Source of the DNA: Pseudomonas sp. St316
GTDB taxonomy: Bacteria; Pseudomonadota; Gammaproteobacteria; Pseudomonadales; Pseudomonadaceae
DNA: 64,000 bases
Direction: 5' to 3'
Assembly: GCF_018325905.1 (NCBI RefSeq)
Contig: NZ_AP021901.1
Coordinates: forward strand, 3,906,001-3,970,000
Shown piece after piece: positions 1-64,000 of this stretch. Each line of letters opens with the position of its first letter. The first letter of the stretch is position 1. The notes beneath the pieces are model-generated. The model saw nothing but the letters and a program-made list of their open reading frames with translations. It was not told the DNA's origin and did not search any database. A program made the translations under genes and the position numbers.

Positions 1-550
1 GCCTCGGCGAAACCGTCCCTGGACAGGTCGGGGTCCATCCTGGCGAACGCGCCGTCCCAGATGGCGACGAAGTTGCCCCACAATATCTTCGGAGCCAGGC
101 CGCCGGCGGCGGCCAAGGTGCTGAACAGCGGCGCCAGGTGCTCGTGGATCAATCGCGACCAGTACGCGGCACGATCATCCACCTCCAAAGCCGACAGCCC
201 GGTAGCCAGGTCCAGCGCCGCAGGTTGACCGTCGTCGTGCAGCAGCCGCGCGTCCTCGCCCCAGAACTCGATGGCGCAGTGACGCGTCAGTACGCAGGCC
301 AGGGTTGCCGGCAGGACAATGCTCATGTAGTTCATCGACCACTGCGATACCACGGCGGCGCGGTTCACCCCGGGTAACGCAGGGCAAACCGGCTCAGCAA
401 GGGTTGCAGTACGGCAGGCTCGGCAAGCTGGCTCAACGCGATGGCAGGCTGGTCGCCAGGTGCCTGCCGGATAACCCGCTGTATCGGCGGCCAGGCCTGG
501 TTAAGCCATTCTGGAAATTCGATAACGGGGCTCCCGTGGCTTTCCCTAAT
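1..550 (-). pseudogene. FhuF-like siderophore-iron reductase, N-terminal part, frameshifted and cut by window edge
   Basis: Read right to left, one frame gives a stretch ending ..LLSRFALRYPG and then a stop; the neighbouring frame continues NRAAVVSQWSMNY.. and later APKILWGNF, typical of the FhuF/IucA-C family (cytoplasmic reductase that releases iron from ferric siderophores). The switch lies at the four-C run 368-371; a fifth C would join the frames into one protein. No ATG, GTG or TTG start is visible in frame before the upstream stop at 563-565. The Fe-S cysteine C-terminus would lie outside the window. A Fur-box-like site sits just upstream (555-573). Either a decayed gene or a one-base sequence error; the missing start codon favours decay. 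Confidence 0.5.
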
Positions 551-554
551 TAAT

Positions 555-573
555 GCAAACGATTAGCATTGGC
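555..573. promoter_or_regulatory. Fur-box-like site
   Basis: The 19 bases GCAAACGATTAGCATTGGC resemble the palindromic Pseudomonas Fur consensus GCAAATGATTATCATTTGC, with mismatches. It lies between the fhuF-like gene (leftward) and the ABC exporter (rightward), so it could control either under iron limitation. Judged by eye only. Confidence 0.4.
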
Positions 574-635
574 TGATCCTATCCTCCCGCCCCGGCAAAC
601 TCAACGTCGTTAGCGACCAGGCTTACCAAGACCCC

Positions 636-2339
636 ATGCACACACTTCGCAATTTCTGGCGTCTCGCGCGGCCTTTCTGGGCCTCCGAGGAAAAGTACCC
701 GGCCCTGTTGCTGTTGTTGGCCACCGTGCTGATGACCCTGTGCCTGGTCGGCGTCAATATCCTCACCAATTTCTGGAACCTGCATTTCTATAACGCCTTG
801 CAGGCCCTGGATTACCACGGCTTCCTGGTGGGCAGCCTGCAATTCATCCTGCTGCAGATCGGCATGGCCGCCTTCACCGTGGGTGCGTTCCACTTCCAGC
901 AGAAGCTGACCATCCGCTGGCGGCGCTGGGCGACTCGCAACCTGCTCGATCAATGGCTGGGCAGCCAGCGCTACCAGAAACTGAAGCTGACCGAGACCGA
1001 CGTCGACAACCCCGATCAGCGGATCGCCGAGGACATCGACCTGTTTATCGTCAAGTCACTCAAGTTGAGCCTGGGCCTGTTGACGTCGGTGGTGTCGCTG
1101 TTTTCCTTCCTGCATATCCTCTGGCAGGCCTCCAGCCTCGTCAGTGTGCCGTTCAACGACCAATCGGTGGTCATTCCCGGGCTGCTGGTGTGGGTCGCCT
1201 TGGTGTATGCGCTGGCGGGCACTGGCCTGGCCTTCTGGCTGGGCCGCGCGCTGCCCAGCCTCAATTTCATGCAACAGCGGCGTGAAGCGGATTTTCGTTT
1301 CTCGCTCATCCGCCTGCGGGAGAACGCTGATTCGGTGGCGCAATACCGGGGCGAGGTCGTGGAGAACGAACGCTTCAACCAACGCCTGGAGGCGGCGCTG
1401 GAAAATTTCTGGGCGCTGGTGAAGAAACAGAAGCTGATCATGGGCTACTCGACTTTCTACTTGCGCAGCGCGACGGTCATTCCGATGTTCATCATGGCGC
1501 CACAGTTCTTTGCCGGCGCCTTTCCCCTCGGCCGCCTGACCCAGATAAGCGCGGCCTTCGGCGAAGTGCACGCGGCCATCGCCTACCTGGTGAGCGTGTT
1601 CCCGGAGCTGTCGGAATGGAAGTCGGTGATCGACCGGCTGGTCGGTTTCCAGGAGCGCCTGGAGAACGTTGAGGTCAAGTCCCAGGTCAGGCACGAGCAA
1701 CAGGCCAGCGGCCTCGACATCAAGGACCTGGACATCTGGCTGCCGAACGGCCGGCCGTTGTTCAAAGGCTTCAACCTTTCCCTCAAGCCCGGTGACAGCC
1801 TGATGATCAGCGCGCCGTCCGGTTACGGCAAATCGACGCTGATCCGCACGATTACCGGGCTTTGGCATCACGCTCGCGGTTCAAGTTGTTATGACCGTGA
1901 GCGCGCCCTGACACTTTCGCAAAAACCCTACCTGCCGTTGGGCAGCCTGCGCGACGCGCTCTGGTACCCCAACCCACCCCGTGGCGAAGAGGATGACGCG
2001 CTGCGTCAGGTCATGGCGCAAGTCGGCCTGCAACACCTGGCCGCTCAGTTGGACCAGGAACGGGACTGGGCGCAGACCCTCAGCGTCGGCGAACAGCAAC
2101 GCTGTGCATTCGTCAGGGCCCTGCTGGCCCGCCCTACGGTGCTGTTTCTCGACGAGAGCAGCTCGGCACTGGATGCGGCAAACGAAGCGCGCTGCTATCA
2201 ACTGCTCAAGCAAACACTGCCGGACACGATCCTGATCAGCGTCGGGCACAGCGCCTCCCTGGAGCACTTCCATTGGCACGTCCTGGAACTGCAGGACGAG
2301 GCGCAGTGGGTGCATCGCAAGGTCAAACAAGCGGTGTAA
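636..2339 (+). CDS. SbmA/BacA-like ABC transporter, fused permease and ATPase (YddA type)
   Basis: A 567-residue half-transporter for the inner membrane. The N-terminal ~350 residues hold hydrophobic segments and the family signature region TNFWNLHFYNALQ. The ABC domain has Walker A SGYGKST near residues 393-400, signature LSVGEQQR near 481 and Walker B VLFLDESSSALD near 500-510. The length fits the family (about 560-590), whose members move peptides, cobalamin-like or siderophore-type cargo. Cargo cannot be read from the sequence. The start at 636 has only a weak ribosome site. The upstream Fur-box-like site and fhuF-like neighbour hint at an iron link, which is inference. Confidence 0.85.
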   Translation: MHTLRNFWRLARPFWASEEKYPALLLLLATVLMTLCLVGVNILTNFWNLHFYNALQALDYHGFLVGSLQFILLQIGMAAFTVGAFHFQQKLTIRWRRWATRNLLDQWLGSQRYQKLKLTETDVDNPDQRIAEDIDLFIVKSLKLSLGLLTSVVSLFSFLHILWQASSLVSVPFNDQSVVIPGLLVWVALVYALAGTGLAFWLGRALPSLNFMQQRREADFRFSLIRLRENADSVAQYRGEVVENERFNQRLEAALENFWALVKKQKLIMGYSTFYLRSATVIPMFIMAPQFFAGAFPLGRLTQISAAFGEVHAAIAYLVSVFPELSEWKSVIDRLVGFQERLENVEVKSQVRHEQQASGLDIKDLDIWLPNGRPLFKGFNLSLKPGDSLMISAPSGYGKSTLIRTITGLWHHARGSSCYDRERALTLSQKPYLPLGSLRDALWYPNPPRGEEDDALRQVMAQVGLQHLAAQLDQERDWAQTLSVGEQQRCAFVRALLARPTVLFLDESSSALDAANEARCYQLLKQTLPDTILISVGHSASLEHFHWHVLELQDEAQWVHRKVKQAV

Positions 2340-2343
2340 GAAC

Positions 2344-2464
2344 GTAGGAGCTGTAGGAGCTGTCGAGTGAAACGAGGCTGCGATCTTTCCAAACTCAATT
2401 GAGTCGAGAGCGAAAGATCAAAATCAAAATCAAAAGATCGCAGGCTTCGCCAGCGCCTACAGCG
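2344..2464. repeat. Dispersed Pseudomonas intergenic repeat, copy 1
   Basis: Starts GTAGGAGCTGTAGGAGCTG, carries the block GAGGCTGCGATCTTTCC and ends with AGATCGCAGGCTTCGCC..CCTAC. The outer parts are inverted (GATCTTTC/GAAAGATC and GCGATCTT/AAGATCGC), so the transcript would fold into a long hairpin. An ATCAAA micro-repeat lies inside. A second copy is at 43755-43857. With the promoter at 2509-2536 it fills the 307-base gap 2340-2646. Confidence 0.75.
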
Positions 2465-2508
2465 AAAACAAGCCCCTTCCTGCGCGACACAACATCCCTG
2501 TTCACACA

Positions 2509-2536
2509 TTGGCATGCAGAGTTTGTGGTCTATAGT
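2509..2536 (+). promoter_or_regulatory. Sigma-70-like promoter of the histidine kinase unit
   Basis: A -35 TTGGCA at 2509-2514, a 16-base spacer and a -10 TATAGT at 2531-2536. The 18 bases AGTTTGTGGTCTATAGTT (2520-2537) are repeated exactly upstream of the opposite GGDEF-EAL gene (8850-8867, other strand), which supports a real promoter or shared operator. Confidence 0.5.
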
Positions 2537-2646
2537 TCCTGACAGATCCAGAGTTTCGCTCGGGCCATAGGAGCAACACCCCCTCGAGCCGCAACCATGT
2601 CGGATGCCCACCAGCCTTCGGTAGTGACTAATGCAGGGAGCACACC

Positions 2647-4509
2647 ATGCCGATCCAGCGGCCTGAGACACTGAGGTTGGCCCCTGGCCCTGCCCATCAT
2701 GCAGAGATGGACGGCGATACCGAGGCCAGCGTGTTTCGACGCGGCTTCGACCAGGCCAAGGAAGCCTACATTCTGTTCCCGCTGCTGGCCGCGCTGCTGT
2801 TGCTGGCCATCTGGACCGCCACCCTGTACCTGATCAAGGTTGAACATCTTCGCGCGCAACAGAGCGCCGCGACGGCGAGCCTGGAGATGGGCGCCACCTA
2901 CGAAGCGCAAATGTTGCGCGCCATTCACGAAATCGATCAAACCCTCAAGCTGGTCAAATACACCTACGAGGCCGAGGGCGAGCCCAATCCCCTGCGTCGG
3001 CTCCAGGAGCGAGCCTTGTTGCCGCCGGCCTTGGTGTTTGACGTCAGCGTGGTCAACCCGGACGGCAAGCTCGTGGCGAGCACGCGGGTCAACGACCTGG
3101 AAAATATCGCTGACCCGGATGAGCAGCAAACGCTGCGGCACAGCGACTCATTGTCCATCAGTCACCCGTGGAAAAGCCCAGTCACCGGAGAATGGCGCCT
3201 GCGTTTCAGCCGGCGACTCGACGCGGCGGATGGCGGGCTTGCCGGGATCGCCAGGGTCGAGGTCGATGCCGCCTATTTCGTCAGCAGCTACGACGCCTCG
3301 AAACTCGGCGACCAGGGTGCGCTCGGACTCCTTGGCACCGACGGCATCTTCCGCGTACGGCGCACCGGGGAAACGGTACTGGCCGGCGACACGGTCGATT
3401 ACAGCGCGGTGGTGCCAGACGCCGAAAACACCGAGGCCGTGCTCTCGGTCAATGGATGGGACGGGGTGCGACGCTACACCAGTGCCCGTCAGCTCTACGA
3501 CTTTCCGTTGGCGGTGATTGTCGGGTTGTCCGAGCAAGAGCAACTGGCCGCGGTGAACCTGCAGGCGCGTACCTATCTCTGGCGCGCTGCGGGCGGCAGC
3601 CTGGTGCTGGTGTTGTTGGTGAGCCTGCTCGCCCGGATGAGCTGGCAACTGGCGCAAAGCCGTTTGCGCGCCGCCGAAGCCCAGACGCAACTGGCCGCGG
3701 CCGCCCGCCAGGCCGGCATGGCCGAAATCGCCACCAACGTCCTGCACAACGTGGGTAACGTGCTCAACAGCGTGAATATCTCCGCCGACCTGGTCACCCG
3801 CAAGCTGCGTACCAGCAAGGCCTTGGGGCTTGGCAAGGCGGTGCAAATGATGAACGAGCATGCCGAGGATCTCGGCGACTTCATCTCCCACGACGAAAAA
3901 GGCAAGCTGCTGCCCGGCTACCTGAACCAACTGGTGGACGCGCTTGCAATCGAGCAACAGAGCATGACCGAGGAGCTCGGCCAGTTGAGTAAAAGCGTTG
4001 ATCACATCAAGGAAATCGTCTCCGCCCAGCAATCGTATGCAGGCACCTCCAGCATCGCCGAAACCGTACAGATACAGGAGCTGATCGAGGATGCCCTGCG
4101 CATGAACGCCGGCATCATCGCGGCGCGCCAGATCACCGTGGTACGAAACTTTGCCGAAACGCCCTTGCTGCTGTTGGACAAGCACCGGGTGCTGCTGATC
4201 CTGGTCAATTTGATAAAAAACGCCAGCAGGGCGATGGATGACAAGCCGCAGCTTGCCCATCAAATCATTCTTCAGAGTGAGATGACCCAAGGAGACACCC
4301 TGGTGATCAAGGTCATCGACAATGGCGAAGGCATCGCGCCCGAGAACCTGACGCGAATCTTTGCCCATGGCTTTACCACGCGCAAGGATGGCCATGGTTT
4401 TGGTCTGCATAGCTGCGTCCTGGCGGCCATGGAAATGGGCGGCTCGCTGGAAGCCCACAGCGATGGCCCGGGAACCGGTGCGACCTTTACGCTCACATTG
4501 GCGCTTTAG
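2647..4509 (+). CDS. Membrane sensor histidine kinase with periplasmic Cache-like domain
   Basis: A 620-residue kinase started at ATG 2647 behind GGGAG. Membrane helix at about 43-65, periplasmic sensor 66-311, second helix 312-331, then a cytoplasmic kinase. The phospho-acceptor box is the non-classical VLHNVGNVLNSV with His367. ATPase motifs are the N box with N521 and N525, DNGEG at 558-562 and GHGFGLH at 582-588. Residues 31-345 align without gaps with the GGDEF-EAL protein at 6363-8735. No response regulator follows; a porin and a small binding protein do. Ligand unknown. Confidence 0.88.
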   Translation: MPIQRPETLRLAPGPAHHAEMDGDTEASVFRRGFDQAKEAYILFPLLAALLLLAIWTATLYLIKVEHLRAQQSAATASLEMGATYEAQMLRAIHEIDQTLKLVKYTYEAEGEPNPLRRLQERALLPPALVFDVSVVNPDGKLVASTRVNDLENIADPDEQQTLRHSDSLSISHPWKSPVTGEWRLRFSRRLDAADGGLAGIARVEVDAAYFVSSYDASKLGDQGALGLLGTDGIFRVRRTGETVLAGDTVDYSAVVPDAENTEAVLSVNGWDGVRRYTSARQLYDFPLAVIVGLSEQEQLAAVNLQARTYLWRAAGGSLVLVLLVSLLARMSWQLAQSRLRAAEAQTQLAAAARQAGMAEIATNVLHNVGNVLNSVNISADLVTRKLRTSKALGLGKAVQMMNEHAEDLGDFISHDEKGKLLPGYLNQLVDALAIEQQSMTEELGQLSKSVDHIKEIVSAQQSYAGTSSIAETVQIQELIEDALRMNAGIIAARQITVVRNFAETPLLLLDKHRVLLILVNLIKNASRAMDDKPQLAHQIILQSEMTQGDTLVIKVIDNGEGIAPENLTRIFAHGFTTRKDGHGFGLHSCVLAAMEMGGSLEAHSDGPGTGATFTLTLAL

Positions 4510-4599
4510 ACTACGCTTCGGTGCGTGCTAGCGCGGTTTCAGCCAACGTTACAAGGAACAGACGAATGGCGATTCATGCAACGAGGTCACGTTGACCCT

Positions 4600-5838
4600 A
4601 TGGCGACAAGACCCAATACACTGGCCCTGGCTGTCGTGACGCTGTATGCCGGCGGCGTCAGCGCCGACACAGCCGATACATCGATGTTCTCGTTGAGCAG
4701 CTTCGGCACGGTGGGGATCGTCCATTCCAGCGAGAAAAAAGCCGACTTCACCTCCAGTATCTTCAAGCCCAACGGCGCCGGCCATTCACGCAACTGGAGC
4801 GCCGATGTCGACAGCCTGATCGGTGCTCAACTGACCGCCACCTTCACCCCGCAGCTATCGGCCGTGGTGCAGGTCATTTCGGAGCAGCGCTACGACAACA
4901 GCTACCGGCCCTTTGTCGAGTGGGCCAACATCAAGTACCAGTTCACGCCAGATTTCAACGTTCGCATTGGCCGTACCGTGTTGCCGACGTTCCTGGTGTC
5001 CGACACCCGCAAAGTCGGCTACACCCTGCCCTGGGTGCGCGCGCCCATGGAGGTCTACAGCTTGATGCCGATCTCCAGCAGCGACGGCCTCGATGGTAGC
5101 TACCGGTTTCGTGTCAATGAAATCAGCAACACCGTGCACGCTCACTACGGCCAGACCGACAGCCGTCAACCCGACGGGGTCGGCAAGGCGTTGACGAGAA
5201 ATTTATGGGGGATCACCAACACCACCGAGTTCGATGCCCTCACCACACGCATCACCTACATGAAAGCCGACCTGACCTTGGAGTCGTTCAACTCACTCTT
5301 CGATACGTTCAGGGAGTTTGGTGCAGAAGGCGTCGCCATCGCCGATCGCTACGACTCCGATGACACGCCCGTCGATTTTTTCGGCGTAGGCGCCAGCTAT
5401 GATCCGGGCGATTGGTTCGTCATGAGCGAATGGGGGCGTCTGGATAGCCGTTCCGGCCTGGGCAGGACCAGCGCCTGGTACATCAGTGGCGGGTACCGCA
5501 TTGAAGCGTTCACCCCCTATGTCACCTACGCTCGGTCCAAGACCGAAACAGAAGTCTCCAGCCCGGGCTTGACGACATCGGCCTTGCCACCGGCCTTGGC
5601 GGGTGCTGCCGCGCAGCTCAACGGTGCGCTCAACTCTGTCCTGGGCTCAAACGAAGGCCAGCAGACCCTTTCCCTGGGCGTGCGCTGGGATTTCACCAAG
5701 AGCATGGACGCCAAACTTCAATACGATTACACACGTTTCAAGGGCAACTCGGTCGGTCCGTTGATCAACCCCCAATCGGACTTCGAGCCCGGGGGCTCAT
5801 TCAACGTCATCAGCCTAGCTGTCGATTTTGTATTCTGA
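4600..5838 (+). CDS. Outer-membrane porin-like beta-barrel protein
   Basis: From ATG 4600 the product is 412 residues and begins with a signal peptide (MATRPNTLALAVVTLYAGGVSA). An earlier in-frame ATG at 4576 has AAGGA upstream and would add 8 residues. The mature part is rich in alternating aromatic/polar strands and ends VDFVF, a terminal Phe as in barrel proteins. It lies 90 bases behind the kinase and overlaps the next gene by one base (TGATG), so the three genes probably form one unit. Substrate unknown; it is not a recognisable OprD or LamB. Confidence 0.75.
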   Translation: MATRPNTLALAVVTLYAGGVSADTADTSMFSLSSFGTVGIVHSSEKKADFTSSIFKPNGAGHSRNWSADVDSLIGAQLTATFTPQLSAVVQVISEQRYDNSYRPFVEWANIKYQFTPDFNVRIGRTVLPTFLVSDTRKVGYTLPWVRAPMEVYSLMPISSSDGLDGSYRFRVNEISNTVHAHYGQTDSRQPDGVGKALTRNLWGITNTTEFDALTTRITYMKADLTLESFNSLFDTFREFGAEGVAIADRYDSDDTPVDFFGVGASYDPGDWFVMSEWGRLDSRSGLGRTSAWYISGGYRIEAFTPYVTYARSKTETEVSSPGLTTSALPPALAGAAAQLNGALNSVLGSNEGQQTLSLGVRWDFTKSMDAKLQYDYTRFKGNSVGPLINPQSDFEPGGSFNVISLAVDFVF

Positions 5839-6287
5839 TGGAGCGGGCCATGTGGTGTGTGAGGCTCATTGGATTCGCCGCAGCGGGGCTGGCCATGTGC
5901 GCAGCCAGCGCTGCCGTCAAGGCCGAGGTGGTCGTGGTCGTCGCCACGTCCAGCTCGGTGAAAGCGCTCGCGCGCAATCAGGTGGCGGATATTTTCCTCG
6001 GCAAGACCAGTCGTTTCCCCGACGGCGGACAAGCAATTCCCATTGACCTGACGGAAGATTCGCCGACCCGCGATGAGTTCTACACAACGTTCACGGGCAA
6101 GTCCGCCTCCCAGCTCAAGGCGCACTGGTCGAAAATCATCTTTACCGGCAGAGGCCAACCACCCCAGGCTGTTTCAAGCAGCTCGGAGGTCAAGAAGCGT
6201 GTTGCAGAGAACCCCGGCACGATTGGCTATATCGATGCTCGGGAGGTGGACGGCAGCGTCAGGGCGCTGCCGCTTGACGCGCAATGA
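5838..6287 (+). CDS. Small periplasmic phosphate-binding-like (PstS-type) protein
   Basis: A 149-residue exported protein whose ATG overlaps the porin stop. Signal peptide to about residue 30 (ending in AVKAEVVV). The body has features of the short PBP-like family: VADIFLGKTSRFPDGG, SQLKAHWSKIIFTGRGQPP and NPGTIGYIDA. These are half-size relatives of PstS; with no permease or ATPase beside it, a sensory or ligand-presenting role with the upstream kinase is more likely than transport. That is inference. Confidence 0.75.
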   Translation: MERAMWCVRLIGFAAAGLAMCAASAAVKAEVVVVVATSSSVKALARNQVADIFLGKTSRFPDGGQAIPIDLTEDSPTRDEFYTTFTGKSASQLKAHWSKIIFTGRGQPPQAVSSSSEVKKRVAENPGTIGYIDAREVDGSVRALPLDAQ

Positions 6288-6325
6288 GTACGTCATGCTG
6301 TTCACTTGAGAAAGCAGATGAATCC

Positions 6326-6346
6326 GTGGCGAGGGGATTCATCCCA
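6326..6346. repeat. Degenerate REP hairpin between convergent genes
   Basis: GTGGCGAGGGGATTCATCCC is a half REP of the GTGGCGAG family with an internal hairpin GGGAT/ATCCC. It lies between the ends of two convergent genes and may act as a terminator. Confidence 0.5.
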
Positions 6347-6362
6347 TGATGAGTATGGGCCT

Positions 6363-8735
6363 CTACGTATCAAGCCGCGTGTCGGCCGCCTGGGTTTCCA
6401 GCAACACCTTGAACTGATCGGCAGGAACCGGTTTGTTGAAGTAAAAGCCCTGTAACTCGTCGCAGGCATTGTCGCGCAGGAAATCGGCCTGCTCCTTGGT
6501 TTCCACGCCTTGGGCCACCACGGTCAGGCTGAGGGTCCTGCCCATGGCGATAATGGCCTCGGTCAAGGCTTTGTCTTCCGACACGCTGCTGGTATCGCAG
6601 ATACACGAGCGATCGATCTTGATGACATCCAGCGGAAACTGCTGGAGCGCAGAGAGCGAAGAATAGCCGATGCCGAAATCATCGATGGCGATGCGGACCT
6701 TCAGGTGTTTGAGCCCGGTCAACACGCTCAACGCTCTCTTGACGTCCTGCATGAGCAGGCTCTCGGCGATTTCCAGCTCCAGCAGACGTGCATCCATACC
6801 GGTTTCGGCCAATATCTGCGCCAGGTCCGTGAGCAGGTTCTCATCGGCAAACTGCCGTGCCGTGAGGTTCACGGCGATGCCCAAGTGCGGTAATCCCTGT
6901 TGCTGCCAGGCCACGTTTTGCAGGCAGGCGGTCTTGAGCACCCACTTGCCGATCGACACGATCAAACCGGTCTCTTCCGCCACGGGGATGAATTGCATCG
7001 GCGCCACGATACCCAGGTCCGGATGATTCCAGCGCAGGAGCGCTTCCATGCCGGTAATGCGACCACTGCCAATATCTCGCTTGGCCTGGTAGTGAAGCTG
7101 GAACTCATGGCGCTCCAACGCGTGGCGCAAGCTCAACTCCAGCGTCAACCGTTCCAGAGAGTCCGCGTTCAGCTTCGCGGAGTAGAACTGGAAATTGTTC
7201 TTGCCGCATTGCTTGGCCTGGTACATCGCGATGTCGGCGTTTTTCTTGAGTGTCTGCTCGTCCAGGCCATCCTGCGGGAAGACACCGATGCCGACACTGG
7301 CGGTCACCCGGAACTCCTGGCCCTGGAGGTTGAAGGGCCGGGCAATGGCGCCAAGGATTTTCTGGGCGGTGGTTGCCACGTCCTTGTCATCGGACAGCTC
7401 CGGCAGCAGGATCACGAATTCGTCGCCACCCAATCGGGCCACCGTATCGCTGCTACGCAGGCACGCCTTGAGTCGCAGCGCGACCTCCTTGAGCAATTGA
7501 TCGCCGGCATCGTGCCCAAGCGTATCGTTGACTTGTTTGAAGCGGTCGAGGTCAAGGAACAGCACCGCCAGTTGCCGATGATAACGACTCGCCTCGCCGA
7601 TGCTCTGGCTCAACAGCTTGCTGAACAGGCTGCGATTGGGCAACGCCGTAAGGCCGTCGTGATAGGCCAGGTACTCGACATTTTCGGCGTAGGCAATTTT
7701 CGCTTCGCCAGCGCGCAGTCGGCTTTGCACCAGTTGCCAGCTCATCCGGGCGAGCAGCCCCGCCAACAGCACCAGCAACAGGCTGCCGCCGGTCGTGCGC
7801 CAGAGGTAGGTATGCGCTTGCCGGGTCACCGTGGCCAGTTGTTCTTCTTCGGATAACCCGACGATCACCGCCAGCGGAAAATCGTAGAGCTGGCGGGCAC
7901 TGGTGTAGCGCCGCACACCGTCCCACCCATTGATCGAGCGTACGGCTTCGGTGTTTTCGGTATCCGGCACCACGGCGGCATAATCGACCTCGTCACCGGC
8001 CGATATCGCTTCCCCGCTGCGCCGTGCCCGAAAGACGCCGTCGATGCCCAGCAGGCCGAGCAAGCCCTGATGGCCAAGCTGCGAGGTGTCATAACTGCTG
8101 ACGAAATAGGCCGCATCGACTTCGACCATGGCGATCCCGGCGAATGCGCCATCCCCCGTGTCGAGTCGCCGGCTGAAACGCAACTTCCACTCCCCCGTCG
8201 TCGGGCTTTTCCACGGACGACTGATCGACAGTGCAGTGTCACGCCCCACCGTTTGCAGCTCTTGCTTGGCGATCCGGCTTCCGAGCTCGCTCGACTGAGT
8301 GCTGGCCACGACCAGACCACTGGCATCAGCCACGCTGACATCAAACAAGTAAGGTGAAGGCAGCAAGGCGCGCGCCTTGAGCTTGGGCAGCGGGTTTGGC
8401 TCGCGCTCGGACTCGTAGGTGTACTTGACGAGCTTGAGGGTCTGATCGATTTCACGCACCGCGCGTAAAATCTGCGCTTCGTAGGTGGCACCGATTTCCA
8501 GGCTCGCCTCGGCGATGCCCTGCTGCGCGCGGGCTCGTTCAACCTTTATCAGGTACAGGGTGCCCGCCCAGATGACCAACAACAGGAAAGCCGCCAGCAG
8601 CGGGAACAGAACGTAGGCTTCCCTGACCTGGTCGAAGCCGCGCCGCAACCGATTGCTCGTCGCATCGGACAGGACGTTTTCACGAGGGGCGACATCCTGG
8701 GCCGACGTCAGTGCACTCGCCCGTTGGATCGCCAT
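6363..8735 (-). CDS. Membrane GGDEF-EAL protein with the same sensor as the 2647-4509 kinase
   Basis: A 790-residue c-di-GMP enzyme. The ATG at 8735 follows GGGAGCACACC, the same leader as the kinase gene; the frame stays open upstream to 8891 without signals. Helices at about 43-65 and 312-331 frame a periplasmic sensor. The GGDEF motif is intact at 436-440, preceded by an RSSD inhibitory site. The EAL domain keeps EALLR, VNLTARQF, LELEIAES, IDDFGIGYSSL and VIKIDRS, so both synthesis and breakdown are possible. Sensor residues 31-345 are 229/315 identical to the kinase. Confidence 0.93.
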   Translation of the reverse strand: MAIQRASALTSAQDVAPRENVLSDATSNRLRRGFDQVREAYVLFPLLAAFLLLVIWAGTLYLIKVERARAQQGIAEASLEIGATYEAQILRAVREIDQTLKLVKYTYESEREPNPLPKLKARALLPSPYLFDVSVADASGLVVASTQSSELGSRIAKQELQTVGRDTALSISRPWKSPTTGEWKLRFSRRLDTGDGAFAGIAMVEVDAAYFVSSYDTSQLGHQGLLGLLGIDGVFRARRSGEAISAGDEVDYAAVVPDTENTEAVRSINGWDGVRRYTSARQLYDFPLAVIVGLSEEEQLATVTRQAHTYLWRTTGGSLLLVLLAGLLARMSWQLVQSRLRAGEAKIAYAENVEYLAYHDGLTALPNRSLFSKLLSQSIGEASRYHRQLAVLFLDLDRFKQVNDTLGHDAGDQLLKEVALRLKACLRSSDTVARLGGDEFVILLPELSDDKDVATTAQKILGAIARPFNLQGQEFRVTASVGIGVFPQDGLDEQTLKKNADIAMYQAKQCGKNNFQFYSAKLNADSLERLTLELSLRHALERHEFQLHYQAKRDIGSGRITGMEALLRWNHPDLGIVAPMQFIPVAEETGLIVSIGKWVLKTACLQNVAWQQQGLPHLGIAVNLTARQFADENLLTDLAQILAETGMDARLLELEIAESLLMQDVKRALSVLTGLKHLKVRIAIDDFGIGYSSLSALQQFPLDVIKIDRSCICDTSSVSEDKALTEAIIAMGRTLSLTVVAQGVETKEQADFLRDNACDELQGFYFNKPVPADQFKVLLETQAADTRLDT

Positions 8736-8850
8736 GGTGTGCTCCCTGCATTGTTCACTGCTGACGGCCTGCGGGTATCCGACGCGGCAACGCTGCGAGG
8801 CGTCCGTGGTTGCTGGTCGCAGGCACTGAAGGATTCCGAACCTGCAGAAA

Positions 8851-8878
8851 ACTATAGACCACAAACTGTGCCTGCCAC
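8851..8878 (-). promoter_or_regulatory. Promoter of the GGDEF-EAL gene, matching the kinase promoter
   Basis: On the minus strand the -10 TATAGT (8856-8851) lies 16 bases from a weak -35 GTGGCA (8878-8873). The surrounding 18 bases are identical to the kinase promoter region. Distance to the start codon is about 115 bases here and 110 there. Confidence 0.45.
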
Positions 8879-8974
8879 TGCCAATCGGCACGCCGACCGT
8901 GGCTTTGCGGTGGTTGTAATGACGAAGTGCAGTTGACTCCCCTGACTTATTGGTCCAGTTTTTAATACAACAGC

Positions 8975-8999
8975 GTCCCGCAGGTCTTTCATGCAGGAC
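8975..8999. repeat. Small hairpin
   Basis: GTCCCGCA at 8975-8982 pairs with TGCAGGAC at 8992-8999 (one G-U pair) around a nine-base loop. No T run follows, so it is not a typical terminator; it may be an operator or leader structure. Confidence 0.3.
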
Positions 9000-9089
9000 G
9001 TAATGCTTGGTAAATCCCGTTCGTTAATCAAAGGGCCCCTGCCTGCCTATGAATGATGTACGTAGAACCTCCCCTGCCATTGAACGCCA

Positions 9090-10100
9090 ATGGATGCCCC
9101 TGTGCCGTTGATTCCCCTGGTTGTGTGTGACGACTCCAACATGGCGCGCAAACAGGTGTTGCGCGCGCTGCCGACAGACTGGCCGGTTTCGGTCACCGAG
9201 GCGGTCAACGGGCGCCAGGCCATGGACGCCATACGCCAAGGCCTGGGGCAAGTGGTGCTGCTCGACCTGACCATGCCGGAGATGGATGGCTACCAGGTGT
9301 TGAGCGCCTTGCGCGCCGAGGGATTGCAGGCACAAGTCATCGTGATTTCCGGTGACGTCCAGGACGAGGCGGTGCGCCGCGTGCTTGAGCTGGGCGCGCT
9401 GGCGTTCCTGAAAAAACCGTTCGACGAAAACGACCTGCGCCAGACACTGGAGCGGCTGGGGCTACTGGCCCAAGCCAGCGAGGTGCCGTTGCAGAATCGT
9501 TCGGCCATGAACACGGCCATCGGTTTTCACGACGTGTTCCGCGAGACGGTCAACGTGGCCATCGGCCGGGCAGCAGCCCTGATCGCCAAGGTACTAGGGG
9601 TCTTCGTGCAGTTGCCGGTGCCGAACGTGAACATCCTCGAGGTCGGTGAACTGCATATGGCGCTCAACGACGTCGGCAGCTCCCAGCAACTCACGGCCAT
9701 CTGCCAGGGTTTCATCGGCAGCGGCATCGCCGGCGAAGCCCTGCTGATATTCCATGACTCGGAAATCGCCGACATCGCGCAATTGATGCAGCGCGAGAGC
9801 GCCGATTATTCAGACCTGGAAATGTTGCTGGACCTTTCCAGCGTCTTGATCGGTGCGTGCCTGAGCAGCATTGCCGAACAGATCGATGTGGTGTTTTCCC
9901 AGGGCCATCCGCAGATCCTCGGCCAGCACGCGGCCATCGAGGAGCTGATCCAGGTCAACCGCAAGCACTGGAAAAAGACCCTGGCGGTGGAAATCAGCTA
10001 CAGCCTGGAAGGGCACGATATTCGCTTCGACCTGTTGCTGCTGTTCACGGAAGACTCCATCGAACGGTTGACCCACAAACTCGCCTACCTGATGAGCTGA
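9090..10100 (+). CDS. Response regulator with CheC-like C-terminal domain
   Basis: A 336-residue cytoplasmic protein. Receiver domain at residues 8-125: acidic pair D14-D15, phospho-acceptor D59 in LLDLTMPEMDG, S87 and K109 in LKKPF. Residues ~140-330 resemble the CheC/CheX/FliY phosphatase fold (EVGELHMALNDVGS, then SDLEMLLDLSSVLIGACLSSIAEQ). It sits 3 bases before a diguanylate cyclase, so it probably relays phosphorylation to c-di-GMP output or removes phosphate. Phosphatase activity is not proven by the sequence. Confidence 0.8.
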   Translation: MDAPVPLIPLVVCDDSNMARKQVLRALPTDWPVSVTEAVNGRQAMDAIRQGLGQVVLLDLTMPEMDGYQVLSALRAEGLQAQVIVISGDVQDEAVRRVLELGALAFLKKPFDENDLRQTLERLGLLAQASEVPLQNRSAMNTAIGFHDVFRETVNVAIGRAAALIAKVLGVFVQLPVPNVNILEVGELHMALNDVGSSQQLTAICQGFIGSGIAGEALLIFHDSEIADIAQLMQRESADYSDLEMLLDLSSVLIGACLSSIAEQIDVVFSQGHPQILGQHAAIEELIQVNRKHWKKTLAVEISYSLEGHDIRFDLLLLFTEDSIERLTHKLAYLMS

Positions 10101-10103
10101 GCC

Positions 10104-11057
10104 ATGAACGATTCCATCGATCTGAACGAGTTTCATTGGTTGCTGGCCATCGTTCAGAGCATCGACGTCGGTGTCGTGGTGCTCGACCGCGAGTACCGCG
10201 TGCAGGTCTGGAACACCTTCATGGAGAATCGCTCCGGGGTGCAGCCCAAGGATGCCCACAACCAGCATTTTTTCAGCCTGTTCCCTGAAATCGATCGGCA
10301 ATGGTTCAGCCGCAAGGTGGAAAGTGTCGCGACCCTGGGCACGCCAGCGTTCACGGTCTGGGAGCAGCGCCCGTACCTGATTCGGTTCAAGAGCTACCAG
10401 CCGATCACCGGCCAGGAAGCGTTCATGTACCAGAACACCACGCTGCTGCCGCTGCGCTCGCCTGACAACACCATCAAGCACATCTGCCTGGTGATCTATG
10501 ACGTCACCGACGTCGCCGCCAACCGGCATCAGCTCCAGGCCGCCAACGCGCAGCTGCAGCAACTCTCCAGCACCGATCGGCTGACAGGGCTGTACAATCG
10601 CGGTCATTGGGAGAGCAACCTGAAAGCCGCCTACGCCCGGCACCAGCGCTACGGCCACGCGTTGAGCCTGGTGATGCTCGATATCGATCACTTCAAGCGG
10701 GTCAACGACACCTACGGGCACCAGGCCGGCGACAAGGTCATCGAGCAAGTCGCCAGGCTGCTACGCGAACATGCGCGCGACTCCGATGTAGTCGGGCGCT
10801 ATGGCGGTGAAGAGTTTGCCGTGGTGCTTTCGGATACCGACAGCAGCGGTGCACAAACTTTCGCCGAACGCGTGCGGCACTCCGTGGAGGCGCTGGAGGT
10901 GGTGTACAACGACCAGACCATCCGTTTCACCATCAGCCTGGGCGTGGCCGACCTGAGCCAGCCTTCGAACGACCACGCCGAGCTGATCGCCCGGGCGGAC
11001 CAGGCGCTGTATACGTCGAAGAAGACCGGGCGCAACCGGGTGACGGTGCATGAATGA
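10104..11057 (+). CDS. PAS-GGDEF diguanylate cyclase
   Basis: A 317-residue soluble cyclase that makes c-di-GMP from two GTP. PAS-like domain at about 12-135 (VGVVVLDREYRVQVWNTFME), a short linker helix, then GGDEF. The active site is RYGGEEF with GGEEF at 234-238, and the inhibitory site RDSD at 225-228 is intact. No membrane segment. Start at ATG 10104 directly after the receiver gene stop; the two form an operon and probably one signalling unit. Confidence 0.9.
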   Translation: MNDSIDLNEFHWLLAIVQSIDVGVVVLDREYRVQVWNTFMENRSGVQPKDAHNQHFFSLFPEIDRQWFSRKVESVATLGTPAFTVWEQRPYLIRFKSYQPITGQEAFMYQNTTLLPLRSPDNTIKHICLVIYDVTDVAANRHQLQAANAQLQQLSSTDRLTGLYNRGHWESNLKAAYARHQRYGHALSLVMLDIDHFKRVNDTYGHQAGDKVIEQVARLLREHARDSDVVGRYGGEEFAVVLSDTDSSGAQTFAERVRHSVEALEVVYNDQTIRFTISLGVADLSQPSNDHAELIARADQALYTSKKTGRNRVTVHE

Positions 11058-11109
11058 GTTACCCACATTTTTACCGAAGTGATGATGAGATTTGACCCAC
11101 ACCACTGAT

Positions 11110-11141
11110 CCCCTGTGGGAGCAAGCTCGCTCCCACAGGGG
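11110..11141. repeat. REP hairpin, probable bidirectional terminator
   Basis: A perfect inverted repeat CCCCTGTGGGAGC / GCTCCCACAGGGG with a six-base loop, between the convergent ends of the diguanylate cyclase and trehalase genes. Confidence 0.8.
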
Positions 11142-11152
11142 GTCATTGGCAT

Positions 11153-12781
11153 TCACTCAGCCACAAGGCTTGGGGAAGCTTCGCCATATTTACCCAGCAG
11201 CTTTAGCGTCACCCCGTTTGTCCAGCCGAAACCGTCCTGCAGTTCATACTCACCGCCTCCCCCACCGTCACCGCGCCCGGACAGATCGTATTTCTCCACC
11301 AGCTTGTTTTCCTTGCGGTAAAGGCTCTCGACTTGCTGCAAGAAGCGGCTGCCAATTTGCTGCGCCAGGGCGGTTTGCCGGTATCGGTCCAGTCCCTCCA
11401 CCGCGACCCATTGCAACGGTGCCCAGCCATTGGGCTCGTCCCACTGCTGGCCATTACCGACCTGGGTGGTGGCGATGCCGCCGGGGCGCAACAGGCCATC
11501 ACGTACGGCATCGGCGGTGCGATTGGCGTGCTCGACAGATGCCAGGCCCGTATACAGCGGGAAAAGCGTCGCGGCCGTAAGCTGCTGGCGTTGCTGGTTA
11601 CGTTGCCAGTCGTAGTCCACGTAGAAGCCTTTGTCGGCATTCCACAAATGCTTCTCGATGGCACGCTGGCGCCGTTCGGCGCGCCGGCCATAAGCCCGGA
11701 CGCAGGGGGTGTTCTGCACCGTTTCGCAGGCTTTGGCGATGGTGTTTTCGAGATGATAGATCAAGCTGTTCAGATCCACGGGCACAATAGCGGTGGTGCG
11801 AATGCTCGCCAGGTTCTGGCCATCGTCCAACCAGCGCGAGCTGAAGTCCCAGCCACTTTCGGCCCCGGCGCGCAGGTCTCGCCAGACCTCTTCCCTGGGC
11901 CGGTCCGACGCCTGCTCGGCGGTGCTGACATCTTGCAGCCAGGACTCCTGTCGGGGCGTCGGGCTGGCATCCCAATAGCGGTTGAGCACACTGCCATCGG
12001 CGAGCTTGACCACGTGCCGCGCGGCCGCGTTGGGCTTGAGTGCCTGGGCGCCTTCCATCCAATAGGCATATTCCTTCTGCAACTGCGGCAGGTATCGTCC
12101 ATAGGCCTGGTCGCCCTCGATACGCGCCTGCAACTCCACCATATAAGCAAAGAATGGCGGCTGCGACCGGCTCAGATAGTAAGTGCGATTGCCGTTGGGA
12201 ATGTGGCCGTAGGTGTCGATCATGTAGGCAAAGTTGTCGGTCATCTGGCGGACCTGGGCCTTATCACCGCTCTGCTCCAGCCCCAGCATGGTGAAATACG
12301 AATCCCAGTAATACATCTCGCGAAAACGTCCGCCGGGTACCACATAGGGCTGCGGCAGGGGCAACAAACTGCTGTAGGCCGGCACCTGGCTGTAGGACCG
12401 ACTCAGTACCGGCCAGAGGTTGTCGATGTGTGCTTGGATCGGAGCGCCGGGCTTGGGTGCCGGGCTTTCGGCTTCGCCGGATTCGATGAAGTTGTCTTTC
12501 ACGAAGGCCTTGATATCGAAGCCATCGCGGTGACGTTGGGCCAGGTAATCGGCGCGGATCTGCGCGGGATCCCGGTTGGGCAATGCATCCACGAAATGTT
12601 TCTGGTCGGTGAACACTTGCCCGCGCTGCACCGCTTCAAACAGCTCGGGATAGGCTTGGTCGGGGGGGAGATTGGCCCGTGCCCGAGCGTCTGCATAGCT
12701 CCATGTCGCGGGCGGCTGGCTTGAACACGCCACGCACAGCAGCGCGGCAAAGGAAAGGCTGGTGAGGTACATAGGTCGCAT
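11153..12781 (-). CDS. treA: Periplasmic alpha,alpha-trehalase (GH37)
   Basis: Hydrolyses trehalose to two glucose in the periplasm. From ATG 12781 (GGAG six bases upstream) the product is 542 residues. It has a signal peptide ending in LLCVACSS, possibly a lipoprotein. Trehalase signature 1, PGGRFREMYYWDSY, is at 149-162 and signature 2, QWDEPNGWAP, at 446-455; the acidic motifs ESGWDFSSRW and EYELQDGFGWTNG are present. An earlier ATG at 12793 is possible. Single gene, facing away from the hexonate operon. Identification is firm. Confidence 0.93.
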   Translation of the reverse strand: MRPMYLTSLSFAALLCVACSSQPPATWSYADARARANLPPDQAYPELFEAVQRGQVFTDQKHFVDALPNRDPAQIRADYLAQRHRDGFDIKAFVKDNFIESGEAESPAPKPGAPIQAHIDNLWPVLSRSYSQVPAYSSLLPLPQPYVVPGGRFREMYYWDSYFTMLGLEQSGDKAQVRQMTDNFAYMIDTYGHIPNGNRTYYLSRSQPPFFAYMVELQARIEGDQAYGRYLPQLQKEYAYWMEGAQALKPNAAARHVVKLADGSVLNRYWDASPTPRQESWLQDVSTAEQASDRPREEVWRDLRAGAESGWDFSSRWLDDGQNLASIRTTAIVPVDLNSLIYHLENTIAKACETVQNTPCVRAYGRRAERRQRAIEKHLWNADKGFYVDYDWQRNQQRQQLTAATLFPLYTGLASVEHANRTADAVRDGLLRPGGIATTQVGNGQQWDEPNGWAPLQWVAVEGLDRYRQTALAQQIGSRFLQQVESLYRKENKLVEKYDLSGRGDGGGGGEYELQDGFGWTNGVTLKLLGKYGEASPSLVAE

Positions 12782-12949
12782 CGGCGGCTCCATCCTGTTG
12801 TCGTTCCTGACAAACGAGTGACCTGCCGGGATGAACCTGGGTTCAATGAACTTGAATCCGTCCAGGTCCGTAGGCTTGCAAATGCCTGCTGCTTGCCTGG
12901 CACGCCTTTGGGGAAAATCGAGAAACAGAACCGGCGCTACAAATTTCAT

Positions 12950-12964
12950 ATTGGTCAGTCCAAT
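12950..12964. promoter_or_regulatory. Operator 1 of the dehydrogenase-uxaA operon (GntR/UxuR type)
   Basis: ATTGGTCAGTCCAAT, perfect arms ATTGG/CCAAT with a five-base centre. The form resembles the enterobacterial UxuR/ExuR consensus (AATTGGTATACCAATT). A second copy lies 29 bases downstream. Likely bound by the GntR protein encoded at 15790-16503. Confidence 0.6.
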
Positions 12965-12978
12965 CAATATTTTTATTA

Positions 12979-12993
12979 ATTGGTCTTGCCAAT
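12979..12993. promoter_or_regulatory. Operator 2 of the dehydrogenase-uxaA operon
   Basis: ATTGGTCTTGCCAAT, the same perfect arms as operator 1. It overlaps the proposed -35 element TTGCCA, so bound repressor would block RNA polymerase. Confidence 0.6.
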
Positions 12994-13014
12994 ATTTTTT
13001 GCGGCGTGTAGTTT
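12986..13014 (+). promoter_or_regulatory. Promoter of the dehydrogenase-uxaA-gntR operon
   Basis: -35 TTGCCA at 12986-12991, 17-base spacer, -10 TAGTTT at 13009-13014. About 135 bases of leader follow to the start codon at 13151. With the two operators it accounts for the 369-base gap 12782-13150; the rest of the gap shows nothing clear. Confidence 0.45.
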
Positions 13015-13150
13015 CGGGCCAAGGTCATCGGTGCAGGTCACCGCCCGCCTACAACAAAAAAGAGAGCCCCGGTCCCGGCAGCCGTGCGCTCACAACCCTC
13101 CTCCCGCCTGCAGGCAGCCACCGCCCGCACGCCAGCCAAGGAGCATCGAT

Positions 13151-14161
13151 ATGCTGACTGTCATCTGTAACGAACCCGGTTCGTTAACCGCCATCGAACG
13201 TGAAAAGCCCCTCAGGAAACCGCGAGAGATTCTTATCCGGGTCAAGCGCGTCGGGGTTTGCGGCACCGACCTGCACATCTTCACCGGCAATCAACCGTAC
13301 CTCGAATATCCGCGCGTCATGGGCCATGAGTTTTCCGGGGTCGTAGACGAGACGGACAGCGCCAGCGACCTCGCCATCGGTGATGTGGTCTATGTGATGC
13401 CCTACCTGTCCTGCGGGACATGCATCGCCTGCCGCCAGGGCAAGACCAACTGCTGCACCCGCATTCAAGTGCTAGGGGTTCATTGCGATGGAGCGTTCAC
13501 TGAGTACCTGAGCGTTCCCCACGAGTTCGTGCACAAGGCTGTGGGTGTTTCCCTTGATCAGGCGGCGATGATCGAGTTCCTGTCCATCGGCGCGCACGCT
13601 GTGCGGCGCTCAAATGTCCAGGCGGGTAAACGCGCGCTGGTGGTTGGCACGGGGCCGATCGGCATGGCGGCGGCAATCTTCGCCAGCCTGCGGGGGGCGC
13701 AGGTCACCGTCCTGGATACCCGTGAGGATCGTCTTGCGTTCTGTAAGCAACATTTGGATATCCACGCCGCCGTGCACATCGGCGAAGGCGACAAGCAGAC
13801 CCTGGCTGAACTGACGGGGGGTGATTTTTTCGATGTCGTGTTCGATGCCACCGGTAACGCAAGGGCCATGGAACGCGGGTTCGAGTTCATCGCCCACGGC
13901 GGCACTTATGTGATGATTTCGGTGGTGCGGGACTCCATCACCTTCTCCGACCCTGAATTCCACAAGCGTGAAGCCACGCTGATGGGCAGCCGTAACGCCA
14001 CCCAGGAAGACTTCCGCCATGTAGAGGAATGCTTGCGCAATGGATTGATTCCGGACAAGGCCCTCAATACCCATCGCCTGACACTCAGCGACGTTGCCCA
14101 TTCGTTCAGCACCTTGCTCGACCCCAAGCAGGGCGTCGTCAAAGCAATCATCGAGTGCTAG
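13151..14161 (+). CDS. Zinc-dependent hexonate dehydrogenase (RspB/LgoD-like)
   Basis: A 336-residue medium-chain dehydrogenase; ATG 13151 follows AAGGAG. Catalytic zinc ligands C37, H59, E60; structural zinc cysteines C88, C91, C94, C102; NAD site GTGPIG. The close fit to E. coli RspB and LgoD, and the altronate dehydratase 11 bases downstream, suggest it oxidises an aldonate (for example L-galactonate or L-gulonate at C5) to a keto-hexuronate. The exact substrate cannot be read. First gene of an operon under two GntR-type operators. Confidence 0.8.
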   Translation: MLTVICNEPGSLTAIEREKPLRKPREILIRVKRVGVCGTDLHIFTGNQPYLEYPRVMGHEFSGVVDETDSASDLAIGDVVYVMPYLSCGTCIACRQGKTNCCTRIQVLGVHCDGAFTEYLSVPHEFVHKAVGVSLDQAAMIEFLSIGAHAVRRSNVQAGKRALVVGTGPIGMAAAIFASLRGAQVTVLDTREDRLAFCKQHLDIHAAVHIGEGDKQTLAELTGGDFFDVVFDATGNARAMERGFEFIAHGGTYVMISVVRDSITFSDPEFHKREATLMGSRNATQEDFRHVEECLRNGLIPDKALNTHRLTLSDVAHSFSTLLDPKQGVVKAIIEC

Positions 14162-14172
14162 GAGGACGCACC

Positions 14173-15699
14173 ATGAACCTGCCGTCTTCCTTACTGGTTT
14201 TAACCCCCGGTGATGATGTTGCCGTGGCCCGGGGCGATATTGCCCAAGGGCAACCGCTGAGCGCCGACGGTATCGTGCTGGTCGCCCGCCAGCCGGTCCC
14301 GTCCGGCCACAAGATCGCCCTGCGCACGGTGTTGGCCGGCCAAGGGGTGCTCAAATACGGGCAGACCATTGGCCAGGCAACCCGGGACATCGAGCCCGGC
14401 GATCACGTCCACGTGCACAACCTGGACATGCCCGCCACCAATGCCGAACACCGCGTACGGAACGTCTATGTACCCACCTCATTGAGCAATGATCCCGCCA
14501 CGTTCGAGGGTTACGTGCGCGAGGATGGGCGCGTCGGTACGCGCAATTACATCGGTGTCATTTCCAGCGTCAACTGCTCGGCGACCGTCTGCAAACACAT
14601 CGCCAATGCCTTTTCTTCAGAACGCCTGAAAGAGTTTCCCAACGTCGATGGCGTCGTTGCGATCACCCACGGCAGCGGCTGCGGCATGGGCGCCAAGGGT
14701 GAAGGCATCGACATCCTCAAACGCACCTTGCGCGGCTATGCCGATCACGCCAACTTCGCCGGCGTGCTGTTGATCGGCCTGGGCTGCGAGGTCAATCAAC
14801 TCACCCCGTTGATGAATGAACTGGGCGATCGCCGCGCGGTGCTCAAGGCCAGCCTGATCATTCAGGAGCAAGGCGGTACTCGCGAAGCGGTGCGACGTGG
14901 CATCGCCCATATTGAAGCGATGCTGCCGGTCATCAACCAATACCAACGGTCGACCGTCGCCGCCAGCCACTTATGCGTCGGTTTGCAATGTGGCGGCTCG
15001 GATGGTTACTCAGGCATTACGGCCAATCCGGCACTCGGCGCGGCCGTGGACCTGTTGGTGCAACATGGCGGCACCGCGATTCTTTCGGAAACACCGGAAA
15101 TCTATGGGGCCGAGCACTTGCTGACGGCCCGTGCGGCGTCTGCTGAAATCGCGGAAAAATTGATGGAGCGGATCCACTGGTGGGAAGCCTACGTCCGCCA
15201 CCACGACGGCGATATGAACAACAACCCTTCGCCGGGCAATAAGGCCGGAGGCATCACCACCATTCTGGAAAAATCCCTGGGCGCCGTGGCGAAAGCCGGT
15301 GCGAGCGGGCTGATGGGCGTTTACCAATACGCCGAAACGGTCGATGCCCGAGGCCTCGTGTTCATGGACACACCCGGCTATGACCCGGTGTCCGCGACCG
15401 GCCAGGTGGCCGGAGGCGCGAACCTCATCTGCTTCACCACGGGCCGCGGCTCGACCTACGGGTGCAAGCCCACGCCCTCCTTGAAGATCGCCACCAACAC
15501 CCGCCTGTTCCAACACATGGAACTGGACATGGATTTCAACGCCGGCGGCATTGTCGATGGCCTGGAGTCGGTGGCGCAGGCGGGTGAGCGGTTGTTCCGA
15601 CTGATGCTGGAGACGGCGTCCGGACACCGCACCTGCAGTGAGGAAAACGGCTTGGGCGATAACGAGTTCCTGCCTTGGCAGATCGGCGCGGTGATGTGA
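14173..15699 (+). CDS. uxaA: Altronate dehydratase (UxaA/GarD family)
   Basis: A 508-residue iron-dependent sugar-acid dehydratase that in the UxaA branch converts D-altronate to 2-keto-3-deoxygluconate. The N-terminal SAF-like domain is at about 10-95, then the long catalytic part with NYIGVISSVNCSATV, THGSGCGM and GLQCGGSDGYSGITANPALG. The family also contains galactarate dehydratase; length and the hexuronate context favour altronate. TAGGAGG overlaps the previous stop, so it is translationally close to the dehydrogenase. Confidence 0.85.
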   Translation: MNLPSSLLVLTPGDDVAVARGDIAQGQPLSADGIVLVARQPVPSGHKIALRTVLAGQGVLKYGQTIGQATRDIEPGDHVHVHNLDMPATNAEHRVRNVYVPTSLSNDPATFEGYVREDGRVGTRNYIGVISSVNCSATVCKHIANAFSSERLKEFPNVDGVVAITHGSGCGMGAKGEGIDILKRTLRGYADHANFAGVLLIGLGCEVNQLTPLMNELGDRRAVLKASLIIQEQGGTREAVRRGIAHIEAMLPVINQYQRSTVAASHLCVGLQCGGSDGYSGITANPALGAAVDLLVQHGGTAILSETPEIYGAEHLLTARAASAEIAEKLMERIHWWEAYVRHHDGDMNNNPSPGNKAGGITTILEKSLGAVAKAGASGLMGVYQYAETVDARGLVFMDTPGYDPVSATGQVAGGANLICFTTGRGSTYGCKPTPSLKIATNTRLFQHMELDMDFNAGGIVDGLESVAQAGERLFRLMLETASGHRTCSEENGLGDNEFLPWQIGAVM

Positions 15700-15789
15700 A
15701 TGACCGGGTCATTGCAACCCGCTCCCACATAAATGAATACCATCAAGCGCCTATGGTAGCCTTTGCGGACTCTCCGATGGACGCCCCCC

Positions 15790-16503
15790 ATGGTTTCACC
15801 GATCAACGCCGCCGAGCGAAAGCCGTACCAGAAAATCGCCGATCAACTGCGCAACTACATCGCCCAGGGCGATTTCAAGGCAGGCTCCAGGCTTCCCCCC
15901 GAGCGTGACTTGACCCAACTGCTGGGTGTCTCCCGGCCGTCGCTTCGCGAGGCGCTGATTGCCTTGGAAATTGACGGCGACATCGAGATCAAGATGGGCT
16001 CCGGCGTGTACGTGCGAGCCAAGCCCACGGACGGAAAAAACCAGAGCATGACCTTGGGCGAGAGCCCCTCGGAACTGATGCAGGCACGCGCCTTGATCGA
16101 AGGTGAGTCAGTGATCCTGGCCTGTTTGCATGGCAAGAAAAGCGACTACCGCTATCTGCAGGACTGTATCGATGCCATGCGCGCAAGCATTGCCAATGGC
16201 CTGCCTCCGCTGGAGGATGACCGTCGCTTCCATCAGCGCCTGGCCAAGATGAGCGGCAACTCGGCTCTGGTCCGGATCATCACTGCGCTGTTTGATGAAC
16301 GACACAACCCGATTTCGGCTCACCTGAGCAAACACTCGGAGAATGCCCTGACGTGGGAAGCCGCGGTCGTCGAGCATGAGGCGATCCTGCACGCCGTGGC
16401 CAACAAGGATGTGCTCGGCGCCCAAACCTCCATGCGCCAGCATCTGAGCCGTTCGGAGAACCGTTGGCTGCGAGCGCTGGAACCGGAAGACAGCCACGAC
16501 TAA
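15790..16503 (+). CDS. GntR/FadR-family regulator of hexonate/hexuronate genes (UxuR/ExuR-like)
   Basis: A 237-residue repressor from ATG 15790; the frame is open to 15763 but the product then has an unconserved leader. Winged helix at about 10-75 (YQKIADQLRNYI..GSRLPPERDLTQLLGVSRPSLREAL), FCD ligand domain after ~90 with metal-type His residues. It closes the operon that carries two ATTGG-N5-CCAAT operators at its head, so autoregulation with uxaA is likely. The effector is probably a hexuronate or aldonate. Confidence 0.85.
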   Translation: MVSPINAAERKPYQKIADQLRNYIAQGDFKAGSRLPPERDLTQLLGVSRPSLREALIALEIDGDIEIKMGSGVYVRAKPTDGKNQSMTLGESPSELMQARALIEGESVILACLHGKKSDYRYLQDCIDAMRASIANGLPPLEDDRRFHQRLAKMSGNSALVRIITALFDERHNPISAHLSKHSENALTWEAAVVEHEAILHAVANKDVLGAQTSMRQHLSRSENRWLRALEPEDSHD

Positions 16504-16520
16504 ACCTGCCGTTCGGCTTT

Positions 16521-16653
16521 TGTGGCGAGAGAGCTTGCTCCCGCTGGGTTGCGCAGCGACCCCAAACCGGTTGAATGCGATCTGGCTGATGCACCGAGGC
16601 GCCTGATTTGAGGGCTGCTGCGCAGCCCAGCGGGAGCAAGCTCCCTCGCCACA
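16521..16653. repeat. Convergent REP pair (BIME-like)
   Basis: A left arm TGTGGCGAGAGAGCTTGCTC..GCGCAGC (16521-16557) and an inverted right arm GCTGCGCAGCCCAGCGGGAG..CGCCACA (about 16617-16653) surround about 60 bases. Lies between the ends of the convergent gntR and uxuA genes and may terminate both. Confidence 0.75.
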
Positions 16654-16657
16654 GGGG

Positions 16658-17845
16658 TTAGTGCGAAACTTGACTCAGTTGTCGACGCACCGCCAGTTCC
16701 ACCCCGCGGATTTCCGCCAAGCCCTTGAGACGGCCGATCAACGAGTAGCCGGGATTGCTTTTGCGCTGTTGGTCGTCCAGCAGTTGATGCCCATGGTCGG
16801 GACGCAGCGGCAAGCGCGGGCCGCCTTCGCGCTCACGTCGGCGCTCTTCAGCCACAAGGGCACCGATGACCCCAACCATGTCGACGTCGCCGTCCAGGTG
16901 ATGGGCTTCATGGAAGCTGCGCGGATCGGTTTCCCGGCGGGTTGAACGCAGGTGGGTGAAGTAGATGAACGGCGCAAAGTGCTTGGCCATCGCCACCAGA
17001 TCGTTGTCTTCACGCACGCCGTAGGAGCCGGTGCAGAACGTCAGGCCATTGGCCGGGCTTGGCGCCACGTCCAGCAGCCACTGGGCGTCTGCGGCAGTGG
17101 ACAGGATGCGTGGCAAGCCGAGCAGCGCCCGGGGTGGGTCGTCCGGGTGGATCGCCATGCGCACACCCACCTCCTCTGCCACCGGGATCACCGCGCGCAA
17201 AAAATACCCCAGGTGTTCGCGCAACTTGGCCTCGTCGATGTCGGCGTAGGTACGCAGCAAGTCACGAAAGTTGTCCAGGCTGTAGTGTTCCTCGGCGCCG
17301 GGCAAGCCTGCGATCAGGGTGTTGACCAAAGCTTCGCGTCGGGCCGGCGTCAGTTGTTCGAAGTAGGCCTTGGCCTGCTCGATATCCGCCGCGCTGTATT
17401 CGGCCTGCGCAGCCGGGCGCTGGAGGATGAACAGGTCAAAAGCGGCGAAGGCGGTCTGATCGAAACGCAGTGCCCAACCCCCATCCGCCAACTCATGGGC
17501 CAGGTCGGTACGGGTCCAGTCCAGCACCGGCATGAAGTTGTAGCAGACGATATCGATGCCGCAGCTCGCCAGGTTGCGCACGCTTTGCTGGTAATTGGCG
17601 ATGTACTCGTCGCGCCGGCCACAGCCGCGCTTGATGTCTTCGTGCACCGGAATGCTTTCAACCACTGACCAGCTCAAGCCGGCCGCTTCGATCATCTGTT
17701 TGCGCGCCGCGATGGCGTCCACCGGCCACACCTGGCCATTGGGGATTTCATGCAGCGCGGTGACAATGCCGGTTGCACCGGTTTGACGAACGTCCGCCAG
17801 GGAAATCGGGTCTTTGGGGCCAAACCAACGCCATGTCTGTTCCAT
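16658..17845 (-). CDS. uxuA: Mannonate dehydratase UxuA
   Basis: A 395-residue enzyme (E. coli UxuA: 394) converting D-mannonate to 2-keto-3-deoxygluconate. It starts [37 protein letters not shown] in family style, and keeps IAIHPDD-type and [12 protein letters not shown] motifs. ATG 17845 has its own AAGGAGAAGAGC ribosome site. In the raw sequence the reading frame runs without a stop from uxuB straight through this ATG, so an 886-residue fusion is formally encoded; see the finding on the C run. Last gene of the kdgK operon, and functionally redundant with ManD at 21793-23004. Confidence 0.9.
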
Positions 17846-17861
17846 GCTCTTCTCCTTGTTA

Positions 17862-19318
17862 TCAGTTGGGTGCGGCAAGGGGGGCAACAGGCTGTCCACA
17901 CCATCGCGGCCCAGGGCGCGATAGGCGTGGTGCACGGCATCGCGAAATGCTGCGCGAGCCGCCAGCTGCGGCGGGAAGACCTCATCCAGGTCGAGGAATG
18001 CATTCACCCGTGATGCGCCCTCGAAGCGTCCCGCAAGATCGGCAAAGGTTGCACTCAATGGGTCGTCGATCACGTGCATCGGCTGACCAGGCAACGGTTG
18101 CGTGCAGTAGTGAATCCAGGCCGCAATGCCCAGCGCGGTACAGTCGATGCGGCGTCCCTGATCGAGCAATTGCTGCGCGCCTTGCAACCAGCGTTGCGGC
18201 AGTTTCTGCGAGCCGTCCATGGCGATCTGGCGCAAGCGATGTTGCAAGCTGTCGTTGGCAAAGCGCGCCCGCAGGTCGTGGCCATACACCGAAAGATCGA
18301 TACCGGCCGGCATGTGCAGGGTGGGTGCGGCTTCCTCAGCCATGTAACGCTCGATCAGACGCGCCAACTTCACATCGCTGACAGCTTCGAAGACCGACTC
18401 ATGGCCGGCCAGCAGCCCCACGTAGGCCAGCAATGAATGGCTGCCATTGAGCATGCGCAGTTTCATGGTTTCAAACGGGCGTACATCGTCGACCATCTGC
18501 ACGCCTTCCACTTCCCAGTCCGGACGACCCAGGGGAAAGTGATCCTCGATCACCCACTGGCTGAAGCTTTCACACACCACTGCCGCAGGGTCGTGGCAGT
18601 CCAGTTGCTGCTCCAGCCGGCGGAAGGCATCTTCGTCCATGGCCGGCACGATGCGGTCGACCATGCAGCTGGGAAACGCCACCTGTTGCTCGACCCACTG
18701 CGCCAACGCCTCATCCTGCAACGCGGCCAAGGCGCTCACCGCCTGGCGGGTGCGCTGGCCGTTGTCAGGCATGTTGTCACAACACAACACGGTGAATGCC
18801 GGAATGCCGGCGGCGCGACGACGACGCAGGGCTTCAAGGACAATGCCGGGGGCTGAGCGCGGCGTTTGTGGGTGCGCGAGGTCATGGGAAATTGTTGGAT
18901 CTTCGCGACGCAACTGCCCGGAGGAAGGGCTCAGGCAGTAACCCTTTTCGGTGACGGTGAGCGTGACGATCCGCGTTTGCGGCGCGGCCATGCGCTGCAA
19001 CAGTTGCTCCAACTCTTGACCGCCGTCGCCCACATACAACGCCTGGCGCAACACCCCGATTTCGCGCAGCGTCACCTGCTCGCGGTCGCGGTACTCGGCC
19101 ACAGGGTAGCGGCCGTCCTGTTCGCGCAACTGCTCGACCAAGGTGCGATTGGAGCGCAGGTTGGCACTGCACAATCCCCAGTCACTTTCGCCATGGCGAT
19201 TGAGATGGCGTTGCAGGTAGACCGCCTGGTGCGCGCGATGAAACGCGCCCAGGCCCAGGTGCACGATACCGATCTGCGTTGCAGTCCCGGTGCAAGGTAC
19301 ACGTTTCACAACAGGCAT
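17862..19318 (-). CDS. uxuB: Fructuronate reductase / mannitol-dehydrogenase family protein UxuB
   Basis: NAD-dependent reduction of D-fructuronate to D-mannonate. Start ATG 19318 behind GAAGGAG. The N-terminal [18 protein letters not shown] and the long-chain mannitol dehydrogenase signature with Lys, Asn and His ([15 protein letters not shown]) are present. A tandem stop TGATAA at 17864-17859 lies one frame away; ending there gives about 485 residues, matching E. coli UxuB (486). In the given frame the stop is missed and the protein runs into UxuA. A seventh base in the six-G run 17879-17884 would restore the normal end. Confidence 0.85.
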
Positions 19319-19335
19319 CGACTCACTCCTTCTGT

Positions 19336-20628
19336 TCAGGGATGGCCCAGGGCCGAAGCGGGCTGCGGGTTTTGTGCCGCCGAGTGGCCGGTATCCGCCA
19401 CCGACAGCGGTTTTACGTAGCGCGCCACGCACACGGCTCCGATCACGGTCAACAGCCCTGCCAGCAGGAATGCACTGGTGAACGAGCCGGTGAACTGCAC
19501 CAGGAAGCCCGTCAGGGTCGGGCCGACAATGCCCGAGGTGTTCGCCAGAAAGTGCATGAAACCACTGACGCCGCCCACCCGCGCCGCCGGGACGGTGTCC
19601 TGGATGATCGCCCAGTAGATGGCGCCGGTGAGGTACAGGAAGAACACCGCCAAGGCGACGAGTGCCACCGCCGGATACAGGGTCTTGACCATCCCGGCAC
19701 ACGCGATGCAAACAGCGCAGGCCAGCAGGCACGTCACCAGCACCACTTTGCGGGAGAACATCATTTTTCCGGTTTTCTTGAACACGAAGTCGGAGATGAA
19801 ACCACCCAGGGCCAGGCCAAGGAAACCCAGCACCCAGGGAATGACCGTGGCGATGCTCATGTCCTTGACGTTCAGGCCATGGGCCATGGTCAGGTAGCTG
19901 GGAAACCAGGTCAGGAAGAAGAACAAGGTGTAGTTATAGGAAAAGAACGCCAGGGAGGTGAACAGCACCGTCGGTTGCTTGAGGTAATAGCGCAGTGGGA
20001 ACACCGGTTGTGCCGCCAGCTCGCCTTGCCCCTCGGCCCGCAGAGTCTCCTCGGCGCCCTCGCCTTCGGGCCTTTCCTTGACGAACTTGAACCACACGGC
20101 GGCCCAGATCAGGCCGATCACCATGATGATGATGAACGACATTTTCCAGCCGTAGGTGACCGCGATAAAGCCCACCACCGGGCCGGAAATCGCCCCACCC
20201 AGCGGCGTGCCGGACATCGACGTACCAATCGCCCGGGCCCGGCGCTTGGGGGTGTACCAGTTGTTCACCATCTTGCTGGTGGTGACGCTCAGCGGCCCTT
20301 CGCCCATGCCGAACAGGATCCGGATGAGCACCAGCGACGCAAAGCCTACCGTCAGCACGGTGAGGCCGCTGAACAACGACCACAGGACCATGGCCAGCAG
20401 CAACGTGGTCTTGGCGCCGTAACGGTCGGCAGCCCAGCCACCGATGAAGTTGAAGACGGCATAACCGACGAAAAAGCTGCTGAAGATCATGCCCATCTCA
20501 CCCGTACTCAGACCGTAGTCTTTCTGGATGAAAGGCGCCGCCACAGACAACGCCGACCGGTCGAGGTAATTGATGACCCCGGCCAGGAACAGCATGATGA
20601 TGATTAAGCTACGTCCTTGACCAAACAT
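19336..20628 (-). CDS. MFS sugar-acid transporter (ExuT/DgoT/GudP family)
   Basis: A 430-residue inner-membrane proton symporter with 12 predicted helices. Family marks: [25 protein letters not shown] at the start, [11 protein letters not shown] in the loop between helices 2 and 3, and [13 protein letters not shown] 20628 has GGGAGG. Located inside the kdgK-uxuA operon, so it most likely imports the hexonate or hexuronate that the operon degrades. Exact cargo is not determined by sequence. Confidence 0.88.
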
Positions 20629-20706
20629 GGTGGAACCTCCCGCTTGTTGTGTTTATTCGGTGAGGGTGCCCATGACAGGCACGGTGAAACCGGTGGTACA
20701 GACGGC

Positions 20707-21738
20707 TCAGGGGTGGGCGTTCGTCAGTTCCACCAGCACTTTTCGGGTTTGCTCGGGATGTTTTTCGATCAGGTCGATGGCACCGGGCATTTCATCGAAG
20801 CTGACGCGATGGCTGATCAGGTCCTGGACCTGCAACTTGCCGCTGGCGATCAGCTCGATCACCCGCGGGAACTTGCGGTTATTGAGCCGCGAACCCACTA
20901 GCGTCAGTTCCTTCTTGATCATTTCCAACTGCACCAGATCACTGGGTGTGGCATTGAAGCCCAGCAACCCGATGCGCCCGGCCGGCGAAGCCAGGCGCAC
21001 CATCTGCGGCATGAGTGCCGGAATGCAGGCGGCGTCGACAATCAGCGGCACACCTTCACCCTGAGTCAATTCACGCATCGTCGCCTCGACATCGACTTGC
21101 TGGCCGTTGAGGGTTCGGCTGGCGCCCAGCGCCCGCGCCGTCTCCAGGCGACTGTCGATGACATCGGTCACGGTGATGTCGGTCAATCCCAGCGCCCGGG
21201 CCATCTGCACCAGGGTCAAGCCGATCACCCCGGCGCCGTAGATCAACACGCTGTCGCCCGGATGGGGCTGCATGCGATCGAGTACGTTCAGGGCAATGGA
21301 ATATGGCTCGACCAGGGCGCCATGGCTGAGGGACATCGAATCGGGCAAGCGGTGGGCATTTTCGGCCGGCACGCACACCTGCTCGCTGAAGCCGCCGTCG
21401 CGATGCACGCCGATCACTTGCAGTCGGGTGCAGACATTGGGCCGGCCAATCCGGCAGGGATAGCAGGTGCCGCAACTGATCACCGGATCGACGCAAACTC
21501 GGTCACCCACTTGCAGGTGTTCGACGCCCTCGCCGACTTGCCGGACGACCCCGGAGAACTCATGGCCGGTGACACGGGGAAAACGCACGAATGCGTTCTG
21601 CCCATGAATGATGTGCATGTCCGAGCCACAGATGCCGGCATACGCCACATCGACCTGGACCTCGCCACGGGCGACCTGGGGCCGGTCGACCTGGGCCAAT
21701 CCGAACTCGAAGGGTGCTCTTACCTGGAACGCTTTCAT
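20707..21738 (-). CDS. Zinc-dependent dehydrogenase, L-idonate/L-gulonate 5-dehydrogenase-like (RspB-like)
   Basis: 343 residues from ATG 21738 (AGGAGTGATCCG upstream), the length of E. coli IdnD. Catalytic zinc ligands C37, H59, E60; structural cysteines C89, C92, C95, C103; cofactor site GAGVIG. It lies 54 bases after manD, the same pairing as E. coli rspA-rspB. A role in oxidising L-gulonate or L-idonate to a keto-acid that UxuB then reduces is plausible. A second enzyme of this family sits at 13151-14161, so substrates probably differ. Confidence 0.8.
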
Positions 21739-21792
21739 CGGATCACTCCTGACGGGACGTTCGCCCCGTTTGCTCAAAGGGTTAAAACCGTT

Positions 21793-23004
21793 TCACCAAT
21801 GCCAGAGCGTGCCGTCTTCAAGACGGTTGACCGGCAGGCTGGCGCGCTTGTAGGGGTATTGGCGGGCAAGGTTTTCATCGATGTCGACGCCATGCCCCGG
21901 TGTTTCGCCCGGCGTGAAGTGGCCATCCTCGAAGCGATAGGCATGGGGGAAGACTTCATCGATGCGGTCTTCGTGAGGCATGTGTTCCTGGATGCCGAAG
22001 TTGGGCACCCACGTATCGAAATGCAGGGCCGCGCCCATGCACACCGGTGACAGGTCGGTGGCACCGTGAAAACCGGTGCGCACCTGGAACAGCGCGGCGA
22101 AATCGGCAATGCGCCGCACATGGGTAATGCCGCCGGCATGCACCAGCGTCGTGCGGATGTAGTCGATCAATTGTTCCTGGATCAACTCACGGCAGTCATG
22201 GATGGAGTTGAACACCTCGCCAACGGCCAACGGCGTGGTGGTGTGCTGGCGGATCAGGCGGAAGCTCTGCTGGTTTTCGGCCGGCGTGCAGTCTTCCAGC
22301 CAGAACAGGTTGTACGGTTCCACGGCTTTGCCCAGGCGCCCGGCTTCGATGGGTGTCAGGCGATGGTGCACGTCGTGGAGGATATGCAGGTCGTCGCCAA
22401 AGCGTTCGCGCACGGCGGCGAACAGCTTGGGGACGTAGTTGAGGTATTTGGCGGTGTCCCAGACGTGTTCGGCGGGCAGGTCGCTGTCGGCCGGCTCATA
22501 GCGCTCGCCACTGCGCTTGGCGACGCCGTAGGTGGTGGCAATGCCGGGCACACCGCATTGCACACGCACGGCTTTATAGCCCAGCTCGACGTGACGGGCG
22601 ACTTCGTCCAGGCAGCCTTCGATGTCCTTGCCGGTGGCGTGCCCGTAGACCATCACCCGCTCGCGGCTCTTGCCACCGAGCAACTGGTACAGCGGCATGT
22701 TCGCGGCCTTGGCCTTGATGTCCCAGAGCGCCACGTCAACGGCGGCGATGGCGGTCATGGTCACCGGCCCCCGGCGCCAGTACGCACCGCGATACAGGTA
22801 CTGCCAGATGTCCTCGATGCGATGGGCGTCGCGGCCGATCAACGCGGGCAGCACGTGTTCTTCCAGATACGCGACCACCGCCAGTTCGCGGCCATTCAAG
22901 GTGGCATCGCCAATGCCGTAGAGGCCTTCATCGGTGACGATTTTCAAGGTGACCAGGTTGCGACCCGGACAGGTGACGATGACGCGTGCTTCAACAATTT
23001 TCAT
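21793..23004 (-). CDS. D-mannonate dehydratase, enolase superfamily (ManD/RspA)
   Basis: 403 residues from ATG 23004, the usual ManD length. Magnesium ligands D211, E237, E263, and H213 in LHDVHH; the TIM-barrel and capping domain motifs [11 protein letters not shown] and [16 protein letters not shown] are present. It dehydrates D-mannonate (some members D-gluconate) to 2-keto-3-deoxygluconate. Residue 315 is Ala in HGATDLSP; as I recall, Ala at this place marks the efficient mannonate dehydratases and Pro the slow ones. Second gene of the operon, four bases after kdgK. Confidence 0.88.
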
Positions 23005-23008
23005 AAAG

Positions 23009-24010
23009 TCAGACCTGTGCAACAGAAGGAAGAGAGGACGCGCCCATGTTCGGCATCGCCGCCTGGGGAATCAGCGCACCTCGGTACTGGACAACCTGGG
23101 CCGCCAGGCGATGGCCCCAGCGGGCGGCCTGCTCCGGATCACCGCCACGCAGGCGACAGGCCAGGTAGGCGGCGTTGAACGAATCACCGGCGGCGGTGGT
23201 ATCGACGATATGGGCGACGGTTTGCGCAGGCACTTCGAAACGTCCTGTCGGACACTGGATCAAGCAGGTGGCGGCGCCCCGCTTGAGGGCCACTTCGCGT
23301 ATGCCCGCCTGGGCATAGGCACTGAACAAGGCCTCGGTGTCGCGATAGCCGAACAGGGTCGCGTCATCTTCCCAAGTGACCAGGGCCAGGTCAGTCAGTT
23401 GCAGCAGGTCGCGGTAGACCTGCCGGGCCGTTTCAGGATCGGGCCAGAGGTGGGGACGGTAGTTGTTGTCGAAGACGATGCGCGCGCCCGCTCGGCGCGC
23501 CAGGTGCAAGGCCTGGATCAGGCGCTGGCGCCCTTCTGGCGTGAGGATCGCCAGGCTGATGCCGCTCAGGTAGACGTAGTCGTAATCGGCCAGCGCATCG
23601 AGCATGGCGTCGGCCTCGGGGCCCTCGAACATGCGCCGCGCCGCCGCTTCCCCGCGCCAGTAGAGGAAACGCCGCTCGCCGTGTGGATCGGTCTGGATGA
23701 AGTACAGCCCCGGCAGCGCGTCTTCGATCACGCGGACATGGGCATCACCAATCCCTTCGTCCAGCCAGGACCGGCGCATGGCAATGCTGAACGCATCGCT
23801 GCCCACGGCCGTCATGTAGTCCACGGCCACTGCGCCATGCGGATTCAGTCGGGCCAGGTAGACCGCGGTGTTGAGCGTATCGCCACCGAAAGTCTGCATG
23901 ATCGCGGCACCCGGTTCACCGCGCATCTCGATCATGCATTCGCCCACCAACGCCATCTTCAGCGGGCGGGCGAAGCGAGTCTCTGGGCCAGGGTTAAGCG
24001 TTACATCCAT
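23009..24010 (-). CDS. kdgK: 2-keto-3-deoxygluconate kinase (PfkB family)
   Basis: 333 residues from ATG 24010 (AAGAAAGG upstream); an in-frame ATG at 24049 lies inside the probable operator and is less likely. PfkB marks: [14 protein letters not shown] at 42-55 and [13 protein letters not shown] with base D276. It phosphorylates KDG to KDPG, which the Entner-Doudoroff aldolase (not in this window) splits. First gene of the operon kdgK-manD-dehydrogenase-MFS-uxuB-uxuA, under KdgR-type operators. Confidence 0.9.
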
Positions 24011-24033
24011 AATCAACGCGCCTTTCTTGTTTT

Positions 24034-24048
24034 TAAAACGGCGTTTCA
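24034..24048. promoter_or_regulatory. KdgR-type operator A, kdgK side
   Basis: Minus strand TGAAACGCCGTTTTA, an imperfect palindrome close to the enterobacterial KdgR box (TGAAACA..GTTTCA). It lies 24 bases upstream of the kdgK start and nearly matches operator B. Confidence 0.6.
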
Positions 24049-24101
24049 TTTTTATCTCAAGGCCCGAGTCTAGTCAGATTTGCCGCCTCGTCAAGCAAAA
24101 A

Positions 24102-24116
24102 TGAAACAGCGTTTTG
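24102..24116. promoter_or_regulatory. KdgR-type operator B, kdgR side
   Basis: Plus strand TGAAACAGCGTTTTG, within AAAAATGAAACAGCG. It shares TGAAAC..CGTTTT with operator A, oriented oppositely, one in front of each divergent gene. Confidence 0.6.
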
Positions 24117-24163
24117 TTCTGCTTGCGTATATCCTTGGGTTTTACTTTCACGTTGGAGCCTTC

Positions 24164-24946
24164 ATGGACAACAGCGTCATTGCAAACAACGATCTGGTGT
24201 CGGCGGTGGGCCGGACCATGGCCGTGCTCGAGGCACTGGCCGAGCATCCGGAAGAAAGCGGCGTCTCGGAGATCGCCAACAAGCTGGAGATGTCCAAAGC
24301 CACGGTCTATCGCTTCTTGCAGTCGCTCAAGGCACGTGGGTATGTGGTGCAGGACGCCGAGGATCGCTATCGCCTCAGCGTCCGGCTCTTCGAACTGGGG
24401 GCCCAGGCCCTGCCCCACTTGGACATCGTCCGGGAAGCGGAGCCGGGCATGCGGCGAATCAACGAACTGACCGGCGAGACCGTCCACCTGGGGATTCTCG
24501 ACGAAGGCAGCATCGTCTACGTGCACAAGATCGACTCCAAGTACAACCTGCGCATGTACTCGCGGATCGGCCGACGGGCGCCGTTGTACTGCACTGGCAT
24601 CGGCAAGGTGCTGATGGCCTGGCTTGAAGAAGAGGAGTTGCTGGCGCACTTGGCGCAGGAAAGCTTCGAGCGTCGCACGGCCAATACCTTGACCAGTGCC
24701 CAAGCGTATCTGCAGGAACTGCAGACCGTTCGCCAGCAAGGCTATGCCGAGGACCATGAAGAGTTCGAAGACAACATGCGTTGCCTCGCGGCACCGATCC
24801 GCGACCGTTTTGGCCACGTGATCGGCGGAATGAGCGTTTCATTCCCCTGCTTTCGCTTCAGGGAAGAGTTGAAGCAGGACTACGTCAAGCAACTGATGCA
24901 AGCCACCCAACAGATCTCAAGCCAATTGGGCTGGCATGCGCGCTAG
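24164..24946 (+). CDS. kdgR: IclR-family regulator KdgR
   Basis: 260 residues from ATG 24164 with GGAG upstream (E. coli KdgR: 263). N-terminal winged helix at about 15-75 (VLEALAEHPEESGVSEIANKLEMSKATVYRFLQSLKARGYV), then the IclR effector domain with INELTGETVHLGIL and GRRAPLYCTGIGKVLMAWL. Divergent from kdgK with one KdgR-like box before each gene, so it probably represses both until KDG binds. The frame is open further upstream but crosses the operator. Confidence 0.88.
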   Translation: MDNSVIANNDLVSAVGRTMAVLEALAEHPEESGVSEIANKLEMSKATVYRFLQSLKARGYVVQDAEDRYRLSVRLFELGAQALPHLDIVREAEPGMRRINELTGETVHLGILDEGSIVYVHKIDSKYNLRMYSRIGRRAPLYCTGIGKVLMAWLEEEELLAHLAQESFERRTANTLTSAQAYLQELQTVRQQGYAEDHEEFEDNMRCLAAPIRDRFGHVIGGMSVSFPCFRFREELKQDYVKQLMQATQQISSQLGWHAR

Positions 24947-24948
24947 TC

Positions 24949-25037
24949 TGTGGGAGCGGGTTTGCTCGCGATGACGTCAGCACATCCAACATCCCCGCAA
25001 ACTGACCCACCGCTTTCGCGAGCAAGCTCGCTCCCAC
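24949..25037. repeat. REP pair, tandem unit 1
   Basis: TGTGGGAGCGGGTTTGCTCG at the left and CGAGCAAGCTCGCTCCCAC at the right, inverted around about 45 bases containing CACATCCAACA. Unit 2 (25083-25172) repeats the same design, including TACATCCAACA and CTGACCCA. Confidence 0.8.
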
Positions 25038-25082
25038 CTTGGATGTGTGTTACCCACAACATTCGGGCACCACACAAAAACC

Positions 25083-25172
25083 TGTGGGAGCGAGCTTGCT
25101 CGCGATGACGGCGGTACATCCAACACTTATCCAGGCTGACCCAGCGCTTTCGCGAGCAAGCTCGCTCCCACA
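25083..25172. repeat. REP pair, tandem unit 2
   Basis: TGTGGGAGCGAGCTTGCTCG..CGAGCAAGCTCGCTCCCACA. A direct duplicate of unit 1, 134 bases downstream; both lie between the convergent ends of kdgR and the sugar porin. Confidence 0.8.
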
Positions 25173-25230
25173 GAGGATGGGTGGTGACTGCTAGGTCTGT
25201 GAGCAACTCACAGGTTCCAACTGACTGGCA

Positions 25231-26820
<1,590 letters not shown>

Positions 26821-26915
26821 TCACCGCGACCGGCCTTTTTCGCCCAAGCTCTGAATTGTCAAACCTAAGGAAAAAAAGGATGCCTCATCGCAAATACACT
26901 GCTACATTTGGCGAT

Positions 26916-26927
26916 GTTAACGTTAAC
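26916..26927. promoter_or_regulatory. LacI-type operator in the sugar-operon control region
   Basis: GTTAACGTTAAC, a perfect 12-base palindrome, between a possible -35 TTGGCG (26909-26914) and -10 TCTAAA. Probably bound by the LacI protein at 32810-33802; it could govern both the porin and the ABC-GH32 operon. Confidence 0.5.
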
Positions 26928-26957
26928 TTTTCTAAAAACAAAAATAAAGAGGGCTTT

Positions 26958-28232
26958 ATGAAACAGCTCAAATCGCTCCTTCCAGCGGCACTGCTCGGCC
27001 TGTGCGTCGGGTTTCCGTCGATCTCCACAGCCGCCAACCTGACGATTTCCTGCGGTGCCGTGGGTGCTGAATTGCAGCTTTGCAAGGAAGCCGTCGAGGC
27101 GTGGTCCAAGCAGACCGGCAACAGCGTCGAAGTGGTGTCCACGCCTAACTCGGCGACCGAGCGGCTGTCGTTCTACCAGCAGATCCTCAGTGCGCAATCC
27201 AGCGACATCGACATCATCCAGATCGACATGGTGTGGCCGGGGATGCTGGCCAAACACTTGATGGACCTGCGCGAGGTGCTGCCTGCCAACGCTACCCAGG
27301 GTTACTTCCAGGCCCAGGTGGACAACGCCACGGTGAACGGGCGCCTGGTGACCATGCCGTGGTTCACCGACTCTGGGTTGCTGTATTACCGCAAGGACCT
27401 GCTCGACAAGTACAACAAGCCCGTGCCCCAGACCTGGGAAGAAATGACCATGACTGCCAGGGCTGTCCAGCAGGCCGAACGCGACGCCGGGAACGCCAAT
27501 GCCTGGGGTTATGTATTCCAGGGGCGCGCCTACGAAGGCCTGACGTGTAACGCACTGGAGTGGATCAGCAGCCAGCCGCAAGGTGGGTTGGTCAATCCGC
27601 AAGGCGACATCGTGGTCAACAGCCAGGCCTCAAGGGCCGCATTGACCCTGGCCAAAAGCTGGGTGGGCGACATCGCCCCCCGTGGCGTCCTCAATTACAC
27701 CGAGGAAGAAGGACGCGGCGTCTTCCAGTCGGGCAATGCGCTGTTCATGCGTAACTGGCCTTATGTCTGGGCCCTGGTGCAAAGCCAGGACAGCGCCGTG
27801 AAGGACAAGGTCGGCGTCGCTCCCCTGCCCCGTGGTGGCGCGACCGGCAGCCATGCGTCCACCCTCGGCGGCTGGGGCCTGGCGGTATCGCGCTACAGCG
27901 CCAACCCCAAGCTCGCCGCGGAACTGGTGAGCTACCTGAGCAGCGCCCAACAGCAGAAACACCGCGCCTTGGTTGGCGCCTATAACCCGGTGATCGAGTC
28001 GCTGTACCAGGATCCCGAGTTGCTCGCGGCCATGCCTTATTACAGTCAACTGCGCAGCATCCTCAACGACGGGGTCATGCGCCCCGCTTCAATCACCGCC
28101 GACCGCTATCCACGGGTCTCCAATGCGTTCTTCGATCAAGTGCACGGCGTGCTGGCCGGCGAACGGCCGGTCGATCAGGCGCTGGCCGAACTGGAAAGCG
28201 AACTCACGCGCATCAAACGCCGGAACTGGTAA
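26958..28232 (+). CDS. Sugar ABC transporter substrate-binding protein
   Basis: 424 residues from ATG 26958 (AAAGAGGG upstream). Signal peptide to about residue 25 (SISTAANLT). Family-1 extracellular binding protein with WPGMLAKHLMDL, VTMPWFTDSGLLYYRKDLL and HASTLGGWGLAVS. First gene of the operon binding protein, two permeases, ATPase, GH32 and, after a gap, LacI. The context points to sucrose or a related fructoside; relatives bind trehalose/maltose, so specificity is inferred. Confidence 0.88.
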   Translation: MKQLKSLLPAALLGLCVGFPSISTAANLTISCGAVGAELQLCKEAVEAWSKQTGNSVEVVSTPNSATERLSFYQQILSAQSSDIDIIQIDMVWPGMLAKHLMDLREVLPANATQGYFQAQVDNATVNGRLVTMPWFTDSGLLYYRKDLLDKYNKPVPQTWEEMTMTARAVQQAERDAGNANAWGYVFQGRAYEGLTCNALEWISSQPQGGLVNPQGDIVVNSQASRAALTLAKSWVGDIAPRGVLNYTEEEGRGVFQSGNALFMRNWPYVWALVQSQDSAVKDKVGVAPLPRGGATGSHASTLGGWGLAVSRYSANPKLAAELVSYLSSAQQQKHRALVGAYNPVIESLYQDPELLAAMPYYSQLRSILNDGVMRPASITADRYPRVSNAFFDQVHGVLAGERPVDQALAELESELTRIKRRNW

Positions 28233-28253
28233 GCCACAAGGAAGGAAATCACC

Positions 28254-29219
28254 ATGTCTGTCTCCACTACACTCGCGCCCGGCGACGACGAGCACCTGCT
28301 CACTCGGGAAACGCCGGTACAACGCCGTCGCGTTCGCGCCGCCTGGCTGTTCCTGAGCCCGATGCTGCTGTGCCTGGCCCTGGTGGCGGCCTGGCCGCTG
28401 CTGCGCACATTCTGGTTCAGCCTGACCGACGCCAGCCTGGCCGACACGGGCGATGCAAGCTTTGTCGGCTTGAGCAATTACCTGTTTCACAGCAGTGCTG
28501 GCTGGTCGGGCATCCTGGTCGATCCACAGTGGTGGAATGCGGTGCGCAACACCTTGCATTTCACTGTGGTGTCAGTGGGATTGGAAATCGTACTGGGGCT
28601 GCTGGTGGCATTGCTGCTGAACGTCAAGTTCACCGGGCGCGCGTTGGTGCGGGCGTTGATCCTGATCCCCTGGGCGATCCCGACCATCGTCTCGGCGAAA
28701 ATCTGGTCTTGGATGCTCAATGACCAGTTCGGCATCATCAATCACCTGATGTTGAGCCTCGGCCTGATCGATGCGCCCCTGGCCTGGACAGCCGACGCGG
28801 ACCTGTCGATGTGGGCGGTGATCATCGTCGACGTCTGGAAGACCGTGCCTTTCGTCACGCTGCTGATGCTGGCGGCCTTGCAGATGTTGCCCAGCGACTG
28901 CTACGAAGCCGCCAGGGTCGATGGCATTCACCCGGTGAAAGTGTTCTGGTGGGTCACCCTGCCACTGCTCATGCCGGCATTGCTGGTGGCGGCGATCTTT
29001 CGCATTCTCGATTCCTTGCGGGTGTTCGATGTCATCTATGTGTTGACCTCGAACTCATCGAGCACCATGAGCATGTCGGTCTATGCCCGCCAGCACCTGG
29101 TCGAATTCCAGGACGTCGGTTACGGCAGCGCCGCTTCGACCTTGCTGTTCCTGGTCGTGGCGGTAATCGCCATGGCGTACCTGTACCTCGGACGCCGTCA
29201 ACTGGAGGTTCGCTCATGA
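28254..29219 (+). CDS. Sugar ABC transporter permease 1 (MalF type)
   Basis: 321 residues, inner membrane, six main helices. N-terminal cytoplasmic tail then WLFLSPMLLCLALVAAWPLL. The coupling EAA loop is YEAARVDGIHPVKVFWWVTLPLLMPAL. Starts 21 bases after the binding-protein gene and overlaps the next permease by four bases (ATGA). Confidence 0.88.
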   Translation: MSVSTTLAPGDDEHLLTRETPVQRRRVRAAWLFLSPMLLCLALVAAWPLLRTFWFSLTDASLADTGDASFVGLSNYLFHSSAGWSGILVDPQWWNAVRNTLHFTVVSVGLEIVLGLLVALLLNVKFTGRALVRALILIPWAIPTIVSAKIWSWMLNDQFGIINHLMLSLGLIDAPLAWTADADLSMWAVIIVDVWKTVPFVTLLMLAALQMLPSDCYEAARVDGIHPVKVFWWVTLPLLMPALLVAAIFRILDSLRVFDVIYVLTSNSSSTMSMSVYARQHLVEFQDVGYGSAASTLLFLVVAVIAMAYLYLGRRQLEVRS

Positions 29220-30058
29220 GCCCGCGCCTGCTGAAAAAAACCCTGTTGCGCGCCGGATTCTGGTGCCTGATCGGGATCTTGCTGCTGTATGCCGTCTTCC
29301 CGTTCTACTACGCCATCGTGACCTCGCTGAAGCCATCCAGCGCCTTGTTCCAGGTGAGCTACTGGATCGACAACCCCGATTTCTCCAACTATGCCACCGT
29401 GCTGAACCAGGCCTCGTTCCTGCGGGCCATCGGCAACTCGCTGGTGGTTGCGCTGTGCGTGGTCGCGCTGGCGTTGTTTCTCAGCCTGACCGCCGCCTAT
29501 GCCCTGGGCCGAGTGAAGTTTCGCGGACGCGGCGTGGTGTTGATGATGGTCCTGGGCGTCTCGATGTTTCCACAAGTCGCAGTGCTGTCGGGATTGTTCG
29601 AAGTAATACGTGCCCTGGGCCTGTACAACACGTCCTGGGCGCTGATCCTGAGCTACACGATTTTCACCCTGCCCTTCACCGTCTGGGTGCTGACCACCTT
29701 CATGGGGCAATTGCCTCATGAGCTGGAAGAGGCCGCGATCATGGACGGTGCGTCACCCTGGGTCACGCTGACCCGCGTGCTGTTGCCGCTGCTCTGGCCG
29801 GCACTGGTCACCACGGGGCTCTTGGCCTTTATCGCCGCCTGGAACGAGTTCCTGTTTGCCCTGACCTTCACCCTGACCGACTCGCAACGCACGGTCCCGG
29901 TCGCCATCGCGCTGATTTCCGGTGGCAGCCCTCATGAACTGCCTTGGGGCTTGTTGATGGCGGCGTCGGTGCTGGTCACGGTGCCATTGGTGATTCTGGT
30001 GCTGATCTTCCAGCGCCGCATCGTTTCCGGCCTCACTGCCGGTGCGTTAAAGGGTTGA
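29216..30058 (+). CDS. Sugar ABC transporter permease 2 (MalG type)
   Basis: 280 residues with six helices; ATG 29216 overlaps the previous stop. EAA loop ELEEAAIMDGASPWVTLTRVLLPLLWPAL. Together with permease 1 and the ATPase it builds the importer. The frame is open far upstream but that part is only out-of-frame sequence of permease 1. Confidence 0.88.
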   Translation: MSPRLLKKTLLRAGFWCLIGILLLYAVFPFYYAIVTSLKPSSALFQVSYWIDNPDFSNYATVLNQASFLRAIGNSLVVALCVVALALFLSLTAAYALGRVKFRGRGVVLMMVLGVSMFPQVAVLSGLFEVIRALGLYNTSWALILSYTIFTLPFTVWVLTTFMGQLPHELEEAAIMDGASPWVTLTRVLLPLLWPALVTTGLLAFIAAWNEFLFALTFTLTDSQRTVPVAIALISGGSPHELPWGLLMAASVLVTVPLVILVLIFQRRIVSGLTAGALKG

Positions 30059-30089
30059 GGCCCAACACAGACAAGAAAGGAACAGCATC

Positions 30090-31231
<1,142 letters not shown>

Positions 31232-31235
<4 letters not shown>

Positions 31236-32734
31236 CTGTGTCTGTAAATGCCATGAACGCACCCACGCCCTCCCCCCTTGAACACGCGCAGCAGGCGCTG
31301 AGTGAAGGTCAGTCTCGCGTCATTGACGACTATCGACCCGACTATCACCTGGCGCCTGTCGCGGGCTGGATGAACGACCCTAACGGGGTGGTGTTTTTCC
31401 GTGGCGAATATCACGTGTTCTACCAACACCACCCTTTCGATGCCAAATGGGGTCCGATGTATTGGGGCCACGCCAAGAGCGCCGACCTGGTCCATTGGCA
31501 GCATCTGCCGATTGCCCTGGCGCCCGGCGATGACTTCGACCGCCACGGCTGTTTTTCCGGTAGCGCGGTGGTGTGTGGCGACACCCTGGCGCTGATCTAC
31601 ACCGGGCACACCTGGCTGGGGGAAGTGGGTGACGAACGCTTTATCCGCCAGGTCCAGTGTCTGGCCACCAGTGTCGACGGCATCCGGTTCGTCAAGCATG
31701 GCGCTGTCATCGAGAACGCGCCGATCGATACGATCATGCACTTTCGCGACCCCAAGGTCTGGCAGGAGGACGGCTATTGGTACCTGATTGCCGGCGCGCG
31801 CTTGGGCGACAAGCCGCTGTTGCCGCTGTACCGCTCCACCGACCTGCGCACCTGGGAGTTCCTCGACTACGTGTCCAGCGGCAATGAGGGTGATGGCTAC
31901 ATGTGGGAATGCCCGGACCTGTTTCGCCTCAACGGGCGCGACGTGCTGCTGTATTCCCCCCAGGGCATGAAGCCTGAAGGTTACGAACGCCTCAACAAGT
32001 ACCAGACCGGTTATCGCATTGGCCGGCTCGACAGCGAATGGCACTTCACCGGCGGGCCGTTCATCGAACTGGATAACGGCCACGATTTCTATGCCGCGCA
32101 AACGCTGGAGGCCGCCGATGGCCGGCGCCTGGTGTGGGCCTGGCTGGACATGTGGGAAAGCCCGATGCCGAGCCAGGCCCATCACTGGTGCGGCATGCTC
32201 GGCTTGCCCCGCGAGCTTGAACTGCAGGGCGATCGCCTTGGCGTGTTTCCGGCACGGGAACTGACCGCGCTGCGCCAGGCGCCGTTGCCGAGCAGCGCGC
32301 CATGGGGCGAGTCGGGCAGCCACTGGGTGCCGCACGTGAAGGGCGACAGGCTCGAAATCCATGTGCATCTGGATCTGCTCGGCTGCACCGAAGGCCACCT
32401 GGGCATCGCCTTGCGTTGCAGTGCCGATGAGCAGGAACAAACCCTGCTTTATTACGACGCGTCACTGCAACGCCTGGTGCTCGATCGCAGCCGCTCGGGT
32501 GCGCAAGTGAGCGGTCAGCGCAGCGTGTCGATCGAGCCGACGCAAACACCACTGCAGTTGCGGGTGTTTCTCGATCGCTCGTCCATCGAGGTGTTCGAAG
32601 AAAGCGGCCGCTTCAGCTTCAGCAGCCGCTTCTATCCGCGACCTGACAGCCTCGGGGTGAAACTGTTGGCAAACGGCACTGGCGGGTGCGTCACCATTGC
32701 CAAGGCATGGCCGCTGGACTCGGGCTGGCTATGA
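31232..32734 (+). CDS. Intracellular sucrose hydrolase / beta-fructosidase (GH32)
   Basis: 500 residues without signal peptide. GH32 motifs: WMNDPNG at 46-52 with nucleophile D49, FSGSAV, RDPK at about 172-175, and ECPD near 226-229 with acid/base E226; a C-terminal beta-sandwich with DRSSIEVF. It splits sucrose or small fructans taken up by the ABC system; with no PTS enzyme here the substrate is probably unphosphorylated sucrose rather than sucrose-6-phosphate. Translationally coupled to the ATPase gene (ATGA). Confidence 0.9.
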
Positions 32735-32809
32735 GTACCGCCAATGGAGTCGCGAGAAGCCCGGGCCCTGTGTCATGATTCTGCGTCAACCTGACTGGCC
32801 GCACTTCGC

Positions 32810-33802
32810 ATGACTTCCGTGAAAGACGTTGCACAGCTGGCCGGCGTATCCCTGATGACGGTTTCGCGCGCGCTCAACACGCCGGAAAAACTGAGCCCCG
32901 AAACCCTTCAGCGGGTACGTCGCGCCATTGATGAACTGCAATTCGTACCGAGCCTGTCGGCGCGCAGGATGCGCGGCGACAACCTGCAGGCGCGTACCAT
33001 CGGTGTGTTCGCACTGGATACCGCGACCACGCCGTTCGCCGTCGAGTTGCTGCTGTCCATCGAACAAACCGCGCAGCAGGCAGGCTGGAATGTCTTCATC
33101 CTCAACCTGTTGAGCAACCCGCCCACCGACCAGAACATCGACCTGATGCTGTCGCACCGCCCCGACGGGTTGATCTTCAGTGCCATGGGATTGCGCCAGG
33201 TGAGCATTCCCGAGCGACTCAAGAGCAAGCCGCTGGTGCTCGCCAATTGCCTGGCCGATGACAGACACCTGGTCAGTTATGTGCCGGATGATGAAGCTGG
33301 GCAGCATCGAGCCATGCAGCATGCCTTGAGCCAAGGCTATCGGCGTCCGCTGTGCATCAATTTGCCGAGGAAGAGTCTTGCCTGGGGCCTGCGCCAGCAA
33401 GGCTTGCAACGCGCCTGTCAGGCCGTCGGGCTGGCACCTGAAGCACTCTTGCAATACGACCTTTGCGATCACGACGCCTATGGTGAAACCGCCGCAATTC
33501 TCGATCGGCACATCGTTGATGGCCGTCCGCAATTCGACATCCTGGTCTGCGGCAACGACCGCATCGCCTTTTGCGCCTATCAGCTGTTGTTGGGTCGCGG
33601 CCTGAAAATTCCCGACGATGTCGCGGTGCTCGGCTATGACAACATGATCGGCATCGCCGAACTGTTCATCCCGCCACTGACCACCGTACAACTGCCGTAC
33701 TACGAGATCGGTCGCCAGGCGGCCCTGCACCTGATCGAGAGCCTGGAGGTATCGGGCGCCCAGCCGGTGGATTGCCCACTGGTGGTCAGGGCATCGCTGT
33801 AA
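32810..33802 (+). CDS. LacI-family regulator of the sucrose/fructoside genes
   Basis: 330 residues. DNA-binding N-terminus VKDVAQLAGVSLMTVSRALNTPEKLSPETLQRV, then a periplasmic-binding-like effector domain (IGVFALDTATTPFAVELL, DILVCGNDRIAFCAYQLL, VAVLGYDN). It lies 75 bases after the GH32 gene in the same direction. The palindrome GTTAACGTTAAC at 26916-26927 is the obvious target. Effector is probably a hexose product such as fructose. Confidence 0.87.
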   Translation: MTSVKDVAQLAGVSLMTVSRALNTPEKLSPETLQRVRRAIDELQFVPSLSARRMRGDNLQARTIGVFALDTATTPFAVELLLSIEQTAQQAGWNVFILNLLSNPPTDQNIDLMLSHRPDGLIFSAMGLRQVSIPERLKSKPLVLANCLADDRHLVSYVPDDEAGQHRAMQHALSQGYRRPLCINLPRKSLAWGLRQQGLQRACQAVGLAPEALLQYDLCDHDAYGETAAILDRHIVDGRPQFDILVCGNDRIAFCAYQLLLGRGLKIPDDVAVLGYDNMIGIAELFIPPLTTVQLPYYEIGRQAALHLIESLEVSGAQPVDCPLVVRASL

Positions 33803-33829
33803 CGCCAATCGGCATCCGGCGCCCTGCCC

Positions 33830-34417
33830 TCAAGGTTGCTTCGCGGATGACGGCGGCAGCGCCGCGATGATCTGGGTGCGGCAAACCTCGAGGATTTCAT
33901 CGGCCAGCGCGCTATCGTCCGGGCAGGCCCGGGACAACATGATCGCACCGACGGCATGCGCCAACGTGTCGAGCATTTTTGCCCTGATCGCTTCCTGCGG
34001 CGCGTCTTGCCCGGCCTCGTATTGGCTTTGGAGCGCGGCCAGCATGTTTTCGATGCCGCTGGCAAAAGTGGCCTTCAGTTCGGGCGATTGACGGGCAGCG
34101 TCGCCACACAGTGCCGCCATGGTGCAACCGCCACCCCGGGCGTCACGGTGCTCCCTGGACATGTAAAGATCGACGAACCCAGACACGTCGCTGCCCACAC
34201 TGTCGGTCAGCGACTGCGCAAGGCTGTTCGCCGCCGCTTCGGCCATCAGGTCGGCCTTGGAACCGAAATGCTTGTAGAACCCGCCATGGGTGAAGCCGGC
34301 GGCCGCCATCAAGTCCGCCACGCCCACGCCGTCAAAGCCTCGCTCGCGAAACAAGACAGAAGCCGTCTCGACGATGTGCGCCCGATTTGCCTGGGCCTGG
34401 GCCTTTGTCACCCTCAT
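33830..34417 (-). CDS. TetR-family repressor
   Basis: 195 residues; TetR helix-turn-helix at about 12-58 (HIVETASVLFRERGFDGVGVADLMAAAGFTHGGFYKHFGSK). The C-terminal part keeps Cys48-type residues elsewhere: CTMAALCGDAAR and MLSRACPDD. Such cysteines could sense electrophiles, which would match the divergent reductase operon. Start at the ATG 34417. Confidence 0.85.
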   Translation of the reverse strand: MRVTKAQAQANRAHIVETASVLFRERGFDGVGVADLMAAAGFTHGGFYKHFGSKADLMAEAAANSLAQSLTDSVGSDVSGFVDLYMSREHRDARGGGCTMAALCGDAARQSPELKATFASGIENMLAALQSQYEAGQDAPQEAIRAKMLDTLAHAVGAIMLSRACPDDSALADEILEVCRTQIIAALPPSSAKQP

Positions 34418-34458
34418 TTTTCACTCCCTCGTGCTGCTCGAAATCACGCTCACATCAT

Positions 34459-34468
34459 ACATAGATGT
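34459..34468. promoter_or_regulatory. Candidate TetR operator
   Basis: ACATAGATGT, arms ACAT/ATGT, in the gap between the divergent TetR and reductase genes. A TTGACA hexamer lies at 34487-34492. Short and judged by eye. Confidence 0.25.
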
Positions 34469-34586
34469 CGAGCATAATCAAATTCGTTGACAGTTTAGAT
34501 TTCGATCATCATCCTAATAACAAGCCGCGCTCACCTTGCCAGGCTGCACGCGCTCCTTTTATCCAAACCGACGGAAACAAGACGCC

Positions 34587-35681
34587 ATGACCGACCAGAA
34601 CCTGTTCACGCCCTACACGTTGGGTGATCTCACGCTTTCCAACCGAGTGGTCCTGGCACCGCTGACACGTAACCGTGCGGGGCAAGGTTTTGTACCGAGC
34701 GAGTTCGCTGCCACTTACTACAGCCAAAGAGCGTCGGCAGGTCTGCTGATCTCCGAGGCTTCACAGATTTCCCAGCAAGGACAGGGTTACCAGGACACAC
34801 CCGGGATCTACACCCAGGCGCAGATCGACGGCTGGCGCACGGTCACCGAGGCCGTGCATGCCGAAGGCGGGCGAATTTTCCTGCAACTGTGGCATGTCGG
34901 CCGCGTTTCCCACGTCGACCTGCAAGCCAATGGTGCAGCGCCAGTGGCCCCCTCCGCGCTGCGTCCGGCGACCAAGGTATTCGTCAACAATAGTTTCGAG
35001 GACGTTTCCGAACCGCGGGCGCTGGACATCAGCGAATTGCCCGGGATCGTCAACAATTTCCGCCAGGCGGCGGCGAACGCCATCGCCGCAGGGTTTGACG
35101 GCGTAGAGATCCACGGCGCGAACGGCTACCTGCTGGACCAGTTCATCAAGGACGGCGCCAACGTGCGTACCGACGCCTACGGCGGCTCGATTGAAAATCG
35201 TGCCCGCCTGCTGCTGGAAGTGACCGCGGCCGTGGTGGAGGAAGTCGGCGCCAACCGCACCGGCCTGCGCATCTCACCTGTCTCGCCGGCCAATGGTGTG
35301 TCCAGCAGCGCGCCCCAGGCCCAGTTCGATTACCTGGTCGACCAGCTCAACGCCCTCGACATCGTGTACCTGCATGTGGTCGAAGGCGCGACGGCTGGGC
35401 CGCGCGACGTTGCGCCCTTCGACTTTGGTGCCTTGCGCCAGCGCTTCAAAAACACCTACATCGCCAACAACGGCTACGACCTGGACCTGGCCACCTCACG
35501 ACTCGTCGAAGACAAAGCAGACCTGATCGCCTTCGGCCGGCCGTTCATCGGCAATCCGGACCTGGTGGAGCGGCTCAGAACCGGTTCGCCTTTGTCGGCA
35601 TTCAACCCCGCTACCCTCTACGGTGGTGGTGCGACGGGCTACATCGACTATCCAACGCTCGCTGAATCCAGCGCGCGGTAA
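34587..35681 (+). CDS. Old yellow enzyme family alkene reductase (NemA-like)
   Basis: 364 residues from ATG 34587 (NemA-type length). FMN and active-site motifs: VLAPLTRNRA at 22-31, FLQLWHVGRVSH at 98-109, and EIHGANGYLLDQF near 174-186, followed by NVRTDAYGGSIENR. It reduces activated C=C bonds, nitro compounds or N-ethylmaleimide-type electrophiles with NADPH. First gene of a probable operon with an SDR and a quinone reductase, controlled by the divergent TetR. Confidence 0.9.
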   Translation: MTDQNLFTPYTLGDLTLSNRVVLAPLTRNRAGQGFVPSEFAATYYSQRASAGLLISEASQISQQGQGYQDTPGIYTQAQIDGWRTVTEAVHAEGGRIFLQLWHVGRVSHVDLQANGAAPVAPSALRPATKVFVNNSFEDVSEPRALDISELPGIVNNFRQAAANAIAAGFDGVEIHGANGYLLDQFIKDGANVRTDAYGGSIENRARLLLEVTAAVVEEVGANRTGLRISPVSPANGVSSSAPQAQFDYLVDQLNALDIVYLHVVEGATAGPRDVAPFDFGALRQRFKNTYIANNGYDLDLATSRLVEDKADLIAFGRPFIGNPDLVERLRTGSPLSAFNPATLYGGGATGYIDYPTLAESSAR

Positions 35682-35760
35682 CACTGACCAGACCCGACCG
35701 CGCGCCTGCACAACAGCGCACGCGACTCGCTCATCAATACCTTGAAGAAGAGACTGCCCC

Positions 35761-36549
35761 ATGGACACTCGCACAACCGTTCTTATCACTGGTGCCTCTA
35801 CCGGTATCGGCGCTGTCTATGCCCAGCGCTTTGCCCAACGTGGGCACGATCTGGTCCTGGTGGCCCGCGACAGCACACGCCTGCAAGCGCTGGCCACCAA
35901 GCTGCGCAGCGAACACAACGTTGCCGTCGATATTCTCCAGGCCGACCTGACCCAGATCGGCGACCTGACCACCGTCGAAGCCCGGCTGCGCGATGACGCC
36001 AACATCGGCATCCTGGTCAATAACGCCGGTGCCGCCCAATCCGGCACCTTCATCGAGCAGTCGACCGACAGCGTCGCGCACCTCGTGTCGCTCAATACCA
36101 CTGCGCTGGTCCGGCTGGCCAGCGCCATCGCCCCACGCCTGGTCAAAGCGGGTGACGGCGCGATCATCAACATCGGTTCCGTCGTTGGCCTGGCACCGGA
36201 GTTCGGTATGTCGGTCTACGGCGCGACCAAGGCGTTCGTGCTGTTTCTCTCCCAGGGACTCAGCCTGGAACTGTCCCCCAAAGGCGTCTACGTACAAGCC
36301 GTCCTGCCAGCGGCCACCCGTACCGAGATCTGGGAGCGCGCGGGCATCGATATCAACACCCTGAATGAAATCATGGAAGTCGGTGACCTGGTCGATGCCG
36401 CGCTGCTCGGTTTTGATCGTCGCGAGCCGGTGACCATCCCACCCTTGCATGAAGAGGCACGCTGGGATGCCTTGCAGGCCGCGCGTCAAGAGCTGCTCGG
36501 GCAAATCCGACAGTCCCACGTCGCCGAACGCTATCAAGACCCGGCGTGA
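35761..36549 (+). CDS. Short-chain dehydrogenase/reductase
   Basis: 262 residues, classical SDR. Cofactor site TGASTGIG at 10-17, NNAG motif, catalytic Ser near 140 (INIGSV), Y153 and K157 in YGATK. The ARD after strand 2 suggests NADP(H). It lies 79 bases behind the alkene reductase. Substrate unknown; detoxification of carbonyl products is the contextual guess. Confidence 0.87.
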   Translation: MDTRTTVLITGASTGIGAVYAQRFAQRGHDLVLVARDSTRLQALATKLRSEHNVAVDILQADLTQIGDLTTVEARLRDDANIGILVNNAGAAQSGTFIEQSTDSVAHLVSLNTTALVRLASAIAPRLVKAGDGAIINIGSVVGLAPEFGMSVYGATKAFVLFLSQGLSLELSPKGVYVQAVLPAATRTEIWERAGIDINTLNEIMEVGDLVDAALLGFDRREPVTIPPLHEEARWDALQAARQELLGQIRQSHVAERYQDPA

Positions 36550-36566
36550 TCATCGTTTAGCGGGCG

Positions 36567-36588
36567 CCGGCGCGAAGGACAGCGCCGG
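36567..36588. repeat. Intergenic hairpin after the SDR gene
   Basis: CCGGCGC at 36567-36573 and GCGCCGG at 36582-36588 form a perfect seven-base stem with an eight-base loop. No T run follows, so at best a weak terminator between the SDR and quinone-reductase genes. Confidence 0.3.
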
Positions 36589-36648
36589 TATTGCTGGATG
36601 CCTGGCCGTGTAATCACTGCGCTGCATCCCTTATGAGAGCAAAGCACC

Positions 36649-37665
36649 ATGAAAGCATTTTTAATCGATCGCTACAGCAAGAACAGTGGCCGTATGGGCG
36701 ACCTACCGGCCCCTGACGTGGGTGACCACGACGTGCTGGTCCGCGTGCACGCCGCCAGCGTCAATCTGCTGGATTCAAAGATCAGCAAAGGCGAATTCAA
36801 ACTGATCCTGCCCTATTCATTTCCCTTGGCATTGGGGCATGACTTGGCGGGAGTCGTGGTCCGTGTGGGATCTCGTGTCGAGCAATTCAAGCAGGGCGAT
36901 GAAGTCTATGCCCGCGCCCCGGATGGGCACATCGGCACCTTCGCCGAGCAGATTTCAGTGAACGAAAACGCCCTGGCCAAAAAACCGGCGAACGTCAGCA
37001 TGGAAGAGGCCGCTGCCCTGCCCTTGGCCGCCCTGACCGCCTGGCAGGTACTGGTTGAAACCGCCCGACTGAAGAAAGGCCAAAAGGTTTTCATCCAGGC
37101 CGGTTCAGGTGGCGTCGGTACCCTCGCCATCCAGCTTGCCAAGCACCTCGGCGCCTTCGTTGCGACCAGCACCAGCACCCGCAATGTGCCGTGGGTCAAA
37201 GCGCTGGGGGCCGACGTTGTCATCGATTACAAGCAACAGGATTTCGCCAACGTTCTGCAGGACTATGACATCGTGTTGAACAGCCTGGGCGCCGATGAGC
37301 TGGAGAAATCGCTGAAGATCCTGAAACCTGGTGGCCAGCTCATCTCCATTTCGGGACCACCCACCCCACAGTTCGCCAAGGCCCAGGGACTCTCCTGGGT
37401 GCTGAGACTGATCATGGGCCTGTTGAGCAGCGGTATACGTCGCAAGGCCCACCGAAAGGGTGTGAGCTACGCCTTCGTGTTCATGCGTGCCAGTGGCTCC
37501 CAACTGCGTGAGATCACCACGCTCGTCGAGTCCGGCAGCCTCAAGCCGGTGCTTGACCAATCCTTCCCCTTCGACGCGACAGCCGATGCCCTGGACTATG
37601 TCGAACAAGGCCGATCGAAGGGCAAGGTCGTCATCAAGATCCACTCAGGCACGACTGGTGAGTGA
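36649..37665 (+). CDS. Zinc-independent NADPH:quinone oxidoreductase (MDR family)
   Basis: 338 residues. Lacks zinc-binding cysteines; has the quinone reductase marks VNLLDSKISKGEF, GHDLAGVV, PLAALTAWQVLVETARLKKGQ and cofactor site QAGSGGVGTLAIQLAK near 150-165. Reduces quinones or enals with NADPH. Third member of the TetR-linked set, all enzymes that remove electrophiles. Confidence 0.88.
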   Translation: MKAFLIDRYSKNSGRMGDLPAPDVGDHDVLVRVHAASVNLLDSKISKGEFKLILPYSFPLALGHDLAGVVVRVGSRVEQFKQGDEVYARAPDGHIGTFAEQISVNENALAKKPANVSMEEAAALPLAALTAWQVLVETARLKKGQKVFIQAGSGGVGTLAIQLAKHLGAFVATSTSTRNVPWVKALGADVVIDYKQQDFANVLQDYDIVLNSLGADELEKSLKILKPGGQLISISGPPTPQFAKAQGLSWVLRLIMGLLSSGIRRKAHRKGVSYAFVFMRASGSQLREITTLVESGSLKPVLDQSFPFDATADALDYVEQGRSKGKVVIKIHSGTTGE

Positions 37666-37763
37666 GACCGTATCCCCCGCAGAGTGGCCAGGCGCGAGAA
37701 ACCGTATCACCGGTCCCGCGCCAGTGAAGGCCTGGGCAAGCAATGGGGCAGCCAGGAGGTTCA

Positions 37764-39374
37764 TCACCAAACGGCAATATGTGAATCCGCCCGGGGTTCA
37801 GTCCCGCCGCACAGCACACCGCTGACCGGGTCGCGCAGGATGATCTGGCCGCGCCCATAGTCGGTCAGGTCGCTGGCGATCTGAACCTCATGCCCCCGTC
37901 GCGCCAAGGCATTGGCCAGGTCCCGTGAGGCCCCGTGCTCGATACCGACTTTCATCGCCCCCAGCCATTGCCAGCGTGGTGCATCCAGCGCCGCTTGCGG
38001 GTTCAGGCCGAAATCCACCAGGTTCATGACCATCTGCACATGCCCCTGGGGCTGCATGTAGCCGCCCATCACGCCGAAGGGACCGAGGGCCTCGCCATTG
38101 CGAGTGAGGAAACCGGGAATGATGGTATGGAAGGTTTTCTTGCCAGGAGCCAGGCAGTTGACGTGGCTCGGATCGAGGCTGAATTCCTGCCCTCGATTCT
38201 GCAAGGCAATCCCACTGTCCGGCAGCACCACACCGGAGCCAAACCCGTGGTAGTTGCTCTGGATGAACGAGACCATATTGCCCTCCCCATCCGCGGTCGC
38301 CAGGTACACCGTGCCGCTGGCGTGGGGGTCGCCGGGCGTGGGCGGTAGGGCCTGTTCGCCGATCTGCCGACGGCGGCGGGCACTGTAGTCGTCGCTGAGC
38401 AGGTCAGCCACCGCCACGCGCATGTGCAAAGGATCGGTGATGTAGTGCAGGCCGTCGCTGTAGGCCAACTTCATCGCTTCCAGTTGGCGATGCCAGGTCT
38501 GTTGGCTGTCACGGTGATCGAAGTCGAAGCCTTCCAGTATCTTCAACGCCATCAAGGCCACCAGGCCCTGCCCGCTCGGCGGGATTTCCCAGACATCCAC
38601 GCCTCGGTAATTGACGTGGATGGGGTCCACCCACTGGGCGCGATAATCCTTGAGGTCCGAGGCCCGCAGGTAGCCACCAGTGGCCCGGGAATGGGCGTCC
38701 AGGCGCTCGGCCAACGCACCGCGATAGAGGCTCTCGCAGCGAGTGTCGGCCAACGCCTGGAGGGTGCGCGCCTGGGCCGGGTTGCGAAAAACCTCCCCGG
38801 CCCGTGGCGCCCGGCCTTCGATCAGGAAGGTATCGAACCAGGCCTCCAGGACGGCATCACGATGGGGCGTGAACTCGTTCACCGCGACCTGCCATTGATG
38901 GGCAACCACCGGCGACAGCGCAAAACCGTCCCGCGCCAGGCTGATGGCCGGTTGCAGCAGCTCGGCAAAGGGCAGCTTGCCAAAGCGTCGGGACAACTCG
39001 GCCCAGGCCGACGGGCAACCCGGGACAGTCACCGGTGTCCAGCCATAGAGCGGCATCTGTTCATGGCCGGCGGCCCTGACCGCCTCGATACTCAAGGCCG
39101 CCGGTGCGTGGCCGTTGCCGTTGAGGCCGTGCAACTGGCCTTTGCACCAGACCAGCGCGAAGGCGTCACCGCCAATGCCACACCCGGTGGGTTCCACCAC
39201 CGTCAGCGCGGCTGCCGTGGCGATGGCGGCGTCGATGGCATTGCCGCCCTTTTGCATGATCTCGATGCCCGCCTGGGCAGCCAGGGGCTGGGACGCGGCG
39301 ACCATGCCCCGACGGGCGAAAACGCTCTGGCGTTGCGACGGATAAGGGTATTGGTGGGCAGAAAATTTCAGCAT
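37764..39374 (-). CDS. Gamma-glutamyltransferase family protein
   Basis: 536 residues, Ntn-hydrolase of the GGT family that cleaves or transfers gamma-glutamyl groups (glutathione and related). Predicted nucleophile T355 in SGTVYLATAD, where the precursor would self-cleave, followed by GEGNMVSFIQSNYHGFGSGVV and MGGYMQPQGHVQ. No signal peptide is visible, unlike periplasmic GGT, so it probably acts in the cytoplasm on imported substrate. It ends an operon with an amino-acid ABC importer. Confidence 0.88.
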   Translation of the reverse strand: MLKFSAHQYPYPSQRQSVFARRGMVAASQPLAAQAGIEIMQKGGNAIDAAIATAAALTVVEPTGCGIGGDAFALVWCKGQLHGLNGNGHAPAALSIEAVRAAGHEQMPLYGWTPVTVPGCPSAWAELSRRFGKLPFAELLQPAISLARDGFALSPVVAHQWQVAVNEFTPHRDAVLEAWFDTFLIEGRAPRAGEVFRNPAQARTLQALADTRCESLYRGALAERLDAHSRATGGYLRASDLKDYRAQWVDPIHVNYRGVDVWEIPPSGQGLVALMALKILEGFDFDHRDSQQTWHRQLEAMKLAYSDGLHYITDPLHMRVAVADLLSDDYSARRRRQIGEQALPPTPGDPHASGTVYLATADGEGNMVSFIQSNYHGFGSGVVLPDSGIALQNRGQEFSLDPSHVNCLAPGKKTFHTIIPGFLTRNGEALGPFGVMGGYMQPQGHVQMVMNLVDFGLNPQAALDAPRWQWLGAMKVGIEHGASRDLANALARRGHEVQIASDLTDYGRGQIILRDPVSGVLCGGTEPRADSHIAVW

Positions 39375-39416
39375 GACGAAGACTCTTCGATACAGGAATT
39401 CAGTGGCCGGGAAAGG

Positions 39417-40196
39417 TCATAACACGCGACTGAGAAAAGCCCGGGTACGAGGATGAATGGGGTGACAGAAAATCTGCTCCGGCGGCCCCTGCTCGATAAG
39501 CTCGCCCTGGTCCAGGACCACCACACGGTCGGCCACTTCCCGGGCAAAGCCCATTTCATGAGTCACCACGACCATGGTCATCCCCTCCTCGGCCAACTCC
39601 TTCATCACTTGCAACACCTCGCCGACAGTCTCCGGGTCGAGGGCGCTGGTGGGTTCGTCGAACAGCATGGCCTGGGGTTTCATGGCCAGGGCCCGGGCAA
39701 TCGCCACCCGCTGTTGCTGGCCGCCGGAGAGCATCGACGGGTAGTGATCGGCCTTATCCGCCAGGCCGACCCGCTCCAGCAGGCCGCGGGCCTGCTCCAG
39801 CGCTGCGGTGCGAGTCACGCCAAGCACCTGGATCGGCGCCTCGATGATGTTCTCCAGGGCTGTCATGTGAGGAAACAGGTTGAAGCGCTGGAAAACCATG
39901 CCGATGTCCCGCCGTTGACGGGCGATGTTGCGCTCCGACTCCCGCACCAGGCTGCCGTCGGCCCGCTCGCGATAGCCCATGGCCCGGCCGTTGACGCGGA
40001 TACGCCCGCCCTGGATGTCCTCCAGCAAGTTGATGCAGCGGATGAAGGTGGTCTTGCCGGAGCCCGAAGCCCCGATCAGCACAACGACTTCGCCGCGCCG
40101 CACTTGCAGGGAGATGCCCTTGAGAATCTGCAGCTCGCCGAAAGACTTGTGGACATCCAGCGCCTCGATAATCAGCTCTTCGCTTTTATGCGCCAT
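39417..40196 (-). CDS. Polar amino acid ABC transporter ATPase
   Basis: 259 residues from ATG 40196; the frame is open further upstream but that overlaps the permease. Walker [10 protein letters not shown] at 42-50, Q-loop [12 protein letters not shown], signature LSGGQQQR, Walker [15 protein letters not shown], switch His in VVTHEMGFA. HisP/GltL/AotP type. Three bases after the permease and 42 bases before the GGT gene. Confidence 0.92.
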
Positions 40197-40198
40197 GG

Positions 40199-40975
40199 TC
40201 AACGTGCCCTCAGCAGGTTCAGGGTGCTGCGACCGAACATCCGCGTCGAAGCCGGCGGCGGTGACGAGGGCCGGTCCGACTGACCGAAACGGGCCTCCAG
40301 CCAGCGCTGGAAAAAGCCCCACAACGTGGTCAGCAACAGGAAGTAGATCGCCACCACCAGATACAGTTCGAACACCCGGAACGTCGCCGACGTGACCATC
40401 TGGGTACTGAGCAACAGTTCCTGTACGCCGATCACGCTGACCAGCGTGGTGTTCTTGAGCATCACGTTGAACTCGTTGCCCAGCGGCGGAACGATGACCC
40501 GGAACGCCTGGGGCAGGACAATGCGGCGCATCAGTTTGGCGAAGGTCATGCCCAGCGAGCGCCCGGCCTCGTATTGGCCCTTGTCCACCGCACCGATGCC
40601 GGCGCGGATGATCTCGGCCATGTAGGCACCCTCGTTGAGGCCCAGGGCAATGATCGCCGCCTGGATATTGCCGGGGATCACCAGCCCGAAGAGGTCGATG
40701 TCTTCGAAGCGGAAAATCCCGCCAGCGGCCAGTGCGGTGTAGAGAAAGACGATCTGCACCAGCAACGGTGTGCCGCGCATCAGCCACACGTAAAAGCGTA
40801 CAGGCAAATGCAGCAACGGGTTCTTCGACAACCGCAACAGCGCGGCGCTCAGCCCCAGGACACAACCCAGCAGCATCGCCAGCACGCTGATCAGGCAGGT
40901 CAGCCAAAGCCCGGTGAGGTACACCCCACTGGGCTGCAGCAGGTACTGCCAGAACACATCCCAATTGAAATTCAT
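40199..40975 (-). CDS. Polar amino acid ABC transporter permease
   Basis: 258 residues, HisM/GlnP type. Helices include [21 protein letters not shown]; coupling loop [39 protein letters not shown]. Only one permease gene is present, so the channel is probably a homodimer. Starts 12 bases after the binding-protein gene. Confidence 0.9.
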
Positions 40976-40987
40976 CGCTGGTTCACC

Positions 40988-41794
40988 TCAATCAAGCGTG
41001 TCACTGGCGACATGCCATTTGCCGAGCAGTTGGCTGTAGCTGCCATCGCTGCGCATATCGCCGATGACCTGCTGCACGGCAGCCGTCAGTTGCGGATCGT
41101 CCTTGCGAATGCCCAGGCCAGTGAGAATCCGGCTGAAGGCCGGCACGCCCTCCTCGAACAGATCGGGCGCCATGGTCGCGTAATAACCGGCGGTTTCCAC
41201 GGTGGTGCCATAGGCGTCGACCTGGCTGATGCGCAGCGCCTGGAAGGCATCGGTGTCGGTGTTGTAGACCACCAGCTTCATCGCCGGTTTGCCGGACTTG
41301 GCCAGGCTCTCGTTCTCGGTGTCGAGCAGGGTCTTGATGGTGGAACCGTTGAGCACCGCGACCTTGTGTCCGGAAAGATCCGGCAACGTCTTGAGCCCCT
41401 TCGGATTGCCCTTGGGCACCACCACCGCCTGGCTGGAATACATGTAGTTGACGATGTCGATCACCTCGCGGCGCTCGGGTTTGTCAAACAGTTGGTCAAC
41501 GATCATGTCGCACTGCCGGGCCAGCAACGCGGGGAGCAGCCCGGAAAAAGGAATGACCCGCCATTCCACTTTCTTGTCGCCCAGGCGCTTGGCGATTTCC
41601 AACCCCAGGTCCACGGTAAGTCCCTTGGGTTTCTGCGCCTCATCAAAGGACACCAACGGCGGCGAATCCATGCCCGAGCAGTAGACGAGTTTATCGACCT
41701 TGAGCAAACGCTCCGGAACAACGGGCGCGGCAACGGCCCACTGCGCACAGAAACCCAAGGATAAAGCGGCAACCAACAGGCGAGGCTTATGCAT
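40988..41794 (-). CDS. Polar amino acid ABC transporter substrate-binding protein
   Basis: 268 residues, family 3. Signal peptide to about residue 22 (QWAVAAPVV). Ligand-fold motifs PPLVSFDEAQKPKGLTVDLGLEIAKRLG, CDMIVDQLFDKPERREVIDIVNYMYSSQAVVV and LSGHKVAVLNGST. With the GGT at the end of the operon, a gamma-glutamyl compound is a reasonable cargo; sequence alone does not fix this. Confidence 0.88.
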   Translation of the reverse strand: MHKPRLLVAALSLGFCAQWAVAAPVVPERLLKVDKLVYCSGMDSPPLVSFDEAQKPKGLTVDLGLEIAKRLGDKKVEWRVIPFSGLLPALLARQCDMIVDQLFDKPERREVIDIVNYMYSSQAVVVPKGNPKGLKTLPDLSGHKVAVLNGSTIKTLLDTENESLAKSGKPAMKLVVYNTDTDAFQALRISQVDAYGTTVETAGYYATMAPDLFEEGVPAFSRILTGLGIRKDDPQLTAAVQQVIGDMRSDGSYSQLLGKWHVASDTLD

Positions 41795-41873
41795 GACCAG
41801 ACACTCCAGTTCAGTAAGTAACGGGCAGTACTCAAAGTCAAAACACGGGCAGGGCTCCAGTCCCCTGCTCTCG

Positions 41874-42542
41874 TTATTTTTTCGATTGCAGGAACTCGAT
41901 CAATTCAGGGACGGTGCCTTCGATGTGCGAGCGCACCACCGCTTCAGCCTTCTCGGCGTCGCCAGCCCGCAGCGCGTCGAGGATCAGCAGGTGCTCCTGG
42001 CGTGCACTCAGGGGCTTTTCCACATGCTGCAACCACAGACGCATGGGCGCCTCAATCAGGGAATAGAGCGCGCTGATCTGCTTGAGCAATCGCGGGCGAC
42101 CGCTGATGCTGCACAGGTATTCATGAAAGGCGCGATGGCGGCTGACCCACTCGGCGCTTTCCTCGCGATAATCGTCCATCTCGTCCAGCAAGCGCTCCAA
42201 GGCGGCCAGCTGGCGTTCGCCAATTCGCGCCGTCGCGACACGGACCGCCAAGCCTTCCAGGGCGCTGCGCATTTCGAAGACTTCATGCAACTCTTCGATA
42301 TCCAGGCCGCTGACAATCGCCCCGCGATTGGGTCGCAGGGTCACCAGGCCCTGGGCATCCAGACGACGAAAGGCCTCGCGCACCGGCATCCGGCTCATAC
42401 CGATCTCATTGGCGATGTCCTCGGCAATCAGCCGGTCGCCCTTGCGTAACCGACCGCCACAAATCGCATCGAGCAGGAAGTTGTAAGCCTCCTCCTCGGC
42501 CGTTATCGGCGGGCGTTCAGCGTAAGCGGGAACAAATTGCAT
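41874..42542 (-). CDS. GntR-family (FCD) regulator of the GGT/ABC operon
   Basis: 222 residues from ATG 42542 (AGAAGG upstream); the longer frame from 42587 crosses the likely promoter. Winged helix at about 20-75 (AYNFLLDAICGGRLRKGDRLIAEDIANEIGMSRMPVREAFRRL), then the all-helical FCD domain (FEMRSALEGLAVRVA, HRAFHEYLC). It is the first gene, 79 bases ahead of the binding-protein gene, so autoregulation with the operon is likely. Confidence 0.87.
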   Translation of the reverse strand: MQFVPAYAERPPITAEEEAYNFLLDAICGGRLRKGDRLIAEDIANEIGMSRMPVREAFRRLDAQGLVTLRPNRGAIVSGLDIEELHEVFEMRSALEGLAVRVATARIGERQLAALERLLDEMDDYREESAEWVSRHRAFHEYLCSISGRPRLLKQISALYSLIEAPMRLWLQHVEKPLSARQEHLLILDALRAGDAEKAEAVVRSHIEGTVPELIEFLQSKK

Positions 42543-42561
42543 GGCAGCACCTTCTGAATTT

Positions 42562-42571
42562 TTGTATCCAA
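42562..42571. promoter_or_regulatory. Candidate GntR operator
   Basis: TTGTATCCAA followed at once by TTATCCATAA, AT-rich half-palindromes 20-39 bases upstream of the regulator start. The form TTG..CAA fits GntR/FCD sites. Judged by eye. Confidence 0.3.
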
Positions 42572-42769
42572 TTATCCATAAATTCAAAAAAGCAGAATGC
42601 GTGCCAACCTGTCGAGCAATCGTGCAACCGTTTGATTTGAAGGAATTTGCCGGGAAAAACGATTGCCAGCCTTAAACCATTAGCCGCACAGGTGTGCTAC
42701 CAAACAGCTCAGCGGCTGCCTTTTATCAGTGCAGGGGGATGATTCGGTAACACCGCAGGCGGCAGCCCA

Positions 42770-43717
42770 TCAAGCCGGCGCCCTGGGTGTATCGGAGGGT
42801 GACTCGCCAAACAGCGCCCGGTAATGGGTCGCAAAATGACTCAGATGGAAAAAACCCATCGCCATGGCAATTTCACTGACGTTCAGTGCCGCCGCATGGG
42901 TCGTGATCAAACGTCGGCGCACGGCATTGAGCCGCAGGTTGCGCAGGTGCTCCACTGGACGCATCCCGGTGACCGCCTGGAAACTGTTCTGCAGGGTCCT
43001 GCGGCTGACCCGCAATTGCTCGCACAAGTCGAGGATGCTCAAGGGCACATCGGCGCTGGACACCACCAGCTCCTGGCAACGTTTGACCAGGTAGGCACTG
43101 ACGGCAAAATTGCCGCGTCGGCCACGCACCTCGTCCGAGGCGTGACTGAATAGATCGAGAAAGGCGTTGAGCAGGACGTCCTCGAGGATTTTTTCCGAGG
43201 CGGGACTGACGGCGTCTGCCTGCTCCAAAAGGTGACGAAACAGTGGGTGGATTTTTTGCTGCACGCGGCGCAATACCGCCTCATCCACGCTGACCTGGGA
43301 CACGCTTTTCAAGCGTTTGAGCTGTTCGCTCGACAGTTCGTAGGCCGCCAGTTTGGCGAACCGTACCGTGTCGACATTGGCCGCGAAGAAGTGCGTGCTT
43401 TCCGGCGCGTGCAAGACGAAGTCTTCGCCATCGCGCAACAGCACGACGCTATGGGCGCCCACTTGGTGCCCCTGGACCACCGGCGCACCGCCCAGCGACA
43501 TGGCAATGCACAAGCGCCCTTTTGGCGCGCAACCGCGCTGCACCACACGCTTATCCAGCACCTCCTGGAAAATCTGGAAACGCTCGGCGCACACCTGCCG
43601 CAGTTCACTGGAAAGGCAGCCACGCCCGAGTTGGTCATAGACCTGTTGCCAGCCTAGGATCGAACCGGCGTGTTGCTGAGGATCATTGAAGGTACGGACT
43701 TCGGCGAACATGATCAT
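42770..43717 (-). CDS. AraC-family activator of the putative aromatic cluster
   Basis: 315 residues from ATG 43717 (GAGGAACA); a second ATG at 43711 is also possible. N-terminal ligand-type domain, then two helix-turn-helix motifs at about 215-310: LSILDLCEQLRVSRRTLQNSFQAVTGM and LNVSEIAMAMGFFHLSHFATHYRALFGESPS. The spacing is typical of EutR/FeaR-like activators. It follows the hydratase gene after the dispersed repeat, in the same direction. Control of the cluster is inference from position. Confidence 0.85.
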   Translation of the reverse strand: MIMFAEVRTFNDPQQHAGSILGWQQVYDQLGRGCLSSELRQVCAERFQIFQEVLDKRVVQRGCAPKGRLCIAMSLGGAPVVQGHQVGAHSVVLLRDGEDFVLHAPESTHFFAANVDTVRFAKLAAYELSSEQLKRLKSVSQVSVDEAVLRRVQQKIHPLFRHLLEQADAVSPASEKILEDVLLNAFLDLFSHASDEVRGRRGNFAVSAYLVKRCQELVVSSADVPLSILDLCEQLRVSRRTLQNSFQAVTGMRPVEHLRNLRLNAVRRRLITTHAAALNVSEIAMAMGFFHLSHFATHYRALFGESPSDTPRAPA

Positions 43718-43754
43718 TGTTCCTCGGTGACGCGTGCTTGTTACCCGATGCTGC

Positions 43755-43857
43755 GTAGGAGCTGTCGAGTGCAACGAGGCTGCGATCTTTCCCCAGACAC
43801 TTGAATCCCGAGCGAAAGAAAAAAGATCAAAAGATCGCAGCCTTCGGCAGTTCCTAC
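43755..43857. repeat. Dispersed Pseudomonas intergenic repeat, copy 2
   Basis: Begins GTAGGAGCTGTCGAGTGCAA and GAGGCTGCGATCTTTCC, ends AAGATCGCAGCC..TTCCTAC, matching copy 1 at 2344-2464 with a different centre. Its last bases supply the TAG stop of the hydratase gene (43854-43856, minus strand). Confidence 0.75.
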
Positions 43858-44615
43858 CGGAAAACCAAAGCCAGTTCCGTGCCAAGCATGCGCAAACGAT
43901 ATTCGCCTGCCCTGACGTCCATCGGCGCCAACAACGCCCCGGACAGCACCACCTGCCCCGCTTCAACGCACTGCCCGTCAGCCAGCAAGCACCGGACCAG
44001 CCAACACAGGTTGGCCTGGGGCGTGTCCTCGCGCGCCAGGACGTTACCCTCACCGCAGGACACGCCGTCATGCGCCAGGCGATAGCTCACTTCGGACAGT
44101 CGATGCGGATCGAACACCACTCTCGCCCCGAGGCAATACAGCCCCGCAGCGGCATTGTCGGCAAGAAACGCCCCGACGCCGAAACGCCAGCCCTGCCAAC
44201 GACAATCGGCGATTTCGAATGCCGGCGCGATCTCGGAGATGGCGGCGAGGATGTCCTCGTCGCTGTAGAAACCCGGCACCAGTGTGCGCCCCAGGACAAA
44301 CGCCAGCTCGATTTCCAGCTTTGGCTGGATCAGCCGTGCCAGGGGCACCGTGCTGCCGGGTTCCACAACCATCGCATCGGTCAGTGCGCCCAACACCGGT
44401 TCATCAATACCGAAACGGTCCTGGGCGGCACGGCCGGCGAAAGCCACTTTCCACCCGGCCAACCGCTCACCAGCGGCCTCGCGCCGGCGCAATGCCTCGC
44501 GCTGCAAGGTGTAGCCCTCCTGCAGGGTGACGGCCTGTGGCTCCAACGAAGGCAAGGCATGTACAGCCTGCGCGGCCTCGTGAAGCCGGACCAGGAAATC
44601 ATCTTCGCGGCTCAT
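43854..44615 (-). CDS. 2-keto-4-pentenoate hydratase / oxalocrotonate decarboxylase family enzyme (MhpD-like)
   Basis: 253 residues. Divalent-metal ligands of the family are seen as E101 and E103 in KLEIELAFVLG and E134 in PAFEIAD; GWKVAF and SGALLAP are also typical. Members hydrate 2-hydroxypenta-2,4-dienoates from meta-cleavage to 4-hydroxy-2-oxo acids or decarboxylate oxalocrotonate. Overlaps the FAD hydroxylase gene by four bases (ATGA). Last gene of the operon; no aldolase follows. Confidence 0.85.
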   Translation of the reverse strand: MSREDDFLVRLHEAAQAVHALPSLEPQAVTLQEGYTLQREALRRREAAGERLAGWKVAFAGRAAQDRFGIDEPVLGALTDAMVVEPGSTVPLARLIQPKLEIELAFVLGRTLVPGFYSDEDILAAISEIAPAFEIADCRWQGWRFGVGAFLADNAAAGLYCLGARVVFDPHRLSEVSYRLAHDGVSCGEGNVLAREDTPQANLCWLVRCLLADGQCVEAGQVVLSGALLAPMDVRAGEYRLRMLGTELALVFR

Positions 44616-46219
44616 GAGAGTTGCTCCGCCAGTTTGCGCAAGACGCCTTCGAGCCGCTCGGGTGTGGTGATCGCGGCAACGAACCGATCCGGCCGCACCA
44701 CCACGACGCAGTCACGCACCTTGGCAAACCATTCGCCCAGGCGGTTATCGACGTCCTCGACGCAAATGGCGCCGCTGGCGGACAAGGGTTGGTTACGCCC
44801 CGCGCCACTGCGCGAGCGATTGATCTGGATGAAGCGCGTTTCCCAGCGCGCCCACCAGACAGCGGTTTGCTCGCTGAGCTGTTCGCTCGGGTTGACCCGA
44901 TACCCCAGCACCGCATAGGAATGCCCCAGCACCTCATCCAGGCGCCGGCGCTGCCCCTGGGCGTCCTCGACAGACGGCTGGATGAACAATTGCCCGACCA
45001 GATCATCCTCATGCAGCTCGGCGCGTTCGTGATACACCAAGCCTTTGGTGATGGTTGCCTTGGGTTTGAATTTGAATTCCAGCAAGTGCGAACGAAGGTT
45101 GTCGACGCTGTTGACGGCCTGGAACAACCAGTCCCGCACACCGGCCATCAACGGGTTAGTCAGCCCCAGCACGGCGCCCATGTTGTCGGCCAACGCAATG
45201 AGATCGGTCGCATGCCCACGGCGTTCCTGGTCGTAACTGGCAAGAATCGCCGGCGACGCCCGCCCTTGAAGAATCGCGGCGAGCTTCCAGGTGACGTTGG
45301 CGACATCACGCAGGCCCGAATTGAGGCCCTGCCCGGCCCAGGGCGGGGAAATATGCGCCGCATCCCCCACCAATGCCACACGGCCCTGGACAAAGCGCGC
45401 CGCGACCCGAGAGTTATGGGTGTAGGCGCGGATCCGGATGATTTCCAGTTGATCGACCGCATCGCCGATATGCCCACGGATCAAGTCCCGGATCGTGGCC
45501 TCTTCGCACATCCGGGCCTCGTCTTCGCCCTCCAGGAGCATGAACTCCCAGCGCCGCTGCTGATACGGCAGGTAGATGCAGACAAAGGGCCGCTGCGGGT
45601 CGGCATGCAGGGCCGTATACGGTGCATCCAGCGAGTCGTTGGCCGTGTCGATCACCACCCATTTGCGTGGATGGGTCAACCCCAGCAACTCGATGCCGAG
45701 TTTCTTGCGCACGCTGGAACGTCCGCCATCGGCGCCGATCACGTACTGCGCCTGCAATTGATAGAGCTCGCCCTGGGCATCGCGCACCTGCAAGGTCACG
45801 CCCCCGGCATCCTGCTCCAGATCGAGCATTTCATGGCCCTGGCGCAACTCGACACTGGCGTGCTTACCCAGTTGCTCGCGCAATGTCGTTTCCAGTAACT
45901 GTTGCATGAAGATGTTGCGCATCGGCCAGCCATAGTGGGCCGTGCTCGGCTTGACCTCGGCAAAACAGACGCCTCGCGCGTTGTAGTAACGCAGGGGCAC
46001 GTTGCAGATCATGTCGCGCGCGGCCAGTTTGGCGATGCCGATGCCCTGCAACACACGCAGTGCCTCGTCATCCATGCCCACCGCGCGCGGATACGGCAGG
46101 ACGCCGTCAGCCAACTCAAGGACGATGCAGTCGATGCCGTACAGCCCCATGTAATGACCGGCTGTGATCCCATTCGGGCCGCCGCCAACGATGACAACCT
46201 GGGTTTTCTCCTGCTTCAT
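44612..46219 (-). CDS. FAD-dependent aromatic hydroxylase (MhpA-like)
   Basis: 535 residues, group A flavin monooxygenase. FAD site VVIVGGGPNGITAG at 8-21, the DG motif VIGADGGRSSVRK and the GD motif GRVALVGDAAHISPPWAGQGLNSGLRD; length close to MhpA (about 550). Such enzymes use NAD(P)H and O2 to hydroxylate a phenolic ring ortho to OH. Directly follows the alpha/beta hydrolase gene (two bases). The ring substrate is unknown. Confidence 0.88.
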   Translation of the reverse strand: MKQEKTQVVIVGGGPNGITAGHYMGLYGIDCIVLELADGVLPYPRAVGMDDEALRVLQGIGIAKLAARDMICNVPLRYYNARGVCFAEVKPSTAHYGWPMRNIFMQQLLETTLREQLGKHASVELRQGHEMLDLEQDAGGVTLQVRDAQGELYQLQAQYVIGADGGRSSVRKKLGIELLGLTHPRKWVVIDTANDSLDAPYTALHADPQRPFVCIYLPYQQRRWEFMLLEGEDEARMCEEATIRDLIRGHIGDAVDQLEIIRIRAYTHNSRVAARFVQGRVALVGDAAHISPPWAGQGLNSGLRDVANVTWKLAAILQGRASPAILASYDQERRGHATDLIALADNMGAVLGLTNPLMAGVRDWLFQAVNSVDNLRSHLLEFKFKPKATITKGLVYHERAELHEDDLVGQLFIQPSVEDAQGQRRRLDEVLGHSYAVLGYRVNPSEQLSEQTAVWWARWETRFIQINRSRSGAGRNQPLSASGAICVEDVDNRLGEWFAKVRDCVVVVRPDRFVAAITTPERLEGVLRKLAEQLS

Positions 46220-46221
46220 CG

Positions 46222-47085
46222 CTATTCACCGCTTTGTTGTTGTGGTTGTAGACACTGGTCATACAAATAGTCGATGACGACAAGGTTGAACATTTCGCTT
46301 TGGTCATCATGGACGTAATGGCTGGCGTCGGCGATTTCCTCGGTGCGCACCAACTCATTGGCCTGCTTGATCGACTCAAGGGTCGCCAAGGGCAGGAAGT
46401 CGGAGCGGCCGCCACGAATGAACAGCGTCGGGCAATCCAGCGCCCGTACCGCCGGCCACAGGTCGGTCGGGGTAATACTCAGGCGCGCCTGGGCAATACC
46501 TTGCTGGTCGTGACGCCATTCGATTCCAGCCAGCGTTTCCTTCATGGAATACATCAACCTGGAAGCCAGCCCCTCCTGAGAGAGGCCGGGTCGCGCTTGC
46601 AGCCAGAACTGGGCGGCACTCTCCCAGTCAGGAAACAACAACGGTGTCTGGCTCATCTCGCGCCGAATGCGCTCGGCGCCGTCACCGCTGACCGAAGAAC
46701 CAGGGCCGATGTCCTCGATCACCAACGCTTGCAGGCGCCCCGGATTGAGCCGCGCATACTCCAGTGCATTGGTGCCACCGAGGGAATGCCCCACCAGGAC
46801 GAAACGCTGCAGACCCAGATGCGCCACCAGATCTTCAAGGTCGTGGACATAGGCCTCGGTCCGGTAACTGGAAGCATCCGCCCAGTCACTGTAGCCACGA
46901 CCGCGCTGGTCAAGGGCATAGCAGCAATACCGCTCGCCCAGCGCATTGGCCAGGCCATCCCAGGTCTGGGCATAGGAGCGCAGCCCGTGCAGCAACACCA
47001 CTGCAATGCCCGACGGATTGCCCCAAGACAGATAATGCAGGCGCATCCCTGACCGATTGATGAGGAACTGGCTGTTTGCAGACAT
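46222..47085 (-). CDS. Alpha/beta hydrolase, possible C-C bond (meta-cleavage) hydrolase
   Basis: 287 residues from ATG 47085 after GGGAGG. Oxyanion motif LLHG at 31-34, nucleophile S101 in GHSLGG, acid Asp in FIRGGRSDFL and base His in DASHYVHDD. It resembles MhpC/epoxide-hydrolase-like enzymes. Position between a dioxygenase and a hydratase suggests cleavage of a ring-fission product, but esterase activity is possible. Confidence 0.82.
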   Translation of the reverse strand: MSANSQFLINRSGMRLHYLSWGNPSGIAVVLLHGLRSYAQTWDGLANALGERYCCYALDQRGRGYSDWADASSYRTEAYVHDLEDLVAHLGLQRFVLVGHSLGGTNALEYARLNPGRLQALVIEDIGPGSSVSGDGAERIRREMSQTPLLFPDWESAAQFWLQARPGLSQEGLASRLMYSMKETLAGIEWRHDQQGIAQARLSITPTDLWPAVRALDCPTLFIRGGRSDFLPLATLESIKQANELVRTEEIADASHYVHDDQSEMFNLVVIDYLYDQCLQPQQQSGE

Positions 47086-47112
47086 TCGTTGGCCTCCCAC
47101 GATCAGCGCACC

Positions 47113-47715
47113 TCAATACAGGCCGTCATTGCCCTTGACGTCGGCAGCCTGAAGGCCACCCAGACGCGCATGCAAGCGCCCACGCGTGGCGAAGGCCCAG
47201 ATGATGATCAATTCGTCGGCCGCGGGACCGTCACCGAACGACAGCGAAATGCTGTCGTAGTGCGAACGGACATACAGCGCATCCTTGTGGGCCAGCGGCA
47301 CATCGATGGTCACCCCGGGCCCGCCACGCTTGCCGGTGGAAGGCACCCAGGACTTGCCGCCGCCCAACGCGACGCGGATCGGATCCGCCGCCGGGTTGGT
47401 CAACAATGCATTGCCATGCTCGTACTCGCCCTGGCTGCCCACCAGGCACGCCTTGCCGTAGCTGACGATTTCGCGCTGGCCCGCCAGTACCCGGATGCGC
47501 CGACCGAACTCCTGGCCCAGCAAGGGTGACGGCTCTATCAGCTCGGCCAGGCTTTCACTGAAACGGCCGGCATAAGGGTTGGCGATCACGGCACCAATGG
47601 CGTACTTGAACAGCGGTTCACCGTCGGCCAGCCGACCCGTTTCGTTGGCCAGGGTTTCCTCGACGAAGCTGTACCATTTGCGGATGTGGTAACTGGCGAA
47701 ATTGGCGGTTTTCAT
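47113..47715 (-). CDS. DUF1185 (amino acid synthesis family) protein
   Basis: 200 residues from ATG 47715 with GAAAGAG upstream; a TTG at 47733 is less likely. The family marks are IRKWYSFVEETLANETGR, AVIANPYAGRF, GQREIVSYGKACLVGSQGEYEHGNALL and GPGVTIDVPLAHKDA. Structures exist for the family but I know no proven activity. Soluble and embedded in the operon, so a step in the same pathway is likely. Confidence 0.75.
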   Translation of the reverse strand: MKTANFASYHIRKWYSFVEETLANETGRLADGEPLFKYAIGAVIANPYAGRFSESLAELIEPSPLLGQEFGRRIRVLAGQREIVSYGKACLVGSQGEYEHGNALLTNPAADPIRVALGGGKSWVPSTGKRGGPGVTIDVPLAHKDALYVRSHYDSISLSFGDGPAADELIIIWAFATRGRLHARLGGLQAADVKGNDGLY

Positions 47716-47729
47716 AAGAGCAGTCTCTT

Positions 47730-48179
47730 TCAAAGTGGGTCGAGATCGAAATGCCGGCTGGGGGCTCCAGCGGCCTTGAAGCGGGCCTTGCCTCGCTCGT
47801 CGTCATGTTCGGATTCGAGGAAGAATTCCAGGCGATTGCCGTCGGGATCGTTGAAATACACACCGTTACCAATCTCGTGGTCGGTGATCTTCACCACCTC
47901 GACGCCCTTGTTCAGCAACATGCCGTAGAGCTTGCGCAGGGTGGTCATGTCGCCCGCAATCTCCAGCCCGTAGTGCTGCAGCCCCAGGCCGCCCTGGTGG
48001 GCACCGGGTGCTGCGCGGAGCAACGCGATGTCGTGGTGCTTGGCACCGAAGGCCATCATGATCCAGCTTTCACCCCGGGCACTTTCATGCATGCCCAGCA
48101 CGTCGGCGTACCAACGCGCCGACACTTCAGGGTCGCTCACCGATAGCGACAGGTGAGTACGAACGACTTCGACTTTCAT
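47730..48179 (-). CDS. VOC-family extradiol-type dioxygenase, single domain
   Basis: 149 residues, one vicinal-oxygen-chelate module pair. Putative Fe(II) ligands H9 (THLSLSV), H69 (LQHYGLEI) and E118 (DPDGNRLEFF) in the 2-His-1-carboxylate pattern, so ring cleavage is possible. It is half the length of two-domain catechol 2,3-dioxygenases, so it could instead be a glyoxalase-like isomerase. The flanking hydroxylase, hydrolase and hydratase favour dioxygenase. Confidence 0.8.
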   Translation of the reverse strand: MKVEVVRTHLSLSVSDPEVSARWYADVLGMHESARGESWIMMAFGAKHHDIALLRAAPGAHQGGLGLQHYGLEIAGDMTTLRKLYGMLLNKGVEVVKITDHEIGNGVYFNDPDGNRLEFFLESEHDDERGKARFKAAGAPSRHFDLDPL

Positions 48180-48190
48180 CGCGCGACACC

Positions 48191-49231
48191 TCAGTTCTTC
48201 TTGATGATGGATTGATGCCCGGACTTGATTTGCGCCACGGCGGGCGTCCAGAGCACATCAGCGATTTCACTGAATTCACGCCACTGCTTCTGCCAGCCGT
48301 CACCGCCGTTCTCGGAGGTGAACAGATGCCCGTACTTGGTGCCAGCGACAATCTGGCGAGGGTCGGCAGGATTCAAGGCAATCGCCCAGACACAGGAGTT
48401 GGGCTGTTGCGGCAGTGGCAGCACTTCCCAACTGAGGGCGGCATCCCGGGAGACCAGCACCTTGCTGGTCGTGCCAGGGGTGCCGTCGGAAATGCTCAGG
48501 TAGAGCGTATCCTCGCTGCCCAGCGCTGCATTCATGGCGCGCACGTAGTACAGGCCGAAGGTTTCCCGGGCGACGATGCCGGTCCAGGTCTGCCCCTCGT
48601 CGAGGCTGCGATACACGGCGTTGACGCACACCACCACGACGACCTTTTGCCCATGGTTGGGCAGGACCACGATGTTATGCACGTCCGAGTTGTAGTCCCA
48701 CAGCAAGCGATCATCGACACGGGTCCAGCTATCGCCACCGTCACGGCTGTGGAACAACCCACCCTCCTCCAGGCCAAACCAGAGCTGGTTGCGATCCGTC
48801 GGGTCGTAGGCGAAGGCCAGCAAGCGCGGACGACTGACGCCGTCGCAGAACTCAGGGATCTCCACCGGGGCACGTTCCCAGTGCTGACCACCGTCGAGGG
48901 TGCGCCACAGCACCGCGCGCGACGGCGCACCGGTGCCGACGAAAATGCGCTGTGCGTCCTGCGGGTCCACGGCCACCTTCCAGACGGTCCGGCCGTTGAA
49001 TGGCGAATCCAACCGCTGCCAATGGCCTCCGGTATCAAGGCTGATGCACAGGCCGACGTCGGTGCCGGCATAGATCACCTCCGGCGTACCCGGGTGGAAA
49101 CTCAAGGATCGGGTGATCGCATCGAATTCCAGGTCCTGGCCCAGGCCCAGGCGATGCCAGGTCCGGCCATCGTCGGCGCTGCGGATCACCGCCTGCCCGA
49201 CGGTGGCGACCAAAAGGGTTCCGTTACTCAT
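48191..49231 (-). CDS. Seven-bladed Asp-box (BNR) beta-propeller protein
   Basis: 346 residues without signal peptide; ATG 49231, though GTG three bases earlier is possible. Seven Asp-box motifs: SADDGRTW at 18-25, SLDTGGHW 64, TLDGGQHW 111, SRDGGDSW 162, SLDEGQTW 209, SRDAALSW 261, SENGGDGW 306, spaced 45-52 residues, i.e. one per blade. Automatic labels would say sialidase, but no sialidase RIP motif or arginine triad is evident and the setting is a catabolic operon. Function unknown; a propeller lyase, lactonase or scaffold are options. Confidence 0.8.
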   Translation of the reverse strand: MSNGTLLVATVGQAVIRSADDGRTWHRLGLGQDLEFDAITRSLSFHPGTPEVIYAGTDVGLCISLDTGGHWQRLDSPFNGRTVWKVAVDPQDAQRIFVGTGAPSRAVLWRTLDGGQHWERAPVEIPEFCDGVSRPRLLAFAYDPTDRNQLWFGLEEGGLFHSRDGGDSWTRVDDRLLWDYNSDVHNIVVLPNHGQKVVVVVCVNAVYRSLDEGQTWTGIVARETFGLYYVRAMNAALGSEDTLYLSISDGTPGTTSKVLVSRDAALSWEVLPLPQQPNSCVWAIALNPADPRQIVAGTKYGHLFTSENGGDGWQKQWREFSEIADVLWTPAVAQIKSGHQSIIKKN

Positions 49232-49243
49232 CACTGCTGTTCC

Positions 49244-50038
49244 TCAAATGAAGATGCCACGGGTCAAACCGCCGTCGATACCAATGGATTCCCCGGTCAC
49301 GGCACCGGCCTTGGGGGATGCGAGGAAACCGATCAGCCAACCCATTTCGATGGGCGCCAGGGTGCGCCGGATTGGCGTCGCATCGATGTAGCCCTGCTCC
49401 ACCTGCTCGGGCGTCTTGCCCTGCTTGATCCCTTCGCGCTCGTAGAGCTCCTGGATGTGCGGGGTGTCCACGACGCCGGGGTGGATCAGATTGACCGTGA
49501 TGCCGGATGGGCCCAATTGGTCGGAAAGTGTCTTGGTCATGTGGGCGATGGCCAGGTTGCGCATGCCCGAGAGCACCTTGCTGCCACGCCCGGTCAGGCC
49601 GCCAATGTTGATGATGCGACCGAAGCCAACGGCCTTCATGTGCGGAGTCACGGCCTTGGCGCAACGGAAATAGCCGATCACCTTGGTGTTGAGGTCCGAG
49701 AGCAGCTCATCGTCGCCGGCATGCTCGATGTCGTTGCGCACCACACCGGACGGTGCCGCGGCGCCGTTGACCAGGATGTCGATGCGGCCAAAGTGCTTAT
49801 GCACGGCCTCGACCATGTCGGACACCGCCGACATCTGGTTGGTGTCACAGAACAGCGGCAGCACCTCGTTGCCGGTCTGCGCAGTGATTTCCTCGGCGGC
49901 CTGCTGGAGAAACTCCATGCGCCGCGCGCAAATCACTACCTTGCAACCTTCCTGGGACAGAAAACGCGCGACTTCCTTGCCGATGCCCATGCCACCGCCG
50001 GTGACGATTGCCACGCGGCCTTGTAATTCCAGATCCAT
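49244..50038 (-). CDS. SDR-fold protein lacking the Ser-Tyr-Lys catalytic residues
   Basis: 264 residues. The nucleotide-binding part is normal: TGGGMGIG at 13-20, ILVNGAA near 88-94. At the active site Ser is replaced by Gly (IINIGG, 146-147), and the YxxxK pair by S157 and N161 in SGMRNLAIAHMTK; N117 is kept. The C-terminal ITVNLIHPG and TGESIGIDGGL are intact. It may bind NAD(P) without classical reductase chemistry, or use a different mechanism. Thirteen bases upstream of the propeller gene. Confidence 0.83.
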   Translation of the reverse strand: MDLELQGRVAIVTGGGMGIGKEVARFLSQEGCKVVICARRMEFLQQAAEEITAQTGNEVLPLFCDTNQMSAVSDMVEAVHKHFGRIDILVNGAAAPSGVVRNDIEHAGDDELLSDLNTKVIGYFRCAKAVTPHMKAVGFGRIINIGGLTGRGSKVLSGMRNLAIAHMTKTLSDQLGPSGITVNLIHPGVVDTPHIQELYEREGIKQGKTPEQVEQGYIDATPIRRTLAPIEMGWLIGFLASPKAGAVTGESIGIDGGLTRGIFI

Positions 50039-50064
50039 AGCAGTTCCTCTTATGATTGTTCGGC

Positions 50065-51555
50065 TCAGGCGAGATCGACGAAAACACTTTTGGTTTCGGT
50101 GTAGGCATCGATCACGTTCTTACTCATTTCCCGGCCCCAGCCGGATTGCTTGTAGCCACCAAAGGGTGAAGCCGGGTCGACGACGTTCCAGCAGTTGATC
50201 CACACCGAGCCGGCCTTCAACTGGGCGGCCACGCGATGGGCAGAACGCAAGTCGCGGGTCCAGAGCCCTGCGGCCAGGCCATAGGGCGAGTCGTTGGCGC
50301 GCAGCACCAGGTCATCGATTTCGGTCCAGCTCATGACGGTCAACACCGGGCCGAAGATTTCTTCCCGGGCGACACAGGCGCGCTCGGCGCGGTCGAGAAA
50401 TACGCTGGGCCGGATGAAGTGGCCGCGCTCCAGATGGGCCGGTCGGTCACCGCCGCAGATCAGCTCGGCGCCTTCTTCCTGGCCCCGTTGCAGGTAGCTA
50501 CGCACCGTGCCCAGTTGCCGGGCCGAGACCAGCGGGCCCATGCTGCTGGTCGGGTCCAGGCCTGGCCCCAACACATAGGCGGCCGCGTGGCGCTGGAGTT
50601 GTTCAAGCACCTGATCAAGAACGCTGGCGTGCACGTAGAGACGCGATCCGGCGGTGCAGACCTGCCCCTGGTTGTAGAAAATGCCGTCGGCGGCACCTTT
50701 GGCGGCCCGGACGATATCGGCGTCCGGCAGGATGATGTTGGGGGACTTGCCACCCAGCTCCAGGGAGACCTTTTTCATGTTGCCGGTGGCCGCCTGGGCG
50801 ATCAGCCGCCCCACCTGGGTCGAACCGGTGAAGGCGATCTTGTCCACGTCCGGGTGCTGGGCCAGTGGTGCGCCGGTATGCACCCCAAGACCGGTGAGCA
50901 GGTTGACCACACCAGCCGGGAAACCGGCGGCCTCAATCAACTGCACCAGGCGAATCGCAACCAGGGGCGTCTGCTCGGCGGGCTTGAGTACCGCGACGCA
51001 ACCGGTCGCCAGCGCCGGGCCAAGCTTCCACACGCACATGGTCAGCGGGAAGTTCCACGGCACGATCAAGGCACAGACGCCCACCGGCTCGCGCAACGTG
51101 TAGTTGAGCATCGGTGCGCCACTGGAGGGCGACACTGGTAAGGTGCTGCCTTCGATCTTGGTCGGCCAGCCCGCGAAATAACGAATGATATTCGCCGCAC
51201 TGGCCGCTTCCCCCCGAGCCGCAGCGATCGGCTTGCCGTTTTCCAGGGTAATCAGTTGCGCCAGCTCTTCGCGATGCTGGTCGAGCAGTTCCGCCAGGCG
51301 AAACAGCAACAACCCGCGCTGGGCAGGTGACTGCTGCGCCCAGGGCCCGGTGAAGGCCGCGCGGGCGGCAGCGACGGCGGCATCCACATCACGTTCGCCG
51401 CCTTCGGCGACTTCCGCCAGGGTGTGCTCAGTGGCCGGATTTTGCACGGCAAACCGGCGGCCGCTGGCAGCGTCCTGCCAGGTCCCTCCGATAAACAGGC
51501 GTCCGGGCTGCGACAGGAACTTCTCGACGGCAGGTAACAATTGAATCGGGTTCAT
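50065..51555 (-). CDS. Aldehyde dehydrogenase
   Basis: 496 residues from ATG 51555 (AAGGAGCGGAT). Catalytic C300 in GQVCTAGSR, general base E266 in LELGGKS, N168 in PWNFP, K191. NAD-type ALDH of the betaine/phenylacetaldehyde group. It follows the TPP enzyme by ten bases, so it probably oxidises the aldehyde released by that decarboxylase, much as in the mandelate pathway. Confidence 0.9.
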   Translation of the reverse strand: MNPIQLLPAVEKFLSQPGRLFIGGTWQDAASGRRFAVQNPATEHTLAEVAEGGERDVDAAVAAARAAFTGPWAQQSPAQRGLLLFRLAELLDQHREELAQLITLENGKPIAAARGEAASAANIIRYFAGWPTKIEGSTLPVSPSSGAPMLNYTLREPVGVCALIVPWNFPLTMCVWKLGPALATGCVAVLKPAEQTPLVAIRLVQLIEAAGFPAGVVNLLTGLGVHTGAPLAQHPDVDKIAFTGSTQVGRLIAQAATGNMKKVSLELGGKSPNIILPDADIVRAAKGAADGIFYNQGQVCTAGSRLYVHASVLDQVLEQLQRHAAAYVLGPGLDPTSSMGPLVSARQLGTVRSYLQRGQEEGAELICGGDRPAHLERGHFIRPSVFLDRAERACVAREEIFGPVLTVMSWTEIDDLVLRANDSPYGLAAGLWTRDLRSAHRVAAQLKAGSVWINCWNVVDPASPFGGYKQSGWGREMSKNVIDAYTETKSVFVDLA

Positions 51556-51565
51556 ATCCGCTCCT

Positions 51566-53107
51566 TCACAACGCCATTTCAATCAGGCAAGGACCGCCAT
51601 CGGCCTTGGCGTTGGCCAGGGCGCGCTGCAACTCACCATTGGTGTGCACGGTGCTGGCCGGTAAGCCGTAGCCCTTGGCCAAGGCCTTCCAATCGATGCG
51701 CGGACGGTCCAGTACTGTCAGGCTCAGGGCCTCGGGACCCAGCTCGGTCATGCCGAAGCGGCGCAGCTCGTTCTGCAAAATCGCGTAGCGATGGTTGGCC
51801 GCGATCAGGATCACCACCGGCAGTTGCTCACGGGCGATGCTCCACAAGGTCTGGATGGTGTACTGGGCACTGCCGTCCGATTGCAGGCAGAACACGCGGT
51901 TGCCGCGCTCGGCCATGGCGGCGCCAAAGCCCACCGGGATGCCCTGGCCGATGGCCCCACCAGTGTTGGTCAAGACCCGATGCCGTGCGGCATGGGCCGA
52001 AGCGGTGAAGAATGGATAGCCGCACGTCCCGCCTTCCACCGAAACGATGCAGTCGTCCGGCAGCGATGCAGCCAGCACCTGCCCCACGGACTGCGGGGTC
52101 AACGTGGCTTCGCCTGGCGGCAGTTCGATACCGATTGGCGTTGGCACATAAGCCGGCGCCTCGAGCGCATCGGCAAGCGCAGTGAGCGCGCCGGCAACGT
52201 CGTCCCCCACCTCAGCCAGACACAGCAGGCGTTCACGCTCTGCCAGTCGGGAGGCAATGCCTTCGTAGCCGAAGTAGCTGATGGGCTCAGGGACGCCGGC
52301 GCACACCACCGCGTCGTATTGGTCAAGAATTTCGATGGCCACTTCGGGGAAGTACGGCAGGCGATCCAGGTCAGGCAAACCACCGCCGCGATAGCTCAGA
52401 CGTGGAAAGGTTTCGGCGAACAGGCGCACACCTGGCAGTTGTGCCAGGCGCCCCGCCGTTTCGAGTCCGGCGACGGACAAGCCTTGGTCGCCAACGATAA
52501 AAACCAGGCGACGGCCATCACGCAGGGCCTGGGCGACCGCCTCGATCCGGTCACCGGCAAAACGGCGAACCGGGGCCTGCAATGCCGTGAAGGCTTTCTC
52601 GTGCTGCACCGTGTTGGCTTGCAGGTCCATCGGCAGAATCAGACTGGCGATCTGCCCGTTGGCTTGCCAGGCGGCACGCACTGCCTCTTGGAAATCTTCA
52701 CCGATGCCCGACGCCGTGCGCGAGGTGCGCACCCACCCGGAAACGCTGCCGGCCAGTACCTGGATATCACTGGCCAGCGGCGGATCGTAGTTGACGTGCC
52801 AGGACGCGTGATCGCCGATGACGTTAACAATCGGAGTGTTGGCACGACGCGCGTTGTGCAGGTTGGCAATGCCATTGGCAAAGCCTGGTCCCAGGTGAGT
52901 CAGAGTCATCGCCGGCTTGCCAGCAATCCGGCCATAGCCGTCGGCCGCACCGGTGCACACCCCTTCGAACAAGGACAACACCGGCTTGAGGGCTGGCGCA
53001 CTGGCCATGGCTGCCACCAGGGGAATTTCAGTCGTTCCGGGATTGGCGAAGCAGTATTCGATACCGCTCGCCACCGCCGCCTTCACTATCAGTTGCGCAC
53101 CATTCAT
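51566..53107 (-). CDS. Thiamine-diphosphate enzyme, acetolactate synthase / benzoylformate decarboxylase-like
   Basis: 513 residues, the length of MdlC-type decarboxylases. Activating Glu E48 in SLFEGVCTGAADGYGR; TPP-Mg site SDGSAQYTIQ..AANHRYAIL; central domain with FIVGDQGLSVAG. Acts on a 2-oxo acid, either decarboxylating it to an aldehyde or carboligating. The ALDH next to it favours decarboxylation. First gene of the nine-gene operon, divergent from an IclR regulator. Confidence 0.85.
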   Translation of the reverse strand: MNGAQLIVKAAVASGIEYCFANPGTTEIPLVAAMASAPALKPVLSLFEGVCTGAADGYGRIAGKPAMTLTHLGPGFANGIANLHNARRANTPIVNVIGDHASWHVNYDPPLASDIQVLAGSVSGWVRTSRTASGIGEDFQEAVRAAWQANGQIASLILPMDLQANTVQHEKAFTALQAPVRRFAGDRIEAVAQALRDGRRLVFIVGDQGLSVAGLETAGRLAQLPGVRLFAETFPRLSYRGGGLPDLDRLPYFPEVAIEILDQYDAVVCAGVPEPISYFGYEGIASRLAERERLLCLAEVGDDVAGALTALADALEAPAYVPTPIGIELPPGEATLTPQSVGQVLAASLPDDCIVSVEGGTCGYPFFTASAHAARHRVLTNTGGAIGQGIPVGFGAAMAERGNRVFCLQSDGSAQYTIQTLWSIAREQLPVVILIAANHRYAILQNELRRFGMTELGPEALSLTVLDRPRIDWKALAKGYGLPASTVHTNGELQRALANAKADGGPCLIEMAL

Positions 53108-53151
53108 TTCCAGCCCTCTTGATCGAGCGTTTGCAGTGGCTGAGATTTATC

Positions 53152-53193
53152 ACACACAAAAATCCTCTACTCAAGTGTTTTTTACACACAAAA
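53152..53193. promoter_or_regulatory. Direct repeats in the AT-rich control region of the cluster
   Basis: ACACACAAAA occurs at 53152-53161 and again at 53184-53193, 32 bases apart (about three helix turns), each followed by a CTC..AG stretch. The 275-base gap 53108-53382 between the TPP enzyme and the IclR gene is much more AT-rich than its surroundings. Candidate IclR or AraC binding sites. Confidence 0.35.
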
Positions 53194-53382
53194 GCTCTTA
53201 TTTTGAGATTTATGCAAAATTATAAAGAGAATATAGCCATCTTCGTGTTTGTTTTTCTCAGGCACTGACGTATCGTGGCAACGCCTCGTTCGCCGAGCGA
53301 GCGGGCTTTTCATCATCGGCGCACCTACCTATAGTGCTCACCCAACGACCACCTATGCGCCATTCCCCCCTTTAGGAGCGAA

Positions 53383-54117
53383 ATGAGCAGTCTGAGCAAA
53401 ATGCTGAGTGTGCTGGACCTGTTCGGCCCGGAAACGCTGAAGATCGACCCCGACACCGTCGCCGAGCGCATGGGCTTGTCACGGGCGACTGTGTACCGCT
53501 ACGTCAAGGATTTGTGTGATGCAGGCCTGCTGGTCCGGGTGGATGCCGGCAGCTACGGACTGGGGCCCCGCATCATCGAGCTTGACTGGATGATGCGCCA
53601 ATACGACCCGATCCTCGTGGCGGGTCGCGAGTTGATGCACCATCTGTCCGAAGCCACTGGCCTGGCGGTGTTCGCCAGCGTTTTCTATGACGGCCATATC
53701 ATCAACACCTACATCGCCGAACCCAATGACACCTACCAGTTCGCATTCGGGCGCGGCCAGCCGCTGCCGTTTTTTCGCGGTGCGCAATCCAAGGTGCTGA
53801 TCGCCTTCCAAAAGGGACGGCGCCTGCAACGCCTGTTCGAAGAACACTTGGCCAACGATCCTGACAATACCTACGACTGGGCAAGCTTCTCCAAAGCGGC
53901 GAAAAAGATCCGCAAGGACGGCTATTGCCTGACCCACGATGAACTCAACCAGGGGCTCACCGGTATTGCCGCGCCGATCATCAACCCTGAGCTCGACGAG
54001 GTGGTGGGCAGCCTTTCAGCCGTCGGCAGCACCGACAGCTTCAAACTGCTGCGCCAGGAAACCGTGATTGAAATGGTGATGGACACCACCCGGCGGATTG
54101 CCGAGCGGATGCGCTGA
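53383..54117 (+). CDS. IclR-family regulator of the putative aromatic cluster
   Basis: 244 residues; ATG 53383 after AGGAGCGAA. Winged helix at about 5-65 (KMLSVLDLFGPETLKIDPDTVAERMGLSRATVYRYVKDLCDAGLL), then the effector domain (LMHHLSEATGLAVFASVFYDG, DGYCLTHDELNQGLTGIAAPI). Divergent from the TPP-enzyme gene, so it most likely controls the operon from the AT-rich gap. IclR proteins commonly respond to aromatic or keto-acid intermediates. Confidence 0.87.
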   Translation: MSSLSKMLSVLDLFGPETLKIDPDTVAERMGLSRATVYRYVKDLCDAGLLVRVDAGSYGLGPRIIELDWMMRQYDPILVAGRELMHHLSEATGLAVFASVFYDGHIINTYIAEPNDTYQFAFGRGQPLPFFRGAQSKVLIAFQKGRRLQRLFEEHLANDPDNTYDWASFSKAAKKIRKDGYCLTHDELNQGLTGIAAPIINPELDEVVGSLSAVGSTDSFKLLRQETVIEMVMDTTRRIAERMR

Positions 54118-54130
54118 ACCTGTGAGAGGC

Positions 54131-54170
54131 ACTGTAGGAGCTGCCGAGCGAAGCGGCGGCACTCCCTCGC
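54131..54170. repeat. Short relative of the dispersed repeat
   Basis: CTGTAGGAGCTGCCGAGCGA and the following AGCGGCGGC resemble the left end of the repeats at 2344 and 43755, but the rest is missing. Lies just after the IclR gene. Confidence 0.4.
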
Positions 54171-54186
54171 AACAAGGTTTACTGCC

Positions 54187-54305
54187 TCAGAACGGCACGG
54201 CCACCGTCACCTGGCTATATACGTTGCTGCCATTGCCCGTCACCGTTGTTGCATCCCGATCCGGCTTGTAGAGGCCTCAGCGGGGTGATGATCAAATGCT
54301 CGTTG
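54187..54305 (-). pseudogene. Decayed duplicate of the 3' end of the porin gene at 56409
   Basis: Minus strand from NEHLIITP to the terminal VTVAVPF and stop matches the last ~130 bases of the porin gene almost base for base (both begin TCAGAACGGCACGGCCACCG in plus-strand view). A two-base loss in the CTGATAGGCC region and a gap around the NQVMG codons break the frame. It forms a direct repeat with 56409-56540 around the protease gene. Confidence 0.8.
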
Positions 54306-54327
54306 CGCGGCAACCCCCAAAGCACGC

Positions 54328-56226
54328 TCAAATCGTGCCCACAATCAAGATGAAAGTCGCCGCCCTGCCGTTGGCGCTCGCGGTGACCTTCACCAAACCA
54401 CGTTTGTTGCCGGCGATCAGCTTCGGTGACACGGCGTCACCATTACTGTTGGTCATCACCGTCGGTGCCTGATCGGCTCCGACGAATCGGCTCCCGGTCC
54501 CACCATCATCGGTGATCGTGTAGGTGACCCAGGCATCCTCTACCGGATCCCGGTCCTGATTCCATGTCCGTACCGTGAGCGGATCGGAAAATTCGGTATC
54601 CTCTGGCGCAATCTGTCCCTGTCCATCTATCACAGTCAGTTGCTCCACATCATCCGTCGGATCCCCCTCCTGCGACACCACCCTCAAGTGGAACGTGGCC
54701 GTCCTCCCGTTTGAGGTGGCGGTCACCTGCAACGTGCCCACCCTGGAACCGGCGACCAGCGGCGGCGACGTCGCATCACCCTGGGCGTTCGTCTGCACGA
54801 TTGGCGTCTGGTCGCCCCCCTCGAACCGTGTCCCTGTCCCACCCTCATCAGTGACCGCAAAGGCCACATCCGCCCCCCTAACAGGGGCGTCCAACGGGTC
54901 TTTCGCCCGCGCGGTCAATGGATTCGGGAACTGGCTGTCCATCGGGGCGGCCTGAAGATTCCCCGTCTGAGCCTGTAGCGACTGAACCTCGCCTGGGTCC
55001 AGCGACATCACGATCAGGGTGAGATGGGTTCCTCCGCGGATTTGTCCTGTGTCGGGCAGTAGCCGCACCCGGCCATCGGCGATTTGGCCGTCTGGGGCGG
55101 TGTCATCCACACGGAGCGTCACCGACTGTGCCTGGGTCCAGTTTGCTGGACTTGGCAGGGTACATGACGCGGCGTTGCCGTCCGCGGCAATCCACTTGGT
55201 GGTTCCGCTCTGGCAGGACACGTCGACGACCGCGGTGTGTGCGGGGGCCTGGTAATACAGCTGCTCACCGGACGCCCCTCCCACCGCGGATTCTCCATCC
55301 ACTTGCGTCACGCGTACCGGCACCTGCACTGCGACGGCTCCCGGCTTGGCCACCGGCACGATCGGCTGTTCCACCAGGATGCTGCCCTCTGGCAACCTGC
55401 CATCGAAATACCGTGCAATGTCCGGCCAGATTTCAGCCATCTGCGTGCCAGCGTTGGCTACGGCGCTACCACCGCTGTGCAGAGCGATTGCTGTATCGGT
55501 TGATGCGTCGATCACTGGCGACCCGGAACTGCCGGGCTCGGTATCGCAATTATACTTCGCCCAAGCGTAACGGCCGTTGTCACCCACATCGATCACCCGG
55601 CAAGGAAGGCCATCGTCGTGATTGCGCGAGATTCGCTTCGGTAAAGCCCTGGGATGCCCAGCGAGGTAGACGCTGGCACCGATCTGCGGGACCTGGGTGT
55701 TCAGGCCCAAATAACCGAAGGAAATCAGTGCACCGCTGTTGACGATATCCTCGTCGAGGGCAAGCAGCGCAAAATCCTTATCCCGATCATAGGCCACGAT
55801 CCGCTCGACGGGCACCTGAACCACATCCTCCGTACTGCTCGAAGGGCAGGATGTTTCTTCATAATTGAAGCTCACCACCATTCGGGTCGGGTCGCCCGCG
55901 TCCTGATCAACGACATGCCAGTTGGTAAGCACAAGGCTTCCAGGCCCCACCCGCCACACAGTCCCATAGCCTGTAGAGGTACGGATCCTGCCCACCGCAC
56001 GTGAGCGCTGGTACTTTGCCGGATCCGACACTTGTACGCACCGAGCCTTCTCAAGCTGACTCTCGCCGATGATTTCACCCGGAGTAACCGGTGTGGGAGG
56101 CATTGGCTGCATGCCAGCGACCGCCAGCCCAGCGCCCGATATCATCCCAACAGCGGCCAGCATCAACCCACACATAGCCCACCGCATGGCCAGCGGCGCA
56201 GACATTTTTTTTGGCAGGGTCAGCAT
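54328..56226 (-). CDS. Secreted trypsin-like serine protease with two Ig-like (invasin-type) repeats
   Basis: 632 residues. Signal peptide within the first 38 residues (MCGLMLAAVGMISGAGLAVAG). Protease domain at about 60-270 with triad H104 (TNWHVVD), D151 (DKDFALLAL) and S234 (EPGSSGSP). A middle beta-rich region, then two Big_1-like repeats at 433-516 and 546-629, identical at 42 of 80 aligned positions (GGTG.RF.G.DQ.P pattern). The protein ends with the second repeat. Location periplasmic or extracellular. It sits alone between a porin and the remnant of that porin. Substrate unknown. Confidence 0.85.
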   Translation of the reverse strand: MLTLPKKMSAPLAMRWAMCGLMLAAVGMISGAGLAVAGMQPMPPTPVTPGEIIGESQLEKARCVQVSDPAKYQRSRAVGRIRTSTGYGTVWRVGPGSLVLTNWHVVDQDAGDPTRMVVSFNYEETSCPSSSTEDVVQVPVERIVAYDRDKDFALLALDEDIVNSGALISFGYLGLNTQVPQIGASVYLAGHPRALPKRISRNHDDGLPCRVIDVGDNGRYAWAKYNCDTEPGSSGSPVIDASTDTAIALHSGGSAVANAGTQMAEIWPDIARYFDGRLPEGSILVEQPIVPVAKPGAVAVQVPVRVTQVDGESAVGGASGEQLYYQAPAHTAVVDVSCQSGTTKWIAADGNAASCTLPSPANWTQAQSVTLRVDDTAPDGQIADGRVRLLPDTGQIRGGTHLTLIVMSLDPGEVQSLQAQTGNLQAAPMDSQFPNPLTARAKDPLDAPVRGADVAFAVTDEGGTGTRFEGGDQTPIVQTNAQGDATSPPLVAGSRVGTLQVTATSNGRTATFHLRVVSQEGDPTDDVEQLTVIDGQGQIAPEDTEFSDPLTVRTWNQDRDPVEDAWVTYTITDDGGTGSRFVGADQAPTVMTNSNGDAVSPKLIAGNKRGLVKVTASANGRAATFILIVGTI

Positions 56227-56357
56227 GGCAGGTATTCCGGTCGCACAGGGGATGATGGAGCGATTTATGAGGTGGAACGAGTTCGCTGCCTACTGTCAGA
56301 GTTGACAGGTTTGAGCAAGTTGCAGACGGATGGTCGGGGCTGGCTGGACATTACCCG

Positions 56358-56385
56358 GTGGCGAGGGCGAAAGCTTGCTCGCCAC
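56358..56385. repeat. REP hairpin between protease and porin genes
   Basis: GTGGCGAG at 56358-56365 and CTCGCCAC at 56378-56385 form a perfect eight-base stem. It may terminate the porin transcript before the protease gene. Confidence 0.65.
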
Positions 56386-56408
56386 AGGTTTAACGCCCCC
56401 CGCCCGCT

Positions 56409-57734
56409 TCAGAACGGCACGGCCACCGTCACCTGGCTATACACGTTGGTGCCATTGCCCATTACTTGATTGCCCCCCGTCGTTGCATCCCGGTCCGGCT
56501 TGTAGAGGCCTATCAGCGGGGTAATGATCAAATGCTCGTTGACGGCCCACTCGGCATACACATCCAGCTCGCGGGCATCCAGGTTCAGGGTGTTGTCTTT
56601 ACGCACGGTGCTGTAATCGAAGTACAACGCACCGAGGGTCAGGTTCTCCAACGGCGTGGCTTTCAGGCCGACATGATGAATGCCCGTGTTGCTGTTGAAA
56701 GGCCCGGCATAATTGCCCGCGACCTCGCCCTGGAACCAAGTGCCATAACCCGTGCTCTGCCCGGTGAACAGCGAGTCCCACTTCTGGGAGTAACGGGTGT
56801 AGCGGTAGGTCAGCTTCGGGGTCCAGGCGAGATCGGCAAAGGTGTAGCCGGCCTCGGCGTACCAGGCGTTCTGCGGGCCGGCGTCCTTGTCCTGCCAGGC
56901 GTATTCGAATGCCAGGCTGGCGTTCTCGATGCCCGCGTCACCTTCACCACGAATGCTGTAGACGTCCATGCCCTTGCGTTGCTTCTGGAAATCGCTGGCC
57001 CACTGCTTGTTCACGTCGATGCCATGTATCCAGGTCATCCCCAACGTGCCCGCTTTGGTGCTGTAGTCCAGCGTGCCGGCGGCCAGTTCGGTTTCGGCCT
57101 GGGCGCGGTTATCGGACTTGAGCCACACCACACTGCCATGCAGCCCGTCCTGCCCACCCAGACGTAAAACGGCGGTTTGATCGAACGCGTGCCGGGCAGC
57201 CAGGTAATAGGCGCCACCGCGATTCAAGCGACCATCGGCAGGCCCTTTGCCCAGGTTCAGCCCATCATCGTTGATCAAGAATCCCCTGCCCAGCTTGACC
57301 ACCTGGCGGCCGCCGGAGACATCGACACCGTCCTGCCCCAACACGAGAAACAGATCGGCGGAACGCCAACCCAGGTAAGCGTCTTCAATTTTCGTCGTGC
57401 GCTCGCTGCCCAGCGTATTGCCGGCCGCGTCGCCGTCACCCCAGGTGGCGGAGCTGACCAGGCTGAACGCCCCATAGGCGGTGCCATGGCCAGTCAGGCC
57501 CTGGTCGCCGCTGACGCCATACTTGATGAAACCTTCGCGCCAGGTTGAACCACCTGGCCTGCCGTCGTAGTTCTTGCGACTGTTGAAATGACCGAACACG
57601 GCCAGCATGTCGGCGTTGAGGTGAGTGTCGTCATCGGCATACAACTCATAGGCCTGAACCTGACTCGCAGCGCAGAGCGCCAGCGTACAGGCAAGGCCAC
57701 TGCCGAAAAATCCCATACACGATAGATTTCGCAT
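56409..57734 (-). CDS. Outer-membrane porin
   Basis: 441 residues from ATG 57734 (AAAAGGAGCTCC). Signal peptide ending QVQA at residue 28; beta-barrel pattern with many aromatic girdle residues, terminal Phe (VTVAVPF). It is not a clear OprD or LamB; alginate-export-like porins are the nearest in style. It follows the aminotransferase gene by 85 bases in the same direction, so it may serve the amine/amino-acid substrate of that cluster. Its 3' end is duplicated at 54187-54305. Confidence 0.8.
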   Translation of the reverse strand: MRNLSCMGFFGSGLACTLALCAASQVQAYELYADDDTHLNADMLAVFGHFNSRKNYDGRPGGSTWREGFIKYGVSGDQGLTGHGTAYGAFSLVSSATWGDGDAAGNTLGSERTTKIEDAYLGWRSADLFLVLGQDGVDVSGGRQVVKLGRGFLINDDGLNLGKGPADGRLNRGGAYYLAARHAFDQTAVLRLGGQDGLHGSVVWLKSDNRAQAETELAAGTLDYSTKAGTLGMTWIHGIDVNKQWASDFQKQRKGMDVYSIRGEGDAGIENASLAFEYAWQDKDAGPQNAWYAEAGYTFADLAWTPKLTYRYTRYSQKWDSLFTGQSTGYGTWFQGEVAGNYAGPFNSNTGIHHVGLKATPLENLTLGALYFDYSTVRKDNTLNLDARELDVYAEWAVNEHLIITPLIGLYKPDRDATTGGNQVMGNGTNVYSQVTVAVPF

Positions 57735-57819
57735 GGCTGGAGCTCCTTTTTGTGGTGCGCCCTTATAGGCTGTTTTTATATTCAGGAGCCGGCACCACAA
57801 GCGGCACCGGCTGGCCGGG

Positions 57820-59169
57820 CTAACGGCAGTCGGCGAGCGCGCTGTCCAGCGCACCGACCATCATGGCGGCCTCGTCAGAAGTGAGGGTCAGTGGCGGCGA
57901 CATCACGATTTTGTTGCCTATCGGGCGCATCAATACACCGGCCCGGCGTGCCTGCTCAGCGATGCGCGAGGCCAGGCCCGTTGCAGGGTCAAGCGGCTCG
58001 CGCGTGGCCTTGTCCGCCACCAGGTCCACGGCGATCATCAAGCCCTTGCCGCGCACTTCGCCCACCACCGCATAACGTTCGGTCAGCGGTTGCAGTTGCT
58101 CCAGCAACTGGGCACCGACTTTCCCGGCGTTGCCCGGCAAATCCTCGGCCTCGACGAGGTCCAGCACCGCCAGGGCCGCCGCACAAGCAGTCGGGTGCCC
58201 ACTGTAGGTGTAGCCGTGCATGATCACGCTGCTGAAACCCGGGCCGTTCTCGATGGCATCGACGATGCGCTGGTTGAAGACCGTGGCGCCCATGGGGATG
58301 TAGCCAGCAGTGATGCCCTTGGCCAGGCACAGTACGTCGGGCGCGACACCCCAGCCACGGCTGCCGAGCATGCAGCCGGTGCGGCCGAAACCGGTCACCA
58401 CTTCATCGGCAATCAACAGGATGCCGTGGCGGTCGCAGACTTCCCGCAGCCGCTTCCAGTAATACGCGGGTGGCACGATCACCCCGCCGGCGCCTTGCAC
58501 CGGTTCGGCGATCAGCGCGGCAATGGTCTGCGGGCCGAGCAGCGCGATCTGGTCTTCCAACTGACGAATGCAGTGAGCGGTCAGTTCTTCTGGATCGCGG
58601 CAGTCCCAAGGGTTGCGGTACAGCCACGGCGTGTCGAGCAGATGACAGCCTGCCAACAGCGGCCCGTGGTTGTAGTGATACACGCCGTTGCCGCCCACCG
58701 AGGTCCCCCCCACGTGCACACCATGGTAGCCATTGCGCAATGACAGAAAGCGCGTGCGCCCTGGCTCGCCGACGGCGATCCAGTATTGGCGGGCCATTTT
58801 CAGCGCCGTCTCGACCGCATCGGAACCGCCGGAACTGAACAACACCCGGGTCATTTTTTCCTGGGCGAACATCGATGTCAGTCGCTCGGCCAGGTCGAAA
58901 ACCCGTGGATGGGCAATACCGTCGAAGGTCTGGTAATAAGCCAGTTCGTCCAGCTGCGCTGCGATGGCCGCCTTCACTGAAGCCCGGTTATGGCCCACGT
59001 TCACGTTCCACAAGCCGCCGACACCATCGAGCATGCGATGGCCCTCGATATCGGTGATGTAGTTACCGTCGCCACGGGCGATGATCAACGTCTTGGAGCG
59101 GTTGGCTGGCGCCGAAGAACTCATCGGGTGCCAGAACTTCTTCTGTGCTGTCTTGTATTGCTCGTACAT
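57820..59169 (-). CDS. Class III pyridoxal-phosphate aminotransferase (omega-amino acid type)
   Basis: 449 residues from ATG 59169 (GAGGACTG upstream). PLP lysine K284 in LCLAKGITAGYIPMG, D255 in LLIADEVVTGFGRTG, phosphate-cup GGSDAVETALKMAR. Moves the amino group of an omega-amino acid or amine (beta-alanine, GABA, polyamine type) to pyruvate or 2-oxoglutarate, giving an aldehyde that the ALDH 11 bases upstream can oxidise. Exact substrate unknown. Confidence 0.88.
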   Translation of the reverse strand: MYEQYKTAQKKFWHPMSSSAPANRSKTLIIARGDGNYITDIEGHRMLDGVGGLWNVNVGHNRASVKAAIAAQLDELAYYQTFDGIAHPRVFDLAERLTSMFAQEKMTRVLFSSGGSDAVETALKMARQYWIAVGEPGRTRFLSLRNGYHGVHVGGTSVGGNGVYHYNHGPLLAGCHLLDTPWLYRNPWDCRDPEELTAHCIRQLEDQIALLGPQTIAALIAEPVQGAGGVIVPPAYYWKRLREVCDRHGILLIADEVVTGFGRTGCMLGSRGWGVAPDVLCLAKGITAGYIPMGATVFNQRIVDAIENGPGFSSVIMHGYTYSGHPTACAAALAVLDLVEAEDLPGNAGKVGAQLLEQLQPLTERYAVVGEVRGKGLMIAVDLVADKATREPLDPATGLASRIAEQARRAGVLMRPIGNKIVMSPPLTLTSDEAAMMVGALDSALADCR

Positions 59170-59180
59170 GATTGCAGTCC

Positions 59181-60602
59181 TCATTCTGTTTCACGCTTGC
59201 GTACGTACAGCAGTTGCTGGCCGGTGAACTCCAGCAACCCTTCAAGGCCGAACTCGACGCCGAACCCGGACATCTTGCTGCCGCCAAACGGCGTATTCGG
59301 CTGGATCTGCGCATGGCAGTTGACCCAGGCCATGCCACATTCCAGGCGACTGGCCAGGGCCTGTGCCTGCTCGCTGTCGCGCCCCCAGACCGATCCACCC
59401 AGGCCCATGTCGCCAGCATTGGCGCGACGCAGGACATCCTCGACATCCTGGTAGGCAATCAGCGGCAACACCGGCCCGAACTGCTCCTCATCCACCAGGC
59501 GCTGCCCATCGGTCACATCGGCGACCAGCGTCGGCGGATAGAAAAAGCCCGGACGATCCAGACGAGCACCGCCACACAACACGCGCGCTCCCTGGGCACG
59601 GGCATCCGCCACCAGTTCCTCCACCAGCGCCAGCTGTTCGAGGTTCTGCACCGGGCCAAACGTGACCCCGGGCGCCAGGCCGTCACCCACCACCTGACGC
59701 CGGGCGATCAGGGTCAGGGTCTCGGCAAAGGCCTCGTACTGGGACTGGTGGATGTACAAGCGCTTGAGGGCGGCGCAGGTCTGCCCCATGTTCAGGAATG
59801 CGGCCTGGAAAATATCTTCGGCGACCGCCTCGATCGAGGTGCCTGGCAGCACAATGGCGGCATCGTTGCCGCCCAGCTCCAGGGTCAGGCGCTTGAGGTT
59901 GCTGGCGGCGCCGCGCATCACGCTTTGGCCGGTAGCGGTGGAGCCGGTGAAGACAATCTTCTGGATACCGGCGTGGGAGGTGATCGCACTGCCGAACCCT
60001 TGCTCACCGGTCACGCTATTGATCACGCCCCGAGGCACGTGGCGAGCGATGACTTCCACCAGGCGCAGGGTGCTCAAGGGGGTCAGGCTCGATGGTTTGC
60101 TGATCACGCAGTTACCGGCCCGCAACGCCGGCATGATGTGCCAGACAGCAATCATGAACGGCCAGTTCCAAGGCGTGATCGACGCGACCACGCCCAACGG
60201 CTTGCGGTGCAGTTCAATACGCTGGGTCGGGGTTTCTTCCACCAACTCCACGGGAATCTGCTGCTCGGCGGCATAGCGCGTCCAGGCCACCGCGCCCATC
60301 ACTTCGGAGAACGCCAATTCCAGTGGCTTGCCCTGTTCCAGGACAATGAGCCGGGCCAATGCCTCGGCTTCCTGCTCGAGATCGGCAGCGATGCTCAGCA
60401 GGCGCTGGCGGCGATCTTCATGGGTGCTGTGTCGCCATTCGACAAAGGCCGACTGCGCCGCTTCGACGGCCAGGTCCAGCTGGGCCAGGGAACCGGCCGC
60501 GCATCGAGCGAACACCGTACCGGTCGCCGGATTGAGCACATCAAATTGCCCGTTTTCGCCGTCGACCCGAGCCCCATTGATGAGCATTTGATAATCGTGC
60601 AT
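59181..60602 (-). CDS. Aldehyde dehydrogenase
   Basis: 473 residues. Catalytic C276 in NMGQTCAALKR, E242 in LELGGND, N146 in PWNWPF, K169. Paired with the class III aminotransferase, so a semialdehyde such as malonate or succinate semialdehyde is the likely substrate type. Starts 83 bases after the permease gene; same direction as permease, aminotransferase and porin. Confidence 0.9.
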   Translation of the reverse strand: MHDYQMLINGARVDGENGQFDVLNPATGTVFARCAAGSLAQLDLAVEAAQSAFVEWRHSTHEDRRQRLLSIAADLEQEAEALARLIVLEQGKPLELAFSEVMGAVAWTRYAAEQQIPVELVEETPTQRIELHRKPLGVVASITPWNWPFMIAVWHIMPALRAGNCVISKPSSLTPLSTLRLVEVIARHVPRGVINSVTGEQGFGSAITSHAGIQKIVFTGSTATGQSVMRGAASNLKRLTLELGGNDAAIVLPGTSIEAVAEDIFQAAFLNMGQTCAALKRLYIHQSQYEAFAETLTLIARRQVVGDGLAPGVTFGPVQNLEQLALVEELVADARAQGARVLCGGARLDRPGFFYPPTLVADVTDGQRLVDEEQFGPVLPLIAYQDVEDVLRRANAGDMGLGGSVWGRDSEQAQALASRLECGMAWVNCHAQIQPNTPFGGSKMSGFGVEFGLEGLLEFTGQQLLYVRKRETE

Positions 60603-60685
60603 AGAACCTTCCTTTCACGCGCTGACGAACCGTCCCGAACGACAGCGGACTTTTTTCTGGGTGGATTGAGGTTGTGCGTGATGCC

Positions 60686-62134
60686 TTAGAGCTTGTGGCT
60701 TCCCAGCGCCATGAACCGCTCGGGCGAGGTCTTGCGCAATCGAACAGCGAGGAACACGCCCACGATCAGCGCGACGGGAATCACCGCGCAGAGGCCATAG
60801 GACAAGAGCTGGCTGGCGCCCGTCAGCACGTCGAAATGAATCACCGCAAGGGCCAGGACCGCCAGCAATGCCAGGCACGAAAAGCCCGGAAGAATCCGAC
60901 CGCGCCAGAACCCCACCTTCAGCTCCGGGTGAGCGCGAAAATAGACAAGCACCGCCGCTGAGGTCAGCGCCATGAGCAGGATCACGCACAGCGTGGCCAG
61001 GTTGGAAAACCAGGCGAACAGCTGAAGGATCGGATCGGCGTCCAGCGCGGCGAAGATCAGCACCACCACTGCGGCGATCAGGCTTTGCAGGACCGAGCCC
61101 ATGTGCGGACTCTGGTGCACGCGATGGGTAGTGCCCAGCCGACTGTGGAGCAAACCGTCACGGCCGATGGCATAGAAGTAACGGGCCGCGGCATTGTGGA
61201 ACGCCAGCAACCCGGCATAGATGCTGACCATGAACAGCACACGGATGATCTGGGTCAGGTGGGGGCCGACAAAATGATCGGACATGCCGTAGATGAACGT
61301 CGTCGGATCCTGGAGCGCCTGCAGGGTCGGCACGATCTTGTCGGCCCCGACGCCGATCACCATCGCCCAGACCGACAGGGCATAGAAACCACCGATCAAC
61401 AGCACCGAGCTGTAGGTGGCGATGGGAATCGTGCGGTGCGGATTCCTCGCCTCCTCGCCGTAGATGGTGGTGGCCTCGAAGCCGATGAACGCCGCGAAGC
61501 AGAACAGCAAGCCGATGGACGGCGTGCCGCTGAACACATGGCTGCGCTCGAACGACGCGAAATTGATGCCGCTGTCGCCGCCGGTTTTAAGGATGGCGAA
61601 ATCCAGTGTCAGGATCGCCAGATATTCGGCAATGACCACCACCGACAGTACTCTGGCCGACAGGTCGATCTTGCGATAGCCAAGAATCGCAATGCTCGCC
61701 ATCGCCAGGAGCGAATACGCCCACCACGGCAAGTCCAGGCCAAAGACGCTGGCCATCGTGCCGCTGATTACCCCGCCGAACATGCCGTACAGGCCGACCT
61801 GGAGAATGTTGTAGGCAAACATCGCCAACACCCCTGCCGCACCGCCGGCCAGGCCACCCAGGCCGCGGGAGGTGAAGGCATAGAAACCACCAGCGTTGGT
61901 CATGTGGCGGGACATGGCCGTGTAGCCCGCCGAAAATGCCAGTAACACCAGCAAGGCCAGGATCAGCAACGCCGGTGTGCCAGCTCCGTTGCCCAGCATG
62001 ATGCCAATGGGAAAGCCGCCGGCGATGACGCTCAAGGGGCTCGCCGCCGAAATCACAAAGAAGATGATGAAACCGACACCCAAGGCGCCGCGCTTCAACT
62101 CCGTCGAGCTGCTGATCGGGAAAGATACGCTCAT
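60686..62134 (-). CDS. APC-superfamily amino acid/amine permease
   Basis: 482 residues, about 12 helices. Family marks VGFIIFFVISAASPLSVIAGGFPIG in helix 1 and FCFAAFIGFEATTIYGEEARNPHRTIP in helix 6-7. Imports an amino acid or amine by proton symport. First gene of the permease-ALDH-aminotransferase-porin run, which likely takes up and deaminates one nitrogen compound. Confidence 0.87.
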   Translation of the reverse strand: MSVSFPISSSTELKRGALGVGFIIFFVISAASPLSVIAGGFPIGIMLGNGAGTPALLILALLVLLAFSAGYTAMSRHMTNAGGFYAFTSRGLGGLAGGAAGVLAMFAYNILQVGLYGMFGGVISGTMASVFGLDLPWWAYSLLAMASIAILGYRKIDLSARVLSVVVIAEYLAILTLDFAILKTGGDSGINFASFERSHVFSGTPSIGLLFCFAAFIGFEATTIYGEEARNPHRTIPIATYSSVLLIGGFYALSVWAMVIGVGADKIVPTLQALQDPTTFIYGMSDHFVGPHLTQIIRVLFMVSIYAGLLAFHNAAARYFYAIGRDGLLHSRLGTTHRVHQSPHMGSVLQSLIAAVVVLIFAALDADPILQLFAWFSNLATLCVILLMALTSAAVLVYFRAHPELKVGFWRGRILPGFSCLALLAVLALAVIHFDVLTGASQLLSYGLCAVIPVALIVGVFLAVRLRKTSPERFMALGSHKL

Positions 62135-62330
62135 TGTTCTTGACCTTATTGTATGAGGCAGTTGTTGCTGGATCGCAGACGCCCAGCTTCGCCGACTTCC
62201 AAATGCTTATTGTTCTGCTTGCACGCTGGATTCGATGCTAGGCCCTTGCCAAAACCCTTCGCTATCCCAAAACGGCAGCATCCCAAGCTGCGCCCCAAAA
62301 CAGGTCAGCCCCATCAAAGCCAAGGACATT

Positions 62331-62469
62331 CCTGTGGCGAGGGGATTTATCCCCGCTGGGGCGCGAAGCGGCCCTAAATGCAGCCAACCCGGCGTATCAG
62401 ACAGATTGAGTTGACTGCTTAGGGTGCCGCTGCGCAGCCCAGCGGGGATAAATCCCCTCGCCACAGGGA
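62331..62469. repeat. Long perfect inverted repeat (convergent REP pair)
   Basis: Bases 62331-62360 (starting CCTGTGGCGAGGGGATTTAT) are the exact reverse complement of 62440-62469, 30 bases with no mismatch, around a 79-base loop whose ends also pair in part. This is the main content of the 498-base gap 62135-62632; the remainder shows nothing I can assign apart from the leader of the chemoreceptor gene. Confidence 0.85.
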
Positions 62470-62632
62470 CGTCGTCGCCCTAAGCGAACCGCATTGGCCC
62501 AATGTCGGCGCACAACGGCTGCCGATTCGGGATAACGCGAAGGCGCTTGCTGCCGCAAGATAAGCTCGCCCACCGCTTAGACAGTGCTGGGCCCAAAACA
62601 ATAAAAGCCCCTAAGCGCAGGAAAATCTCAGC

Positions 62633-64000
62633 ATGTTCTTCGCTCGTCTCTCTATCCAATGGCGGATCACGCTCCTGAGTGGGCTGTGCCTGCTGGCCGT
62701 CGTCGGGGCATTGACCGGCGCCTCTCTGTATCAGAACCAGCAAGGCGCAACACTGCTCAAGCAGCAAAGCAGTCAACTGCTGGGGCGCTCAGCCCTGGAA
62801 GGTTTGCAGGCACAGGGCCTGGCCCATGGTCAGCGGGTGGAACGCTTTTTCAGCGAAACGGCGATCTATGGGGAAGGTTTCGCCCAACAGGTTCTGCAAC
62901 TGCGCGCCCAGGCGTGGAACGGGCGACTGACGCCCGGGCAACTGCGCCGGGACCTGATCGCCGCGACCCGCCAAGCCCTTCAGAACCGGGAAAAAGTCCT
63001 CGGTTTCTACGTGGTGCTGCTTCCCGACGCGCTGGTCGGTGAAGATGCCGGTTTCACGGGCCAACGTGATCTGGCCAGCAATGAAAAAGGTCGCTTTGCC
63101 CTGTACTGGTCGCAAAGCCAACCCGGTCATTTGGTGCAAGAGGTGCTCAGCGAAGCCCAGATCAGCGCCAACACGGCGCCGCCGGGCAGCGAGCCGGCCA
63201 ACGCCTGGTACGTCTGCCCGCAGATACTGGGGCGCACCTGCGTGACAGAGCCCTACGCGATCGAGGTCGAAGGCCAGAAGACGTTGATGAGCAGCCTCTC
63301 CATACCGTTACTGGACCAGGGCAAAGTCATCGGCGTGGTGGGCATGGACATCAGCCTCGATACCCTTCAGCAACTTGCCGCCAGCCTTGCCAACGACCTG
63401 TATCCCGGTCACAGCGAGATCAACATTCTTTCTCCGTCAGGGCAAGTGGCCGGCCATAGCGGCACGGTTGACGGCATCTCCATCGACGTTCGGCAAGCCG
63501 TGCAAACCGTTCCCGCCAATACCCCCTGGCAATTGCAGATACGCGTGCCTGAGTCGCTTGTGCAAGCGCCGGCCCTGCAAATGCAGGCCCAGTTGGACGA
63601 CAAGCGTCGCCAGGCCAATTGGCTCAACCTCAGCCTGGGCTTGCTCGCCAGTTGCCTGGGCTTATTGCTTGTCTGGCTGACGGCCTACGGCGTCACACGA
63701 CCCTTGCTAAGGGTGGCGCGCATGCTCGACGCCATTGTCGAGGGCGACGGTGACCTCACCCAGCGCCTGCCCAACGACCGCCAGGATGAATTGGGCCAAC
63801 TGGCGAAGGGCTTCAACCGCTTCCTCGATAAATTGCAGCCCATCATCCGCGATATCCAGCAAGCGTCCCTGGACACCCGCGACACCGCCGATACATCGGC
63901 GCAGGTGGCCCGGGAAGTCAGCGCCGGCATGCACACGCAGTACCGGGAAGTCGAGCTGGCCGCGACCGCCCTGGATGAAATGAGCACCAACGCCCAGGAA
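62633..64000 (+). CDS. Methyl-accepting chemotaxis protein with dCache sensor, partial
   Basis: The first 456 codons are in the window; the signalling domain lies beyond its end. ATG 62633 with AGGA upstream. Helix at about 10-32, a periplasmic double-Cache region to about 340 with WYVCPQILGRTCVTEPYAIEV and VVGMDISLDTLQ, a second helix, then HAMP (TRPLLRVARMLDAIVEGDGDLTQRLPNDRQDELGQL). The two cysteines in the sensor may form a disulfide. Ligand unknown; the neighbouring amine/amino acid genes suggest a nitrogen compound. Confidence 0.88.
   Translation, partial: MFFARLSIQWRITLLSGLCLLAVVGALTGASLYQNQQGATLLKQQSSQLLGRSALEGLQAQGLAHGQRVERFFSETAIYGEGFAQQVLQLRAQAWNGRLTPGQLRRDLIAATRQALQNREKVLGFYVVLLPDALVGEDAGFTGQRDLASNEKGRFALYWSQSQPGHLVQEVLSEAQISANTAPPGSEPANAWYVCPQILGRTCVTEPYAIEVEGQKTLMSSLSIPLLDQGKVIGVVGMDISLDTLQQLAASLANDLYPGHSEINILSPSGQVAGHSGTVDGISIDVRQAVQTVPANTPWQLQIRVPESLVQAPALQMQAQLDDKRRQANWLNLSLGLLASCLGLLLVWLTAYGVTRPLLRVARMLDAIVEGDGDLTQRLPNDRQDELGQLAKGFNRFLDKLQPIIRDIQQASLDTRDTADTSAQVAREVSAGMHTQYREVELAATALDEMSTNAQE

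Follow-up and report, generated by a model that had tools for sequence, protein, structure and literature searches.

What happens to an aromatic ring in a bacterium whose genes resemble a meta-cleavage pathway and whose gene cluster lacks the enzymes that usually end one? The question is raised by the window described here (the whole stretch of DNA that was analyzed, 64,000 nucleotides long), in which nine open reading frames, all on the minus strand, occupy 53107 to 43854 and encode, first to last, TPP enzyme, aldehyde dehydrogenase (ALDH), SDR-fold protein, propeller, VOC protein, DUF1185 protein, hydrolase, FAD hydroxylase, and hydratase. A first-pass annotation had described this one-direction operon with the same extent and order, and the open reading frame list bears it out. 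Its range of −4 to about 30 bases for gaps and overlaps is also correct, since the measured values, with the ATG start of each of the nine genes verified, are 10, 26, 12, 11, 14, 27, 2, and −4 bases. The divergent IclR gene and the downstream AraC-type gene that it named are both present. The operon and its flanking regulatory features are as follows.

51566..53107, minus strand: TPP enzyme, benzoylformate-decarboxylase-like, proposed 2-oxoacid decarboxylase (NF005760, 663 bits, cut-off 363)
50065..51555, minus strand: ALDH1, aldehyde dehydrogenase (PF00171)
49244..50038, minus strand: SDR-fold protein that lacks the classical Ser-Tyr-Lys; a role as C=C reductase is proposed (from its residues; nearest solved chain 6jh7)
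48191..49231, minus strand: Asp-box (BNR) beta-propeller, proposed enzyme on the ring-cleavage product (family search)
47730..48179, minus strand: VOC protein, proposed single-domain extradiol dioxygenase (PF00903; weak match to catechol 2,3-dioxygenase TIGR03211)
47113..47715, minus strand: PF06684 (formerly DUF1185) protein (Pfam; solved relatives 2qtp and 3byq)
46222..47085, minus strand: alpha/beta hydrolase (family search; triad S101, D229, H256 kept)
44612..46219, minus strand: FAD-dependent aromatic hydroxylase (NF004831, 766 bits, cut-off 546)
43854..44615, minus strand: MhpD/DmpE-like hydratase or isomerase (nearest TIGR03220, 135.5 bits, cut-off 408.8)
53383..54117, plus strand: divergent IclR-family regulator (nearest the PcaR/PcaU/PobR model TIGR02431, 92 bits, cut-off 284.75)
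42770..43660 (start approximate), minus strand: AraC-family regulator downstream of the operon (family search)
53145..53209, minus strand: upstream of the TPP gene, a promoter-like TTGAGT-17-GATAAA at 53174-53146 and an inverted repeat, ATCTCAAAATAAGAG, at 53209-53195 (alignment)

The promoter-like element and the inverted repeat 5' of the TPP gene are both retained when 42 such regions are aligned. The element is absent from the output of a consensus promoter scan (3 found versus 2.5 expected), and an Rfam search of the 64-kb window gave no match. Automatic names hide the operon, whose genes go under library or source names such as acetolactate synthase, glycosyl hydrolase, and amino acid synthesis.

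The grouping of these genes exceeds chance, as seen in 85 loci collected by the propeller gene. Of the 87 loci in the collection, which come mostly from Pseudomonas, all but L124 and L125 have a propeller with 45% identity or higher, leaving 85; L061 and L118 represent a single contig. Within the 85, the VOC gene recurs in 84 (in 83 within 300 bp), the FAD and DUF1185 genes in 81 each, TPP and SDR in 78 each, ALDH and hydrolase in 68 each, and the hydratase in 58. The search for conserved neighborhoods of the nine proteins that the first-pass annotation had proposed finds a retained core. The order from TPP through FAD is common to Pseudomonas, marine gammaproteobacteria, Paraburkholderia, and Streptomyces. 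Exceptions are L113, where the propeller is present without VOC and FAD, and L090, L092, and L093, from which the TPP, SDR, and DUF1185 genes are absent. The operon occurs in 25 of 249 sampled Pseudomonas genomes, about one in ten; in an even sample of the phylum, a propeller above 31% identity was found in just 4 of 398 genomes, all of them Pseudomonas. A tblastn search of plasmids with the propeller gave 35 records, none at 60% identity or more. Many carriers bear plant-associated species names. A literature search, which drew mostly on papers outside subscription, recognized none describing the operon.

Judged from sequence, the operon very probably performs ring hydroxylation and cleavage. 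The FAD enzyme and E. coli MhpA share 38% identity over 535 residues (BLASTP), and the VOC protein keeps the 2-His-1-Glu metal ligands H9, H69, and E118; both support the earlier suggestion of ring hydroxylation and opening, the latter of extradiol type. Fos-type thiol transferases have such ligands too, so these residues are no proof of a dioxygenase. The subsequent hydrolysis and hydration stand in part: the catalytic triad of the hydrolase and the acidic metal ligands of the hydratase (E101, E103, E134) are conserved, whereas the label "MhpC-type" rests on an identity of only 21.5%. The hydratase is 28% identical to MhpD and scores 20.9 bits against PF01557, under the cut-off of 23.9. For the N-heterocyclic substrate once considered, nothing specific points that way. 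The propeller gives an AlphaFold2 model with a mean pLDDT of 91, and Foldseek with this model retrieves generic propeller folds (3b7f, GH74 enzymes, YCF48).

The usual aldolase and acylating aldehyde dehydrogenase, reported missing in the first-pass annotation, are absent from the operon, and E. coli MhpE and MhpF queries have no match in this complete genome at E 1e-20. MhpF, and any MhpE of at least 40% identity, are absent from 22 of the 25 operon carriers, this genome included; the other three show MhpE/MhpF matches and thus act as internal controls. Three operon proteins suggest what may take their place. The closest solved chains to the TPP enzyme are benzoylformate decarboxylases, and E48 and H71 are kept. 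ALDH1, which keeps C300 and E266, is nearest in NCBIfam to the phenylacetaldehyde dehydrogenase StyD (601 bits, below the cut-off of 850). The third gene product was rightly placed in the SDR family; it is no ordinary dehydrogenase, since Gly, Ser, and Asn replace the catalytic Ser, Tyr, and Lys in all 79 aligned sequences, and the nucleotide-binding TGxxxGxG is kept among the sequences listed. A scheme in which this protein oxidizes 3-hydroxybutyrate was dropped because it proved to lack Ser-Tyr-Lys. Its nearest solved relative, 6jh7, is presumably the alkenal reductase AerF, an NADPH-dependent enzyme that acts on the C=C bond of an alkenal; this link, together with the missing triad, suggests a decarboxylative-reductive lower route through TPP enzyme, SDR-fold protein, and ALDH1, a proposal that is possible and still doubtful.

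The best clue to the substrate lies in linked amine-converting genes that the first-pass annotation missed. Four genes between 56409 and 62134 in the window belong to the operon neighborhood in relatives.

56409..57854, minus strand: probable outer-membrane protein, "porin" being a guess from sequence (next to the operon in 44 of 85 loci)
57820..59184, minus strand: class III omega-transaminase (PF00202)
59181..60602, minus strand: ALDH2, aldehyde dehydrogenase (36% identical to ALDH1)
60686..62134, minus strand: amino acid/amine permease (PF13520; present, with at least 35% identity, in 43 of 85 loci)

The transaminase matches the solved omega-transaminase 5lh9 over residues 6-453 with 917 bits; the outer-membrane protein has no Pfam or NCBIfam match. 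Among 249 Pseudomonas genomes (25 with the operon, 224 without), a gene for an omega-transaminase or for the "tyramine oxidase subunit B" (OCD) protein is present in 25/25 of the former versus 22/224 of the latter, counts that ignore kinship. The ring substrate is therefore probably, by a modest degree of confidence, derived from an arylalkylamine. The transaminase gene lies no more than 10 kb from the propeller gene in 13 of 14 genomes; for the OCD gene this holds in 10 of 14. In 46 of the 85 loci, Streptomyces included, the available flanks hold neither gene. The OCD protein scores above the cut-off for its NCBIfam model, whose title is an annotation name only, and the closest solved chains to the adjoining DAO protein are L-amino acid deaminases, so an amino acid substrate would fit as well.

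A hydroxyphenethylamine-type compound is the leading guess. Tyramine as the only substrate is not favored, as this genome has HpaD and the OCD gene was not found in it. HpaD lies outside the window (G000:3078905), and an ordinary 4-hydroxyphenylacetate route may thus exist besides. By model TIGR02298, HpaD is present in 15 of the 25 operon genomes and in 12 of the 16 OCD genomes that lack the operon; in five sampled genomes no more than 25 kb separates it from this OCD gene. This model was used in place of TIGR02295, which placed 0/249 genomes above its cut-off and 3/249 below it and is the wrong type for Pseudomonas.

As far as tested, the operon has no gene-for-gene match in mhp, fde, ifc, hcd, or hpa (fde, ifc, and hcd compared by family description), in keeping with the earlier view that the route differs from textbook meta-cleavage. 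The mhp pathway (3-hydroxyphenylpropionate, E. coli K-12) shares the FAD hydroxylase, the hydratase, and, weakly, the hydrolase; MhpB, MhpE, MhpF, and MhpR, in contrast, have no relative in the operon. MhpB is a LigB-family dioxygenase and has no BLASTP match among the nine proteins at 1e-3; the extradiol enzyme here is of another family, and TPP, SDR, propeller, and DUF1185 proteins are added. With hpa (homoprotocatechuate) the likeness is in the hydratase superfamily (121 bits against the HpaH model), but HpaD is located elsewhere in the genome. The hcd genes (7-hydroxycoumarin, Pseudomonas mandelii 7HK4) include, in the portions of the sources consulted, FAD hydroxylase, type I extradiol dioxygenase, FAA-family, and DUF1185 proteins (PMC6222606, PMC7913881), a combination common to both systems by family only; the zinc alcohol dehydrogenase-type coumarin reductase HcdE, cupin-like protein, and FMN reductase of hcd are absent here, and the same portions make no mention of TPP, ALDH, SDR, or propeller proteins. 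The fde genes (naringenin, Herbaspirillum seropedicae SmR1) resemble the operon, by partial description, in the FAD hydroxylase FdeE and the glyoxalase-type dioxygenase FdeC; they include the Rieske partner FdeD and FdeA (PMC8552027), families absent among the nine proteins. The ifc cluster (isoflavones, Variovorax sp. V35), likewise by partial description, has the FAD hydroxylase IfcA, the glyoxalase-type IfcB, and an alpha/beta hydrolase and needs the cupins IfcD1/IfcD2 (PMC11069340); the operon encodes no cupin. Filing the operon under any of the five was rejected on missing defining features (for fde, ifc, and hcd by family only).

The reading we prefer, tentatively and at somewhat short of even confidence, is that the operon is inducible and serves the catabolism of a hydroxylated aromatic acid made by the cell from an arylalkylamine. 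We infer the substrate, the individual reactions, and their order as follows. In this strain, uptake of the amine would fall to the permease, its conversion to an aldehyde to the omega-transaminase, and oxidation of that aldehyde to an arylalkanoic acid to ALDH2; in other Pseudomonas, the transaminase seems to be replaced or accompanied by the OCD-family protein, RidA, and a DAO-type flavoprotein. Hydroxylation of the ring by the FAD enzyme would follow, then extradiol cleavage by the VOC protein, after which the propeller, the hydrolase, the DUF1185 protein, and the hydratase-like protein may turn the product into a short unsaturated 2-oxoacid. MhpE aldolase and MhpF would not be used; decarboxylation of this acid by the TPP enzyme would instead give an enal, the SDR-fold protein would saturate the C=C bond, and the aldehyde so formed would be oxidized by ALDH1 to an acid that feeds central metabolism. 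Two ALDH genes match two different aldehydes, in favor of this pathway; against it, the hydratase-like protein lacks an explanation if the TPP route replaces hydration.

That protein, with its metal ligands intact, would fit a lower route of the usual hydratase-aldolase type, with MhpE replaced by an aldolase encoded outside the operon (e.g., HpaI) and with other roles for TPP enzyme, SDR-fold protein, and ALDH1. HpaI is likely present in the HpaD-positive operon genomes; yet ten of the 25 have no HpaD match, and TPP and SDR are kept more often than the hydratase (78 versus 58 of 85 loci), which leaves this route improbable. Unlikely, though less so, is a place for the TPP enzyme and ALDH1 in an upper pathway, where an aromatic amino acid (meta-tyrosine is possible) would be deaminated to an arylpyruvate, then converted to an arylacetaldehyde and an arylacetate before ring cleavage. 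The kinship of the two proteins to benzoylformate decarboxylases and StyD, that of the DAO protein to L-amino acid deaminases, and the uptake of amino acids by the permease family would all suit it, but the window keeps the TPP gene although the transaminase would already supply an aldehyde, a second ALDH adjoins that transaminase, and the missing MhpE and MhpF go unaccounted for.

A plant-phenolic pathway akin to hcd, fde, or ifc (coumarin, flavonoid, or similar), with the amine genes there for other reasons, has a small probability. It draws on the hcd protein families, on the FAD hydroxylase and glyoxalase-type dioxygenase common to fde and ifc as far as the source excerpts go, and on the plant-associated names of many carriers; set against it are the amine genes in every operon genome of the sample and the lack in the operon of Rieske FdeD, cupin IfcD, reductase HcdE, and cupin HcdF, as these are partially described.

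The lower part of the pathway preferred here may, with a probability we regard as low, represent a second kind of lower meta-cleavage route present in several bacterial groups, in which a TPP enzyme would form an enal, an SDR-fold protein whose active site has been rebuilt would act on the C=C bond as a reductase, and an ALDH would yield the acid, with no need for a pyruvate-forming aldolase or acylating dehydrogenase; the propeller and DUF1185 proteins would be new enzymes on the cleavage product. If the preferred reading is right, there would be a defined gene set for aromatic amine use in Pseudomonas, some marine bacteria, betaproteobacteria, and Streptomyces, testable roles for the propeller family, DUF1185, and an SDR without the SDR triad, and a meta-cleavage route that bypasses the aldolase.

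The first-pass annotation had placed nine genes on the minus strand, running from 53107 to 43854, and the coordinates of the open reading frames bear this placement out. All nine frames start with ATG and, in operon order, are separated by 10, 26, 12, 11, 14, 27, 2, and -4 bases. Families were assigned with Pfam and NCBIfam. The operon and its surroundings include the following features:

43854-53107, minus strand: operon encoding the TPP protein, ALDH1, SDR, propeller, VOC, DUF1185 (PF06684), hydrolase, FAD, and hydratase proteins
54328-56226: trypsin-like protease gene with weak matches to Ig-like domains, between the genes for IclR and a probable outer-membrane protein
56409-62134: past the divergent IclR gene, genes for the probable outer-membrane protein, a class III transaminase, a second aldehyde dehydrogenase (ALDH2), and a permease
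37764-42587: just past the AraC gene, genes for a gamma-glutamyltranspeptidase, an ABC transporter, a solute-binding protein, and a GntR regulator, possibly a further uptake system for amino compounds

The host genome is a single contig of 6.78 Mb, and, judged by the propeller gene, Pseudomonas kilonensis (99%) and P. brassicacearum (98%) stand closest to it among the named relatives scanned.

Conservation of the operon was followed through its propeller gene. An alignment of 24 propeller proteins served as the query, and the best 80 of 169 stretches encoding relatives were retained, yielding 79 named loci; with three Pseudomonas loci (L117-L119) and five plasmid loci, 87 were counted. The set, gathered via the propeller gene, is mostly Pseudomonas, and L118 shares its contig with L061; the counts exclude L120, with a propeller match of only 28%. 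The eight-gene order from the TPP to the FAD gene is common to Pseudomonas, Marinobacterium, Marinomonas, Vibrio, Nitrincola, Amphritea, Acinetobacter, Pseudomaricurvus, Paraburkholderia, and Streptomyces, and the block minus ALDH1 occurs in Achromobacter, Hydrogenophaga, Pusillimonas, and Janthinobacterium. Among the 85 loci whose propeller is at least 45% identical (drawn from the best 80 of 169 plus the added loci), VOC is present in 84 and lies within 300 bp of the propeller gene in 83. The other partners in these loci are FAD (81), DUF1185 (81), TPP (78), SDR (78), ALDH1 (68), hydrolase (68), and hydratase (58), with part of the absences due to contig ends (L084, L088, L103). Only propeller, VOC, and FAD are kept in Ideonella and two Curvibacter loci (L090, L092, L093); Bradyrhizobium L113 combines the propeller with DUF1185, hydrolase, and TPP but has neither VOC nor FAD, and a Novosphingobium plasmid (L122) lacks FAD and encodes a VOC protein of 40% identity. 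By these counts and reduced loci, the VOC protein is the propeller's tightest partner. In an even sample of the phylum, a propeller above 31% identity was found in only 4 of 398 genomes, all Pseudomonas, which counts against wide spread.

Several loci depart from this arrangement. Marinobacterium ramblicola carries a second propeller-VOC-FAD set beyond the operon (L083:10004-20929), and on plasmid pLA3 of Novosphingobium pentaromativorans (L125:8884-11041) a VOC gene is again followed by a propeller gene (28% identical), set among other neighbours. Part of the P. fluorescens group (L045, L050, L053, L059, L065, and others) has no hydrolase gene between DUF1185 and FAD; some loci of this group have a 68-71% identical hydrolase gene about 9-10 kb downstream, past the OCD-RidA-DAO genes described below. 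In Ideonella benzenivorans (L090:4678-14485), GMC oxidoreductase, ALDH, and tautomerase genes lie near the propeller-VOC-FAD set, so entry may be from an alcohol.

Against E. coli proteins, identity is 38% for the FAD protein (with MhpA), 28% for the hydratase (with MhpD), and 21.5% for the hydrolase (with MhpC); MhpB, MhpE, MhpF, and MhpR had no match among the compared operon proteins at 1e-3. Residues with presumed catalytic roles, as we take them from family knowledge, are conserved in 97% or more of near-full-length homologues of the TPP protein (E48, H71; n=77), ALDH (C300, E266; n=69), VOC (H9, H69, E118; n=85), hydrolase (S101, D229, H256; n=61), and hydratase (E101, E103, E134; n=59). 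The closest solved relatives of the TPP protein are benzoylformate decarboxylases. The SDR is the exception, with Gly, Ser, and Asn at the Ser, Tyr, and Lys places in all 79 sequences, including the window's; its closest solved chain, 6jh7, which we take to be AerF, likewise has Ser in place of Tyr and Asn in place of Lys in the alignment. Across 84 propeller sequences, 54 polar or Trp residues are conserved at 97% or more, and the propeller's structure model is confident, with generic fold matches.

E. coli MhpE and MhpF were also searched (E 1e-20) in the 25 operon-bearing Pseudomonas genomes, including the window's own single-contig genome. Both were matched in G237, G529, and G560 (MhpE 41-81%, MhpF 44-67%), which serve as internal controls. 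In the other 22, which are mostly drafts (one 86% complete) but include the window's genome, MhpF found no match and MhpE none of at least 40%; weak MhpE matches (27-30%) occur in three of them (G435, G518, G564).

The neighbouring genes that may serve amine conversion are of two kinds. The transaminase scores 917 bits against a solved omega-transaminase (5lh9), and its relatives flank the operon in 25 of the 85 loci (best 80 of 169 plus added), including marine bacteria, Curvibacter, and Burkholderia. Both the operon and the transaminase are present in the type strains P. kilonensis DSM 13647 and P. thivervalensis DSM 13194. In the same selection an OCD-family gene flanks the operon in 17 loci, 14 of them without the transaminase. 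The OCD protein, accompanied by RidA and a DAO-type flavoprotein, scores above the cut-off for the NCBIfam model "tyramine oxidase subunit B", a name that is annotation only; L-amino acid deaminases are nearest to the DAO protein among solved chains. Among 249 sampled Pseudomonas genomes, 25 carry the propeller gene (one copy with an in-frame TGA), 20 give a transaminase match, and 30 have the OCD gene. One or the other amine gene is present in 25/25 operon genomes versus 22/224 others (Fisher p ~1e-21, relatedness ignored). The 14 transaminase matches in operon genomes are all at least 85% identical, four with one in-frame TGA; by coordinates, 13 of these 14 lie no more than 10 kb from the propeller gene, as do 10 of the 14 OCD genes in operon genomes. 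Homoprotocatechuate dioxygenase (HpaD, detected with TIGR02298) occurs in 73/249 genomes, including the window's, in 15/25 operon genomes, and in 12/16 OCD genomes without the operon; in five genomes with the OCD gene (G400, G447, G511, G607, G634) the two genes lie within 25 kb of each other. Because this dioxygenase or the operon accompanies the OCD gene in 26 of 30 genomes, the pattern points to phenethylamine-type amines; counted against this reading are the 46/85 loci (best 80 of 169 plus added) with neither amine gene in the available flanks.

The 275-base gap between the IclR and TPP genes contains TTGAGT-17-GATAAA and an inverted repeat, ATCTCAAAATAAGAG, parts of both being conserved across 42 aligned regions. 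Relatives have TTGT in the first hexamer, whereas TTGA is found here, and the candidate was not among the promoters listed by a consensus scan. The protease gene beyond IclR has no match in L038-L120 at the threshold used and may thus be an insertion in this lineage.

As far as the available parts of the sources go, the gene set is without description in PMC11069340, PMC6222606, PMC7913881, PMC2954203, PMC11303751, PMC8552027, PMC8515041, PMC3093359, PMC10143770, PMC3390384, PMC2991359, and PMC4440368. In the available text of one of these, among relatives from catabolic systems, the HcdD gene is induced by 7-hydroxycoumarin, with its effect not demonstrated, and TgnF reportedly stimulates one of the steps that break down trigonelline (PMC7913881); in that of another, a cluster resembling Herbaspirillum naringenin genes is reported from P. 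thivervalensis SC5 (PMC8515041).

In the pathway proposed here, the transaminase and then ALDH2 would convert an amine via an aldehyde to an aromatic acid, whose ring would be hydroxylated by the FAD protein and opened by extradiol cleavage by VOC. The cleavage product would be processed by the propeller, hydrolase, DUF1185, and hydratase proteins. Similarity of the TPP protein, the altered active site of the SDR and its closest solved relative, taken as AerF, and the lack of MhpE and MhpF suggest that TPP would decarboxylate to an enal, SDR reduce its C=C bond, and ALDH1 perform the final oxidation. On this scheme the carboxyl group of the 2-oxoacid would leave as CO2, in place of the release of pyruvate and acetaldehyde. 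We class the operon as one for meta-cleavage catabolism of aromatics whose lower branch would be unusual.
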